Assembly (NCBI GenBank): GCA_009192285.1
Contig: CM018604.1
Coordinates: forward strand, 3,410,001-3,474,000
DNA length: 64,000 nucleotides
Reading direction: 5' to 3'
Origin: Morchella semilibera
Taxonomy: Eukaryota > Ascomycota > Pezizomycetes > Pezizales > Morchellaceae
The notes under the pieces were generated by a model. That model was not told where the DNA came from. It made no database searches and was given only the letters and a program-made list of their open reading frames with translations. The translations under genes and the position numbers were made by a program. How positions within the stretch are numbered: position 1 is the first letter of the stretch; each line of letters opens with the position of its first letter. Positions 1 to 64,000 of this stretch are shown one piece after another.

Positions 1-299
1 GGTGATTACAGCCGCTGATGGAGGTAGAGTGGCGAGGAGCGGAAGATGCGTGGCACTAGATATAGCTTTTAGTCGACGTATATGTGGTCTAGACTCTTGA
101 TAGAACTTTTTTTTATTTATTCCCAAGGTGAAAGAACGCTTTCAGCTACACAGACCAAACAACAAGGAAGAACTACACGGACCTACACAAATCTCAAAAT
201 GTCAAAAAAATACATGATATCCGGTAGCCATGTAGTTCGTTCCGCAACTCAGACATGCCATCCCATGTCCGTGACAAAGCAGAAACCCCGCCGTCTAAC

Positions 300-1148
300 C
301 TACTCGTCCTCCATATCATACTCCTCCCCCGAGAGACCGCTGTCGTACATATTCTCCGACGCAAAGTCGGGGGACGACGGCACCACCGAGTCGGCGTAGT
401 GGAAGGCAGCGGGGTCGTCCTCGACCAGAGGTACCTTGTTGTAGTCGATGGGTGTAACCTTGTAGTTGATCCCGCGCGTCGCCGACTTCCTACCGTCGAC
501 ATTACCAGGGGCTCTGTGCCCGCCGGTACTAGTGCGGCGGCGCTTCGTGGGGGGTGTGATGTCAGGGGCGGCCTCGAGTGGTTCGGCGGTCTTGGAGCTT
601 ACAGCAGCGATAGGAGCTTTGTCGCTCTTCTGGGTGCGTGGGCGCTTCGAGCCTGTAAGCTTTGTGGTCTCGGCGGCGCGGTCCTTTGCTTTTGCCTTGC
701 TGGGGATGGTGGTCTGCTCTGCCCTCGCGGTGGTCCAGGCCTCTGCACATGCCCCCGGGGGGGCCTCGGCGACAACTTCCTTGCCTTTGCTAGTGTCTGC
801 AGGTAAAGCAACCTCCTCGCCAACCAGGGCTTGCGGTGCAGTAACAGCTGTATCTTTAGGCGGGTTCTGGTCAGGGATGACGGTGGGGGCTCCAAAGACG
901 ATGGAGAAGTCGGCCGGAGTTGCAGCATTCAGGGTCATTGCGCGGAATGAGGCGAGTAGCTGTGCACGAATTGTGATGTATGCATCCGCGTAATCGGCTG
1001 GGATGGTGAGGATGGTGCCCTCGATCTCAATTGATACGGTGCGTTCTAGTCCTCCGGTGTTTGTATCGATGGTCCCGGCAACCACACGCTTAGAAGGATT
1101 GAGTTTGCCATCCCCGAGCGACCGGGCCGAGGAGCCTGCTGGAGGCAT
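300..1148 (-). CDS. Hypothetical nuclear-type protein, PAD-motif family, paralog 1
   Basis: I do not recognise this gene. The preferred start is the ATG at 1148, giving 282 residues. The same frame is open further upstream, but that extension looks like untranslated leader. The N-terminal third (about residues 20-95) is predicted ordered and contains 'IEGTILTIPADYADAY' followed by a helix and an FGAPT motif. It aligns with the protein at 1631-2377 (IDGYLFHLPADPAEG, then RA, S-RA and FG). The middle is low-complexity, Ala/Lys/Thr-rich, with two basic clusters that look like nuclear localisation signals (SKRPRTQKSDK and PTKRRRTS). The C-terminus is acidic (GEEYDMEDE). A chromatin or nuclear role is only inference from the basic patches. 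The gene lies head-to-tail with its paralog on the same strand, which suggests a local duplication. No intron is needed to read it. Confidence 0.6.
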   Translation of the reverse strand: MPPAGSSARSLGDGKLNPSKRVVAGTIDTNTGGLERTVSIEIEGTILTIPADYADAYITIRAQLLASFRAMTLNAATPADFSIVFGAPTVIPDQNPPKDTAVTAPQALVGEEVALPADTSKGKEVVAEAPPGACAEAWTTARAEQTTIPSKAKAKDRAAETTKLTGSKRPRTQKSDKAPIAAVSSKTAEPLEAAPDITPPTKRRRTSTGGHRAPGNVDGRKSATRGINYKVTPIDYNKVPLVEDDPAAFHYADSVVPSSPDFASENMYDSGLSGEEYDMEDE

Positions 1149-1630
1149 TTGGAGGGACAAGATATGAAAGGTATAGATGGAGAGTTGCCGATGGTAGAGA
1201 TTTAGAAGCGTGGGGAGATGGGTTGAGAGATGAAGTTTGAATGGACGGTGGACGTGGTGGAAGATGTTGTTTGCGAGACCCCTCACGATGGAGGGCACGC
1301 ATTTGCCTGACGCCTAGGTAAGTTGAACAAAGAATTAATGCATGACGCAGGCGACGGAAGAGTCAAAATCAAACCCCTTTCAACAAACTATGGAAATATA
1401 TTTTACTCCTAAGGTTTTGAAACCTTCATGTACATATTGCTCGTGGGGGGGTTGAGCAATCCCGCAACCTACACGATAACACGGTTGGTGACCCACATGT
1501 CGATATCGCAGCTCAGGGATCAAATGTGAGAACTACTCTCAGACCCTATTATGAGTAGGAGCCAGGAGACAAAAGAGCACGGCAGCAAACCAATGTTCCA
1601 ACGGAGGTGACCCTCACCATGAAAACGTAT
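1149..1630. other. Intergenic spacer between the two PAD-motif paralogs
   Basis: About 480 bases between the start of the first gene and the stop of the second. No further coding region, RNA gene or repeat is visible. It must hold the promoter of the 282-residue gene, but I see no clear TATA box. Confidence 0.5.
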
Positions 1631-2377
1631 CTATACAAACCCACACAACAATCCCGGCCTAGCATAACAACGACTACACTTCCTGGCCAACAAAAGTGGG
1701 TCATCACAGGCAGAAAGAACTTTGCAGATGCTCCCAGTGTAGATGCACCGCTTGCAACTCTGTTCTCCCTTCAGAACCCTTGTATCGGCACGCTCTCCTC
1801 CGAGTGTTATCATTCCTTCAATATAGCTTCCAATCACCCATGAGGGTGGCATTTGGGTCATTCTAATAGCGGTGCGGATATCCTTATAGTCTCCCAGGAA
1901 TCCGTTCATCTTGGACCCGGCGTTCGATACCATCTGGTTGAGTTTGCTCCGTTCAAACCCTTTGCAGCCGTCATCAAACTTGCGTTTCCGGGATTCGATG
2001 ATCTCAGCGCCATGTACAGGTTCCTTACCCGCGTCAATCCCATTTCCCCCCTCACACGGTTGGATCCGTACGGGTATCGTATCAGGATCCTGTTGCACAA
2101 CTATAGGCCCCTCAGCTTTGGGTTCGGACCTGACACCACCTGTCTCTGCCGATACACCACCGAATGTAATTGCGCGTTCCCTCGCGGTGGAGTTTCCAGC
2201 AATGACTGCCCGATAGGAAGAGATGACCAGTGCCCGAACATAATTGAACCCCTCAGCAGGGTCAGCCGGGAGATGGAACAAATACCCATCAATGTTGACC
2301 AGATTATTGTCACGCCTCACGGCCGGAACGAGGCATCTGGCTGCATCTTGGGCGCTTACTTTGGTCGAATGAGACAT
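1631..2377 (-). CDS. Hypothetical protein, PAD-motif family, paralog 2 with Cys-rich C-terminus
   Basis: I do not recognise this gene by name. The start chosen is the ATG at 2377 (MSHSTKVSAQ), giving 248 residues; an earlier in-frame start would add 16 unrelated residues. Residues about 10-75 align with the neighbour at 300-1148: a VNIDGYLFHLPAD motif, then RALVISSYRAV, then ITFGG. The C-terminal third differs completely. It carries a cysteine-rich stretch (CKRC, six residues, C, then CSRC and a final C) that could bind zinc, where the paralog has an acidic tail. A TATA-like CTATATAC lies about 30 bases upstream of the ATG. The reading frame is open throughout. A DNA- or protein-binding role is guesswork based on the cysteines. 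Confidence 0.6.
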   Translation of the reverse strand: MSHSTKVSAQDAARCLVPAVRRDNNLVNIDGYLFHLPADPAEGFNYVRALVISSYRAVIAGNSTARERAITFGGVSAETGGVRSEPKAEGPIVVQQDPDTIPVRIQPCEGGNGIDAGKEPVHGAEIIESRKRKFDDGCKGFERSKLNQMVSNAGSKMNGFLGDYKDIRTAIRMTQMPPSWVIGSYIEGMITLGGERADTRVLKGEQSCKRCIYTGSICKVLSACDDPLLLARKCSRCYARPGLLCGFV

Positions 2378-5300
2378 GAAGAGTATGGTGGGGTATATTG
2401 CCGGTGTATATAGCTGACAGTTCATTTGTCGTGTGTGGTATAGAGGAAAAGGGGTAGAAGGTGTAATGGATATGAGAATAGAATCAGAAGAGTACAGATA
2501 AGCAATCAGTGTTTATATGACATAAGAATAAATGAATTCCCAGAGTTCCTCCCGCCAACACCATAGAAGCCAGATATTTCTAGACATACTCTACCTTGCA
2601 CCATTGCGAGCTTCGAGTCGGTTGATGGCTAAACGGGCAGTCTACTAACTGGCTCGCCGAATACACTGGTTTACGACCGGAGAGGGTAATGGAACATGTT
2701 CCGGTTTGGATAGAGCTCACGCGCGTGGGGTGTTGCTCTGGCGCTGCGTCTTTCTCGCTCTGCGGAGTGGGGACGGGTCCCCCGAGGGCTTCTGTTGTGC
2801 GATGTATACATGTGTATTTGGTGTGATGGGTGCTTTAATATCTTATTGGTTCATATTTCACAAAATTGAACCACACCACCAACATAAAAACCGATGGGGT
2901 CTGAGAACGAGACTAAGTGTCAGGATAGTTGGTAAAGTTTTGCATCGCGTAGCACGCTCTAAATCCTAGAATCAATTCAACTAACGATTCCCCCACTATG
3001 GGAACTACCTAGAATCAATTCAACTAACGATTCCCCCACTATGGGAACTATCACCCTCGACGCAGGTGTGTTCTCAGTCCGCCAAGAGCTCCGGCATTTC
3101 CAACTGCAACACGTAGTAATCGATACTCGGATAAGAACGAGACGGTTGAGGACTGGATGAAGGGTGTATATATTGAAGGACGGACGTAACTAGGCGGGGA
3201 GCTGGCTTGCGCGGCGGTCAATCTGGGCAAATGCGGTATGTGTTGGAGGGGTGGGGGGGGGGCGCTATCTTTAACGTGATTGTGGACAGGAATAAGCATG
3301 TTACCACTACAATCTGTGGAAAATATCCCGAGAGCGGTCGTCTCTGTAGGTTAAGGAGGTGGTCGGGATCATCTGTGTTTTTCTGAATGGATATTCATAC
3401 GCTCATCGGCTCTTGGAAAATTATAGGAGTAGAGCTCTCGAGTAATTAATTTTCCCCAGAGTCAAACAAAGCTGCATCTAAAGTAATTCGCTTGAGACGT
3501 AGTTTCATGTTACATGCACGGTTGGGCTGCAGGACAAGCCGTGGCGGTAGCTGGTAGAAGGGATACCACTAGAGGTAAATCTTGTTTTGCGGCGTAGACG
3601 CATCTTTTCTACGCTCTATTGCCTCATAGCCATGCATATATTCCTAAGTCTGCCCATGTCAGTTAAGTTCATAAATAAAGTTTCCATCCTGCTACATAAT
3701 AGGACTCTTCACACTGTACTTACTGCTTAAGGTTAAAGCTCTCAGCTAGGGGAGTATGGGTATGTATCCTGACCCCTCTGGCTTCTGTCAAGCCAGTATT
3801 GCCAGTCGTCAAGCCTCTGTACCATCATCTAAACGGGAAAATGCTACCCCGCTGCTAAACAATCCCTGGGTTCAAGAATATTGACGGTGGGAGCGTTGAG
3901 ACGGTGTAGGCCTTTTCTGCTCCTGGGTCGGCGATGGCTCAACAATGTGGTGCTCCAGGGGACGCAGCTAGTCCAGATCCTTGGAACGAACAAAGAGTTC
4001 TACAGATGAGTGTATGCTCAGGGGGTATATCCTATGCACTATATGGTCTTGTCAGTGTCGTATATCACGAGAAAATAGTAAACGGAGGGGCTGTTTTTAT
4101 ATACCCCCGGCTTGCCAGCTAAACAAATAACGATACGCCTCGTGAACCACGCTCCTTTCCGCTTCCAACACCGATACCGCTCATAGCATTTAGAGTGCAG
4201 TTGTTTGCGAGAAAAACTGTCTGCACCTCCGACGAGGAAATTATTGTAGTGCGGGGTACCAGCAGTACTGTAATATGTGGCTGTAAGATTCAGCACGGCC
4301 CAAACATAACACACTTAGGATGCCTTAAATTTACCTAGCAAACTCAATAATAAGAGATGTAGGCTGTACATGCGCAGCCTCTGAGCGGTTGATTACGAGT
4401 TCGAGTGTTTCGTGGGGGTGGGAATACACCTCCCAAGAGTGTTGTATTGGAAAGCAGACACACGCCATGTTGTTCTCCATCGACGGTTTATTCTTGTTCG
4501 ATGGCCTACTGGACCATTATCCACGGCGCCTGCTCTCTCTGTCCCTCTGCGTACCTCTCCAATCCATCTTACCCTGCCTTTTTAGTTTTTTACGCACTTA
4601 CTTACTTACTCCCTCCTTTTTCCTTTTTTCCTTTAACTTTTTTTTTTCCTTTTTTGCATTCCTTCAGTGGATCCCTATATCGGAGCCCCCCACCTCTCTT
4701 CTACCCTAAAGTGTGCTGCTACATCACCTAAGAAGGAAGACGACCTGGCCACTCAACACCGCGCACATACAGAGCCACACACACCTTCACCAGCAAAAAA
4801 CAAACCATTCCCCCAAACTACCAGGCCCGTCCTATGCTCAACAGCTACTAGCCTACACAGACCTCACAGTTCCAGCAGCTACCCCCCCCCCCCGCAACAA
4901 CCTACATTCCCGCCGACTCCCACCATGTTTTGCGAGACAAACGTGATCCCCCCCCCCCTCTTAGCACAGCATCCAGCCTCAATGTCCCAACTGGTTCAAT
5001 TCGGAAAGAAAAATGCTACACCTCAGGCTTACAAGTTTCCGGGCAAACTAGAAACGTAGGAAGGCTGGTCCTCCCCCCCCTGTCCTCCGGAAGCTTGAAG
5101 AGGCTCGATGTCTAGACTGTTTGGGGAGGAATATCACGGAAAGACACCTACCCTCGAGCAAATCCATGCACGACAAACAGAAGAACACACTTTTGATCTT
5201 CAATCTCTATTTCAATATCGCATGTTCACCTAACCGCCGACCGCCCCCCACGACGAAAACCAAACCATGCCCGCCTTCTCACTCGACCGCCACATTGCAA

Positions 5301-5571
5301 CATCCTCACCTTGGCCATCATTACTCGCCATGTAGCACCCTTGACTGCCGCACTGATAGATCTCTGCCCGGTCTTGGAAAAACAACTCTCATATCTCAGA
5401 ATAGGAATCAACAGCGCATAGGAAAGCTCACTAAAGACTGGGTATCATTACTAAAGTACAGTCAACTGGACAGAAGATATATATACGGCAAAACTCGGCA
5501 TGGTACATCTCCGGAGTGAAAGGTAAGACACCAGCTCCTAACCACTCACCCCTCGCCAACGTTCAACCTAT
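2378..5571. other. Gene-free stretch with a short tandem duplication and a pyrimidine-rich tract
   Basis: No convincing gene. Open frames at 4389-5059 fall in a C/T-rich tract (about 4540-5060, with runs of T and C) and have proline/serine-rich translations typical of low-complexity DNA. A 43-bp tandem duplication sits at 2965-3050 (listed separately). The rest shows nothing I can name. Confidence 0.5.
2965..3050. repeat. 43-bp tandem duplication
   Basis: Two adjacent copies of a 43-base unit starting CCTAGAATCAATTCAACTAA, at 2965-3007 and 3008-3050. They look identical by eye, so the duplication is recent. It lies in noncoding DNA. Confidence 0.9.
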
Positions 5572-6264
5572 CTAGAGCCATGCCCAGCTAATCTTAACCC
5601 TCCCTAGCCCCTCCGCAGCCAAAACCTCAAAGAGCTCCAGACTGAAATCAAGGTCCTCCGCTTTACATTCCGCGCAGCGATCAACCACCGTCGCCACCAC
5701 GGACACGTTCTTGCCCGTCTCCTCCCGTACACGTGTGGCCCAGACCTTTTTTCCGCAAAGCGGGTTGGCATTCGGATTTGTCCCGACCTGGGCGGCATCG
5801 AAGACAATGTGTGAGACGGCGACGATCGCTTCGGTGGAGGTGGACGTGACACCGCAGGCCCCCAAGCCTGGCGCGTAGTAGGTTGCGTCGCCGGTGTTAA
5901 GGGATTTGTTGGACGGGTTTGGGATGTAGGAGCTCGTCCTACGGTACTGGTCAACGCGTGGTCAATCAAGGATAGGGAGGGAAACATACCCCCCGCGTTT
6001 GCCGACAGTCAGCCCGATCGCCAGCCCGAGGATCAACGCAAGCAGCGCCAGCGCCGCAACTAGGAAGGCAAGAAGAAAGGCATTGCGACGGAATCCAAAA
6101 TACGTCCTGTTGCTATTAAGGGGAAGATGCTGCGGGAACCACGAGGGTAGTGTCAAGCCCGCGAGGACGACGGGGGCTCGGTGGCGCTTTATGGACTCCT
6201 GTTCCTGTTCTGAGGGCGGCAGATTGACTGTTGACGCCTTATCCGTCGCTTGGAGTGCGTCCAT
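5572..6264 (-). CDS. Membrane-anchored RlpA-like double-psi beta-barrel (barwin/expansin-fold) protein
   Basis: Two exons, 5990-6264 and 5572-5938, joined across a 51-bp intron with a GTATGT donor and a CCGTAG acceptor. The join keeps frame and gives 213 residues from the ATG at 6264. Residues 1-60 are a cytoplasmic-type hydrophilic arm with basic residues (FGFRRN) just before a strong membrane helix at about 61-87, so a type II, N-in topology is likely. After a Ser/Asn-rich linker, residues about 105-213 form the barrel domain: GDATYYAPGLGACG, then VSHIVFD, NPLCGKK, VVDRCAEC and DLDFSLELF. The conserved cysteines and VVDRC motif are those of fungal RlpA-like and barwin/expansin-related proteins. 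These usually act in or on the cell wall, and here the domain would face outside. No enzymatic activity can be assumed. The gene stands alone. Confidence 0.88.
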
Positions 6265-9200
6265 TGTGGGTTGGGTCTGGTCGCAAGTTCGTGGTGATGT
6301 TTGTCTTGAGCTTGGAGGTCTCGTGCGTGATCGTGTCGCGGGGGGGGGGCGCGCTGGAGGGGTTAGGCGAGAATGCAGGGCAGGGGTGTGGCGTCGGCGC
6401 GTAACCAAACCAGGGCATGAGCTTAATTTCTTCCCAGAGTGTGGGGGCTGGGAGCGTGCGAAGGGTTGATTCGTTGAGATTGCTGTATGAGTTAGGCGAG
6501 GGCAACCTTTCTCAGGTGTGGCGATGACCCAAACGGGCAGAGATCGATTGCTACAAAGACTGCCGTGTTTGCTTGCCCGAAGGCTCTGCTACTGTTACTA
6601 TCTGCCCCTTGGCCCTTGCACCCCACAAAGCTTATCCCTACAGGGGTCATATGCTTTGCTGCAGGAACGAACTCTCTGACACCCCGCACGAGAAAAAAAA
6701 GACAAAAAACGACTCCACCACGGTACCTACGATAGTAAAACCTTGCGCCGCCTGTTGCGCACAAAAAATGGAGGCAGATGGATGTTTTTGTTTTGGCAAT
6801 ATACAAAGGCCATCAATTTCGGGTATATAACCCCCGCTTAGCCTCTGGGGAGGACTAAGCCTAAGAGTCCTACGAACATCGTTAATCTTAGGTTACACAA
6901 TATCGGGTCGAGCGCCTATTCTACGTGTGTAGGCAGCAGAAGAATATTCGCTTCTTCTAATACGCGCCCCTTCCTATGAGGACCACCTTCCGGAACGATA
7001 TCGTCAAGCATAAGGACTTAAAAACTTATATCGTCGGGGACATGGTTGGAAACCTGCTCTGGTTTGCGGATGCTGGAATAATCCGCTGTTGTTAACCTTC
7101 ACTGGGAATTTTAGGGGAAGAATATTACGCCGGACCCCACTCTCCGGCGCCCTATGTTGAAACGCCACTGAAAATACTCCGATTTTATTTAAGCATCTAC
7201 AATCACGCCGGTAGGTTGCCGCCTCCCTTGCGCATTAATAGGGTAATGCCATCTCCGGTGCCTGGTGTCGTTAAGCAGCCAGTAATCCCATACGCTCATC
7301 ACCGCATTCAATGGCGGGCGCGTCTCTCCATTGTCTTACATCGTCGCCTCTGGAACCTGCGTAGTAGACTTTTTCCATCAGAATTCACCGTCGCAGTCGG
7401 CGGGAAGCAGCGGCTAATGAAGTTAACTAGTACCAGCATTTACAAAATCAGCTCACATCTTGGCAAGCGACGAGAACCCGTGCGGAATATCATTCAAGAC
7501 TACTTCCGTCTTTCTTTTTTTTTTGTTTACTCCATACTCGCATCCAGCCTTTAGGCTATGGCGGCGTACTACAATCTAGGCTTCACTTGGAGGGTTCGGT
7601 CCTAAGGACCTAATGGGGTACCCCAACCGAAAACTAAATCCCGCCATTTCCACTTAGCCACACTCCCCCACATAGATTACTTCCGTCTGTATACCTCTCG
7701 CTGCGTCTTGCTGCGTATTACTCGTTCAAGTACCTCACGACCAATCATATCAACATCCAAGGGTGTGTATATACCTATTTTACCTCTCCCACTGTATACG
7801 AGGGATTAACAAGATTTGACCAGATATTGGTTCATCTCGATACCTGTTCTGTCATGGCCCTCTTAGGCTATCTCAGAACTTTATTACTTACATATTTACC
7901 TACTCCAGTGGTCGCAGGTCCTAGTAAATATACTTACGCCGCCTCTCCCGCCCCCACAGACAGCTACATAGAACGAGGAGATAGCATCATCGGCAGACTA
8001 CGGGCACCTAACAGGCGGATTTGCATAATTATGGAAACGCATATTCCGCCACATGTAGCCATCAACCACGATTAAGCCCCGAATGGTATTGCCAGGCTAC
8101 AAAAATAACTCCGCACGCGCGTAGCTACCAGAGGTTTCATCTTTATACGACAGAATCTTAAATCAGGAATAACAATTTCAGAGCTTGCTAACGCTACAGG
8201 AATAGAGCGATCTCTTCCATATATTACAGTCGTTGAGATATACTAACTCGTGGAGTCTGGGTTGTCGTTAGGTGCGTAGTTATTTTTATAACCTGCCAGG
8301 ACGATATATGGCCTACAATAACACCGCCCTTCCCCTCATTCACCACCAGATAACTGGAGTGCCAAACACCTCCAGCCCTCAATGGAGGAGGAATTGTAGT
8401 TGCATATTGATTTGTTTGTGGGCAAGCGGAAACCTGCAACCCAGGTCTTGGTGCTATCAGGGTTAGTAAAAATTGAGTATCATCACAGAGAGTGTTTTAC
8501 TCGCCCTTACTTCATGCACAACCGTTTGTATATAAGTCGCTAGCAATTACATTCCAACAGAACTGGAGAAGTGACAATTATTGCATTCAACATATAATTG
8601 AAATACATTATCGGAGGGCTCAAATGTAGGTGTGGAGTAGCAGTACCTAATAGGATAATCAAAAGAAGAATTCAACTTCCCTTGAATACATTAGTACAAG
8701 GATGTTCCTATCCATACAGGCGAGGAAATCTAATATAAATCTAAAAGTGGAATTTTTTTTTCATTATTGGAAGTAAAACCTAACGCTCTATGCTAGCACC
8801 ATATATATGGGCTGCAGTTTTGAGTTTCCTTATCTACAGCCACTCTTCAAAAGTGTTCATGATTCATATATAAGACAGCCAGCGCCCAATGTTGCCTACG
8901 GAGTTGAAAAGGAACTCAAATGTACCTATAGAATTATAGACTATAGAAGCCTGATAACAGAGCATAAAAACGCCATGAACACCTGATACCGATTTTAGCC
9001 CCCGTTAAGTACTGGTGGCTTGACATTTTAAACGTTTCAATGCACAGTTTGATAACTAATTTGAGCCGCACATGTCATATTAAATCCGAATCACGAACAC
9101 TTTTGATGAGTGGCTGTACCATCTCTCCGAAGAGCTCCTGGGTTACGCAACAGATACCAACTATATCAAGTAGCTCCCTCAGTCTATTATACCAGCACAA

Positions 9201-10162
9201 AAGTACAAGCTTCGTTACGCTTCTCCTAATTATAGCTCAATTTCTCCAAACGCTTCTTCCTGGCAACAAATATAATATCAGAACGTATACCAGCGCTCAT
9301 ATTGTTATTACAGTTGGAAAATGATTTAATTATAATATTAAACTATTACATTAGCGACAGGCATAATACAACGTTTCCAAGACTTAGAGATACCGGATTG
9401 AAGCCCCTCTGATATTTTAATATCAGTTCACATTTACATCAATTATCAGGTACTAGCTACGAAAGCCCGATCTACTAGTCAAACCTTCTATATTCAGCCC
9501 TAGGCTCGGAAGTGGAGATACATTAAATTTCTTGGTTTCGAGATATTCGATGTAGCGATAATGCTATCTTAAACATATACCTTCCTTTTTCGCAACTGGT
9601 ATTCTGTAACCAGCACCCCCCGCCCCCGGGACAGCAGTAACCTTCTATACCTCACTCTGTCGGCAGGTCCCTGATCCCCCTTGAAAGAAATTCTCATGTG
9701 GCTTAATCAACGTATCTCATTATCTCTCTTGTATTATAATTGACCCCGCATAGGAATCTCAACCCCCCATTAGAGAGGCTCAGCTTTCACAGATCAGGAC
9801 ATAATGATACATATATCTGCTTTTGGCCACTCGTATTCTTACACCGCTACCACCCTGTAGGCCTAGGGATCTGCCTGGAAATGCAACAATGTATCTTATT
9901 CGCAGTGCCGAAGCAGGAACAGTACCCCTCGATATCAGGAGATTCCATATTGCGATACCTCAGGTCCCCCGGCCAGTAAAATGCTGGGGGAACCAACTCA
10001 CCTAGCCATAGGGTTGGTCGGTATGCTTCAGCATTGGATGCAGTGGCTGCTTCTCATCTTGCGCCACGTAGAGATTCTCGAATAAATCTGATCAGACATG
10101 TATGAGCAGGGCTGGTACAAAGTACCTATCGTAAACGGACAGTTTCTCCATCACCCCTTTAA
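6265..10162. other. Gene-free stretch
   Basis: Nearly 3.9 kb in which I find no gene, RNA gene or clear mobile element. Open frames such as 7216-7554 and 9040-9324 have no recognisable domain and no supporting codon pattern. AT-rich parts around 8500-9500 look like old degraded sequence. Confidence 0.5.
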
Positions 10163-10510
10163 CTAGGATGCTCCACCCGAAAAGCCGGCTGCTTGAGTTG
10201 TTCCCTCCCTCATCCTGAGTAAGGCTATCGCTGCGCGAGCCAGAAAACTAGTGGGAGATGCCTCCATGGTTCCTGCAAATAGTATCTCTAAACCATTTCC
10301 TCGGTCTTCTAAGCATGACTGTTGTGTAAGTGCAAGTCTTCTGTCGGAATGTCGGCGTTGTTCCATTTTCGGCCTGATTTTACCACTAGACCAGAATTCT
10401 TCTCCTGATAGCAGTCTCTTGGGCCTTTTAGCAGGGAACCCATCCGCGGCCCGGGAATAATATGTCTCTTCTCTGTCAGGTGTATCGGAATATGCCGCGC
10501 TACCTTTCAT
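10163..10510 (-). CDS. Possible small hypothetical protein (115 residues)
   Basis: An ATG-initiated frame of 115 residues in an otherwise empty region. It is rich in charged residues, with a basic patch (FPAKRPKRLLSGEE) and an Ala/Leu-rich helical segment near the end (FLARAAIALLRMREGT). I recognise no family. It could equally be a chance open frame or a decayed exon, since no neighbour or splice signal supports it. Confidence 0.22.
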   Translation of the reverse strand: MKGSAAYSDTPDREETYYSRAADGFPAKRPKRLLSGEEFWSSGKIRPKMEQRRHSDRRLALTQQSCLEDRGNGLEILFAGTMEASPTSFLARAAIALLRMREGTTQAAGFSGGAS

Positions 10511-13095
10511 AATGTACCTTTAGCCCCCATGATACTACATTCCTCTCGTTGTAACACGAAATTGAGGAGATGGGGCTGAACCCACCACGCTTGCTGCAAT
10601 ATCACGATTGTGCTGGTACTCGTTTCCCGTGGTGACCGCCGCACCATGGCTCTCGTCACGCTCTAAGCCTCATCGGCCTTGTTAGCATTTTTCCTAAATT
10701 GACACTATCTCACGAGACAATTTATACCTGGGTGGATGTGAATATACCTGCTCCCCCCCCCGTTGTTTTTTCAAGCGCTGTCCGACCTCATAAGCTCTTA
10801 TAGAATCATGCGCATCACTTCCGACGCGGAATGTATTCGCTATGCGGCAGTTCTAGATCGATTGATGGTCCATTCTCACTCCCTATGCTTTCCCACAATG
10901 ATGTTAGCATTTCCTCCACCACTGGCATCCCACACGCCGCCCCGCTACCTACGATATCACTGGAATATATCTATACACCGCCGCAGGGCTCCGCTTGCCT
11001 CTAAACCCCGCCCCCACACCCCGAGGCCTTCCTCCGAAGCCCCCAATCCTCTCCAATTCTCCGAATTCACTTCTAACATACCCATTTCCAAGCCGTTGAA
11101 GAGATTAGAGCACCCACTGGACATACAGGGGCAATCCTGGGCTTCTTCCTACAGCAATGTCAGCCATGTCGAGTAGATTTTGAGAGCTTAAACACGTAAT
11201 GTATTTTTTTCCCCTTGTGGACAGCATTGCCAACGTGGTCTTGTGGGATTATGTAATCTTTCTCCAAGACCTTTAGCGCTTGGTCGTGATGGGTGAAGCA
11301 CGAGTGGGGCGAGAACGAACATACATGTAGCGACGCAGCCCTCATTGGCCACCTGCGGGACTGCGCGGGTGCAGTACACGAATAAGAGAGGCGGTGCGCA
11401 TCAATCATGAAGCATCTTTCTTGTGGCCGGCGAGGTGGGGGGTGGAGCATTGGAGTCCCCACGGCGCATTATTGCCCACGTCGACTTATTGGTCTCGTCC
11501 AGCATATATGCAATGTGAGGGTTTTTGTATTCGTTTTTTTTTTTTGGTACTTCTATACCTATGCGACATAGCCGCAGCGCGACATATCGAAGTTCAGCTT
11601 CTGTTCCTACTTGGACAATTTTTGCGACTGGTGCCATTGTCAGTTGCTTCCCAGTGGCAAGGTATGAAGGGAGGAAGTGACAGACCGTTGATGTGGTGTG
11701 ATCAGGGGAGGATCAGATAAGATAAGGAGCAGTCCTGACTCTGACTGTGCACCCACCAGAGCTAGCCACAGAGCCTCAAATTTGTGATCAGGGTACATCT
11801 CAATAAAAAGCGCGGACTTGAATTTTTTTTTTTTTGGCGTTCTTGCTCCCCATATCTAAAGGCATCTTTCTGCGGGTGTTATAATCTCCGCCATCTATCA
11901 CTCCATATCCTATTAGGCATCCAGAGTTCTGAAATTGAAATCATTAAATTGCAACCTCAATAAAGCACACTACGTCTAGTTCTCCGGACGATATATTAAG
12001 AAACAACTCCCACCTGTCATCCCATAGCAGTGAAAGATTAATGTAGCGAAAACTGTAGATATTTACTACCTGGATATAGTGACAGCACTTAGCAGGGGTT
12101 TTTTCACTCCCATTCAATAATCGGGATGCCAGCCAGGTTGCATGTGGAGTAAGGTCAGGGCCCTCAACAGCACGTATCAGTATGACTTCCACGTCATATC
12201 GTACCCACTGTTATATACTGCAGTGGTTATCGAACTGCATGATACTTTGAAGACTCCTTATCATACCAACTATAATATATCATTACTGTAAACGAGTGAT
12301 GTCTTACGCTCCTCGAAGTGCTCCAGGGCAAAATCCAGGTCTTTTCTTCTCTTCCTGATGTATGAACTGCATAAATCGAGGTTAGTAAAGGTAAATGAAG
12401 ACCTATTTGGGTGCCAAGTCCCTACCATGATATTCATGCTATTATCGATACAGATAAAATCCATATCCTACCTGTTATTATCTTAAAGATCACCATACCG
12501 TACCCTACCCACTGCACTACCAGCGAGTCCTACCGATATGTACTACAGCACCGCATTATCATTGAGAACCCTGAGTAAGGTTGGATGCGGAGTAAGGGGA
12601 TTATCTGTAGGACATCACGTTCACACGGGCAGGAACAACACCGCGAGCCTAACCGCCAAGAGAGATTGGGCGTTATAGATGAGCGACGCCAGACACAACG
12701 TGATAAATCCCACAACCTCAAACTCAAGAACTTTTATTCCCTCAACCTCCCGTTTCCCCCACACGACTATCCACCTATCCCGCATCCATATTCAGCTCCC
12801 GTGATATCTTCAGTAGATGGTATCTAGTCCCCAGGTACATGTCCCTGCGAAATATCTACAACCAAGTATGAAACTCTAAGCAAGCCAATCGAAGCGCCAA
12901 GGTACTAGGTGGATTTTATCCTATGGAAAAAGAAGAAAAGAGGAACATGATGTTTGACTGAGCCAACACCCATCTCACCCTAGAAAAGAAAATTCAGACA
13001 AGAAAACCATACATAAGAATAGAAAGTGCTGCACCCTTCCGCCCTGCACTAAACGGCGCGTTGTTGCAACCCTGATTACTGCCTTTACCGAGGAC
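10511..13095. other. Gene-free stretch
   Basis: No supported gene. Short T-runs occur at 11538-11546 and 11822-11835. The frames at 11160-11720 overlap on both strands and show no domain. A short minus-strand frame at 12270-12464 contains a helical segment, but its relationship to the small coiled-coil proteins further along is too weak to call. Confidence 0.45.
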
Positions 13096-14150
13096 TTAAT
13101 ACTGTCGAACTGTGGGGTTTTCCATGGCCCCAGCGCCAGCCAAGCCCCTATCGCTTTCACTCAAAAACAAGGAAAACATGTTAGTAACAACCTTTCAAAA
13201 CCTCTGCCTAACATCAAAGGACAATGACATCCTTACCTTGCAAGCTCGCCTAGCTGTTGGGTGGTGACGGAATAGGTGACACAGATCGGCCTTCCGCCAG
13301 GCACCTCGCGCATCTCAATGATGGTCAAGCTCCGCAAGGCACCGTCACGGATCTCCTGGCTGGTAAAGAAGTTTTGTGCTCTAGCGAGGAGCGAGGAAGA
13401 CCCTCCCCTCCTTGGTGAAGGAGCACGATCCTCCCTTCTGGGTGGAGCGGGTGAAGAGAATCCGCCAACAGAGGCCGAAGCAGGAGGTGTGGGTAGATTA
13501 TGAGCATGTCCATGATAGGGAAGTGGAGTTCCCCCTGGGTAGTTTCCATCATTGGGGCTCCTACCGCTGCCTTCACGGAGAGGTAAACGGCTCCTGATAT
13601 GTGGAAGGGACATGGGGGTTGCGAGACGAGGCCGATCTGGATGCCGATTCTGTAATCTAGGGGGGTCAACGGCGGCATAGAACCGTCTTGCAGGCCGATT
13701 GGACCTGGAACCAGACCCAGCGTTAGGAATACTGGCCGAATGCCCGGGGTCTAGTTCAATTAGCCGTGCACAAAATATCGGGTGAAACCGGGGCCTACCC
13801 TGAGCCTGTTCAGCAGGAGTCCTATGGGTACCGCCATTCATCTGAAGTCTCTCTTGCCAGTTTTGCAGATAAACATCAGCTCTATCTCTGCGAGGGGGAG
13901 GGTGGTCCAATGATGGCTCCCTAAGAGACGGTTTGATGCCCTCAGAGCTACGATGACTATTTGAATCTTCTGCGGGATGAAAATGATGGCTTGTTGAGAT
14001 GGCATTGTGTCTAGGAATACGTTGCGGGGCAATTGACCTTGTTGGGGGAGGAAAGGCTGTGCTCTGAATGCTTGACGGATGATCATCATCAGCAAAGATG
14101 CAGTTGCCGCGGCCACAGTAGACGTGGTTGCATACTCTGTCCATATTCAT
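13096..14150 (-). CDS. Hypothetical Pro/Arg/Ser-rich, largely disordered protein
   Basis: Two exons, 13237-14150 and 13096-13159, give 325 residues. The large exon runs into a GTAAGG donor exactly at its apparent stop. Downstream there is a perfect TACTAAC branch site, then the acceptor, and the short second exon ends in TVRQY. Two acceptors six bases apart (TTTGAG and TGAAAG) both keep frame. The start is the ATG at 14150 (a second ATG lies at 14144). The N-terminus has a small Cys cluster (CNHVYCGRGNC), which could be metal-binding. The middle is disordered, and the C-terminal 60 residues look ordered (SLLARAQNFFTSQEIRD, then SLTIIEMREVPGG). No family recognised. The splice signals and length support a real host gene. 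Confidence 0.65.
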
Positions 14151-14602
14151 GTTGGATGGGCCTAGCCAGAGAGATGTGAAGTCTTGTTGTTATTTGTGGG
14201 TTATGGTGGGAAATACGTGATAAATAGTTGGCCCGTGGTGTTCGCGCTAGCGTGAGGCTTTATGCACTAGCTGAGTTGATATACTCATTACAACAGCCGG
14301 GTATTTGTCTCTATACATATACTAATAAATGATCCAAACGATTTTGTATATGACCCTGACCCTAGGCACGCTTTATTCTTTGATAACCGGTAAATATATA
14401 TTATTATCAGGGATTAGTGGTATATTTCATTTTTCAAACCAACCCTCGGCGCAGGCCCGTCACCCACCCTTCCGAACAAGGCCCAGCTCCACGGCAGTCA
14501 CTTTTTACGATATTGGTTCCAAAGATAGTTCCATCTAATCCAATTTGCTCTAGTTACAAGTAATAATAGCAAATTCATACCCAAAAACCCATACGACACT
14601 TC
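14151..14602. other. Intergenic spacer
   Basis: About 450 bases between two minus-strand genes. It should contain the promoter of the 325-residue gene and the 3' end of the small helical gene, and I see no repeat or RNA gene. It is AT-rich in places (14300-14420). Confidence 0.45.
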
Positions 14603-15019
14603 TCACTCGAAGTCCAGCCAATCGCGGCTGGCCAAGTCCACATCCGTATCATAAAGACGAATGATAAACCTGTGATAGCCACCCCACTCCCTTCCACCGG
14701 GAGTCAGCGACTCAAGGGTTATGCGATCTTGGTCTTCCTCATCCCCAGTCCAGCTGCTAGTGAGTTCTTCATAGAGCACTTCAAGCGTACTTATAGTTCT
14801 CTTGATATCTTTAACCATCCCTGAAGTTTCTCGAAGAAGGCGATATTCCTCCCTGACTAGTATATCGAACAGCTGATTGGCTCCAGGATCACCAATATAG
14901 AGTTGCTTGACCTCTCCAATCTTTTTACGGCGAACCTCTAGGGCTAGGCAGCGGTTTAGGAGCTTGTCTTGCTCGTTGCGGAGCTGGCTAATATTTCTTC
15001 GGATTTCGTAGTTCATCAT
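14603..15019 (-). CDS. Small helical protein, family 2 (138 residues)
   Basis: ATG at 15019 (an alternative at 15016), uninterrupted to a TGA. Residues 1-95 are predicted almost wholly helical: NISQLRNEQDKLLNRCLALE, then an LYIGDPG turn, then FDILVREEYRLLRE and IKRTISTLEVLYEEL. The last 40 residues are acidic with aromatics (REWGGYHRFIIRLYD, then SRDWLDFE). The LVRE segment with its preceding Gly turn aligns with the protein at 35992-36339 and more weakly with 34306-34665, suggesting one divergent family. A TATAAAAGG box sits about 90 bases upstream (15105-15113). Function unknown; a coiled-coil partner-binding role is only a guess. Confidence 0.62.
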   Translation of the reverse strand: MMNYEIRRNISQLRNEQDKLLNRCLALEVRRKKIGEVKQLYIGDPGANQLFDILVREEYRLLRETSGMVKDIKRTISTLEVLYEELTSSWTGDEEDQDRITLESLTPGGREWGGYHRFIIRLYDTDVDLASRDWLDFE

Positions 15020-15104
15020 AGTGGGTATAGGTTGTGTGGGCTATTCTGCGAGATGTAACTGATAGTCGAGGTAGTGATACGAGAGATTCACACGGTATAT
15101 GGGC

Positions 15105-15113
15105 CCTTTTATA
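15105..15113 (-). promoter_or_regulatory. TATA box of the 138-residue helical protein gene
   Basis: TATAAAAGG on the minus strand, about 86-94 bases upstream of the ATG at 15019. This is close to the TATA consensus and well placed for a short leader. Confidence 0.6.
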
Positions 15114-15119
15114 GGTTGT

Positions 15120-17541
15120 GTTTAACTTGAAAAGGAAATGCTGCACTGATGAAAGTTGACGGGTTGCAATTTCAAGAAAATGTGTTTCTTTCAAAAGACC
15201 GAGTATACATCTTGTTTCTGCCTAGTGGGCGCCGTTCTCAAGGAAATTTACAAGAGGGTCTTTTCTCACTTTATATTGAATACCACCAATAGGTGGCACC
15301 ATTTTCAGTTTAATGACAAAATATCGTGAGGATTTACACCTGTTGTAGTTCTTTTCTTAAATCAAAAATATATGAAGCTAGAAGGGCTCTTTAGGATAGT
15401 GAACGTATTGTCGGCTCGTAATATACAATTTGTGTCTTCTCCATTTCCTAGTAACTCGTCCTAGCCAAAGGCATGACCTAGTCCACGCAACTTATATCAT
15501 TCTTAAACCGAATACTATAGCAGTGTTATTTCCTCTGGGTAATGGTACCTCCCATTGTATCTTCGACCGGCAATGACAAGATCGAGCAGGGAACAAATGG
15601 GTAGTGCCCAAATAGTGGCCTCACCTTGATGACACAGAAGCTCTTATAGCATGGACCAGGTTTCTCCTTTCCTTCAGCATGGCGCAGCTATTCCTCCCAT
15701 CGCTGGGCTAGCCTTGTGTCTTCATACCAACGGTTAAGTGCGCCGCCATCTAGTGCGCCCCTTTAACTCCGACAGAACGTCTCCTGCATGGCAGGTGCAA
15801 ACAATCCCCAGCCAACCTAATAACCTCCCGTCCTGGATTAGTACCCTTCTAGTCCCTTGAGCTACCTTAGCCCGCCATTTTCCTTGGGTAAGATCACACA
15901 GTCCTATAGCTGGATTCGGTTGATACACTTACGGAGGTGATTAATCTTTCTGCCATGACTGAACTCCTCTTATATGGGTTTATAGGGGGGTGGGGGGGTT
16001 GACGGTTGAGGGGCATTGCCTTATTTTGGGGTGCCGGCCGTACCAATTATCGATATGATTTACGTGGCTACGTACGTATGTGGAACAGGCACAGCGTTCA
16101 TATCTTGATTATCTTTCAGCTTATATCCCCAGGGCAGCTGTGGGCCAGCAACCGACAAATCCCCATCTCATCTCTGAGGCACTTAAAGGTTTATAGTGCT
16201 GGGGTAGTAGAAGCGATATTTCATTGACACACCTTTGAAAGGCCAAAACGACCTTCAAGTACACGAACTTAACCTTCAAGATGTGCGTGCAGTGACGAGG
16301 GGAAGTATGCAAGATCTCTATACCTTCACAGGCCTGTGCGGCATCTAACATGCGGCTCTTCCAGATAACACATACCTAGCACTCCTGAATTGAACTAGGG
16401 CAAAGGCCATTGTGAAGCTGGCTATTTCCGGCTCTACTGGAAGGGGAGCAACCCCCGAAAACCAACCCTGAGCTGTATTTGATTCATTGTTCAGTCATTA
16501 TGGCCTCGCTAAAATCTAGAGTGCGGCTCTTCGTGTTGAAAGTGCGGAACCCCCCGGCTACCTCCAGAAATGCCGCTATGTCCCATATTAGAGGTATCGC
16601 CGACAACGGTGCGTCTTCCAAGCGCAAGGATATATACAAGGTGTTGCAAAGGTATCTCTTCGCAAAAGGGACTCCACTCCACAGCCACAACAGTTCAAAT
16701 GGATGTTTTGTTCTCGCACAACCCACTCTGCACCACTGGATCCGAACCCCCCAAAAGCTCACGGAATACCGAAGACCTTGGGGCTTGGAGCCGAAGGCTG
16801 TACGCACTCGCGATAATAACCATTGTTCATTTAAATATAAGTATATAAGCAGACTAGTATCTAATGCAGGGAAGTAATCTCTACCATTTATATTAGAATA
16901 TACCTTCCTCACATACAGTATCTTAGCAACTCATGCATTTCTGTAGATATCGATCGGTATCTACATGTATCTCTCCATATAGGAGGGTCGCCAACCTACA
17001 GGATATACTCCGTTTCAATGAGCATCTTAGCTAAGTATCGACATTACCGGAGCCTTGGCACCGACGATAAGAATAATCTACCCCAAGAGTATCGAACGGT
17101 TGCTTGTGCCTACTACATGTATCTCACCCTCCCCTCGCAACTACCGCGCTGTGTGCAAATATTTTTTTGCACGCTGGAGGGGTTAAATTGGGCTGGTCAG
17201 CTATGGTTTTCGCACGACAATAATCAAAACTAGGCCCCCCTTAGGGCTTACTGTCACCACCTCTGGAAACATGCAACTGGTTCCTGGGTGCTTTTGGTTT
17301 GGTTGGTCTTCCTGATATGGGCTGCCTTTTCTGAAAAACCCCCGAGATCCGAGAGATCCGAGCAGGAACTAGGCTACACTTAGCCAGGCCTACATTGACC
17401 GATCTGGAGAGGCTATTTCGCCTCCCTCGGAGCTCGACAACCACCCCCCCCCCCAAACCCATACTACACCAAGTCCGGTCTTAGGCAGTCGATAACGCAC
17501 TCGCCACCAGCGTCCTCAAGTACCAATGCAATGTATGTTCC
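15120..17541. other. Gene-free stretch
   Basis: No gene supported. Two overlapping frames at 16479-16912, one on each strand, are the longest, but the minus-strand one has no ATG start and neither shows a domain. No repeat family recognised. Confidence 0.45.
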
Positions 17542-17673
17542 ATTGTAATAAAATGGCCAAAGTGGGTAGCTTCCTGCGCCCACTCATACTAATTGGCCAT
17601 TTTCCCTAATCCTCCTCACGTTGGCATGAGGTAATCAGGTTTTTGCTCATGGGGAGGTTGGCGGTTCAAAACA
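17542..17673 (+). repeat. SINE-like element, copy 1 (partial)
   Basis: Matches the dispersed family seen also at about 25249, 37110, 49640 and 60349. Diagnostic parts are a head 'TAATAAAATGGCCAAAGTGG', a matching inverted segment 'AATTGGCCATTTTCCC' some 40 bases on, then 'CAGGTTTTTGCTCATGGGGAG' reduced to its core, and a B-box-like GGTTCAAAAC. The head and inverted segment can pair as AAAATGGCCAA with TTGGCCATTTT. It is diverged from the other copies, so old. Confidence 0.6.
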
Positions 17674-18683
17674 CAACTTTTTCTTTTTAACCAGGCTCTA
17701 CTACTCCGCTCAGTATTTTCTCTTCCTTCCCGTGTAGTGTCATACAAGCATAATAAATAAAACCAATGCGAGGCGCGTTTAACACTGATCTAACCCACGC
17801 CACAATGTCAGTTCCTGAAGTTATTTATTTTTTCCGGGATGTAGAACAATAAAGAATGCTTACGGCAGTAAATGATCGGTTTTCGTTCGGCGCCCGCGAT
17901 GCAATGTGGCCATATTGCGAACCAACCACACATGCCTCTCGCACCGAGATCGTGGGGGTAAATGCTTCGAAGGTCATGAATCTATGGGCCTATACGATTG
18001 CTGAAAGTATGGTAAATCGCCAGTGTGTATCCATTGTCCCGTGAAAAGAGACATCCATAGCCACGATCATCCCTTGGTATGATATCGAAAATACCGCTCC
18101 CAGCAGCCCATCGCATTCTCTTTGTCGTGCAACAGGTTTGTGCGTCATCTTTTCGATATATTGGCACTGCGCCTGTCGCTGGGCTCTGGAACACAAGCTC
18201 ATTGCCGAAGCTTTGCGGCTTAGCCCCCCTCTGTGACGAGATATATCGACTCCAATACGGTTAAAGATAATTGTTGGTCTTAGCTGCTTTCCGTGATGAA
18301 TCGTTCGTCCTAGATTCTTTATAGCCTACCATATAGAATTTGTAAGTTCGTTTAGCTTGAACACCCTGTTGAAAAACACAAAAACACGATAGCCGAATCG
18401 GCGACCCAAGGTCTTTAGATTTGGAGTAAACAAACCTTCTCGTTTGAAGGGCAAAGGCTCGGAAAAGTAGAGACTCAATGATAGATGGCCATAGTAGTAG
18501 GTGGTGCGTCAAGTGGACCACTATGCTACACTACACCCATGGCCACTACAACTTCATCTGCCCCACCTTCGCTGCACTTTACGCCAAGAACCGTTTTCCC
18601 AGTTCGGGTGATAACGCGGCTCAGCCACGACTGAGGCTCGCCAAGGCGGCGGCCAAAGGTGTAAAATCAACGTTGGCTCCCGC
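17674..18683. other. Gene-free stretch
   Basis: About 1 kb with no supported gene. Frames on the two strands at 17856-18521 overlap and show no domain. Confidence 0.45.
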
Positions 18684-18746
18684 CAGGGGTTGCCTGAGTG
18701 GTATAGAGCGCAAACTCTGATTACTATCACTCAGGTTCAGCCCCTG
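18684..18746 (+). ncRNA. tRNA-like hairpin, possible tRNA-derived element or tRNA relic
   Basis: A 63-base segment with two perfect paired arms: CAGGGG (18684-18689) with CCCCTG (18741-18746), and CCTGAGTG (18693-18700) with CACTCAGG (18728-18735). An alternative fold gives CTCAGG-TTCAGCC-CCTGAG, a seven-base loop resembling a tRNA T-arm, and GAGTGGTATAGAGC resembles a D-arm/A-box. The flanks do not supply a matching acceptor stem, so it is not a normal tRNA gene. A transposon terminal structure is an alternative. Confidence 0.3.
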
Positions 18747-19884
18747 AGAAAGTTAACACTAACACTTAGAAAGCCGCACCCGGGTGGGGTGCATAAGTCT
18801 TTTGTTGTGTTCTCTTTTATTCCTTTTGATGAAGATTTACCCTACCTCTAGTATGGTAAGCTGATTTTTTACTATAGCCTTGAGGTTACATGAATTTATG
18901 ATTGATTAATCCCAAGACCGACAGTAGGCGCTCTCAAACGGCAGTCTATTGGCCGTGGCCCATGAAGTATCCCAGAGGTTCTTATTGTTGAGTCTCACTA
19001 CATAGCAGCTCGCATACCCAGACGCGATGTATCTCTCTCACACTGGATGAAGTGTTCTTCATTTCATGCGCTCGGCGAGACAACAAAACTGAATCACCTC
19101 AGCCTCTAGGCTCGGTATCCCGGAACTACCTTATGTTTCTATGCCTTAATACTAGAGCATGGGATCGTTATTTGCGGCTACATATTGCAGCTACGACACG
19201 CATTTCTTAGCTCCCAAGCTGACAAATGAACCTATATTACATGTAATTACACTCTGCGTGGAGAACTTAAACACTGCTCACCCTAGAAAATATATATCAT
19301 ATTGGTGATTACCATATACTTGCGGTGGGAATAGGTTTCCGCCAAGTATATGCTGAGCTGTAATGGTCGAAATCTAGTTAGAATTGCGATAATTTATGTT
19401 AAAGCTCATTCAACGTATATATCGTCTCACGAGCTACCAACTCCAGTTAGGGGGTTAAATTTAGCAGTTTATCAAGTAGCTCAGGTACGAATCTGCGGAA
19501 TCCTTGTCTCCCTGTCACCCACAGTGCCAAGGCCGAGTGAGAGGACGTGATGATTGAAAGCGAGTGATAAGGAATATGTATTCCGAGTGACAGCTGATGA
19601 GCGAAGTCAATTATTTTACTGGCCAATCCTATTTTATAATATTTTCAAGAGTTACACGCGACATGCAAGCGATTCTAGTCATGTAGTGAGGCCTCTCAGG
19701 CCGCAAGCTTTAAAAGCTCTGAACGACTTTGGGGCTATGCCAGTGATTCCTCCTCTCCCAACCACCCACCACATCCTTGCCAACACCCCCCAACTTCATC
19801 ACCACAAAATCTTCGAACAAAACTCTCACCACCATCTAGTCACGCGTTAATATTGTATCTCTATCTCATGTTCACCTGATTACC
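18747..19884. other. Gene-free stretch leading into the GTR2 pseudogene
   Basis: No gene supported. The last 120 bases are C/A-rich (CACCACC, CAACACCCCCC), as expected of a fungal 5' untranslated leader, and presumably belonged to the GTR2 copy. Confidence 0.45.
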
Positions 19885-21380
19885 ATGTCCGAACCCAGCA
19901 ACCAAACACCGCAGGCCGAGGACGCCGTTAATGAAACCGCATCTAGTGAAGTTACCACCGTGTTGCCGGGTACAACGTCGGGTGGCGGACTGAAGGCTCT
20001 GACATGCGGCAAAGATGGCTGCGGCTGTCTAATGAAGCATCGTAATCCCCGGATCCTACTCATGGGGCAAAGACAGTAAGCCATATCACCTCTTGACACT
20101 TGTATACCTAACGAAGTTCCTAACACCCCACCTGCAGAGCGGGTAAAACATCCATCGTCGAGGTTATCTTCCCGTCACTTACCCCCTGAGGAAACTCTTT
20201 TCGTCGATCCCACCACGAAAATGCATAAAGGATATATCACGTTCGTCCAACCTCCGTTTTTCGTTTTTATCGGTGCCTCACTAATGCCCCTTCTAAGATC
20301 GTTTGTTTCATTTGTCGTTTATGACTCACCAGGGCAAAGAAACTTCCTCGAGCTCTCGTTCGATATCACGGGATCTTTGACAACATTGACACCGTGGTCT
20401 GGGTCATCGATGCCCAGTCCGAGTGGGTAGATACTCTTCTCCGGTTCCACCAGACTCTCATCATCCTCAAGAAACGTTTTCCAAAGATAAACATCGAGAT
20501 ATTCATCCACAAAGTCGAAGACATGTCTGCCAAATATGCCCTCGAGATCAAGGAGGATATCGTCCGCAGGACAGAGGAGATGCTCACAGAGAATGACTTA
20601 CCCGGTGACGGTATGAGGTATCACCTAACTAGCATCTATGACCGTAGCGTGTGGCAAGCTTTCAGCAAGGCTCTTCAGATTGTAACACCGAGGCTCAGTG
20701 CGGTGGAGGAGTTGTTGGATGCCCTGTGCCAGAGTATTGGGATGTTGAAGGTCTTCCTGTTCGATGTTAATAGCAAGATATATATTGCGACGGACAGGAG
20801 CCCGGTGGATATGCAGGTTCTTGCCATGTGCATTGAACAGATTCAGTTTGTTGCGGAGTGGAACGCTGTATTTGGGTATGAATTACTCCTGGGATGTTCC
20901 ATGACTCATGCTGATTTATTACAGATATCCCCGTAGGAATGCCACCGGCCAGAACGAGGAGCCAGGCTACAACGGCACAGAAGCATCGAGCATTACCACT
21001 CTAGAGAATGGTATGAGAATTTACATGAGGGAGATCAACACGTAAGCTAGTTTTTGCCGTGCCCTAAACCATATCCCATAACGAACTAGAACAAATGTTA
21101 ACAACTCTAACCACTTAGGAACCTCGTCATTGTATGCCTCTTTCGTCACCAAACTATGAAACAAAGGAACACCATGGCTTGCAACATCGCTGTTTTCAAA
21201 AGACTGTTCTGAAGATTATTGGCGTCCCATGGGTAAGCCCTTGAAAACATTCAAGGATGTATGAGGTTTGATTTAGTATCATATGTTCATATGTTGTACC
21301 CTTTGTAGATCATAGATGGAGATTTACAGAAAGTAAATGAGAAATATACCCTTCCTCAAGCTACTACTCTGGTAGCAAAA
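19885..21380 (+). pseudogene. GTR2: GTR2/RagC-type Rag GTPase pseudogene, intron-containing
   Basis: Clear relative of Gtr2/RagC, the small GTPase of the EGO/Ragulator complex that signals amino-acid status to TORC1 at the vacuole. Exon pieces: 19885-20075 (ending ILLMGQRQ), 20138-20240 (AGKTSIVEVIF, then ETLFVDPTTKMHKGYI), 20298-20875 (DSPGQRNFLELSFDITG, VVWVIDAQSEW, IEIFIHKVEDMS, YHLTSIYDRSVWQAFSK, FLFDVNSKIYIATD), 20925-21041 (TLENGMRIYMREI), 21119-21232 (NLVIVCLFRH, NIAVFKR) and a possible last exon from 21309. The G1 box GQRQAGKT spans the first intron and the switch II motif PGQ is present. The copy is broken: an in-frame TGA plus frame change near 20187-20191, a one-base loss near 20371-20375, and a frame change with stop near 21204-21212. 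Retained introns mean a DNA-level duplicate, not a retrocopy. Sequencing error could explain single shifts but hardly all three. Confidence 0.85.
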
Positions 21381-21739
21381 GCAGGGCTCCAGGCCGTGTG
21401 CACCCCGTAGGCCCCTTCTGACCACCCCTGCGTCCTAGTTTCATCATCCCTAACCCATCATGATCAACATTCAACCAATACAAATTTTAGTATTTTCCTA
21501 TGTAGCCAGCGGCCGCATATAGTAGTTCTCTATGTGCTTGTCTTCCCTACGTCATCTCAGGATATGAAGGCGTATAGTGTAGTGACTAAAGGGGACTATA
21601 CGAGCAGAACAAAATAGCAATAAAATAGAATAGAAAAACTTATCTTTATAAAGTTATAACCATCCTTGACCGTTTTCCTCTCGTGTCAATGCTCTTTGCG
21701 GGGCCTTTACACGGTATGAGGACCTACTGGGCTTTGATG

Positions 21740-22345
21740 AGTTTAAATTCGGCAGTGAGACAATGTATTGGAGGGTGAAGGGTTAAATTAGGTAGTCGAG
21801 GATTTGCATAGTGGGAAGGTTAGCTAGGTAGTAAGAGGGTTAATTTGGCAATGGAGGGGTTAGGTTGGGATTTATTGGGCAGTGGAGAGCTGGGCAGTGG
21901 GAGAGATTCAATGAATAGTGGGAGGACTATATACCACGGGAAGTCTACCGAGCAACGGGAAGGCCAGGCCGGGCAGCAGGGGGGGAGTTTATTAGGTAGT
22001 GTGGAGAATTAGACGGTGGAAAGCTTAGACAGGTAGCTGCAGTGAGAGCAGTAAGGTGTTAAAGTGGGCGGTGAAGGGAGTCTGACAATGAGAAGATTAG
22101 CCGGGCAGTGAGAAGGTATATCGAGTAGTGGGAGGGTCTACTTGCACGTGGAGCAGTTTGTTGGGCAGGGGGACGATTGCTGGTTGAGAGGCTCGTTGGG
22201 CAATGAGAGGATATATTAGGCAGCGGGGGAGGTTTATTAAGAAGTTGGAAGGTTGGATTATTAGGCAGTAGGGTGGTATAACGGGCAGTGAAGAACATGA
22301 CTGGACAGTGCAGGAAACTATTGTGCAGCGGCGAGATTTGTTTTG
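21740..22345 (+). repeat. Degenerate minisatellite with GGGCAGTG core
   Basis: More than fifteen irregular units of about 25-35 bases resembling TTATTGGGCAGTGGGAGG (for example at 21879, 21893, 22100 and 22281), G-rich on the plus strand with spacing that varies. The array is strongly diverged, so old. The open frame on the opposite strand (22059-22415) is a by-product of the repeats. The same core appears reversed at 30590-30835. Confidence 0.7.
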
Positions 22346-25248
22346 GTATTGAAGGGGAGTGTGGGGCTGGGAAGTGGGGGTTGAAGCTTTCCAGCTGTTG
22401 ACATGGTGTTGTCACCCGGTATTGACATGTCTGATGTCTACACGCTTTCTTTCGTATACTAGATCAGCCACTGCCAAACCAAGGGCCAGCCGCATGGCTC
22501 TCAAAACAAAAACGAGAGGACCCTACCCTGACGGAAGGTTCGTACTCACCTGTCTAGTAACCTGCCTAGGACCCCGCACTCAAACTTCACATCAATCATA
22601 CCTACAATTCTGAACACTTCCAGTTCCCTAATGGCAACCTAACCCACGTTACGTACCCCACACTAGAGCTTACTGAACCAAACATTCACGCACCGACGCC
22701 AGGGGGAACGCATCTACCCATCATTACACAGGCATCGTGTTTCCTCATTTCCTATGGTACCCATCATAATTTACTCTATTGGTTCCGAGGAGAAACTCCT
22801 TACTAGGGCCAAAATGGCGAACTAAAAGAATTGGTAGGTTTTTGCATAGGGTTATTTGGGGGTCTCTAGTGAGCATAGCTTCATGACTACTCAGCTGTCT
22901 CCCGGTGCCCAGTGGGGACGATGGCAAGAGGTTGACTTCAGAGGGGGGTGGCCCCACATCGGGCATAGACCCCCAGATCATGGAGGCTGATATAAAATAA
23001 AGAAAGGCAAATCCCCGACGAGACATCACAGATTCCCCTTCTGCTTTCTTCAAAATAATGACTTCTTACAGCCCCACAGGGTCCAATCCCTACGCAATAG
23101 CCTCTTGTGTAAACATAAGCCTCCGACTTTCGCCCTGCAACCCCCGCCGCTGATACAAATGAGTGGAGAACCGAATGGGGACTCGCCGGGAGCTCGCACA
23201 GCAATTTACGTGGGCTGTATTTACCCTTGCCTACCTTAAGTGCTCTTCTCCCTCTTCGATGGTGCTATTGCAGTAATTTCCGGTGCTGAAGTCGACTCAA
23301 ATCAAGTCCCTGAAGTATTATCAATTACGCTTTTTCACACCTAAGCACGCCTAACTAGTATCTTTAGTACTGGGGGAGTGACCTGGAATGTGTCATTATC
23401 GCAATGAATATGGTTACATAAAGCGATTTATTCCAAGTTCCCTTCAAAGCTCCCACTCGCGGCGCGGCAATGATAGCTCGGCAGTAACGATTATACCTAG
23501 AAACTTAAGCTGGACAGGAGCTGGCGAATGAGTCTACTTACTGCTCCGAAACGACGGCTTAGGAGTGAAGGCGTACGAGAGATGGAGAGGCATCGATAAT
23601 GTTGTGCATGGTGGTGGTTGTGGGGCGACTGTGAAGGCCACAGAAAAGGTATTTCCTGAAATCAGTGGTGAGAAGCCGGCAGTTGGCCGGATGATCGGTC
23701 GCATTCGCATTCCGATGAAACTAATGTCAAGATGCAACCAACACTTTTACATCGGCAACTCAAAGAGATCGAGCACTCTGTCATTAATGGAGATGTGTTT
23801 GTATTAGGTGCCCTGTGGGGGAGACTTCGACAACAGGCTGGCAGGTTAGCAGTTTTTTTTTTTGGTGGAACGCGGTAGAAAGTTTAAGGCTTAACCCCGC
23901 TACCCACGCGCAAGGGGAGGAGAACGGCTGGTGTTCATGTGGTTAGGCGCGCTTTTTTTTCTTCCTTTTTTTTTCCCTTCCTTTTTTTCCCTTCCTTTTC
24001 TTGTAGTATAGGGCGGGCCGCCAAGAGGAAGTCACTCTACTACCCTAACACTAGTAGTACCACTACACAATAGAATAATATCCCCGATCTCCGCACAACA
24101 TTTTTCGTAAAACCCTTCCTACTGTCTAAAATCAATAAACCAATAATCTTTTAAACCATATTAATATCTCATATCTCTTTCTTCCGAATACTAACCCAAC
24201 TCTAATAAACCTAAACAAGCAATCGGATGAAAAATGACCTGTCTCGTAAGGCGGGGGTACTGTCGCTTTACTAATCCATAGACTCCAAATAATAGGCCGA
24301 CAGAAAAGCCCCACACAGAACCCCATGCCTAATCTTTACACGAAAGAGGGACCTAATACCAGTGGTAGGCAACAGGGATACCTGATGCTCGTACCCGAAC
24401 AAAGTTCTACGCATAAAGAATTGGCAATACCAGACTCAGTAACTAATCTCGTTCCTCAGCCTCCACAGTATGAGATATCGTAACAAATGACATAAGCACT
24501 AGGAACCTAGGCCGTTAAACCTTTACCTTACGTCGAATTTATAACTATATTTTCATGGTCAGGGTCCGTCCGGGTGATGCCCAGGCCATAACCCCTACTG
24601 GCAAATCTTTCCATGTGCCTGCTATCAGGAGCTTATGCAAAAGTACCTAGGACACGGAAATACTTATCACCGGAAACCTACAGCTCTGCCTATCGATACA
24701 GAGACCTTTCCGGATGGGGAATCCCCAAAATAAAATACACATAGCGTAGCAGGCAGAGAAGAACACAAGTCTTTCCACCTTGCCGTAAAGCTCTATGATG
24801 GCATGAGAAATATCAACACCACAAGGGAAGTAAAGAGTAAAAAGACCAGAACACCAGAGTCCCATTCAACTACTAGATCTGCTAACCGAGGTGTGCGGCT
24901 ACCGCACATGGGATCTCTGTACGGGTTCACGGTTCGACCTAAGATATATATAATCTGCCCTTTTCCAATCCCTCCGGGGAGTGCGGAGGGGCTGTTTTCG
25001 TGGAGCTAGAGTATTCCGGTCATATAGGACAATCCCAACTTGGCTTCTGGGGCGGCATTGTAACCATCCACAAAGTGTTTATTGTCATGGGCTGAATATT
25101 TTTAGGTTTGAATCCCGCGGTCGAGAGGGGGTCATATTTGCCCACTGTACGTTAAGGGATGGTGGGCAGTTGGTCGGCCAGGAGTGGGAGATAAAAGTGC
25201 GGGGCCCATGCACCGCAAAAAACCAAGGCCACCACGGAAACCTCGCAA
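22346..25248. other. Gene-free stretch with a poly-pyrimidine run
   Basis: No supported gene. A T/C-only run with several T-tracts lies at about 23947-24003. A minus-strand frame at 23534-23737 ends exactly in a GTAAGT donor-like site, but I recognise no domain and find no partner exon. Confidence 0.45.
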
Positions 25249-25372
25249 GAAAATTGTCAAGATGGGTACCCATGTGTACTCTCGTAGCATTTAGCAACTT
25301 TCCCTAATTGTCCTCAAGTCGGTGTAGGATTATTAGGTTCTTGGTACACTAGAGGTCGTTGGTTCGGCCTAC
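25249..25372 (+). repeat. SINE-like element, copy 2 (very diverged)
   Basis: Weakest member of the family: AAATTGTCAAGATGGGTA, then GCAACTTTCCCTAATTGTCCTC, then ATTAGGTTCTTGGTACACTAGAG, and a B-box-like TTGGTTCGGCC. The order and spacing follow the better copies, but identity is low, so this is an old copy. Confidence 0.4.
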
Positions 25373-26150
25373 TACATACTTTACATCATTGACATCTCTA
25401 TTTAGCCCACTGGTTTATTCCAATAGGCCTGGGATAGTTCTGAACCCTTGGAAAACGCCGATTCTCCTTCTCCTTAGATTCTGAACGCCTCTGCTCCATC
25501 ATATCCTATCTACACTCAAAAATGGACAGAAAGGGCCAAACGGCCATAACGGCAGATATACCGCTGGGATAACTATAATATTGATGATGGAGCAGATACT
25601 ATCGGGATTGTACCAACATGACCACAAATCAATTTGCGTCAAAGGTCGAAAAGCAAAAATGAAGATGGGGGTCAGTACCGATGAAGGATCTATATATCGT
25701 TAGACATGGCGTCCCCCCGGAAGGCCTTCTTTCTGGGCACTTAGACCGGTTAATAACCACAACACGGGGAAGACAACGGTAGGAGAATAAGAAAAGCAAG
25801 CCTACAAAACAACTGGAACAGTATGTTCCAACCACTGCTATAGTAGATGTGAAAGTAGTAGAAAAACTAAAGCAGATGCTGTTTTCTTGCCCAATCAGAC
25901 TCCCGTTCTCAAAGTAAGATTTACGGCTTGTCTTCAACTACATCCATAGAACTCAATCCAAAGTATAAACAAGGCTCCAAAGCCTATGCGCTTTTAGGAT
26001 GCCTACAGCCTAAATCGGCACTTCTCCTACAATAAACTACATGCTCGTCTCAGTAGCTTCACAGCTATCCCTCGTAGCTTTGGTCTCCCCTCCTTTAAGG
26101 TTACAAGCAATTCTCGTCTCCCATCTCACTCGTCTCCACACCTTGTATCA
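25373..26150. other. Spacer downstream of the Gag-like gene
   Basis: No polymerase or protease relic and no LTR is recognisable here. A short plus-strand frame at 25681-25782 reads LYIVRHG near its start, discussed among the rejected items. Confidence 0.4.
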
Positions 26151-28235
26151 CTATTTGCTCGACTTCCATGCCCGTCCCTGCCCCAACATCGGGCAGCTAC
26201 TTATCAAGTGGGTTGGAGAGCGGCAATAGTAGCATCGACCTTTCTTTCCTCGCAAGCGTGAGCCCTTGGGACTATTGTAGGAAGAAGGGCTTTGAGGGGG
26301 CTGAGGGTGCGAGCCGCTTGCCTGTCTCTCCAAGGATTCAGGGGATTGTATGTTGGCGCTGGCTTTGGGGAATGCCCGACCAGTCGCCGCCCGCATGGTA
26401 TTATTAGGAGTTGTTGTGGCCCTTGGCAGGGCGTCTAAAGAAGTGCTACTCGCATGGGTCGCGGGGACATTATAGGGGGTGCATACGGCACTCGGCAAGC
26501 ACCGCGATGCTAGCACAACTGGGGACGACCGACCAGAGATATTATTATTAAAAGTCCCAGGTAAGGACACATTGGACACACTTTGTGCAGAAGGGAACGG
26601 GGAGAGGTAAGGCCTAACTAAGGCGCTGGCGGATCTGGGCCTAACAGCACAATGAGTCTTGGGTTTCCCCGGGAAGGCCCCAGAGGTGGACGTGATGTTG
26701 TAAGAAGTGTTGGTGGTAGCCGGTAAAGGCGCTAGTGATGATTTACCTTTGGACATCGACATGATCCTCTGATGTGCATTTACCGCTCTCGGCAATGCCT
26801 CAGGGGATACCCTATTTATTCCACCACTCATGGCCGCAGATGATTCCCATGTTGGAGGTTGGGATGGCTCTTCCGTAGGCTGTGCCGCCTTGATATTCAT
26901 ATATCGAATTAACTCTTCCAGAGTTGGGAAATGAGCTGGAACCATCTTGGCGAAACCGATCCTTTTGTATACCCAATCCCAGTGGAGTCTAGATATGGGA
27001 CTACCAAACGTATCCTCAGATAATTCAGCTTCTGCCGCCCTTTCCAACTTTGACGAGTACAGGTTAATATATGCTTCATCCGTCTCCAGTATGTCCACTC
27101 TGTTTGTTCTCTCTCCCGGGTGGTGGGGTGGTCGCATCAGGTCAAGGGCAAGTCTTTTGTACTTGACAAGCATCATAAACCGCTTATTGAACTCAAGTAT
27201 GGGTAGCTTCACTACTAAGTTCTGAAGCTTGTTTGTCAGCTCCGTTATCCCAATTGAGCCAACATAGTGACGGATAAATTCCGTTTTAAACTCTTCCCAG
27301 TTGATCCAGTACTGATGTAGACCATTTCCTGCGCCTGGGTATTGAGCATATTTGTTTACGGGCCACTGCCGCATTGCCCAGTCATACGCAGGTCCTCTTA
27401 AATGGCCTATCGCATACGCAGCCCAAAGCTGAGTTGAATCTGTGGTTGATCTTGGATCTACACGCCCAAGAAAAGCTTGCTCCACTTTCTCAAGCCATGC
27501 GCAAGCTCTATCTGCAGGTCTCTCTCCTTGATATATCGGAAGATTGAGTGTCTTGGATCTATACTTTTCTCCTATTACCAAAGTCTGGATTGTTTGATTG
27601 GCAGCTGATAACTGTTTCTTGAGTACCATGATCTCATCTTCTCTTTCACATCTAGCCTTCCGTTCGGCAGAATATTCAGCAGTGGATAGCGACAACATCC
27701 TAGCCATCGATCTGAGCTCTTCCATAACTCCAGTCACAGGGTCGTTTTCCGAATTTTGACACTCCTGGAGTATCTGGCCATCTCCATCTACCTTCAACAT
27801 CGGTTTGTTAACATCGAGTCTGAGCTCTTCTACCTTCTCATTTGCCTCTTTCACCTCAGCCACCAACTGTTGCTCCCGTTCCTCGGCTGTTTCCATTGCT
27901 TGCTTGAGCTTGGCCTTCAGGTCTTGCTCTATTTTCTCAGCGCTGCGGCGGGCGTCCCGGATCCGGTCATAGAAGGCTTCCTCTACCTCGATATTTCTTT
28001 CCCTGAGCGCCATAAATGCGGCTATTATATCCGGGTGAGCCATGTTAATCATAGATTCTTCACCCCTCGAAATCAGTGCTTGTCTCCTTTCTTCAAAGCT
28101 TCGAGTGCGTCGGGTCTGAACGGTGAAATCATGCTCGATTGTGTCACCGGAATTCACCGAAACGTCTTCTCGCCCCTCATGGATACCTGAATCCGAGCTC
28201 GAGGCTAAGTTTGCCATTCCGACCGTTTCTGACAT
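26151..28235 (-). mobile_element. Stand-alone Gag-like protein gene (retrotransposon Gag family)
   Basis: A single uninterrupted 694-residue frame from the ATG at 28235. Order of parts: a Ser/Asp-rich head; a long coiled coil at about residues 75-165 (for example EKIEQDLKAKLKQAMETAEE) and a shorter one near 195-225; a retrotransposon Gag/capsid-type helical domain at about 245-415 with the typical WEEFKTEFIRHY and FNKRFMMLVKY segments; a long Ser/Pro/Thr-rich linker; and a CCHC zinc knuckle near the end (CYYCRSPTHLISSC). No protease, reverse transcriptase or integrase lies next to it and no flanking LTR pair was found. It looks whole. It may be a Gag-only non-autonomous element or a host gene derived from one; the sequence alone does not decide. 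Age cannot be set without LTRs. Confidence 0.75.
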
Positions 28236-28271
28236 CAGATAAAATTTCGTACGGGATAAAGAATGCGAATT

Positions 28272-28342
28272 TGATATTATAAAGATAAAACCTTGAAGAT
28301 CAAACGGAGGTGCTTTAGAACCTCCGGTTTGATAATATAAGT
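28272..28342. repeat. Interrupted palindrome upstream of the Gag-like gene
   Basis: ATCAAACGGAGGT (28299-28311) pairs with ACCTCCGGTTTGAT (28320-28333) around an eight-base loop, with one unpaired G. Outer arms ATATTAT and ATAATAT extend the symmetry. It lies about 65-100 bases upstream of the ATG at 28235, within the likely promoter or leader. Confidence 0.55.
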
Positions 28343-30589
28343 ATTTGGAAAAAAATAAATTACTCTTTCGTGTTGGTGATTCTTTGAGGACGGGGGAGCC
28401 ACCCTTAGTCTTATACCCAATGATTGCTCCTTCTTACCACGTTGTCACGTTGCGACAAGCGTGGGCCGCTTCGATGTTTAGGGAGAGTATAATCCGCACA
28501 ACTATACCTTTATTTTGATAACACGACGAAAGGACACGATAAAAGCGCTACTAGTGACTCTCACCCTATCCGCACCTCTAGATTAGTAGTAGAGAACGAA
28601 ATAACGCCGTGGCTTTTATCTTTACGTCCTTAAGGTGTAATAATTGCGTTTTTTTTTGTTCACTGGAGAGCACAGCTGAGGATGAGTGAGTGAGCATACA
28701 TGCATCTCCCCACCAATGAGTCATCGTGGCCGAGAGACATTGATACCAGTCCCCCATGCTACGACCACATGAATACCCTTGCGCCAGCTGGCCCAAAGGG
28801 GGCTATGTATGGAACGTATTCTTAATGGGCTTCGTTCCGTGAACGAGTAAGTACTCTACTTAAATCTCCCCCGCGAGTAACTAGGTCGAATGATCTTATG
28901 TGACGAGATTGTGGTTCACATAGTAAAGGGAATAAGGTACATGTATTTACCTGAACAAAACTACTTCCCCTCCTAATTCATGCTTATTACGTGTACTGAT
29001 AGACTGATAGGTTATTATTAGTCACATAATCTCATGCCGGTTGCAACTGTGGCATGCATCCGGTTCTGCACGAGGTGCACGCACAAAGACTACACCGAAA
29101 GGAACGAGTACCAGTATGTATGGGGCCTCAAAACCTATAGAATAAGCAACGGTAGCCTTATTTCCCAACTCCACCTTGTATTGATTAACCTGCTTCATCA
29201 AAGAGAATAATAAATGAAACCCAACTTAATGCCCGGCCGCCCATGATTAACCACCTTCAATCCCGGTAGCACCTTGCATACCATAACACGAATCCGAAAG
29301 GCCATAGTCCGTTGAGGGCTCCAAAGGCATAATAGAGGCTCTCAGTAATCCCACTATGGAGTGTCATAAAGATATCCATTATGGATTGTTGACGTGTCAG
29401 GATCTCTGATATCCTCGGCATTCATGGTCAGGGCTAGAAGGTTGTTTTTTGTTTTATGGGTTATCGAGCCTAAAGCCCCCCCGTAATTAATTAAGCCAGC
29501 CACCGCCCTGTACAAGCCCAACCCCGGTCGTTGTTTATGTAAGAAAGGAAAAGAGAAAAAGTGGACGCAGTATGGGCTTAAAAGGCGGCGGGTGCTCTCA
29601 GTTCTCCCCGAACCTTGTGGTCCCCACTATTGAATGGAGTACGAACAATAAGGGATTTGGACTGTTAAGGAAGACATTATGAAGGATACATCATTTTAGT
29701 AGTAATAGAGGAGAAGGGGGATCTAGAAAGGAAAGAAAAGGGACATTTGCTGAAAGAAAAAGGAGAAGATGAGGAGAAGGGGAAAAAGGCAAAAGAATAA
29801 CAAAAGATTTGAGGATGAAGGAAGGGTTAAGATATTAGGAGGGGAAAGAAGGGACTGTTCAGGGAGCTAGAAACAGTTAAGAGGTTTTTCCTGTGATCGG
29901 CAAGGAAAACTGGGGAGAGCTTCTGTTACGAGCATCTCTCCCCTCTATATCTGCACCGGGGATGGTTAACGAAGGGTTTGCTATGGTTAGCTGTTTCTAT
30001 TAGAGAGAGGGATATTATGTTTAGAGCTATGGAATGTCTTATTTTTCCTTTTCAGTATCTGTTCGGGGGTCGCTCCCCATATCGTGTTATCTATGTTAAC
30101 CTTCCTTGCTGTGGTGCCAGCCACAAGTAGGGAAGGAAGGGTTGTAGGGGTGTGAAATTAGGAACCTCTTGGCACAGGACAGATATGTACATGTATGTAT
30201 GTCCATTGCCAAGTGACCACCTAATATGGCACTTCGCATCAACTCTTGGCTTAGTGATCAATTCTGTGTCGAGTTGAAAGGCTCGTACTCCCATTAAAAC
30301 AAAAAGGACAAAAACAAGTCTAGACAACGGAAAGGAAACCCATCGAGCCTATCGGCCCGTCCCCCTTCTAATATTTATTCATCTCCGAAGACTGATGCCA
30401 ACAACGCTTACATAAAAGGCCACCTGGATAAAGTCTCAACTACATGTACTAAACCTCCTCAATCCCGTCCTGTTCCCCGCTCTTCTTCCTTCCCCCCCAG
30501 GGCTGCAACCCAAATGAGGGAGAGATGGGGGAGCCTAGAGATATGTAGCAAAAGGAAGACCGAAAACTAATGATAAAGAGAGGGAATCC
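28343..30589. other. Gene-free stretch with a purine-rich tract
   Basis: No gene supported. About 29690-29830 is almost all A/G on the plus strand (GAGGAGAAGGGG-type runs). A minus-strand frame at 30091-30327 mimics a secreted peptide but has no ATG start (see rejected items). Confidence 0.45.
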
Positions 30590-30835
30590 CAATGCTGCCT
30601 GTTACTTCTTCAAAGCACTGCTCACTGCCCAAAGTATTCCTATCACGCTGCCCAAAGTATTCCTATCACGCTGCCCAAAGTATTCCTATCACGCTGCCCA
30701 AAGTATTCCTTATTCACTGTCTAGAACCCTTCTCACTCCTCATATGCATTCTCATTGCCCAAAGCCTTTCCTCACACTGCCCGAATTCCCATTTCACTGC
30801 CCGTATTCTTTGTCACTGCCCAAAGCGTTCTTTCC
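30590..30835 (-). repeat. Minisatellite with CACTGCCCAA core, including a perfect 23-bp array
   Basis: Three to four near-perfect 23-base units (GCCCAAAGTATTCCTATCACGCT-type; core GCCCAAAGTATTCC) at about 30628-30710, followed by looser units such as CATTGCCCAAAGCC, CACTGCCCGAATTCC and CACTGCCCAAAGCG. The core is the reverse complement of the GGGCAGTG core at 21740-22345, so the two arrays share an origin, and this one has expanded recently. Confidence 0.8.
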
Positions 30836-31439
30836 CACGGGAATACAGTAGAAATCTATATAACGGCAACCATTGCATTGCCGTAGTTGTTGTCCGCTGG
30901 CTTTGATCCTGCAGCGTGGTATGCGCAGGAAACAGAAATTAGACCAGACCAGATGTTGTAACCTCTCGCCAAAAAAGACACCCGCGCAGTATTAATTCTG
31001 AGGCCTTCTCCGGCGGGAGAGGAAGGTATTGTTCGATAACGCGGCGTTAGGAGTATGGGAGATAGAACCTGCTAGCTCTATTGCTGCACTCTGCGCCAAC
31101 TTTATTACCAAAACCTTAGCCTAGTTCCAGCCCATGGCCATTGGGCTGATAGAATTGGTCCAGAGGTAGCATTTACCTCATTGTGGGGATATAAATTCAG
31201 GTCATGTTCGGGGCGCGAGCTAGTGACAGCCATAGAACGAGTATTTATAACAGCTGCTGTGTGCGCAGTACATATACCTGAAAATCGACACGTGTACCTG
31301 CGGCCGCTTTCTTGAAGTAAATTTTCACCGGAATGAACGAAGCGGTGTCTAAAGCTAAAAACTAAGGGAAACGAAAAAGATACAAGCACGAAGCCCTTAA
31401 CACAGTGACCCCAACATGACCCGCTGAAATGATACAGGA
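30836..31439. other. Gene-free stretch
   Basis: About 600 bases downstream of the hAT transposase gene with no gene. A minus-strand frame at 31105-31389 has no recognisable domain. Confidence 0.4.
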
Positions 31440-33965
31440 CCGAAGAGCCAACCCCGCCACTCCACCGATACCACCTTTTTTAATTGACTACTCAGGGATA
31501 GCCCCACCAGCTCAAAGAAGCTGCTCGAGTTCGAAGGCCTCAAACTCCGGCATCTTGCTCCAGCTTCTGATCAAGAGCATTTTTCTCCCTTCGTCTAGGA
31601 GAATACGCTCTCTTCTCTTGACGATAAGATCCCCGGATCGATAGAACAACCGCTCCGCAGACGCAGAGCCTGCCGGAACTGACAGGTAATCACGGGCCAT
31701 AGCATTGAGGCCCTTGCTATACCGATGCCCATTCTCCCTCCACCAAGTAAGAGGTTCTGTTTTCAGTGGCTCTTGCTCTTCTTTGGCCCATTGTGCTGTT
31801 GGACACTCCGGGGTTTCTTCGCTGACAAACGTGGCGGAAATATCGTTCGGTCCCGGCAAAGCATCCTTGGAATCCATCGAGGCATATTTGGCTTTGTACT
31901 CCTGTTCGAATAGCGGGAATACGACGGATGCATTAAGGCATGTTCTCGACAAGCCTTTGACCTTGTATCGGGGATCAAGAATCACTGCAATTGGGATGGA
32001 TGCAGCCAGATTGTCAGTGCTGGTATAGCCCCTGAAGTAGTCGCATGATGCTTCCCAGGCCCTTTCAAGGACACTATGAACGTGCTGCATACTAGACCCG
32101 CCGGTGCAGATATCGCAGAGATATTCACTAAGACCTGGGAATTGCTCGTTCACCATTGTTGGAGCCGACGGATAGAGATTTTTGATGGAAACCTGTAGTC
32201 TCTCGAACGCCTTGTACATATTGGCCAACACCAACCACTCTCTATGCGAAAGGCATAGCGATCCCAACTCGGGATCGCCTGGCCGCCTTAATAATTCGAC
32301 CAAAGCCGGTTCGAGACTAAGGAGTCCACCCATCATCTCCAGCATACTGCTCCACCTATTTATAACTTATTAATATGAAGATTAACGACTTCAAGCTAGG
32401 GTAACGGATATTACCTCCTATCTGCATCGATGGTAGGTCTAGTAAGACTCATTCTCCTATTATGGCCAATAGTTTTCACTGCCTGCCATATCCTTCTTGA
32501 CGAACGTATTTCCCCAACCAGGACCCGTACCTTTTCAAGTACGCCCGCTGGAGAGAGCATGAGACTAGGAAATCTCCTTTGCACCAGAACCTGATCCTCA
32601 TCCGCCTTCTCTATCTCCAGAGCAACAAGGATCCTATGTGCATTCCGGTTTACTGCCTGGGACATACAACTGATAAAGTGATGAGACGGTGACCAACTAG
32701 GGACCAGCTCGGTCAGATAGTCACAGAACCTTCCACAGATGCCGTTTTCATCTGCTGTAATACTTCCAAGCGATTCGCATATCCCATAAGTGGTCAACAC
32801 GTCCCTAACTCGCCTCGCAACGCGTTGAGACATATTGAGACACCGAAGTGGAAGACGAATGTAGTCTAGTGTTGCATATCGAAGAACAAATCCAGAGTCC
32901 ATCCAGTGCGCGGTGATGCCGATATGAGGGATATTTCCACCAGCCTTCCATGCATCGATACTGAGGTTTATCTTACCGCCGCTCTTTGCATGCGATTGCA
33001 ATGTCAACTTTAGCTCCGCAAAGATTCTATCATACATGGAATTAAAGGTTTCCACGATAGCCGCTTTGGTAACCTTAACGGACGGACCCTGGCGATCGAA
33101 TAGTCCACTGAACGTTGTGGACTCCACGACGTCGAAAGGCAGGTTGAGTTCAACGATTAGCTGGACAATCATCTCATAACGCTCGAGATCAGTATAGTCA
33201 GTTGCTTTCTTGCCGATACCCTCCAGCTCCTGATACGCCCGGACCAGAGAAGATGTCTTCTTCACCAGCCCCCTATCCGGAACCAATAATCCACAAGGAC
33301 CAGCCAGACTAACATCTCCTCCAGCGGCCTTGATGGTGGACATTGCCCTAAGGATCTCTTGAAACCGTTGCTGAGTGGTAGGGATGGTTGGATGTCTTTG
33401 CTCGAGGTGGTCAAGATATGGTTGTGAGTCCATGTCGCTAGCAGATATGTCCCTCCAGACCATACAGCAATGGCAGCATCGCACTTGGTGGTGGGATTTA
33501 TCAGCATCACCGGAGTGAGTTAATTGGATCTCGCGGATTACAAGCTTCATCGAAAAGATGAAGTTCAGTAAGGCCATATTGGTGATCCTATTAGGATCGC
33601 TGACGGTATATGGTCCATTATAGTGATCTATCATTTATCAGTCCCATGTTTATTTAAAAGAATGTTTGCATCAAGGGAGATGATATCTTACCCCAGTTTC
33701 CTTCTAGAAGCTTACAGTACTCTGTGACTTGATCAACAGACTCGTTATCCATCAAATCCCCCATGACTTTATCTCTATACTGGCAGCAGGCTACTAGGAG
33801 GTCTCAAGCTTCAACGATGAACTTTGAACCTCTCGTCCTTGAGAACTCTAAAGGATAGAGAGCTTGGATGGAAGAGGATGGGCTTAGAGATGAAGGATGA
33901 GAGATGGAGGAGATGGAAAGTGGGGAGACAATGTGAGGTGGGGCTGGATGGGGTTGGGTATGCTT
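31440..33965 (-). mobile_element. hAT-superfamily DNA transposon (ends tentative)
   Basis: The transposase gene at 31512-33764 defines the element. Its limits are tentative. A segment CCAACCCCGCCACTCCACC at 31448-31466 is similar to the reverse complement of 33937-33958 (CCCAACCCCATCCAGCCCCA). They face each other just outside the gene and would give a compact element of about 2.5 kb, a normal hAT size. I could not find a matching 8-bp target-site duplication, so the true ends may differ by tens of bases. The intact reading frame suggests a fairly young copy. Confidence 0.55.
31512..33764 (-). CDS. hAT-family transposase, three exons, full length
   Basis: Exons 33692-33764, 32415-33627 and 31512-32355 splice with GTAAGA/ATAG and GTAATA/ATAG signals and stay in frame for 709 residues, uninterrupted. 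Residues about 75-103 form a BED-like zinc finger (CCHCC, then H and H in LDHLEQRHP). The RNase H-like catalytic region shows LSIDAWKAGG (first Asp), SITADENG (second Asp), and RWSSMLEMMGG across the second intron. The C-terminal dimerisation region carries WWRENGHRYSKGLNAMA, then DYLSVPAGSASAERLFYRSG. The usual C-x-x-H motif reads CMSQ, with Gln in place of His, which may reduce activity. It would cut and paste its own element. No other transposon gene is nearby. Confidence 0.85.
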
Positions 33966-34305
33966 GCTCTACTTAATCCATACCACCCTTTCGATTACTA
34001 ATTATAACAAGGTCTCTCGTACGTATACAGAGCCTCGATATTCAAGGTCTCTCGTACGTATACAGAGCCTCGATATTCACGGGACCCCGTCCACCATCTT
34101 TGGCGCTCGCGGGGGGCTTGTTCAAGAAGTACCGACCCTCTTTTTCATATCTCATTCCACTTAACTATTTCGTTTATATCATCTTTTGTTTCTCTCCTCT
34201 AGCTCTAGCATAACATAACACCAATATCCTGTGCGATAAAACCCAGTCTTAACTACATACTTTAGTACTCCCTGCTCATCTCATTTTGAATGCACTACCC
34301 CCCTT
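33966..34305. other. Spacer with a 35-bp tandem duplication
   Basis: No gene. Apart from the tandem duplication listed separately, this is AT-rich sequence between the hAT element and a small helical gene. Confidence 0.45.
34009..34078. repeat. 35-bp tandem duplication
   Basis: Two adjacent, apparently identical 35-base units beginning AAGGTCTCTCGTACGTATAC, at 34009-34043 and 34044-34078. The unit contains the palindrome CGTACG. Confidence 0.9.
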
Positions 34306-34665
34306 CTAAAACTCTCCATACAGCTCTACAAGGGCCTCTTTCAATGTGTTCACAAATCCTTCCATCTCCCTGATATGGATCTCGATACTCTTTAGATCAT
34401 TCCTGAGAACAACCAATTTTATTTCATGCTCATAATTCTCCACAACCAGGAGTGCATCTAATATGTGGTTCCTCAGCGCGTCTGGAACCCTGGTAGCAAG
34501 ATAATTGCGTGGGATCTCTGGATCTTCGGCGTCCCCTTCATACAGGGTGATTTGAACCCTGAGGCGTAGTGCCATTTGGTGACAGTAGTCCAGCTCCGCG
34601 ACTTGACTATTATAAAGAGTGAGGGATATCTCACGGGCGGCGCTGAAAGTGGTGGGGGATGACAT
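34306..34665 (-). CDS. Small helical protein, family 2 (119 residues)
   Basis: ATG at 34665, open to a TAG. Predicted nearly all helix: residues 10-45 (REISLTLYNSQVAELDYC), an acidic turn LYEGDAEDP resembling the LYIGDP turn of the 14603-15019 protein, then ALRNHILDALLVVENYEHEI and a C-terminal helix IHIREMEGFVNTLKEALVEL. Similarity to the other two family members is weak but follows the same order. A TATAAAG box lies about 130 bases upstream. No name or function can be given. Confidence 0.58.
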   Translation of the reverse strand: MSSPTTFSAAREISLTLYNSQVAELDYCHQMALRLRVQITLYEGDAEDPEIPRNYLATRVPDALRNHILDALLVVENYEHEIKLVVLRNDLKSIEIHIREMEGFVNTLKEALVELYGEF

Positions 34666-34791
34666 CTTGGGAAGAGTGTATGAAGTAGTGATCTCTTATA
34701 GCAATAGATATTTCTTTCCGAGAGTGCCTCAGTATATGCGTGCGAGAGCCGGTGAGTGGTGGTGGGCGTACATTTGGACAGGAGAGGGGGA

Positions 34792-34798
34792 CTTTATA
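34792..34798 (-). promoter_or_regulatory. TATA-like box of the 119-residue helical protein gene
   Basis: TATAAAG on the minus strand (within AATATAAAGT), about 130 bases upstream of the ATG at 34665. It fits the arrangement seen at the other small helical genes. Confidence 0.45.
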
Positions 34799-34799
34799 T

Positions 34800-35991
34800 T
34801 CTAGTTTATGGAATTCAATGTCGCCAATAGCTCCATTCCGGTATTCAAGCTTTCTGGATTTGAGACTTGATGCTGCATTCTCTATGGTGATATTTCAAGT
34901 TCTCCTCGTGGCAGACAACAAACATCTGAACGGTAACAGTTTTCAAGATTCAAATTATAGCCCACAGGAGGAAATTTACTAAAACAAACAAATGGGGCGC
35001 GAGCTACTCTCGAGTCCATTTACTGCATCTTGGTAACTGGGAGAACATGGTTGGTTGTAACGGTTCACAATCTATCACTCGCTTGTGATAGTGGCAGGGG
35101 AGATAAGGTGATTGTGCGCTCATATATAGCCACCTACGTTACATGACCTCAATAGGTTAGAATATTGCGGTGGGGCGATAAGTACAAAACAACTCGTCGG
35201 ACGGTTCCACAAGCTTAAGAGATAGACGTTATAAATCCGGGGCTCTGGACGAGTGCTGAATGTTTCTTCTACCCATATGTTTTGGCCTAGCACCATACCT
35301 GCATACACAGTACAAGATGACACCCGCCACGTCACTGTAGGGGGTTGGTCTATGCTTGGATATTGGATCTCTCAGACTTTCCCTCCTCTACCAGCACGTT
35401 GGAAAACCTACCTACCCTAGACCTGAAATCGCAGGGAGTAGGGATCGGTGTTTAGTTTTTCACTTTGGTAGAAGCTCTCTTGAACAACAAGTACGGTGCC
35501 GCATACCCTAGCCTATGGGAGGTGACTACACAAATAGCTCTGTGGAAATATCTTATTAGGAATATACCCCTATGTATACACAATGCTAAATTCCATACAG
35601 CTCTACCAGCTCTTTATATTAGTACAGCGAAAGCTTGATATAGCGGTACCCTCTATAAGCCATTCCCTGTATAAAGGTAGCACTTCCCGGCCCTTTTTGC
35701 TCGGCCTTTAGAGCTAGCACCTTCTATATAAGGGTAACCCCTCTATAACAGTATCAAACTCTGGCCCTGAGCGCACCATTATAGTAATCTTTCGATGTAC
35801 CGCCAAACTTTAATAAAATGACCTCTCTTCGATTATTTTGTTGGTGTACGATCACGTCTTTGTGGGGTCACATTCACATTGAGGGAGTCGACTATTGAGT
35901 AACTCAAACCATAGATTCAAAAAATTCAGAACAGTCAAGTCATTGCGCCCTAACTTTCATAATCCAACATGAGATATCACAACTTCAAATT
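34800..35991. other. Gene-free stretch, possible DNA-transposon relic
   Basis: No gene. Around 35630-35770 the motif CCTCTATAA recurs (ACCCTCTATAAGCC, ACCCCTCTATAACAG, CTTCTATATAAGGG), a style seen at the ends of pogo/Fot-like elements. No transposase remains, so the relation is uncertain. Confidence 0.35.
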
Positions 35992-36339
35992 TTACTCATC
36001 ATCTTGCTCCTCCCTAGCCCTCCCCGCCCCGTCCAGACCCCACTCAGCCATAGCCTCGTTCATGACCGTCATCCTATCCCTCACTGCTTGTAGCTTCTCT
36101 GTTAGGCTGCTCTTCTCTCTCACTAGTAGATTGATCAAACCCCTCGTACAACCCCCACTCTCACGGTATAGCCTGAGCATCTGGCAGACGTTGCGGCGCG
36201 CGCGGATGAGGTGTCCACTTTGTGAATATAGATAGTCGTTGGCAAGGTCGACAATATCGTGGGAGCGACGGATGGCGGCGGCGCGGGACGCCAACAGGAA
36301 GGGTGATGGGTGCGAAGGAAGTTCGGCGTAGTTTGACAT
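35992..36339 (-). CDS. Small helical protein, family 2 (115 residues)
   Basis: ATG at 36339, open to a TGA. Three predicted helices: FLLASRAAAIRRSHDIVDLA, then LIRARRNVCQMLRLYRES, then LINLLVREKSSLTEKL continuing to AEWG, and an acidic end REEQDDE. The segment LYRESGG followed by LINLLVREK aligns with LYIGDPG and LFDILVREE in the 14603-15019 protein. The leader contains a weak TTTAAAAT box about 40 bases upstream. It lies 1.3 kb from the 119-residue relative on the same strand. Function unknown. Confidence 0.58.
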   Translation of the reverse strand: MSNYAELPSHPSPFLLASRAAAIRRSHDIVDLANDYLYSQSGHLIRARRNVCQMLRLYRESGGCTRGLINLLVREKSSLTEKLQAVRDRMTVMNEAMAEWGLDGAGRAREEQDDE

Positions 36340-37109
36340 TTAGATGCGCTGGCGTGCTGTTTGCGTGTGTTATGTATTTTAAACTGTGCTGATCTCCTAA
36401 GCTGCTTGAAGGTGCTTTTTTGGGGGGCTCAGGTATAGTGATATGAAGAGGTGTTGTCCTTGGAGGGTGTATTATTTATTAACGTGGCAGAGCTATTCAA
36501 GCTGGATTACAGGTATTCATGTTTCCGCGAATGCCGGGCTTGAAAGGACGTTCAGTACCGGATTGTTGTAGAGAGGAAAAACCGACCTCGGTGGATGAAT
36601 AGTGGGGAAGTCTTGAGAATTTGGAAATCATGCGACCGTCAACTGGGGCTTTGTTTGGTTCGAATCTGGTCTTCCTTCTCTTCGTTCCCATACTTCGAAG
36701 TAACTAGATCCTCCCGGGTTATGAGGTTGCCAGGTGCTCGCATCGTTGTGGTGCCGGCTTTCCTTTTGCCCCTTGTACCTCCGATGAATTCATAGGAGTT
36801 ATGTCATCTACTTTACCCAAAAGTCAGTAAGTACAATCCCCCCTAGATCTCATGTGAACAAACTCATCGCTTAGTGTGGAGACCTTCAGAAGTTTATGTA
36901 TGATTGTGTCCAACCCGTGTCGTTGGGGAAGGGAGAAAGGGCGAGTACCTGGTCGGTGTATGTTGGAGAAATCAACACGTTATAGGTACGCGCGACCGTT
37001 CAGTGAGGTATGGGTGTTGGAAACCCATTCGATGACTGGGAATTCTTGCTGTGTTTAGGTGCTCCCTGGCTCTTGTTTTAGGTGGGTGGCATGGGGTCCA
37101 TTGCGGCGG
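36340..37109. other. Gene-free stretch
   Basis: Upstream region of the 115-residue gene. No further gene or repeat seen. Confidence 0.45.
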
Positions 37110-37411
37110 GGATGTTTAGAGTTGCAGGATCACTTCGTAGGAGAAGGAGGAAAGGGTGAGGACAAAAAGAGAGATGAGGGGTTGGTTGGGGGTATGTATT
37201 GAGCAGAGCAGAGAACTCGCTAAAAGAAATTTTTAAAAAAGTATAAATTCGAGTGAGTAGCCATGATTCAAAAACAGCGTTCCGAACCACCGACCTTTTG
37301 ATCAGCAAAAACCTGCTTGCCCCACTCATTCTCAGGGTGTGACAAACGAGGGAAAAATGGTCAATTTCCCGTGGACGCTACCCACTTGGACCATTTTATT
37401 ACGAAGAGACA
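37110..37411 (-). repeat. SINE-like element, copy 3 (long copy, minus strand)
   Basis: Read on the minus strand: TAATAAAATGGTCCAAGTGG head, AATTGACCATTTTTCCC inverted segment, GAGTGGGGCAAGCAGGTTTT, TGCTGATCAAAAGGTC, and a B-box-like GGTGGTTCGGAACG, followed by CTACTCACTCG, TCTTTTAGCGAGTTCTCTG and a C/T-rich tail. It matches copy 5 (60349) along nearly 300 bases, which sets the family length. Confidence 0.7.
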
Positions 37412-38208
37412 TACCTCGCAATGCTTCTTGAGGCCAGTTGTTTGTCGCAGGGGTGTCAATGATCGCCGGGGAGGGCTAGCTGGAATGGCGAAATCGCCTC
37501 CACACCACATCTCCGAAGGGCCAGACTGGCCAGGGGCGTCTTCGGAACTGCATCGGTGCCTAACTCAATCGAAATGGCAACAAAGGCGGCATTGGCCTGA
37601 AATTCGTGGTCTAAACAGCATTTATGCGGGCATCCTAACTACCTAAAATTTAGCAACCCCCTGAGAGTTCCTTCCTACCAATTTGTTTGGCCCCAGTCTC
37701 CCCATGAAGGATTGTAAACGGGCGGGCGTGGATACTAGGAGTCAACACAATTATTCGACTTCAACAGTCCAAGCATTTTTTAACCGTAGCACTTGTATAT
37801 ATATTCATGACCACAAAACCACAGTAGTATTCTTATTGATACTCATTTATGTACAGTCTGGTCCGCAAAGTTTGACACCCCCGTCTCGAAGCTCATGAGT
37901 TCAAACCGTGATATAAATGACCGCATAGCAATGACAGCGAAGTGAGGTTCATAGTTACATATTTCCACACGGCCGTCTATCACAACGTTTTGTTATGTTA
38001 AGCACCTTTCGAAGAAGGGGGCCAGGATATCTTGTTTGTTGTAACCGCGGATGTTTTTACAGGGTGCCAGGACTTTGCGGACGAGGGTGTACATGCCCTT
38101 GTCCATCAATAGGGATCAGTGATATACTGCACGCGCTCCGTGACAGGTCCATTGCTGGTAGAGGTCACCTCTCCAGCGTGGTTGTTGTTTACACCAACCC
38201 AGTGGGAC
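37412..38208. other. Gene-free stretch up to the Gypsy insertion
   Basis: No gene supported. The region ends at the target site CGACG of the LTR element. Confidence 0.45.
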
Positions 38209-38213
38209 CGACG
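38209..38213. repeat. Target-site duplication, left copy (CGACG)
   Basis: CGACG directly abuts the left LTR and is repeated directly after the right LTR at 45613-45617. Confidence 0.92.
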
Positions 38214-38606
38214 TGTAAAGGGATATCTCAGAAGTCACTAAGATATGGCTAATGCTAAGCGATAGTTCTGTAGCTTTTAAACTTGTAATATTGTAGACCG
38301 GATTCCGTTCGCTTGAGAGGATGATGATTCCCCTAAGACGACGGGAGTCCTACTAACTATTTATACATAAAAGACCCCCTTAACCCCGCTAACTCCTCCA
38401 ATAGCAAATCTCCCGCAATGCCTCCGCTACTGCTCCGACTTCCTACGAGGTGGGGTAACCAAGGGTCCACTCATAAGGTATGGTAGTGGTTGCCGAGTTA
38501 TAACCGAACCCCGCTTCTGGGCGTACGTCACTCTTCTTATCGCGCCGTCATACCAGGACAATACCATTGTACCACCAGTACCGCGCTTCCAAGCAATCCT
38601 GTAACA
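38214..38606 (-). repeat. LTR of the Ty3/Gypsy element (3' LTR in element orientation)
   Basis: 393 bases, TG at one end and CA at the other on the plus strand. It appears identical to the LTR at 45220-45612 in a base-by-base reading. A purine tract (GGAAGGGGGAGTAG on the minus strand) abuts its inner edge, as expected for the plus-strand primer. Confidence 0.93.
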
Positions 38607-38699
38607 CTACTCCCCCTTCCAAGCCGTCGTCCTCGACCGTTAAACCCTTCCATGGAAAAAACCCTGTGGGAAAAGCCATGATGAGGGAAGGTATCGGGA

Positions 38700-41600
38700 T
38701 TACTGCTCTGTCAACCGTCGCTGCCTCTTAGTCTGCCGTGCTCCGGACTCCGGGGCTACTATGCCTTGACTCCGAGTGCGAGGACGGTTGCTGATGACCG
38801 GTTTGGCATTCTCGTCAGCCAGGGCCTCTTGGGGCTCTGGTGTTGCCAGCCGTTTGCGAGTGTTCTGCTTCCTATTAGGGTCCGAATCCTCTCGATAAGG
38901 CCGTAGGAGCATCTCATGGAACACATTGTGAACCTTCCAGTCTGCTGGTAGGTCTAGTCGGTACGCTCGATTACCGACCCTGGCTAGTACTTCGAAGGGC
39001 CCCGTGAACTTATCTGACCACTTGTTGTATCCGCCGAGGTTCCTGCTGTCTAACAGGATCTTCTGCCCAGGTTCGAACTGCTGTACCGCGGGACCTGGTC
39101 GTGACGCCATTTTATCGTACGTTTGCTGTAAGGTTTCCCGAGCCAGTTCATGGGCGGCGAGGATCTCGTCCAGGTGGTTATTCCCTTTGGCATCCAGCTG
39201 CTCGATCTCCACATCCGTAGGCCAGTCTGAGCGAGGGTGAAACCCATAGTTGCAGTAGAAGGGTGACTGCCCGGTTGAGGAGTGTTTGGCGTTGTTATAG
39301 GCGTATTCGCAGATAGGAAGTAGGTCTCTCCACTTCTTACCTGTGCCGGCCGTAAACGCTCGTAGGTAGGACTCCATGTGCCGGTTAGTCCTTTCCGTCT
39401 GACCATCTGTCTGCGGATGGAACGAGGTCGAGAGTCTTCTACGAATCCCTAGTCGTTCTGTGATCGCGGTCCAGAAAGCTGACACGAACTGAGTTCCTCG
39501 GTCCGATACTATTGATCGCGGGAGTCCGTGAAAGCGCCAGATGTCTTTGACGAAGGCTTGTGCGGTTTGCTCCGCGTTGATTCCTGTCATTGGGATGAAG
39601 TGCGCCATTTTACTGAAGCGGTCCACTACAACCATGACGTTCCGGAAACTTGACCGCTCCTTGGGCATCTCTACTACAAAATCCATGGAGATGTCGCCCC
39701 AAGGGGTCGTGGCTAACTCTAGGGGCTGTGGAAGAGACATATGTCGTCGTCGTTGTTTGGCTCTTTGGCATACATCGCACGTGCTGACATATTTGGCTAC
39801 ATCCGTGGTCATTCCTGGCCACCAGTAGTTCCTGTCAATCAATTCCAAGGTTTTATCTCTGCCTAGGTGCCCTGCCGTGGGTCGGTCGTGATGGTCTTCT
39901 ATGACCTGCTTGACTGCGTGCCCAGGCACTACCCAGCGTCCTTCATGAGTCGCTGTATTCTGATCGGGATCCCACTCTGTTGCAGCCTCCCGCAAGATGG
40001 TCTGCCGGGTCCACAGGTCCTCAGGATCTTCGTTGTCAGGGAGTTCATCCGGAACTATCCTACGAATCCATCGACCCTCTTCTTCATACCAGTTCTGCAG
40101 AGCCGCAGGCATTCCCACTCCTGGTATGTGTACCCACTGATCCACTGGACGCACTTCTGAGGAGTGATTGCAGAGGATTTCTTCACGAGGTTCTATTCCC
40201 GCTTGTGTCCTTCTTACAAAATGTCCGGGGAGGAGGTTTCTTTCCGCGAAGTGTTCAGGTGAGAGGAGCATTTTTACTGGCTGCTCTCGAACTACTCCCC
40301 CTTCCCTGGCGTACTCCGGGCGCCTGGTTAATGCATCAGGTTTCCCGTTTTTGTCGCCTGGTCGGAAGTGGATTTTGAAATGAAAAGGTGCTATCTTTTC
40401 AGCCCATCGGGCCTGTCTTCTTGACAGCTTCTTGGTCGTTGTGAAGTACTGAAGGTTTTGGTGATCAGAATAGATCTGGATAGGTATGTCCGTACCTTCC
40501 AGCCAATGTCTCCAAGTCAGGAGGGCGGAAACTATTGCGAGCATCTCTTTATCGTAGATCTCATAGTTGACTTCGGCCTCGGTGAACTTGCGAGAGTGGT
40601 AAGCTACCGGATGTAACTTGCCATCTTCGAACACCTGTGACAGGACCGCGGCCTCTGCCCAGTCGCTGGCATCTGTTTCAAGGACAGCCATGCGATGTTC
40701 GTCGTAGTGTCGGAGGATAGGAGCGGTGGTAAATAGCTTCTTGAGCCCCTCAAAAGCATCCTGCTGCTCCCGACCCCACTTCCATACAGCATTCTTCTTT
40801 AGGAGATCGGTCATGGGCTTGCATACCGCAGAATACCCGTAGATGAACCGCCTTAGGAAGTTGGCGAATCCCAGGAAGCATTGAAGCTCCTTCACCTTTG
40901 TGGGTATCAACCACTCAGTGATAGCCTTCACCTTTTCGGGTGAGACCTGGGTACCGCTACCTGATAGCTTGAATCCTAGGAATTCTATTTCCGTTTGGAA
41001 CCAAGCAGTCTTTCTCAGGTTGCCGAATAGGTGGTTTTGTCGTAGCCGCTCCAGCACCCTGCGCACAAGAGCTACATGCTCTTCTCTAGACTTGGAATAT
41101 ATCAGGATATCATCCAAGTAAACCACCAGGCCCTGATCTAACAGGTCCTTGAATATAGTATTGACCATTGCCTGGAACGTTGCCGGGGCATTGGTCAAGC
41201 CGAAAGGCATTACTCTATATTCGAAGTGGCCGTATTTGGTCCGGAAAGCTGTCTTCCACTCTTCTCCCTCGGCGATTCTTACTAGGTTGTAACCGTTCTT
41301 GAGATCGATCTTGGTGAAGAAGAGAGCTCCCTTCGTCGAGTCTGCCAGCTCTGTCATGAGAGGCAGTGGGTACCGGTTCTTGACTGTGACGGAGTTTAAG
41401 CCGCGGTAGTCGACGCATAACCGTAGTGACCCATCCTGTTTAGGGACGAAGAGGATCGGTGCCGCTGCTGGGCTGGAAGATGGGACAATTTTACCTGCCG
41501 CTAACATTTCGTCCAGGTATTCCCTCAACGCTTTCTGTTCCGGGGGTGACAATGCATAGATAGGCCCCCACGGAGGTTGGCTTCCGTCCAAGAGAGGAAT

Positions 41601-42248
41601 CGTATGATCCCACTCACTATGTTCCGGCAGGCGTCCTGCTCCTTCAGGGGAGAACACATCTGCGTAGTCTTGGAACTCTTCCGGGATAGCACTAGCGAGA
41701 GTCTCGCTTCCCGTGTTTCGTGCCCAGAAAGGGTGTGACTCAAGAGGCATGTCAGGTTCCGGCATGTGTCGTAGAAGTCTAACGACCTTTTCTTGCCAAC
41801 CTTCTTCGTACATGTCTCCTTCTGTCATCATGCAACCCTTAATCTGACACTTGATACTATTGAAGGTAACCTTGTTCAGGCCCCAATGTATCGTAGGTTG
41901 ATGCTCTTCGAGCCATCGATGTGGTATGACGAGATCTTCTCCAGCAAAGGTACCGATTTCGCAGGTGATTAGCCTGTCGAGGTGGCTACCAATGCGGAGT
42001 GTGAGAGGTTGGGTGATGTGAGTACCGGAGTGTGGCATACGTGAGCCATCAGCTTGTTTAATGAGGAGAGTTGTGGGGCGGGTCTGGACTGGGATGTCGG
42101 CCTGCTTGACACAGTTCCAAGACATAATCCATGTCTCGGTGCCGCTGTCTAGTAATGCTTGAATGGTATGGGTGAAGTGTTTATTGGTTTTAGGGTTGAG
42201 CCATGAGATCTCTGTCTTGAGGCGGGTTTCTTGTATGATGGTAGTCAT
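38700..42248 (-). CDS. Ty3/Gypsy Pol polyprotein (protease-like, reverse transcriptase, RNase H, integrase)
   Basis: One 1,182-residue frame from an ATG at 42248. Order: retropepsin-like segment with LLDSGTE near residue 35; reverse transcriptase at about 240-420 with VDYRGLN, KIDLKNGY, MPFGLTNAP and the catalytic VVYLDD near 380; RNase H at about 520-640 (LETDASDW, YSDH); integrase with HHCC zinc finger (H and GHLGR, then C-x-x-C in CDVCQRAK) and the DDE core (SMDFVVE, IVSDRGTQF, HPQTDGQTER); and a GPF-type end (TGPFEVLARVGNRAYRL). Domain order protease-RT-RNase H-integrase is diagnostic of Ty3/Gypsy. Confidence 0.95.
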   Translation of the reverse strand: MTTIIQETRLKTEISWLNPKTNKHFTHTIQALLDSGTETWIMSWNCVKQADIPVQTRPTTLLIKQADGSRMPHSGTHITQPLTLRIGSHLDRLITCEIGTFAGEDLVIPHRWLEEHQPTIHWGLNKVTFNSIKCQIKGCMMTEGDMYEEGWQEKVVRLLRHMPEPDMPLESHPFWARNTGSETLASAIPEEFQDYADVFSPEGAGRLPEHSEWDHTIPLLDGSQPPWGPIYALSPPEQKALREYLDEMLAAGKIVPSSSPAAAPILFVPKQDGSLRLCVDYRGLNSVTVKNRYPLPLMTELADSTKGALFFTKIDLKNGYNLVRIAEGEEWKTAFRTKYGHFEYRVMPFGLTNAPATFQAMVNTIFKDLLDQGLVVYLDDILIYSKSREEHVALVRRVLERLRQNHLFGNLRKTAWFQTEIEFLGFKLSGSGTQVSPEKVKAITEWLIPTKVKELQCFLGFANFLRRFIYGYSAVCKPMTDLLKKNAVWKWGREQQDAFEGLKKLFTTAPILRHYDEHRMAVLETDASDWAEAAVLSQVFEDGKLHPVAYHSRKFTEAEVNYEIYDKEMLAIVSALLTWRHWLEGTDIPIQIYSDHQNLQYFTTTKKLSRRQARWAEKIAPFHFKIHFRPGDKNGKPDALTRRPEYAREGGVVREQPVKMLLSPEHFAERNLLPGHFVRRTQAGIEPREEILCNHSSEVRPVDQWVHIPGVGMPAALQNWYEEEGRWIRRIVPDELPDNEDPEDLWTRQTILREAATEWDPDQNTATHEGRWVVPGHAVKQVIEDHHDRPTAGHLGRDKTLELIDRNYWWPGMTTDVAKYVSTCDVCQRAKQRRRHMSLPQPLELATTPWGDISMDFVVEMPKERSSFRNVMVVVDRFSKMAHFIPMTGINAEQTAQAFVKDIWRFHGLPRSIVSDRGTQFVSAFWTAITERLGIRRRLSTSFHPQTDGQTERTNRHMESYLRAFTAGTGKKWRDLLPICEYAYNNAKHSSTGQSPFYCNYGFHPRSDWPTDVEIEQLDAKGNNHLDEILAAHELARETLQQTYDKMASRPGPAVQQFEPGQKILLDSRNLGGYNKWSDKFTGPFEVLARVGNRAYRLDLPADWKVHNVFHEMLLRPYREDSDPNRKQNTRKRLATPEPQEALADENAKPVISNRPRTRSQGIVAPESGARQTKRQRRLTEQ

Positions 42249-42627
42249 TTTGGTATGGGTAGGTTGTGGTAGTAGTAAAGGAGGATGTTCTTCTCCTCGA
42301 GGCGGGTGAAGCCTCTTATATAGCTAAGTGCGGGGTAGCTCCGACACGTCATGCCCAAAGAATACCTTGCCCTAGTCACGAGTTCTTACTTTGCATCGGC
42401 AGTCTCTCCACAGGGTTATGGCAAGTCAACAGTGCGCAGTGCGTCTACTGTCCGCTATCTGTGTGGCCCCTCTGATTTCCGAACTTCTAGACTCGAGTCT
42501 TGGTTTCTGGCAATGGCCCTTGCTTTCTCGCAATATAGTTTATATAAAGAGATTTATTCTCGCGCCCTAACAGCTAATTTATCCTTAACCCAAATTTTAA
42601 GAAAACCATAAGAAAACCGTAACAATT

Positions 42628-44805
42628 TCAATCTTCCCCGAGTGCCGTAATCCTAGCCCTAAATGCCTCGCCTTGAGGTCCCAATTTCTGCTTTTTCTCA
42701 CTCTCCCCTTCCGGTTCCTTCGTCCTCGAAGTTTTATCTTCCGAGTCCCTTTTCCTTTTCCTCCCACTTGATCGTTCCGTCCTACCTGCCATCCTGACCT
42801 TTGAGGTCGAGTAACAATCCTTCGTCCAGTGACCCTCTCTTCCGCACCGAAGGCATTTATTCTCCTTCGTCCATTGGTCTTTCTCCGCTTGGGTGGCTCC
42901 TAAGCTACCTGTCGCTGGGCGAGGTCTGTGCGGGGAATCCTCTCGTTCCTTTCTACGGGGACGGGATTCATCACGCTCCTTTTTACGGGGGCGGGGCTTC
43001 TGGCGTTTGGACTCTTGGTGCTTAGGTTCTCGGGTTTCTTGGAGTTTTGCTGGCTCTCTTCCTCGCAGAATCTTCTGGCGGGCTCTGACTTCAGCATCTT
43101 TTCTTCCCACCCTTCGAACCCATGCTAATCAATCTGGAAACTCAGATGGTTCTTCAATCGCAGCGGATAGTCTCTGTTCCAACGTGGAGTTTATTTCTGT
43201 TAGGATCATGGACTTCATGACGATTGGGCCGACTCAAGCGTCCCACTCAAGGTTTTGCATCTCGTTGATGTAATCGTCGATAGGACCAGTTTGACGGAGA
43301 TTATCCATCTTCTGCTTGGCCTGTTCTTGACTGGTGCGATTACCATACTGGATGCGAAGTTCCTGCTTAAAGCGTTCCCAAGTACCGAGCCTAGGTTCTA
43401 CACTAAGCCTTTCCTTAAAGTTGCGCCAGAAACTTGCTGCACTCCCGGTGAATTCCAGGGATGCCCAAAGGATTCGAGTCTTATCATCCCAGATGACTCG
43501 GGGTTGAAGGTCCATTAGGATCTCCATTCGGTCGATCCAATGGCGGACATCTTCATCGGGTTTGCCAGAAAAGGGGATTTTTGCCTGCTTGGGTGTCTCT
43601 CCCTTGCGATGGCTGGGGGGTACCGGTGACTGCGTTTCTGCTCGTCGGTGGCGCCTTCCTCTCCTTCTCTTTTGTCTCCTATCATCATCGGAGGAGCTGG
43701 ATGAGTCCGATGAGCTTGGACTGTCATCCCTCCTGTGCCTTCTTCTTCCTCTCCCGCCACCATTTCCTCCACCATTTCCTACCGCTCCCTTCTCCAGTAC
43801 AGGCTCCTCCTCTCTCCTACGTTTACCGTAGGATCTTCTGGGTGGTGGAGACGGGGATTTACTCCTCCTCCTGTTGGCTGGGGGTGAGGGTAGCGGTGCC
43901 CTTCCTTCTCCTGGTGAGTCATTCTCAGACTCAACCCGTGGCTGTTTTCCCTTAAATGCTTCCAGGGCTACCTTTAGCATTTTCCTCAACTCTAGTCGGA
44001 TGGCGTCGGCAGTGGGGGTAGGCGCCCTTGGTGGTGGGACTGCCTGTGCTGCTGTCACAGTTGCCGCTAGTCCCTCGGGTAACTCCAGGTTTTTCTCTGC
44101 TTGCTGAGCCTGTATATAGGCTGCTAGCGCCTGGGTTTGTTGCCGTTGTTGCTCATTTTCGAGGGCCATTTGCCTGAACCTTAGCTCAGTTGCTTCCTGT
44201 TGATTTTGCGCGTAGGCTTGGAACTGGCTGGCTAGGGTGCCGAGGGCGGTGGTTATCTGCCCTTGTTGTCCTTCTACTTCCCGGAACTTCCCTTGTAACT
44301 CTCCTACCAGTTGTTGTCCGCCTTGGACTACCTGGCCGTGTTGATGCTCCCTTGCCCTAGCTTCTGCCCGAAGGGCCCAGTCCGTCTGAGCCGCGAGACC
44401 TCTCATGCCCTGGACGAGTACCTCGGTCCTGAGGGGTCGTGGGGTCTCCTGCTCGTAGGACTGTTCGTCGACGGAGGAGGTGCTGGCGTAGCTGGCATCG
44501 CTCATATCCCCATCCGAACCAGAGCGCCTCACTGTAATAGTGGCTTGCCTGGTTGGAGTCTCGAAGGGGTTGAGGTCCATGCTGGCGGAGCTGCGCGTGA
44601 TCCTCTTCGGGTCTCGCTTGCGGACCTTCTTCGGGGCTTTGGCCTTGAGGGGGGCCGGCTTCCATAGCTCTGTGGCGGGGGTGTCTCTGGCCCTGCTGGC
44701 TATTGCGGGATGGGCCTGGGCCATGGCGGTGTCTCTGTCTCGGACCACGATGGCTTCCGCCATGTTGTGGTCTTCCTGTGAGGTCAACGCTAGTGGGAGG
44801 GACAT
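42628..44805 (-). mobile_element. Gag region of the Ty3/Gypsy element
   Basis: Parts in order: a Gln-rich coiled-coil head, an Arg/Ser-rich basic stretch, a retrotransposon Gag domain (FSGKPDEDVRHWIDRMEI, then TWERFKQELRIQYGNR), and a CCHC zinc knuckle (CLRCGREGHWTKDC) in a highly charged tail. It precedes pol on the same strand, with about 380 bases between the two. The region appears broken about once. Otherwise it is well preserved, in keeping with the young LTRs. Confidence 0.88.
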
Positions 44806-45219
44806 CTTTGAAGAATTCGATGGGGAGGTCGGGGGTGGTGATGCACCAAGGTAGAGGAGTAAACCAAGGTACCGAGTGCGCTAAGCCGTGAGAGTTTTGG
44901 CGAAGCGTTATGAGGATGGAGGGGGTGGAGTTGGGCTCAAGGATACTTTCCTTGAAGGTGGCGATGGTGCGAGCTTCTGAGAAGAAGCCTTGGTGTTGGA
45001 GGTAGCCGCAGTAGAGATGTTCTGCGCTGCCTCGAGGAACGAGAAAGGAGGTTTCACAGGGGAAGCGAAGCATGTACTAATCCTCTTGATCACTACTTCT
45101 TATACCGAGTGCCCGTGTACTATCCGTACCTAGCAATCACACAAGGTAATCGAAGTGTTGTCTTGAGAAATGTAGTAGGCTCGCTTAGGAGGTGTGCGAC
45201 CGGATAAGGTACAATATAG

Positions 45220-45612
45220 TGTAAAGGGATATCTCAGAAGTCACTAAGATATGGCTAATGCTAAGCGATAGTTCTGTAGCTTTTAAACTTGTAATATTGT
45301 AGACCGGATTCCGTTCGCTTGAGAGGATGATGATTCCCCTAAGACGACGGGAGTCCTACTAACTATTTATACATAAAAGACCCCCTTAACCCCGCTAACT
45401 CCTCCAATAGCAAATCTCCCGCAATGCCTCCGCTACTGCTCCGACTTCCTACGAGGTGGGGTAACCAAGGGTCCACTCATAAGGTATGGTAGTGGTTGCC
45501 GAGTTATAACCGAACCCCGCTTCTGGGCGTACGTCACTCTTCTTATCGCGCCGTCATACCAGGACAATACCATTGTACCACCAGTACCGCGCTTCCAAGC
45601 AATCCTGTAACA
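45220..45612 (-). repeat. LTR of the Ty3/Gypsy element (5' LTR in element orientation)
   Basis: 393 bases, apparently identical to 38214-38606. In element orientation it lies upstream of gag and should contain the element promoter. I could not identify the tRNA primer site next to it with confidence. Confidence 0.93.
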
Positions 45613-45617
45613 CGACG
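45613..45617. repeat. Target-site duplication, right copy (CGACG)
   Basis: CGACG immediately after the right LTR, matching 38209-38213. Confidence 0.92.
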
Positions 45618-46408
45618 AACCGGGAACACTTACAGGACTCCTCTCTCCTGTTCCTCATAACAACTATATGTATGGTTCCCGACTTTGCGAACTTCGATAT
45701 CAACCCCAGCTCCGCACGATGCTATATATGTGGCCTTATCCCAAACACACACAACCTATCATCCTTTTACACTCCAACTAAATTCAGGTCAGTGCTTATA
45801 ATTTAAAATCAGGCATTCTAGCGGGTTTGACAACTGTGGTTAGTAAACAGAGCGCAGCAGATGAGGTCAAACATGTTCACGGTATTAAGGGGCACGAAGG
45901 GACCCCTATATCTTCCGCCGAAGGAGGTTGTTCATATGAGCGTTTCGGGGGGGCCTTTTGGTGTCGGATTGCATATGAAATGCCTGTGTAGGGAGTGTAT
46001 TAATTGAGGATAGGGCATGAGCCCGATGGGTCTCAAGACCTTACCTCACTAATCGGTCATGGGCTCGACCTAATAAAACATACACTCTTTGACTAAACGA
46101 AATATACGAAAAGATCAAAGATAACGGGTACCTTAGGTATATTATTCATGAAGGCAATATCTGATGAAGAATGCAATATAAAGAGGCTCTTCGCGTGTAC
46201 TCTATGATCATTTCCCGTGATGATATTGGATATACAGTAATTAACCTTCCTTCTAAACTGAACACCTTTCCATGAAACTCCTTTCTTATGAGGAGTTACT
46301 CGACTCAAAAACAACCATCCTTCCTCATTCCACCATTAACCAAGGTACTAGAACCTCATCTTTCCCAATAGTCAAGTAGCCAGGGGCCTACTAACATGCC
46401 TCCCCTTC
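45618..46408. other. Gene-free spacer
   Basis: About 790 bases between the Gypsy element and the 797-residue gene. No gene or repeat family recognised. Confidence 0.45.
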
Positions 46409-48919
46409 TCAAAAAGCCTCATCCCAATCGCCCTCCAATGTATCCTGCATATCCAATTCAAAGCGGTGGAAATATTCATGAGGATACCCACGTTCGAGGT
46501 GGTGAGACCCCGACTCCTCCTGCATATTCTGAACACGAGAAGGGGAGTTACTGATCCAACCAGATCGGGAATAGTGTCTTCCGTACTCCTGTGGGTAGTA
46601 TTCCTGAGGCTCCTCAGATGCCGAAAAGCGGCTGGACCCTGTTGGCTCCTGACTTCCAGACGCCCACTCTATATTCCCTGAATTGCGACGATCAAACCCT
46701 TCGGAAAACTGGGTGCCAGATCCGCGAAATTCGTTGCGATCTCTATTATTGTTGTCATAATGAGTGTGCCTATTTCCACCTCCTTGGTGACTTTGCCTTC
46801 CAGTCTCCTGTATGCTAAATGATTGCAGTGAGTGAGTGAATCTCCCAGAATAGAAAGCCCGTGAGCGTGAGTTGTGAGGCGCATCCCCCGTATAAGGCGA
46901 AGCCCGCGCTCCATGTCTCGTGTCTGTGGTCTGATAGGCTCTCTCTAGCTGTCGATGAGGAGCGGGGGTGGAATGAATGGATTCCATGAGTGTTCCGCTA
47001 CTAGTGCGATCTATGACATGAGCTGATGTGCGCATTGCGGGGTTGGAATGGATAGATGCCATGAGTGTTCCTCTACTAGTGCGATCTATGGCATGATCTG
47101 ATATGCACATTGCGGGGTTGGAATGGATAGATTCCATGAGTGTTCCGCTACTAGTGCGATCTACGGCATGAGCTGATATGCACATTGCGGGGTTTGGTGC
47201 ATTCATCGTCTGCCCGTAGAATTCTTGGGCCCTCCGGAAGTTTTGCTCGGGGGTTATTGGGCGCCGGGGATTAAACATGCCACTAAGAAATCCCTTGGAG
47301 CTCGAGGATGCATTTTGGTCGTACTGGTGCGTCGGTCCGGCCTCTGGCCTATTTCCTCTATGGGAGGTGGCTCCCCAACCCCCCATTTGGTTGCCACTGT
47401 TGAATCCACAGCCATCCTGGGAGATTGGACCTCCCGCGATAGGCTCACCAGTTGGACGCAAAACTGATCGTCTTTGTTGCTCACAGAGGTCCATACGATC
47501 CTCAGGATTCTGCCCCTCTACATGGTGAACGTGGCCACTATCGCTGATATGGCTGGTTGCAAAACGAGAGACCGAGTCTTGTGGGAAGATTGACTCCCGG
47601 TAAGAACCCTTATTATCATTCATGGAGTCCCATGAAGATGTAGAGCTAGTATCTTCCGCACCTGCGTCCTCTATTAGCATTGGGCGATATTTTGGGCATG
47701 AGTTCTGTCCTACCATGTTGATGCTTCCCCTCTTGAAGTTGGAAGAATATCTCACTCCCGTTTTCAGAGCAGTCCGCTTCGCTCAAGTCTGCAGATACCT
47801 CGCTTGGACAATCGAAGTCAGGCGCCCTCTTGACTGTAGCCTTTCTCCTCGTATGACCCACGTCTGGATGGGTATGATGATGGTCGTGGGATTGATATGC
47901 CTTGCCAGCCTCTCCCACATCCTTGTCGGGTACATTTGAAGCAGCAAATGTTTTAATCTTCTGCAACTTTACCTCCTCCTCACTTCTTCTTTGAATCTTG
48001 ACCTTATCTTGTCCTTCCTGTAACTCCCTCTTTATTTTGTTATCGATCCACCTCTTTTTGTTTGCCTCATCTTCCAACCTCTGCATTTCATCTAGCTCCG
48101 CGATTTCCTCTTTCAATTTACGCAACTTTGCGATCCTAGCGTCATGTTGAAAGGTACTAGGTAACGGCATCTGATCCCAGTCGAGGCATAGATGGAGCTG
48201 GTCTTGAACAGCCTCAAGAATGACTGCATGTAGCTCACGATAAATTGCATCAAATTCCTCCGGAAGGACCTCTTCGAACGATCGTGCAATATAATTCTTT
48301 AACGAGGCAGGCCACTTCAGTTGCCACTTTGTTCCACGGCCGGTGTAGATCTGTGGTGGGGGGATATGTTAATTTGGGGTTGTATTTAATCGAAGGGAGA
48401 TGGGACTAAACTTACAAATGCGGTGTCTGGCTTTGGCTGCAAATGCGCTTTAGGCTCCCAACCAGGGGGAAGTATCGGAGGACTATACTTCTTCTTCTCT
48501 GTCGTGCCATTCTCTGGCTTCGCCGTTTCTGGCTGCCTCGGACTTGTACCAAGGTCTGAAAAAGAGAACGCGGTACAATCAGTAGTGCTAGGTTCCGCCT
48601 TCCTACTCGAGGTAAACGGAGCCCGAGAAGTAGCGCAAGTACCCGCACCATATGTATTTCCCTTCTTGGTTGAATCGCTATCAAACGCACGCCCATCCTT
48701 AGATGATGGCCATGGAAAGTATGGAGGAGGGAGGTCTAAGCTATTTTTGCGCTCTGGCTTGGTGCGATGCAAGTCGGGCGGTGTGTCTCGCTGCTCATCT
48801 CGCGTTCTTGCGTTCTGTGCAGGGGTGGCGGGGAAATGAGTATGGTTCCCACTGTGGATCGGCGTAGCGTCGGGAACATGGGCTTGCCCTCCATGGTATT
48901 TGGATGGCCTGTGGGGCAT
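46409..48919 (-). CDS. Hypothetical 797-residue coiled-coil protein with three 25-residue repeats
   Basis: Three exons, 48416-48919, 47714-48350 and 46409-47661, joined by GTAAGT/CACAG and GTAGGA/GCAG signals and in frame throughout. The second intron has a nearby alternative acceptor (CTAATAG) that also keeps frame. Exon 1 is disordered and Pro/Ser/Lys-rich. Exon 2 begins with an ordered segment (IYTGRGTKWQLKWPASLKNY, then FEEVLPEEFDAIYREL) followed by a charged coiled coil at about residues 239-300 (KLRKLKEEIAELDEMQRLED) and a His-rich patch. Exon 3 holds the tandem repeats at about 535-610, each like MCISAHAVDRTSSGTLMES, then a long Ser/Arg/Tyr-rich tail ending in an acidic helix (FELDMQDTLEGDWDEAF). 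Family not recognised. A mobile-element origin is possible, but no Gag or zinc-knuckle motif is visible. Confidence 0.68.
46972..47196 (-). repeat. Three tandem 75-bp repeats inside the 797-residue gene
   Basis: Units start at about 46972, 47047 and 47122 with a period of exactly 75 bases, so each adds 25 in-frame residues. The copies differ at several positions that change residues (for example AHAVDRT, DHAIDRT, AHVIDRT), so the expansion is not brand new. Confidence 0.88.
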
Positions 48920-49639
48920 GATGAAGGTACTAAAGGAGAGGTGTCCTAGATGGTGTACGTGTAAAGGCTTGCGTTGGGTGGCGTATTAATATTTTCAACT
49001 TCCATGAAAGTGAAATAGGATGGGGGAGAAGAGTGGCGTTGTGTAAAATATTTGGTTCAAAACGGGTAACAGAAGCGGGTCCTACCCACCGATAGATCAG
49101 ATCTCGATAACGATACAGTTTTTTGAACTCGGGCTCTATCTGTCGCCCTCCACACCACCACTGTTATCAACTATACAAAACTAATGGGTTCTTAGCTATC
49201 CGTTTACAGTGATAACACAAATATCTCTAGGCACGTAACCATTCAACCAACATCCACCAGCGCGTACCACACCACGCTACCACAATGCACTACCAGATCA
49301 GACGCGACAGGACCTTTGTCTCAATTTGATTTTTAACTAAATACCAGATTACAGAGGTAATCCGCCCTATTTCTCGGGAGCAAACTACCAAGCCCCTAAG
49401 CTGTACGGTTCCCCGCCTACCCAAACTCCACTTGACTATGCTTGACACCACCACAGGCGTGGACAATATCTGAGAAACCCATAAGCCGCCCGCCCACTCA
49501 GAGGCACAAACCCGGTTTACAGCCCACCCCCTTCCCTCTCAACTGCACTATTCCAGCTCCGGCATCTGGGGCCTCTATTCCATGGCGTGCAGATCCACAC
49601 CCTCCCTCAATACTGCCCTTGAATATTCGGTTCGAAACT
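48920..49639. other. Gene-free upstream region
   Basis: Upstream of the 797-residue gene. No TATA box or further gene is convincing. Confidence 0.4.
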
Positions 49640-49790
49640 TGTCCTTTCGTAATGTAATGGTAAAGGTGGGTAGAGTTAATGCGCCCTTCTATAGTAATGG
49701 ACCATTTTCTTTGGTTTTTGGTTTCCACACCCTGATATGAGTGGGGGAACCAGGTTTTTGCTGATCAAGAGGTTAAATTAAGACTGCTCA
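49640..49790 (+). repeat. SINE-like element, copy 4
   Basis: TAATGGTAAAGGTGGGTAG head, ATGCGCCC, TAATGGACCATTTTCTTTGG inverted segment, ATGAGTGGGGGAACCAGG, TTTTTGCTGATCAAGAGGTT, then a shortened B-box region and the tail GACTGCTCATCGGA, which matches GACTGCTCACTCGGA in copy 5. Intermediate divergence. Confidence 0.65.
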
Positions 49791-52143
49791 TCGGAATACA
49801 TATCTCGTTTTATTCCGCCTTCTTAATAGGTTAGTGAGCTGAATGGTTGGAACTTAACGCAGGGGAAAGTTGGTCGTTGATAAACTTTAATTTGATAATC
49901 CAGAAATCATCAATTGCATTAATTGACTACATGTACATGTACATGTACATTAATATATAGTGAAATAACCATATTGCTACATTCATGGATGTATCAGAAA
50001 GATCAGAATTTCTCTTCTGATAGCTAACCATAATTCTGCCAAACGATGACACTTTCTTAAGATTCAGTGATTATTCCTTAACACCCCATACAGGTTCTTA
50101 TTGAAAATAAAAACATTATATCGTATGCGGATAGCGCCTCTAAAGAAAGATGTGTCGGCGAATATCCCAGAACGGGACAAAATGTCGATGCCATACCCAT
50201 GGGTACTGGTCAATATGTACCCCCTCATATCTGCGAGCGGCGACCCTTGGTAGAGGCAGTTTGTGCAAATTCTCACGGCTATCAATCATATATATATATA
50301 TATATGTTGCTTAGACTCAAGAGACCGGGATACTAGCTCCAAGAACTAATTGATACCCTCGTGACAAATTGACGTATACCAAGAGTATCAGATATCAATT
50401 TACATGAAGGGGCCATTCAAAAACAATCGTACAGGCCCCTCAAAGCTTCTCATATTTGTTCTACAATGCATTCTCTGGTAGTTGGCAACTTCGGACTAAT
50501 CGATAGATATCGGTTAGCAACCCCAATCTTTCGGGGCCAGGATTGTAAATGTGGCATTACAAGGTGAATGCAACTGCTCCTCAACACCAGGACTTGAAAC
50601 CCGCCCCATAGTGGAATATAAGCTTGCAAAGCCTGTCCTACTCACTATATCGCTTTCCCGTCATCGGTGCTAGGGTGGGAGGTTCTAGATACTACTTAAA
50701 CCCTACAGATGATTTATCAGTGGTTCCGTGGTAACCTGGCTAGAGCCCATGGCACCCAATCAATGGATTGTTGGCCCCTCCCCCATGCTAGATCTGTGCT
50801 CGGAAATCTCCACTGGGTGCCATCGTTAGCATATGCTGCCCAATTTGTAACTACAGCCCCAATTCCGTGACAGTTGGTGTGCCATTTGCTGCTCCGGTGG
50901 AACACCTCTAAAGCCTAAGCTCACGCCCGCGGTTCATCAGGTCTACGTCCAGTCCGCGATCTTGAAGGATCCCGGCTCCGACTCGTAGATCTGACGCGCC
51001 GTCGGCTGAGCCCAAGTCTCATGTATACATGTAGTTGTGGTATTTACGGTTACAACTACATACATGTATGTACTACACGTATTCAGCTAGTGTGGAGCTA
51101 GAGATGACGTAGGAAGGAAGAGTACATGTATGCAGGGGCAGTTTACTTTGGGCGCGGGCGGCAGAAGGAAGGGTAACTCGATCTGAAATAACCCGGTGCC
51201 CCCGAGCGCACACTAGCATTCCAAAATTACATGTAAGTAAAGACAGTATTTCCTTGGCGGGTTCATGAACACCACACATGCAACAATAAGCAGTCATATA
51301 CACAACATACCCTCCTGAAAGCTACTCCCCGCTCTGAAAATCCAAGCTCAATGCTCAATGATTACAACTCCAATGGAAATACGAGACGTTGTACAGAACA
51401 CCGTAGAATACCACAGCGCCCTTGACGATCATGAACCATAGATTGGAGAATGATATGATCCGCTCCCCCAAATCATCTTTCAGACTCCGGATCCCACAAA
51501 GCTAGGGTTATACGTAAAACAAATGGATAATACTCTACACATCCCTCCAGGCTAATGTTGATCACTACGATTGCCTTTTAAGTGCCGATAGGATACCGGT
51601 CCCCTCAAACCCACTTCTTCAAGGTTAGAACAGTCGTAGAATACCCTTCTATTGCAGCACTCCAATCCATACATCGTATCTGACCCCATCGACCACCACG
51701 CACAAACAGATGGAGACGACGAGTATAGATACCTTTCTATCACGTGGGAAAGATATGGCCGAATAGGTACAGGCTTGGCATGATGTGGCGGGGGTTGGTC
51801 CTGTGATTAAAAAATATTTTCATAAAAGCCGCCAGCGTATTGTGCGAGTGATATTCTGTGATCCTATTCGAACTCATCTGTCCGGGTCCCAGAGCTCTAA
51901 GTTTTGTTACTGATACTTCATTAACTACTTGTAGGTATAAAGACCAAGCCACCCCATGATACTTCGAGATACGTTCACATATCAAATATACAGGAGTGTG
52001 ACAATGTTCATTACATGGAGATAGCAAACCTTACTCCGGCTAGCGAGCGAGCCCTGAGCTATGCACTTGCAAGGCGGCTCAGTCTCAGCATCTCCCCTGA
52101 CAACGCCCTGAATATGATTGAAACATTCAAACTCTTTGCCCCA
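49791..52143. other. Gene-free stretch with simple repeats and a palindrome
   Basis: No gene supported. It holds an (ATGTAC)n run at about 49929-49950, an (AT)n run at 50288-50305, and a palindrome at 51020-51070 in which ATACATGTAGTTGT faces ACAACTACATACATGTAT. Short open frames at 50717-50905 and 51552-52027 show no domain. Confidence 0.5.
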
Positions 52144-52150
52144 CTATAAG
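52144..52150 (+). promoter_or_regulatory. TATA-like box of small coiled-coil gene A
   Basis: CTATAAG about 80 bases upstream of the ATG at 52229. The position is comparable to the boxes of the three related genes. Confidence 0.4.
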
Positions 52151-52228
52151 CACGCAGGCCATCCACCTCCCACCGTCAAACCCGAATTCCTCAAAGGGAC
52201 AAGACTCCCAAAACATACTTCCCTAATC

Positions 52229-52573
52229 ATGCTTGCTGCTTTATACACTCGTTATCAGCTTGCCCGCCTCGACAAAAAAATTGAAACACTCCAGCAAGCC
52301 ATTGACAGCGACCCCGCAATCGCACGACACAATGATCTAGAGCAACGCATCTTGGAGATTGTTCTCCAGCTCACCACCAACAATGAGGTGAAGGATGCGG
52401 ATTATGAGTTATGGGAAACAACAAACGCCATGCTGTCCCGCGAGAAGGCGGTACTGCAGGAGAATCAGAAGCCGCTCTCAGCAGAGCAGAGGGAGCTGGT
52501 ATCAAGGCTGAAGAGGGTGAGGTTTGAGAGATGGGTGGCGGAGTTAAAGGCGGATACGGGGGGTGGCAGATGA
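52229..52573 (+). CDS. Small coiled-coil protein A, family 1 (114 residues)
   Basis: The start chosen is the ATG at 52229, because the 37 residues before it in the same frame have no counterpart in the relatives, while from here MLAALYTRYQLARLDKKIET aligns with them. The pattern shared by family 1 is: aromatic/hydrophobic N-terminus, Y-x-x-x-L-x-x-R/K-I-x-x-L-E/Q, D-P/x-A, a helix, an N-rich break, W-x-x-x-N-A-x-L-x-x-E-K, then P-L and a basic C-terminal helix (RLKRVRFERWVAEL). A is the most diverged member: it has QKPLS where the others have RVPLP. It is the only one on the plus strand. A short direct repeat (GGCGGATACGGGGGGTGGCAG-type, core GATACGGGGGGTGGCAG) spans its stop codon. Function unknown. 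Confidence 0.7.
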   Translation: MLAALYTRYQLARLDKKIETLQQAIDSDPAIARHNDLEQRILEIVLQLTTNNEVKDADYELWETTNAMLSREKAVLQENQKPLSAEQRELVSRLKRVRFERWVAELKADTGGGR

Positions 52574-55369
52574 GGAAGGCGGATACGGGGGGTGGCAGAT
52601 GAGGAAGCCGGCGGGGGCGGGAGTGCATGATATAGTGGAAGGGATATGAAGTTGATAGTTTACGCTTCAGGGTGAGGAACAAAATGAATTAAATGATGGA
52701 ATTTGTTGAATTGGAGATACTGATGCCGATACTTGGATAGAAATATAAATCACTGCTACCCAGTAGTTTCTCATCTGAAATACTATTCTTTACCAGTCCA
52801 CTGAGAATTGTGCCCAAAGGGAGGTCTTGTCGAAACCACACTCCTACGAACGACCGCTGTTGCCAGGGTGTTCAAAGATGCTCCCTCACCATCTATCATC
52901 GTAGGTTCCACATTAAGATATCTACTTGATATGGGCCCTGTTATGAACTTGCCATCTGTAATCTTCCATCCGCCTGGCCGTGCAAAGCACGAACCGGTGG
53001 TACATATTTCTAACCGCTCACAAACACCACCTAACAGCCCCTAAAGAGGCAAGGGGGGCACTGTCCCTTCCATGAGTATTACATGCCCCCACCCCAGACC
53101 TATGAGAGGGAACACGGAGGGGCTCGGCGTCACGCTGGCGGTTTCCGATCATCTGCCGCGCTCTTACCCCCTCGTTTCCCCGTATTGTGGCCATGTTCTC
53201 CCCTTGCCAAAAACCTTGTCCTTTAGTTCATCCCAGCTTAGAGATAGCCGTATGTAATGGAGGCAGAAAAAAGGTTTTATGCAAACTCACCGACACAACC
53301 GGGTAAGCCAGCCTGTTGTCTGACGCCGATGATCGAGCTTTCAGAGGTTGAATACAGTTATGATGACGGGCCGTACCGCGTACCAGCTTCACCCGCATAA
53401 AGATATATTGCGACCAATGACACTCCCGAGCTAGAGGTTGTTCTTTTATATTTGTTGTTTGGGGTTTAGAGTTTTATTTAGAGTGAACATAGTAAGAGTA
53501 CTTACGCCTGGTTTGGTTTTACTTGGATGTATGATTAGAAGAAAAAGTTGCTTATTTACATGTAGTGTAAGCCAGAAATCAATCACCCATGGCCCACCAA
53601 GCAAAAGGCCTCTCAGGGTACAACGAGACCCTAGCTGTATCTCGCAAGGACAGACAGAAGTATGAGTAGTTGTATCAGGATAACCAGGGAAGAGTGTATA
53701 AGTAGTTGTTCATTTAGAAGAAGGGGCGTACCCGTCCCCTCTTGGGATAATTATGAAAGTAATAACCACTAATCACCATATACGGTACCCCGCCATTGTG
53801 AGCCTTAAATATAAGGAACTCCATAATATACATCACCTCCTACGGAAGCCTAAGTAATGGCTACTCAAAATGTTGAAGCAAACGTCAAAGCCAGTAGTTT
53901 GATAATATCGCTGTGTAGTCAATCATCAACCACTCGACTATAAGTCTCGGAGTGGCGGTCTCTCATAGCCCCCGGTATTTGATTCCTTCACAAAGCCTAA
54001 CCAACTACGCGGTCAACAAGGTGACATCACCCTTGACGGCTGGAAATGGCAGAACGCAAAGTCCGTGGGCGCGAGCCCGAGGTGAATGGCGCGACGGGTT
54101 GCTCCAATGAAGGTCCCTGCCAAGACCCCCGAGGATGCGCACCAGCACCGATCACTGCCACAACGTAACCTCAACCCACCAGCCTCACTCAACCACAATG
54201 ATACACAGAAATGAAAAGAAAAAATGCTATCAGTACCATAAACCGAACATACGCCCTCTAGGAACTGGATATACAAGTATTAAATCCCTATGGGACCGCA
54301 ACGAGAGCTATGGCTCGCTTTCACAAGTAAATGAACATTGGGAGATCAGTGGGCGCTAAACCCGCAAAATAAGTCGAAAACTTTAAAGTAGTGCTCCTGG
54401 TGGGACGCTTGAGCTAAGGGAACTCCCGCGAGTAGGAGGTCGATCTATAAAGTTTTCCTCCTCAATTTCCTAGCAGTTATGGAGTAGTAGCTATTTGAAG
54501 TTGCGCTCCCGTTCCTATTTTGGTTGCAACAAGAATGTCCAGCTACTCATGACCCAACAATTAATACTAACCACTGTACTACACCGACCTGCCCCGCGCT
54601 TCGGTGGGATGTCATTTTGGCGCTTTTTGGGAGGCTTGGTAGTAAAAGGCTTCTTTCTTTCTCTCACCAGGAATTGGGGTAAATTGCATAGCGCGTAGTC
54701 CTTCTTAGTTGCTGAGCGTGGTGGAATTACGAAGTATGGGTCTTGATTGTTTCTCGTAGTCTTGGCGACCTTACAGTTTTTTCTTCTCAGTTCTAACACC
54801 AAACCTACGTCTACAACAGATTCCAGAGTGTGGTACTTAATTTTGCACGACACCACACAAAAGAGAGGTGAGCGCTCCTCAGTGAGAAGTTAGATCTTTC
54901 CCCTTTTACTTACTGAATTCTCAGGTACTACCCTCGTCCTTTCGCGGAGCTATACGCGGTGACCGAGAGACCAGGGCTATTTGAAACTTCGTAGAGCAAG
55001 CTGACCGCGGCTAAAGCTCGTCGGCGTGGTCTACGCCTGAAGGTGCCGTCCCCCCAATCCACCACCCACTACTCCCAATGATACATAAGGCATCCGCGCA
55101 CGTTAACAATCGAAACTTTAGGAACTCCTTCTCTCCACTAGATCCTCTATGAACCATCTAAGGGCATGCCATTTCCTTGTTGCGGTCATGAGTTAGTGGA
55201 ATGGTGAAGGTAAGTCAACCAGGTTCTTAAACCAAAGATTTTGTTTATTCTGAGAGTCTCCTAACCATCCCAACCCCAACCTTGTCTAAGTGCCTACTGG
55301 TTTAACTGACCCCGCGCTCTAATCACTAGCTCCCAAAGCTCCCCCCAACTCCCGCCTACCCCCCCCCCC
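52574..55369. other. Gene-free stretch
   Basis: About 2.8 kb with no supported gene. Frames at 54013-54276 and 54495-54856 overlap on opposite strands, one lacks an ATG, and none shows a domain. No repeat family recognised. Confidence 0.45.
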
Positions 55370-55753
55370 TTAAACCCCCACGCTCCTTTCAATCACCGAC
55401 GGCGGAACATCATAAATCCCGGCAGTACACAGCTCAAAAACATACCTCCGCAACCTCAACTCCCGCAGCTTGGACAAGGCCTCCTTCGTTCTTTCTGGGT
55501 GCGGCACACGCAAACCCTCTAACCTTGACCTCTCAATCAGATGCTCTTCGTTCTTAGCGACACAGATATCGAGATGAGCGTGTCCTGCTGCGAGTGCGGT
55601 ATTGTTTTCTGTAATGCACTTATTGATGTCGGCGATGAGAATGCTAAGGTGCCGGTTGTGCTCGATGGCAGGATCTTTGGCGAGTTCGGCCTCGAGCCTT
55701 TTGATCCGGAGGCCGAGGTACGTGATGTAGGCGATGTTAAAGAGGGTCGTCAT
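55370..55753 (-). CDS. Small coiled-coil protein B, family 1 (127 residues)
   Basis: ATG at 55753. N-terminus FNIAYITYLGLRIKRLEAEL with D-P-A after it, a long amphipathic helix, an N-rich middle (CITENNTAL), a charged segment, then LRVPHPERTKEALSKL and a basic helix LRELRLRRYVFEL. The tail is short and unlike the other members. The frame is uninterrupted. A TATATAAG box lies about 120 bases upstream. It shares its layout with C (57230) and D (58780) on the same strand, with A inverted. A role in coiled-coil self-association is inference from the heptad-like spacing. Confidence 0.72.
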   Translation of the reverse strand: MTTLFNIAYITYLGLRIKRLEAELAKDPAIEHNRHLSILIADINKCITENNTALAAGHAHLDICVAKNEEHLIERSRLEGLRVPHPERTKEALSKLRELRLRRYVFELCTAGIYDVPPSVIERSVGV

Positions 55754-55867
55754 TATAACGGCGGCAACGTGCGGCGGTTAGTGAAGAGCGCAGTGGTGTT
55801 CGAGCGGTTTGGAAAGCTAGTAATGATGGAGTACTCTTATGGGGAGACACCAGTAGGAGATAAGGAT

Positions 55868-55875
55868 CTTATATA
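55868..55875 (-). promoter_or_regulatory. TATA box of small coiled-coil gene B
   Basis: TATATAAG on the minus strand, about 115-122 bases upstream of the ATG at 55753. Confidence 0.55.
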
Positions 55876-56834
55876 CTGCGCTTTGGAACAATTATACTAT
55901 GTTGGGCCGGTGAAACCCACTTCCCCGTGTTGTTTGCACCTGCGAAGAGAATACTAATGCTGCTGTTGTTACAAAGGACGCAACCTCTTCCGTTTGAATA
56001 CCATAAAAAATAGGAGGGGACAACGAATTTCTATCTTGGTAGCCCTGTCAACCACCCCTTCTCCGCATATTCAAAGTGAGCAGGGCCTGTTTGGTTGAGT
56101 GTGGTATTGAGTACTATGGTACTCTAGTTTTTTGGTATTCTCCCCCTAAGCAATACGAGGTACGCAGGCTCTTGGTTGTATTCGGTTATTTACCAAATGG
56201 TAGCTAACATCTTTTAAGTTGCAGGTCCAGGCCGGATTCCTGGTTGGGTAGATCAAATATCCTTATAGGTATATATATTAATACCAAGCTCCTGCTACAT
56301 CTATACAGTATTCTGGCCCGCCGAACACCCACCGACCATGCTTTTGAGAATATCATAGTAATACGATCCAATAGAACCCCTAAGCCTCTAATAGCTCTTG
56401 ATGCATGGGGAATCCTGGTGCGTGCGGATAACAATCCTAGGTCCATCGTTGATTTAAATACGCTGCGTCGGCTGAGGCACCCCTGGCGACTACCTACTAT
56501 ACTTTTCTCTTCTCATCTTGGCCAATGATAGAGGACGATATGTGAGAGTCCCTTCTACACCTCCGGGCGGTAAAGGACGAATGCTGGTATATAGGCTCGG
56601 AACAGGCCCCGGATTGTTATCCCGGTTCATAGATTATCACTCGGTCGTCTTATCCAAGTCTCGCATCGTTTTTGAAAAACTTGATTCATGAATTGAGCCT
56701 TAAAGCTAAGATGTTACCTATCTTCTAGGTCTCACTTACCTCCATCTCTAAATTCCAATTTCTTACTCACCTAGTCAGGTCCCTATATCGGTCATCATCC
56801 AATCTCTCTATCTATCCAATATCCATAACTGAAC
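55876..56834. other. Spacer between small coiled-coil genes B and C
   Basis: About 960 bases. Frames at 56204-56528 on both strands overlap and have no domain. No repeat recognised. Confidence 0.45.
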
Positions 56835-57230
56835 TTACTCTCCATCCGCAGCTTGCGATTCCGGAAGTTGAATAACTACGATCTGTATCGGCTTTCTCCT
56901 CCCCATGTACATCATAAATACATGCTTGCGCAGCTTATAAAGGCGCAGCTTAGCCAACAACTCCCTCGGCTTGTCTGGCAAGGGAACTCGCTGGCTCTCA
57001 AGGGCCGCCTTTTCGGCTGAAAGACTTGCATTCCTTTCAGCCCATGTATTTCTATTCGCTTCTACTCCAAGCGTGGCCTTGTTTTCGTCCATGCGCAGCA
57101 CAACCTCGGCGATTAGGCCGTCAATGCGGAGCTTTGCTTGGTATGCCTTGTCTTTGCCTAAGTCGGCTTCGAGACTCTTGATGCGGCGGTCAAGGAAAGC
57201 GATATACACTAGGTCGAAGATGCGAGTCAT
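56835..57230 (-). CDS. Small coiled-coil protein C, family 1 (131 residues)
   Basis: ATG at 57230. FDLVYIAFLDRRIKSLEADL, then GKDKAYQ, a helix with MDENKATL, W-AERNASLSAEKAALES, QRVPLPDKPRELLAKL and LRLYKLRKHVFMMY. It is closest to D by eye (shared RRI-x-x-LEA, W-x-x-RNA-x-L-x-AEK and QRVPLP). The tail after the basic helix (PIQIVVIQLPESQ) is unique. The frame is uninterrupted. A TATATAGGG box lies about 135 bases upstream. No known family recognised. Confidence 0.74.
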   Translation of the reverse strand: MTRIFDLVYIAFLDRRIKSLEADLGKDKAYQAKLRIDGLIAEVVLRMDENKATLGVEANRNTWAERNASLSAEKAALESQRVPLPDKPRELLAKLRLYKLRKHVFMMYMGRRKPIQIVVIQLPESQAADGE

Positions 57231-57362
57231 GGTGTTAATCTGGATAACCTTGTTAAATTTTAACTACTAGGGGTAATTGTGTCGGAATGCGCGGATATAA
57301 TGTGTGATGCCTGCAGAAGCGGTGGTGGTATGTGGTGTAGGAAAGGGTGTAAGTTACATGTA

Positions 57363-57371
57363 CCCTATATA
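57363..57371 (-). promoter_or_regulatory. TATA-like box of small coiled-coil gene C
   Basis: TATATAGGG on the minus strand, about 135 bases upstream of the ATG at 57230. Confidence 0.45.
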
Positions 57372-57726
57372 CCATCTACATCTATGTTTATGATAATGAA
57401 CATTTCATGTTGAAATATCTTATTGACTACTCCGTTCGTAAACTGCTATCAAGATCAACTCTAGATACAAGACAGTCTTCCGTAACACTTGAAAGCAGTA
57501 TGAAATCCCACACCACTAGCGCCTTGCACCTATCGACTACCGTTTGCTGTCTCTTCCCTAGCGGACCAAACAATTTGCTTTGATCCTCTCCGCGTTATTT
57601 CGCCCCTCAAAGAGGACCTGTATCTTGATCGGCCTCCGAAATCTCAAGCCTCGCTGGAACACTACAAGCTGTAGAGCCAGCGACTTATACTACCTTACCC
57701 TCAAGGTTAGAAGGGAGAACCAGCGC

Positions 57727-58089
57727 ATGGCCACAACCTCATTTTTTACTCTCTTCCCTTCCCAGAAGGGTGAGCTCGGTGAATGGAGAATATGTTTTCA
57801 GCTCGATCCCGGAGATCTAGATTATTCTGAGGGACCGCCGGGGGGATCTCGTGCTCTCCAGCGAGACCTAGAGTGCTCTATTATGTCTCATATGCAAGAC
57901 CCCGCAACTATGAAGCTGATGCTTTACCCTTGTGCTCCCCGAATAACCTCTGGTTCGTGGAAAATTCTAAAGTTGATTATATTATATACCTGGGAGCCGG
58001 GTATACAATCTGGGAGCGGTGGAAGTAACGAATTTGTCCGCCAGGTGTCTACTGGCTTTAATACCCGTCGGTGGTATCTCATATGCTGA
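57727..58089 (+). CDS. Possible hypothetical protein between coiled-coil genes C and D
   Basis: The open frame is longer, but its first ATG is at 57727, leaving 120 residues. Segments such as MATTSFFTLFPSQKGELGEW and IMSHMQDPATMKLMLYPC look protein-like, and the base composition fits neighbouring genes, but no domain or relative is recognised. It may be a chance frame. Confidence 0.22.
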   Translation: MATTSFFTLFPSQKGELGEWRICFQLDPGDLDYSEGPPGGSRALQRDLECSIMSHMQDPATMKLMLYPCAPRITSGSWKILKLIILYTWEPGIQSGSGGSNEFVRQVSTGFNTRRWYLIC

Positions 58090-58387
58090 TACGACGTTAT
58101 ACCCCAATAGACCTCGGGTCGATTAGCTTTTTACAAAGGCGGGAATAGCAAGGCTCATATGTTATCACTCGACGTCCAGGTCTACGCTACCGATGGTCAT
58201 TATTTATTGTCTTCATTGATGATAGCGGTCCTTCTTGGAAACTCCTGTTGATAGAATAAATAATTTTATTCTATCTTCATATTCTCATTTCTTCTAACCC
58301 TCTCTCTACCTACTCTAACACTATCAAACTTTGTCCTTCCTATCCAATCTTGTCTCCTCCACAAACGTTCCACTAACACCCAACCAA
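58090..58387. other. Short spacer, pyrimidine-rich
   Basis: C/T-rich sequence just downstream of gene D. Nothing else is visible. Confidence 0.4.
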
Positions 58388-58780
58388 TCAGCTTCGAGCA
58401 GAGGAGGCACGGTCTAAACCCGCCATGCGCCCTTCAAGTTGGCTTCTCTCTTTCGAATAATTCTTAAACACAAGTCTTCTCAACCTATAGGTGCGTAGCT
58501 TCAGCCACAGTTTTTTTGACGCCTCCGGGAGTGGCACTCTTTGGTCGCAAAGCCTTTTCTTCTCGGCCAATAGGTATGCATTTCTGGTCCTCCATCGTTC
58601 CACGTCATCGTCCGCTTCAACTTGCGCATCATTGCCTCTAATTACGGCCTCTAGTCCATCGATCTCAATCTCGAGCTTCCGCCTATTTTGGAAGGCTTGG
58701 TCCTCGGCTTGCTCGGCTTCGAGACCGGAGATGCGCCGGTTGAGGTAGCGGATAGCGATGGCATTCATGAGATGTGGCAT
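58388..58780 (-). CDS. Small coiled-coil protein D, family 1 (130 residues)
   Basis: ATG at 58780. MNAIAIRYLNRRISGLEAEQ, then AEDQAFQ, an acidic helix (IEIDGLEAVIRGND), then VERWRTRNAYLLAEKKRL, DQRVPLPEASKKLWLKL and RTYRLRRLVFKNY, with a basic-acidic tail. The motif order matches B and C exactly. The frame is uninterrupted. A CTATAAAT box lies about 170 bases upstream. Its leader, like those of B and C, is not obviously similar in sequence to its relatives, so the duplications are not recent. Confidence 0.74.
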   Translation of the reverse strand: MPHLMNAIAIRYLNRRISGLEAEQAEDQAFQNRRKLEIEIDGLEAVIRGNDAQVEADDDVERWRTRNAYLLAEKKRLCDQRVPLPEASKKLWLKLRTYRLRRLVFKNYSKERSQLEGRMAGLDRASSARS

Positions 58781-58948
58781 TTTGGAGTAGTGTCGTTATG
58801 GCAATTGAGTGAAGCTAGCCTTGTTGCTTGTGATTGGTAATGCGTGGCTTTGGTTGCTGGTGGTGTGGGGGAGTGGTGGCAGAGTCAAGTGCTGGTTGCT
58901 TATAACACTGAGGTGTGTGATACTCTAAATGACGGTGGTTATGCCGAC

Positions 58949-58956
58949 ATTTATAG
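58949..58956 (-). promoter_or_regulatory. TATA box of small coiled-coil gene D
   Basis: CTATAAAT on the minus strand, about 170 bases upstream of the ATG at 58780. Confidence 0.45.
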
Positions 58957-60344
58957 AGGCTGTACTTGAAAGAATTATATTCTTGATTCCAGAGGCATGA
59001 AAAAGGTGGGGGTTGGCTGTCAACTTGGCCTTAAGGTTCAAATCTACTTCACGGGAGTATGAATCAGTAACATTTGAATACCTCAACCCAAGGGATAACC
59101 TGGCAATTCATACCTTTCAATCCCACTCCCCACACCTCCGGGGTAATGTCGCACAACATATCGGGTTCTTGACATTGTCTAGGGAGGAAATGAGGCTCCC
59201 TGATCTTGATGTAGAGTAAAGTCCGTACGTGATTACATTCATAGAGTATCGGGAGTGTTGAGACTACAAGACGTAATGTAATCTCACCTAAGACTAGTTA
59301 AAATAAGGCTAAAGACGGAGCGTGGTCCAAAGCTAAATCCAAGTCATAAGCTCAACATGTTATTTAAATTAATGCTCTCAAGTGTCTGCACTAACCTCTC
59401 CCTCTACCCTATATACAAGGGGAAAATCAAACACCCTAAAGCAAATATTACTCCATTTTTAACCGGGTAGAATAAGAGAACGTTGCGACACGCAATACCA
59501 ACGAAAAGAAAAGAGTAGCGAGGGTCAATAACCGTTTTTTCGACCAGGAGTAAGAAATTATCTGTGCTCTCAAGCGGCTGGAGACCAGTTGGCGGACTGT
59601 GGAGGGGCCGCATGAGTCGCTTGCTTAGTTGTATGCTGCTATCGATATCTTGTCGGTGGAGCCTAGAGAATAAATCATAGCCAATATGGTGGGGGCGGGG
59701 TAAGACATATTGTGAATAGTGGTTGCTGCAAGCAGATAGCAGAGTGAGGTGTGGGAAAGAAGAACACGTTGGTACAGACCTAGGCCCGTACCCAGCCCTC
59801 CTACCTGACGTCTCGTGTTTATGCAGTCGATTGGTTACCCTTCCGAGACGACAAAATATCTCACACCGGGTAATATTTTTTCCCTACTTTAAAGCTTAAT
59901 GACCATAAGACAAACCCAAGACCGTGCAAGCCACAGCGACCTAACCTCTGACAGCGAGATTCCCACTCATGTGCGGCCGGCAACCACTGAGCCTTCCCAC
60001 CCAGGTCCCACTTCACTTTGATGGGGTGTTAAACATTAACACGGACATACGGACACACCTACACCTATATATTCACACGGGATAAGTGGCTCCGATTCCG
60101 TCTATTCCCTCAACTACGCTGGTCAGGCTTTGAAGGCTATTTCGGGGGTGACATAATTTCTGGATCCATTACCTGAAGCATCAATAGTTGGTTCCACCAT
60201 TTCCGCTGTGAGCTGCACCGGGATCAGGTATTTGTGTTCCCGTCCCCCGCCGTCACCATACATCCCCAAAGATGTCGGAGCCATGTCTAGTCCCTCCGGC
60301 ACACTAACAACCTACAAACCCCCCCAAGAAGCAATATAAAACAT
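58957..60344. other. Gene-free stretch
   Basis: About 1.4 kb with no supported gene or repeat. Confidence 0.45.
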
Positions 60345-60640
60345 GTCTCCTTGTAATAAAACGGTCAAGGTAGGTAGCTTCATGCGCCCTCCAATATTTG
60401 CAATTGACTATTTCCCTTTGTTTTCCACTCTTTGAAATGAGTGGGGCAGTCGGGCCTTTGCTGATCAAGATGTTAGTGGCTTCGAATCCCGGTTTTAAAT
60501 CATGACTGCTCACTCGGACTTTCTTTCTTTCGCAAATGTCTTTTAGCGAGTTCTCTGTTATGCACAAGGCATACCCGAACCCACTCACCCATTCTCCCTT
60601 TTCTTCTCTCTTTCAAACGATCCCGCAAGCCGCCAAACCC
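60345..60640 (+). repeat. SINE-like element, copy 5 (best copy)
   Basis: TTGTAATAAAACGGTCAAGG head, ATGCGCCC, CAATTGACTATTTCCC inverted segment, GAGTGGGGCAGTCGGGCC, TTTGCTGATCAAGATGTT, then the B-box GGCTTCGAATCCCG, GACTGCTCACTCGGAC, TCTTTTAGCGAGTTCTCTG and a C/T-rich tail leading into C and A runs. The B-box is close to the pol III consensus GGTTCGANTCC, so a tRNA-derived origin is likely. Confidence 0.72.
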
Positions 60641-60692
60641 CCCCCCCCCCGCGCCCCCCCCCCCCCCCCAAAAAAAAAAAAGAAAAAAAGAA
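60637..60692. repeat. Homopolymer tract (C then A runs)
   Basis: Two long C runs separated by GCG, followed by an A run and A-rich sequence. It may be the drifted tail of the SINE-like copy just before it. Confidence 0.8.
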
Positions 60693-61423
60693 ACTGTATA
60701 AAAGCCAAGAAGCTACTTTCCCAGAGAAAACACCGCCAGTCGTTAAATGAATTGCCAATCCCCGCCACTCGGCAGTACTTAGGACCATCATCATACGGAC
60801 TTAAGGCTGTTTCTTTTTTGTGAATTCGTGAGGCGGGAGTATGCATACATTATAGCCATGAAGCGAATGTATGGGCCCGGATACGCCTCGCAGGTATGCA
60901 CATGTCAAATGTAGTCAATTTCTAACCATACCCTCAACCCAGACCAGTATCATCTGGCCCTGGCCCTGAATGGATTCCATGAGCACTTAGATGTATATTT
61001 AATTTTTAATCATAATAAAACGTTCTAAACCTACACATTAATGTCTATGGGTATCAAGAGTCTCGGGAACAGCATTTACACTATGTTTTGGTGCTCGGAA
61101 TCCTATGGGCCCCAAAGTAATGATGTGACAATGTTCTTTCTACTTACCTCCTCGCCCCCCCACACACGTTTACACAGCACGAAAGAGGTGGTTACATGAG
61201 CCACTCGGATATTTGGTCTATTTTCGTAGTTTCTCTAACCTCTCGAAGCTATCCTGTAACCAAAAAACTCTTCACCTCAGGCATCAACTGATATGGGGTT
61301 ATTCCCTATACAAGCCCATCAAGCCGCGCCCAGCCCCATCTGATTCTAACCTACAAGTACTCAAAATCCCAACAATTGAGAATCACAACGTTACAAAAGT
61401 TATAAATCCCCGCATCTTTACCA
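60693..61423. other. Gene-free spacer
   Basis: No gene or repeat recognised between the SINE-like copy and the 588-residue gene. Confidence 0.45.
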
Positions 61424-63258
61424 TCACGCAAAGAAAGGTGCAATACTAAGCCTCGGCTGGTCAACTGGTATTCCAGCCTGCATTCCGGTGTCTTTGAATT
61501 TGGACCAAAATTCTCCAGTGTGAGGATTTACCACACCAACTATCAGCTTCACCAGCTCCCTCTGCTTCTCAGCGAACAGACTCATTTTCTCATCAAGCTT
61601 AACCAATAACGACTTCACATCGCCACTATTTTCCTCCATTCTTACATACAGTCTTTTTGCCCCCAGGCTAGTATAGGCGTTGCCGTCAAACCTTGACAAG
61701 GTGAGATTATCGTCAAATATCTGTCTTACCAAGCGTTTCAAAAGACGATCATGTACTTTGATGTACTCGTAGATCTTGTCCAACTCATTCAAATGTCCAT
61801 CGAACGCTTCATCTGAGTAGAGTGGCATGGGAGGAGGTACGTCCTCGTCGTCTTCGCTAGCATATGATGATTCTGATGGTAATGATTCCTCTGGAAAAGA
61901 TTCAGGTGATGCCCTTGAGGTTACTGCATTGCTATCCTCCTCATCCTCATTATCAGCATCCTCCAGTTCATATTCACCATCCTCATCCTCAGCACTACCC
62001 CCCTCATCCGGCTTGACACCCCTTTCCTCCGAGGCTGATATAGATGAGGAATCTCTGTCCACCGGGGGAGACTGGTTGCCTTGATCACCCGCCTCACTCT
62101 CTCTTCCAGGTATCTGAGATTTCTGTAATTCCTTCACTTCCAGATGAAGAGAGACAGCGTCCGCATCACCCCGGTAACGTTTTCTGTTATCATAACAAAG
62201 TAGCCTCCTCTTCAGTAGCTGGGACTGACTCAGTTCAGAGTTGATAGGTACTAGCTGCAATGATTCTTCCTTGAAACTTCGATGAAGTACGGTACCACCT
62301 AGCATATTCCCATATCTCCCGACTTCTTCATAGGAAAAGAACAAATCATGTTCATTTCTGATATACACCATCGTTGACCCCGCCGGATTGGAGCTAGCAG
62401 TTTTGTGAATTCTTGCCCTTGAGCCCCCTGCTATGCACTCCGCAACGCTTGACGAGCGCTTCTGCTCTAGAGAGATATTCTCTACAAACGCCCCATATTC
62501 TTTTCTCAACGCTCTGCCGACCTCCCCCATTACTGGCGGATTTTTTCCAACCCCCTTCATTGTCGTGGAGTGTAGTCCGTAATCTTCTGTGGGAGGCAGG
62601 AGTGGTTGACACAAATCGGTCCCCAAAGGTTGCGGCTCGCTGACTTTATCTGTTGAGGCTACTCCATGCATTGAGGTATCCTTGCCCCCGTTGTCCTTCA
62701 ACCATCCTCCGATCACATCCGCAACCAGGGATTCGGTGGACTCGCGCCTCTCTCGCTGACTTAAGGAAATTCTCTCTAAGGCTACATTATCATCCGTTAA
62801 TAACGCTGCGTAACTCCTCTCCATGAGAGTTGGACATGATAACCCCAGGGCCTCTATAGGTTCTGATCCTGTTTGCCTTTGTATAGAAGTACCTGCGGGA
62901 CCTTGGAAGCCTTGATCTTCGGTATCGTCGGTAGTCTCCTCTGCCGTTGAAGGCAATAGTAATGTCGATCCGGCCAAGTAGTCCCCAGTTGTTCTTCTGA
63001 TATGCGAGCTGTCTTCACTTGTTTGTAATTCTGGTAGAGATGATTCTTTTGTAGCACTATTTGTTTGGTACACATTCCCTGTCAACCACCATTCCTGTTA
63101 CTTCCAACTTTGATGGGTACTTACCTGATGTCTCCTTTATCTATGCCAGGCTGCTCCTCTGTCGTCCCCATTTTATTCATAGGAAATCCCTCAGTTACTG
63201 ACTGTGGTTCTCCTTTTTCTGTAATATGTTCTGCCGTGTTCTGCTTGGATGCAGCCAT
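61424..63258 (-). CDS. Hypothetical acidic 588-residue protein
   Basis: Two exons, 63125-63258 and 61424-63056, joined across a 68-bp intron with a GTAAGT donor and an AATAG acceptor. A nearer acceptor (GACAG) would break the frame, so this one was chosen, and it gives 588 residues from MAASKQNTAEH. The N-terminal 330 residues are Ser/Thr/Glu-rich and mostly disordered, with scattered ordered segments (TMVYIRNEHDLFFSYEEVGR). Next comes a strongly acidic stretch (EDEDGEYELEDADNEDEE), then a C-terminal ordered helical region of about 125 residues (LNELDKIYEYIKVHDRLLKR, then LLVKLDEKMSLFAEKQREL). No family recognised. Nuclear chaperone-like or viral-like roles are only possibilities suggested by the acidity. 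Confidence 0.66.
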
Positions 63259-64000
63259 AGTCGTATATTCTTACAATATAAGGAGTAACAAAGCAATAAT
63301 ATGTGTGGATTGGTCGTGTCTAGGACTCACTGAATCTGAGATAAATCTTTCTCGTGGTTGGGGCCTGGATAGCTGACAGGTGTTGTTCCGGAATTGAAAG
63401 TTGTTGCTTGTCTGTAGTTTGGTGTTGTCCTCTAGATGAGAGGAGGACACTCTGCGCCGATAAGGTTAAGCTAGTGTTGCGAGGCACTAAGCCTACAGCT
63501 CCGCACTGTGGTTCGGCGATCCTCATCCCATGCGGTTGTGGGGAAATATGCTATATCCTTTAGATGTACCCATATTGCGCGAGGTACACGGGTGGGGAAA
63601 ATGTAACTACGTTGGCGTATATCCTCTACGGATAAGAATAAACATGACTTACATACCCGCGGCGCCGCCCACGCTTATCTACATATACATATATGTACAT
63701 GTAGGCTGCTGCCCACAATGCATACCCCCCGTGTACCTCCCCGTTACAGATGTCACGGTAGTGAGTGCACCGCATCGGTGAACCTGTCCCGCTCCGACCT
63801 ACTGCTACGTACTCCACATGTAAGTACAAGTAAATATTACATAGACTCTAAACCCTTTACGTACGCAGTTAACCCCCGTATTTATTAAGGATTTGGGACC
63901 CGATATCTTGCAAAGGTCAGTTACTGCTAATTAGTGAATCTCCGTTTTTGCGCATTGTAATGTGAAAGCGCCATTTCCTCTCTGGTTCGATGTTCTCCCT
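63259..64000. other. Gene-free end of window
   Basis: No gene supported. Contains TACATGTA-type short palindromes near 63680-63700. Confidence 0.4.

Follow-up and report, generated by a model that had tools for sequence, protein, structure and literature searches.

Fungi have taxonomically restricted, tandemly duplicated families of orphan genes, and many fungal families of secreted proteins are small, locally duplicated and divergent. At the level of protein architecture, long paired helices are found both in the arm segments of SMC and Rad50 and in the helical hairpins of Vipp1 and PspA. Annotation easily overlooks small genes that have no known domain. Here four short open reading frames of Morchella semilibera, all within one 64-kb stretch of DNA (the window), are compared with these systems. 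They are probably real genes of one family, to judge from their sequences--that is, old local duplicates that have been kept by selection on the protein. The frames are:

52229-52573, plus strand: ATG-started open frame, member 1 (P0001), 114 aa, the most divergent of the four
55370-55753, minus strand: ATG-started open frame, member 2 (P0002), 127 aa
56835-57230, minus strand: ATG-started open frame, member 3 (P0003), 131 aa
58388-58780, minus strand: ATG-started open frame, member 4 (P0004), 130 aa

Each frame is uninterrupted, as an earlier, sequence-only reading of this DNA had stated. Members 2, 3 and 4, whose coordinates contain stops when read on the plus strand, are arranged head-to-tail, and their start codons (55753, 57230 and 58780) are 1477 and 1550 bp apart; member 1 is inverted relative to them and lies about 2.8 kb away. 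The members are local duplicates of one another and apparently are genes without introns.

That the encoded proteins are related, as had been proposed, is confirmed by BLASTP and tblastn, in that all six pairs are homologous far beyond chance: BLASTP between members yields E-values of 4e-23 (members 3/4), 9e-22 (2/3) and 7e-8 (1/4); tblastn within the window yields 4.7e-14 (2/4) and 5.5e-9 (1/3); and BLASTP of the open segments yields 5.6e-7 (1/2). Leave-one-out profiles, each built on three members and searched against the 2116 six-frame segments of the window, recover members 1 to 4 at E = 9.7e-13, 7.4e-21, 3.5e-28 and 1.4e-24, respectively, the runner-up segment scoring 1.7 or worse, and the full four-member profile finds no fifth member within the 64-kb window (next E 0.33). 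Identity among the members is 25-42%; over 101 columns, member 1 is 25-29% identical to the other three. In the four-member alignment 14 columns are invariant. By region, mean pairwise identity is highest at residues 80-85 (53%), is 38% at residues 86-105, and is lowest after residue 105 (10% over residues 106-131, gaps included). The order of motifs previously ascribed to the four turns out to be idealised: L-x-x-[KR]-I-x-x-L occurs in every member, but the longer string Y-x-x-L-x-x-R-I-x-x-LEAE occurs exactly in none; W-x-x-RNA-x-L-x-AEK and RVPLP are exact in two (56835-57230 and 58388-58780), the VF ending is present in three, and most motif residues are absent from member 1.

A repeat-rich setting had also been described, and this is not supported for the region from 52.2 to 58.8 kb, in which one tandem repeat, one C-rich tract and no dispersed repeat were seen. 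The tandem repeat spans the stop codon of member 1 and the codons just before it; the C-rich tract (55328-55374) resembles another at 60628. Self-comparison of the window (E 1e-4, low-complexity masked) reveals no dispersed repeats common to 52.2-58.8 kb and the rest of the window, and self-comparison of the window and of the 400-bp flanks reveals no terminal repeats or common flanks around the copies. The best E-values between the 400-bp flanks are 0.26 upstream and 0.075 downstream, no 8-mer is common to at least three of the four upstream flanks, and a single one is common to that many downstream flanks; because the flanks show no notable likeness, the duplications look old. Apart from the four frames, 8 of the 20 longest segments that begin between 50 and 61 kb were scanned against Pfam, and none has a match at E 0.01. 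The window likewise contains no structured RNA or tRNA detected by Rfam (at the gathering threshold) or ARAGORN, and a sigma-70 scan, which is not meant for eukaryotes, returned 14 promoter-like sites (10.2 expected) and 7 terminator-like sites (7.5 expected). Other features of the window are:

20325-20936: Gtr2/RagC G protein frame (Pfam Gtr1_RagA, E 9.6e-33; best PDB match Gtr2, E 7.7e-38)
26151-28433: gag-like frame (Pfam)
31512-32366: hAT transposase end (Pfam)
38700-42323: Ty3/gypsy-type retrotransposon polyprotein (Pfam)
52547-52611, unstranded: 29-bp tandem repeat, 2.2 copies (Tandem Repeats Finder)

The claim that the DNA has diverged while the protein has been kept, which points to selection, is upheld by neutral simulations, with support from a codon model. 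The best blastn match between any two members covers 28 bp (E 0.002). Members 3 and 4 are 56, 62 and 40% identical at codon positions 1, 2 and 3, respectively (composition alone would predict 26% at position 3), and third-position identity across the pairs 2-3, 2-4 and 3-4 is 35-44%. The case for selection rests on this third-position divergence set against the similarity of the proteins. Neutral simulations took member 3 as their starting sequence, included realignment, and covered five levels of divergence from 0.5 substitutions per site upward with 500 replicates per level; third-position identity was 64 and 53% at 0.5 and 0.75 substitutions per site, and its median was 44, 30 and 29% at 1.0, 1.5 and 2.0, respectively. 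At 0.5 and 0.75 the simulated third-position identity exceeds that of any observed pair. For pairs 2-3, 2-4 and 3-4, the observed scores were reached by 0 of 500 replicates at each of the levels 1.0, 1.5 and 2.0, by 3, 25 and 1 of 500 at 0.75, and by 325, 452 and 251 of 500 at 0.5, respectively. No replicate at any of the five levels (0/500) attains both the score of pair 3-4 and the degree to which that pair is more identical at positions 1 and 2 than at position 3. Pairs involving member 1 provide a weaker test: the scores of 1-2, 1-3 and 1-4 were reached by 23, 2 and 13 of 500 replicates at 1.0 substitutions per site and by none of 500 at 1.5 and 2.0.

In the codon model dN/dS between members is not near 1: omega is 0.19 (2dlnL 57.9 versus omega = 1), an estimate that is rough because synonymous sites are saturated or nearly so. 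Over the 101 gap-free columns, three tree shapes that likelihood does not tell apart each yield an omega of 0.19-0.20 and a 2dlnL of about 52. When the members are fitted pairwise, 1-3 and 1-4 (two of the six pairs) hit the divergence limit, and the 2dlnL of pair 1-4 is 0.00. Since a protein-guided alignment biases this test, controls were shuffled and realigned. None of 60 codon-shuffled controls reached 57.9 (2dlnL median 21.3, maximum 50.8), and omega was low in these as well (median 0.04); in another set of 40 shuffled controls, whose fits were poorly optimised, one reached 59.7, which is above the real value. Given the low omega and high 2dlnL of the controls, the likelihood ratio taken alone is weak, and hence is supportive rather than decisive. 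The persistence of the frames was simulated as well (2000 replicates per frame, substitutions only): a single frame is still open after 0.5 neutral substitutions per site in 0.75-3.75% of replicates, and all four are open with a probability of about 1e-7 (the product of the four simulated rates). The excess of GC at position 3 over position 2 is also high, being reached by 2, 1, 2 and 9 of the 97 other window segments for members 1 to 4, respectively; the Gtr2 exon heads this list, and because the second entry, a frame at 27690-28187 antisense to the gag-like gene, shows the same signal, the GC signal is weak evidence.

Structures were predicted by AlphaFold from the four-sequence alignment, with two of the four members (3 and 4) folded. 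In member 3 predicted helices span residues 2-25, 28-55, 57-79 and 86-111 (pLDDT 79.5, pTM 0.58) and in member 4 residues 2-26, 28-56, 60-79 and 86-128 (pLDDT 85.1, pTM 0.58), so that the helix borders of the two agree within three residues except where the last helix ends (111 versus 128). The label 'coiled-coil' that had been attached to these proteins fits only insofar as the two folded members are predicted to be mostly long helices, but heptad periodicity is not clearly above that of shuffled columns: among 12 tests (four helices by three sets of residues) three fall below 0.05 uncorrected, the lowest being 0.027. Net charge is +2.8 to +8.8 over residues 80-112 and -5.4 to -0.5 over residues 1-79, and for whole proteins varies among the members from -1.4 to +6.6. 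The Kyte-Doolittle mean of any 19-residue stretch is at most 0.80, and a membrane span is therefore unlikely. Foldseek finds no significant fold match (E <= 0.001), either in the PDB using both models or in a viral library using the member 3 model; moreover, the rmsd is at least 8.0 Å in all of the best 50 of 435 and the best 50 of 496 PDB fold matches. A Vipp1/PspA (ESCRT-III-like) fold was considered as well, and its matches are not significant (Foldseek E 0.28 or worse).

No named family had been recognised from the letters alone, and this is borne out for Pfam, NCBIfam and PDB sequences. In Pfam-A none of the four members has a match above the curated cut-off (best E 0.015, 15.3 bits versus a cut-off of 29.5), nor does any in NCBIfam, where member 3 scores best (E 0.021, 14.8 bits versus 24) and members 1, 2 and 4 have E-values of 0.033 or worse. 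A PDB sequence-profile match to a viral endoribonuclease was dismissed as being at chance level (best E 0.54). Scans found no relatives in viral contigs (using the four-member alignment, a three-member alignment, member 4 and member 2 as queries) or in contigs of prokaryote genomes (using the four- and three-member alignments); these are weak negatives because a single scan draws on between one and six short peptide patterns. With member 3 as the only query, tblastn found no relatives in plasmids and phages (E up to 0.1). In the portion of the literature accessible to a text search, which cannot look by sequence, no description of this four-member family was found.

Several other accounts of the four frames need to be weighed. 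One is that they arose by chance or are decayed pseudogenes, for which the low identity of the members might speak; this is extremely improbable and is taken to be ruled out by the pairwise BLASTP E-values, the leave-one-out profiles and the neutral simulations. A less remote alternative, though still an unlikely one, is that the frames belong, as exons, to larger spliced genes and that the domain described here is a part of each protein. This would fit the 37 further in-frame codons that precede the ATG of member 1, the poor conservation of residues 106-131, and the stop-to-stop BLASTP matches that pass upstream of the ATG by up to 8 codons in pair 1-2 and by 4 codons in pair 3-4; elsewhere, however, similarity begins at the ATG and fades ahead of the stop, and the five spacers around the frames have in common only matches of 11-25 residues (E 0.011-0.035).

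An origin from a transposable element (as a domesticated small element ORF, for instance) might be suspected in a window that holds a Ty3/gypsy element, a separate gag-like frame and the end of a hAT transposase. Yet no repeats were found flanking the four copies, their 400-bp flanks show no notable likeness, the window contains no further copy, and the weak Pfam matches of the members are to no transposon family, all of which makes such an origin quite improbable. It is more improbable still that these are small secreted proteins active outside of the cell. Although they are small, locally duplicated and divergent, and although member 3 has a mildly hydrophobic N-terminus (11-residue mean of 1.81 at best), the hydrophobic residues there lie inside a predicted helix together with the invariant L13, I17 and L20 and with charged residues; in the other three members the corresponding mean is 0.51-1.34, and cysteines number 0, 3, 0 and 1 in members 1 to 4.

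The reading of the four frames as genes of one family is preferred because homology has been kept in the protein while likeness of the DNA is nearly gone, and therefore these are taken to be genes rather than chance frames. An old local duplication would have left three copies head-to-tail about 1.5 kb apart and a fourth one inverted about 2.8 kb off, after which the surrounding DNA would have lost all detectable likeness while selection held the protein. The product would consist of three predicted helices that together are acidic to neutral in net charge, then a short conserved turn, which in members 3 and 4 reads R-V-P-L-P, and finally a fourth helix that is basic. Helices 1-3 may form a bundle, possibly by homo- or hetero-oligomerisation, and an acidic partner, such as a nucleic acid, an acidic protein or a membrane surface, might be held by the fourth helix. 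The best reading of the predicted models is that these are soluble, helical-bundle orphan proteins; that they act by non-catalytic binding of a partner through the bundle and the basic last helix seems the likeliest way for them to work, but is a tentative suggestion based on charge and predicted helices. Somewhat more doubtful is the idea that an undescribed family with a four-helix architecture unmatched in the PDB has diverged such that its members form hetero-oligomers or specifically recognise each other or varying partners.

The sequence-only reading was sound in seeing a protein family here, and its coiled-coil, repeat-rich and lineage-specific labels exceed the evidence. Four divergent neighbouring copies, with a core that is legible in the sequence, lend themselves to work on expression, on interactions and in sister species. 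As for the systems mentioned at the outset, members 3 and 4 as predicted share long paired helices with the SMC/Rad50 arm segments and the Vipp1/PspA hairpins, both of which figure among the top Foldseek matches, but with Foldseek E-values of 0.087 or worse and no significant sequence match this likeness is one of generic helix pairing only. The resemblance to tandemly duplicated, taxonomically restricted fungal orphan families lies in small genes occurring as local copies, in the lack of a known domain and in fast divergence around a conserved core, the four members here being known from one window. In other words, this is an uncatalogued orphan family of a familiar kind and does not amount to a novel type of system.

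The window also carries the following features, listed by position:

300-1313 and 1631-2512, - strand: two adjacent frames
31512-32366: terminal part of a hAT transposase, which matches the dimerisation domain in Pfam at E 8.6e-12
38214-45612, - strand: LTR retrotransposon of the Ty3/gypsy kind

The insertion of the Ty3/gypsy element looks recent: in a self-comparison of the window its LTRs are 99.7% identical across a 398-bp match, a 5-bp duplication (CGACG) lies on either side of it, and its pol frame is long and open. The hAT transposase end neighbours a 407-aa frame (32411-33634) that has no Pfam match and that may be the other part of the same transposase.

The same self-comparison detected pieces of an unnamed dispersed repeat (60322-60602, 49635-49775, 37165-37433 and 17514-17605), which share 70-90% identity and occur in both orientations. 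Within frame 46409-47782, three copies of a ~75-bp direct repeat (46962-47194) give rise to a repeated 25-residue peptide. Downstream of member 4 of the small predicted-helical proteins (58388-58780, - strand) lies an AT-rich, imperfect 26-bp palindrome (58250-58275; 84.6% self-complementarity).

Neither of the two adjacent frames has a Pfam match; their products align over 48 residues at 31% identity (E 5.6e-5), and the frame at 1631-2512 ends in a cysteine-rich stretch. Together they possibly constitute a second local pair, that is, duplicated orphan genes.
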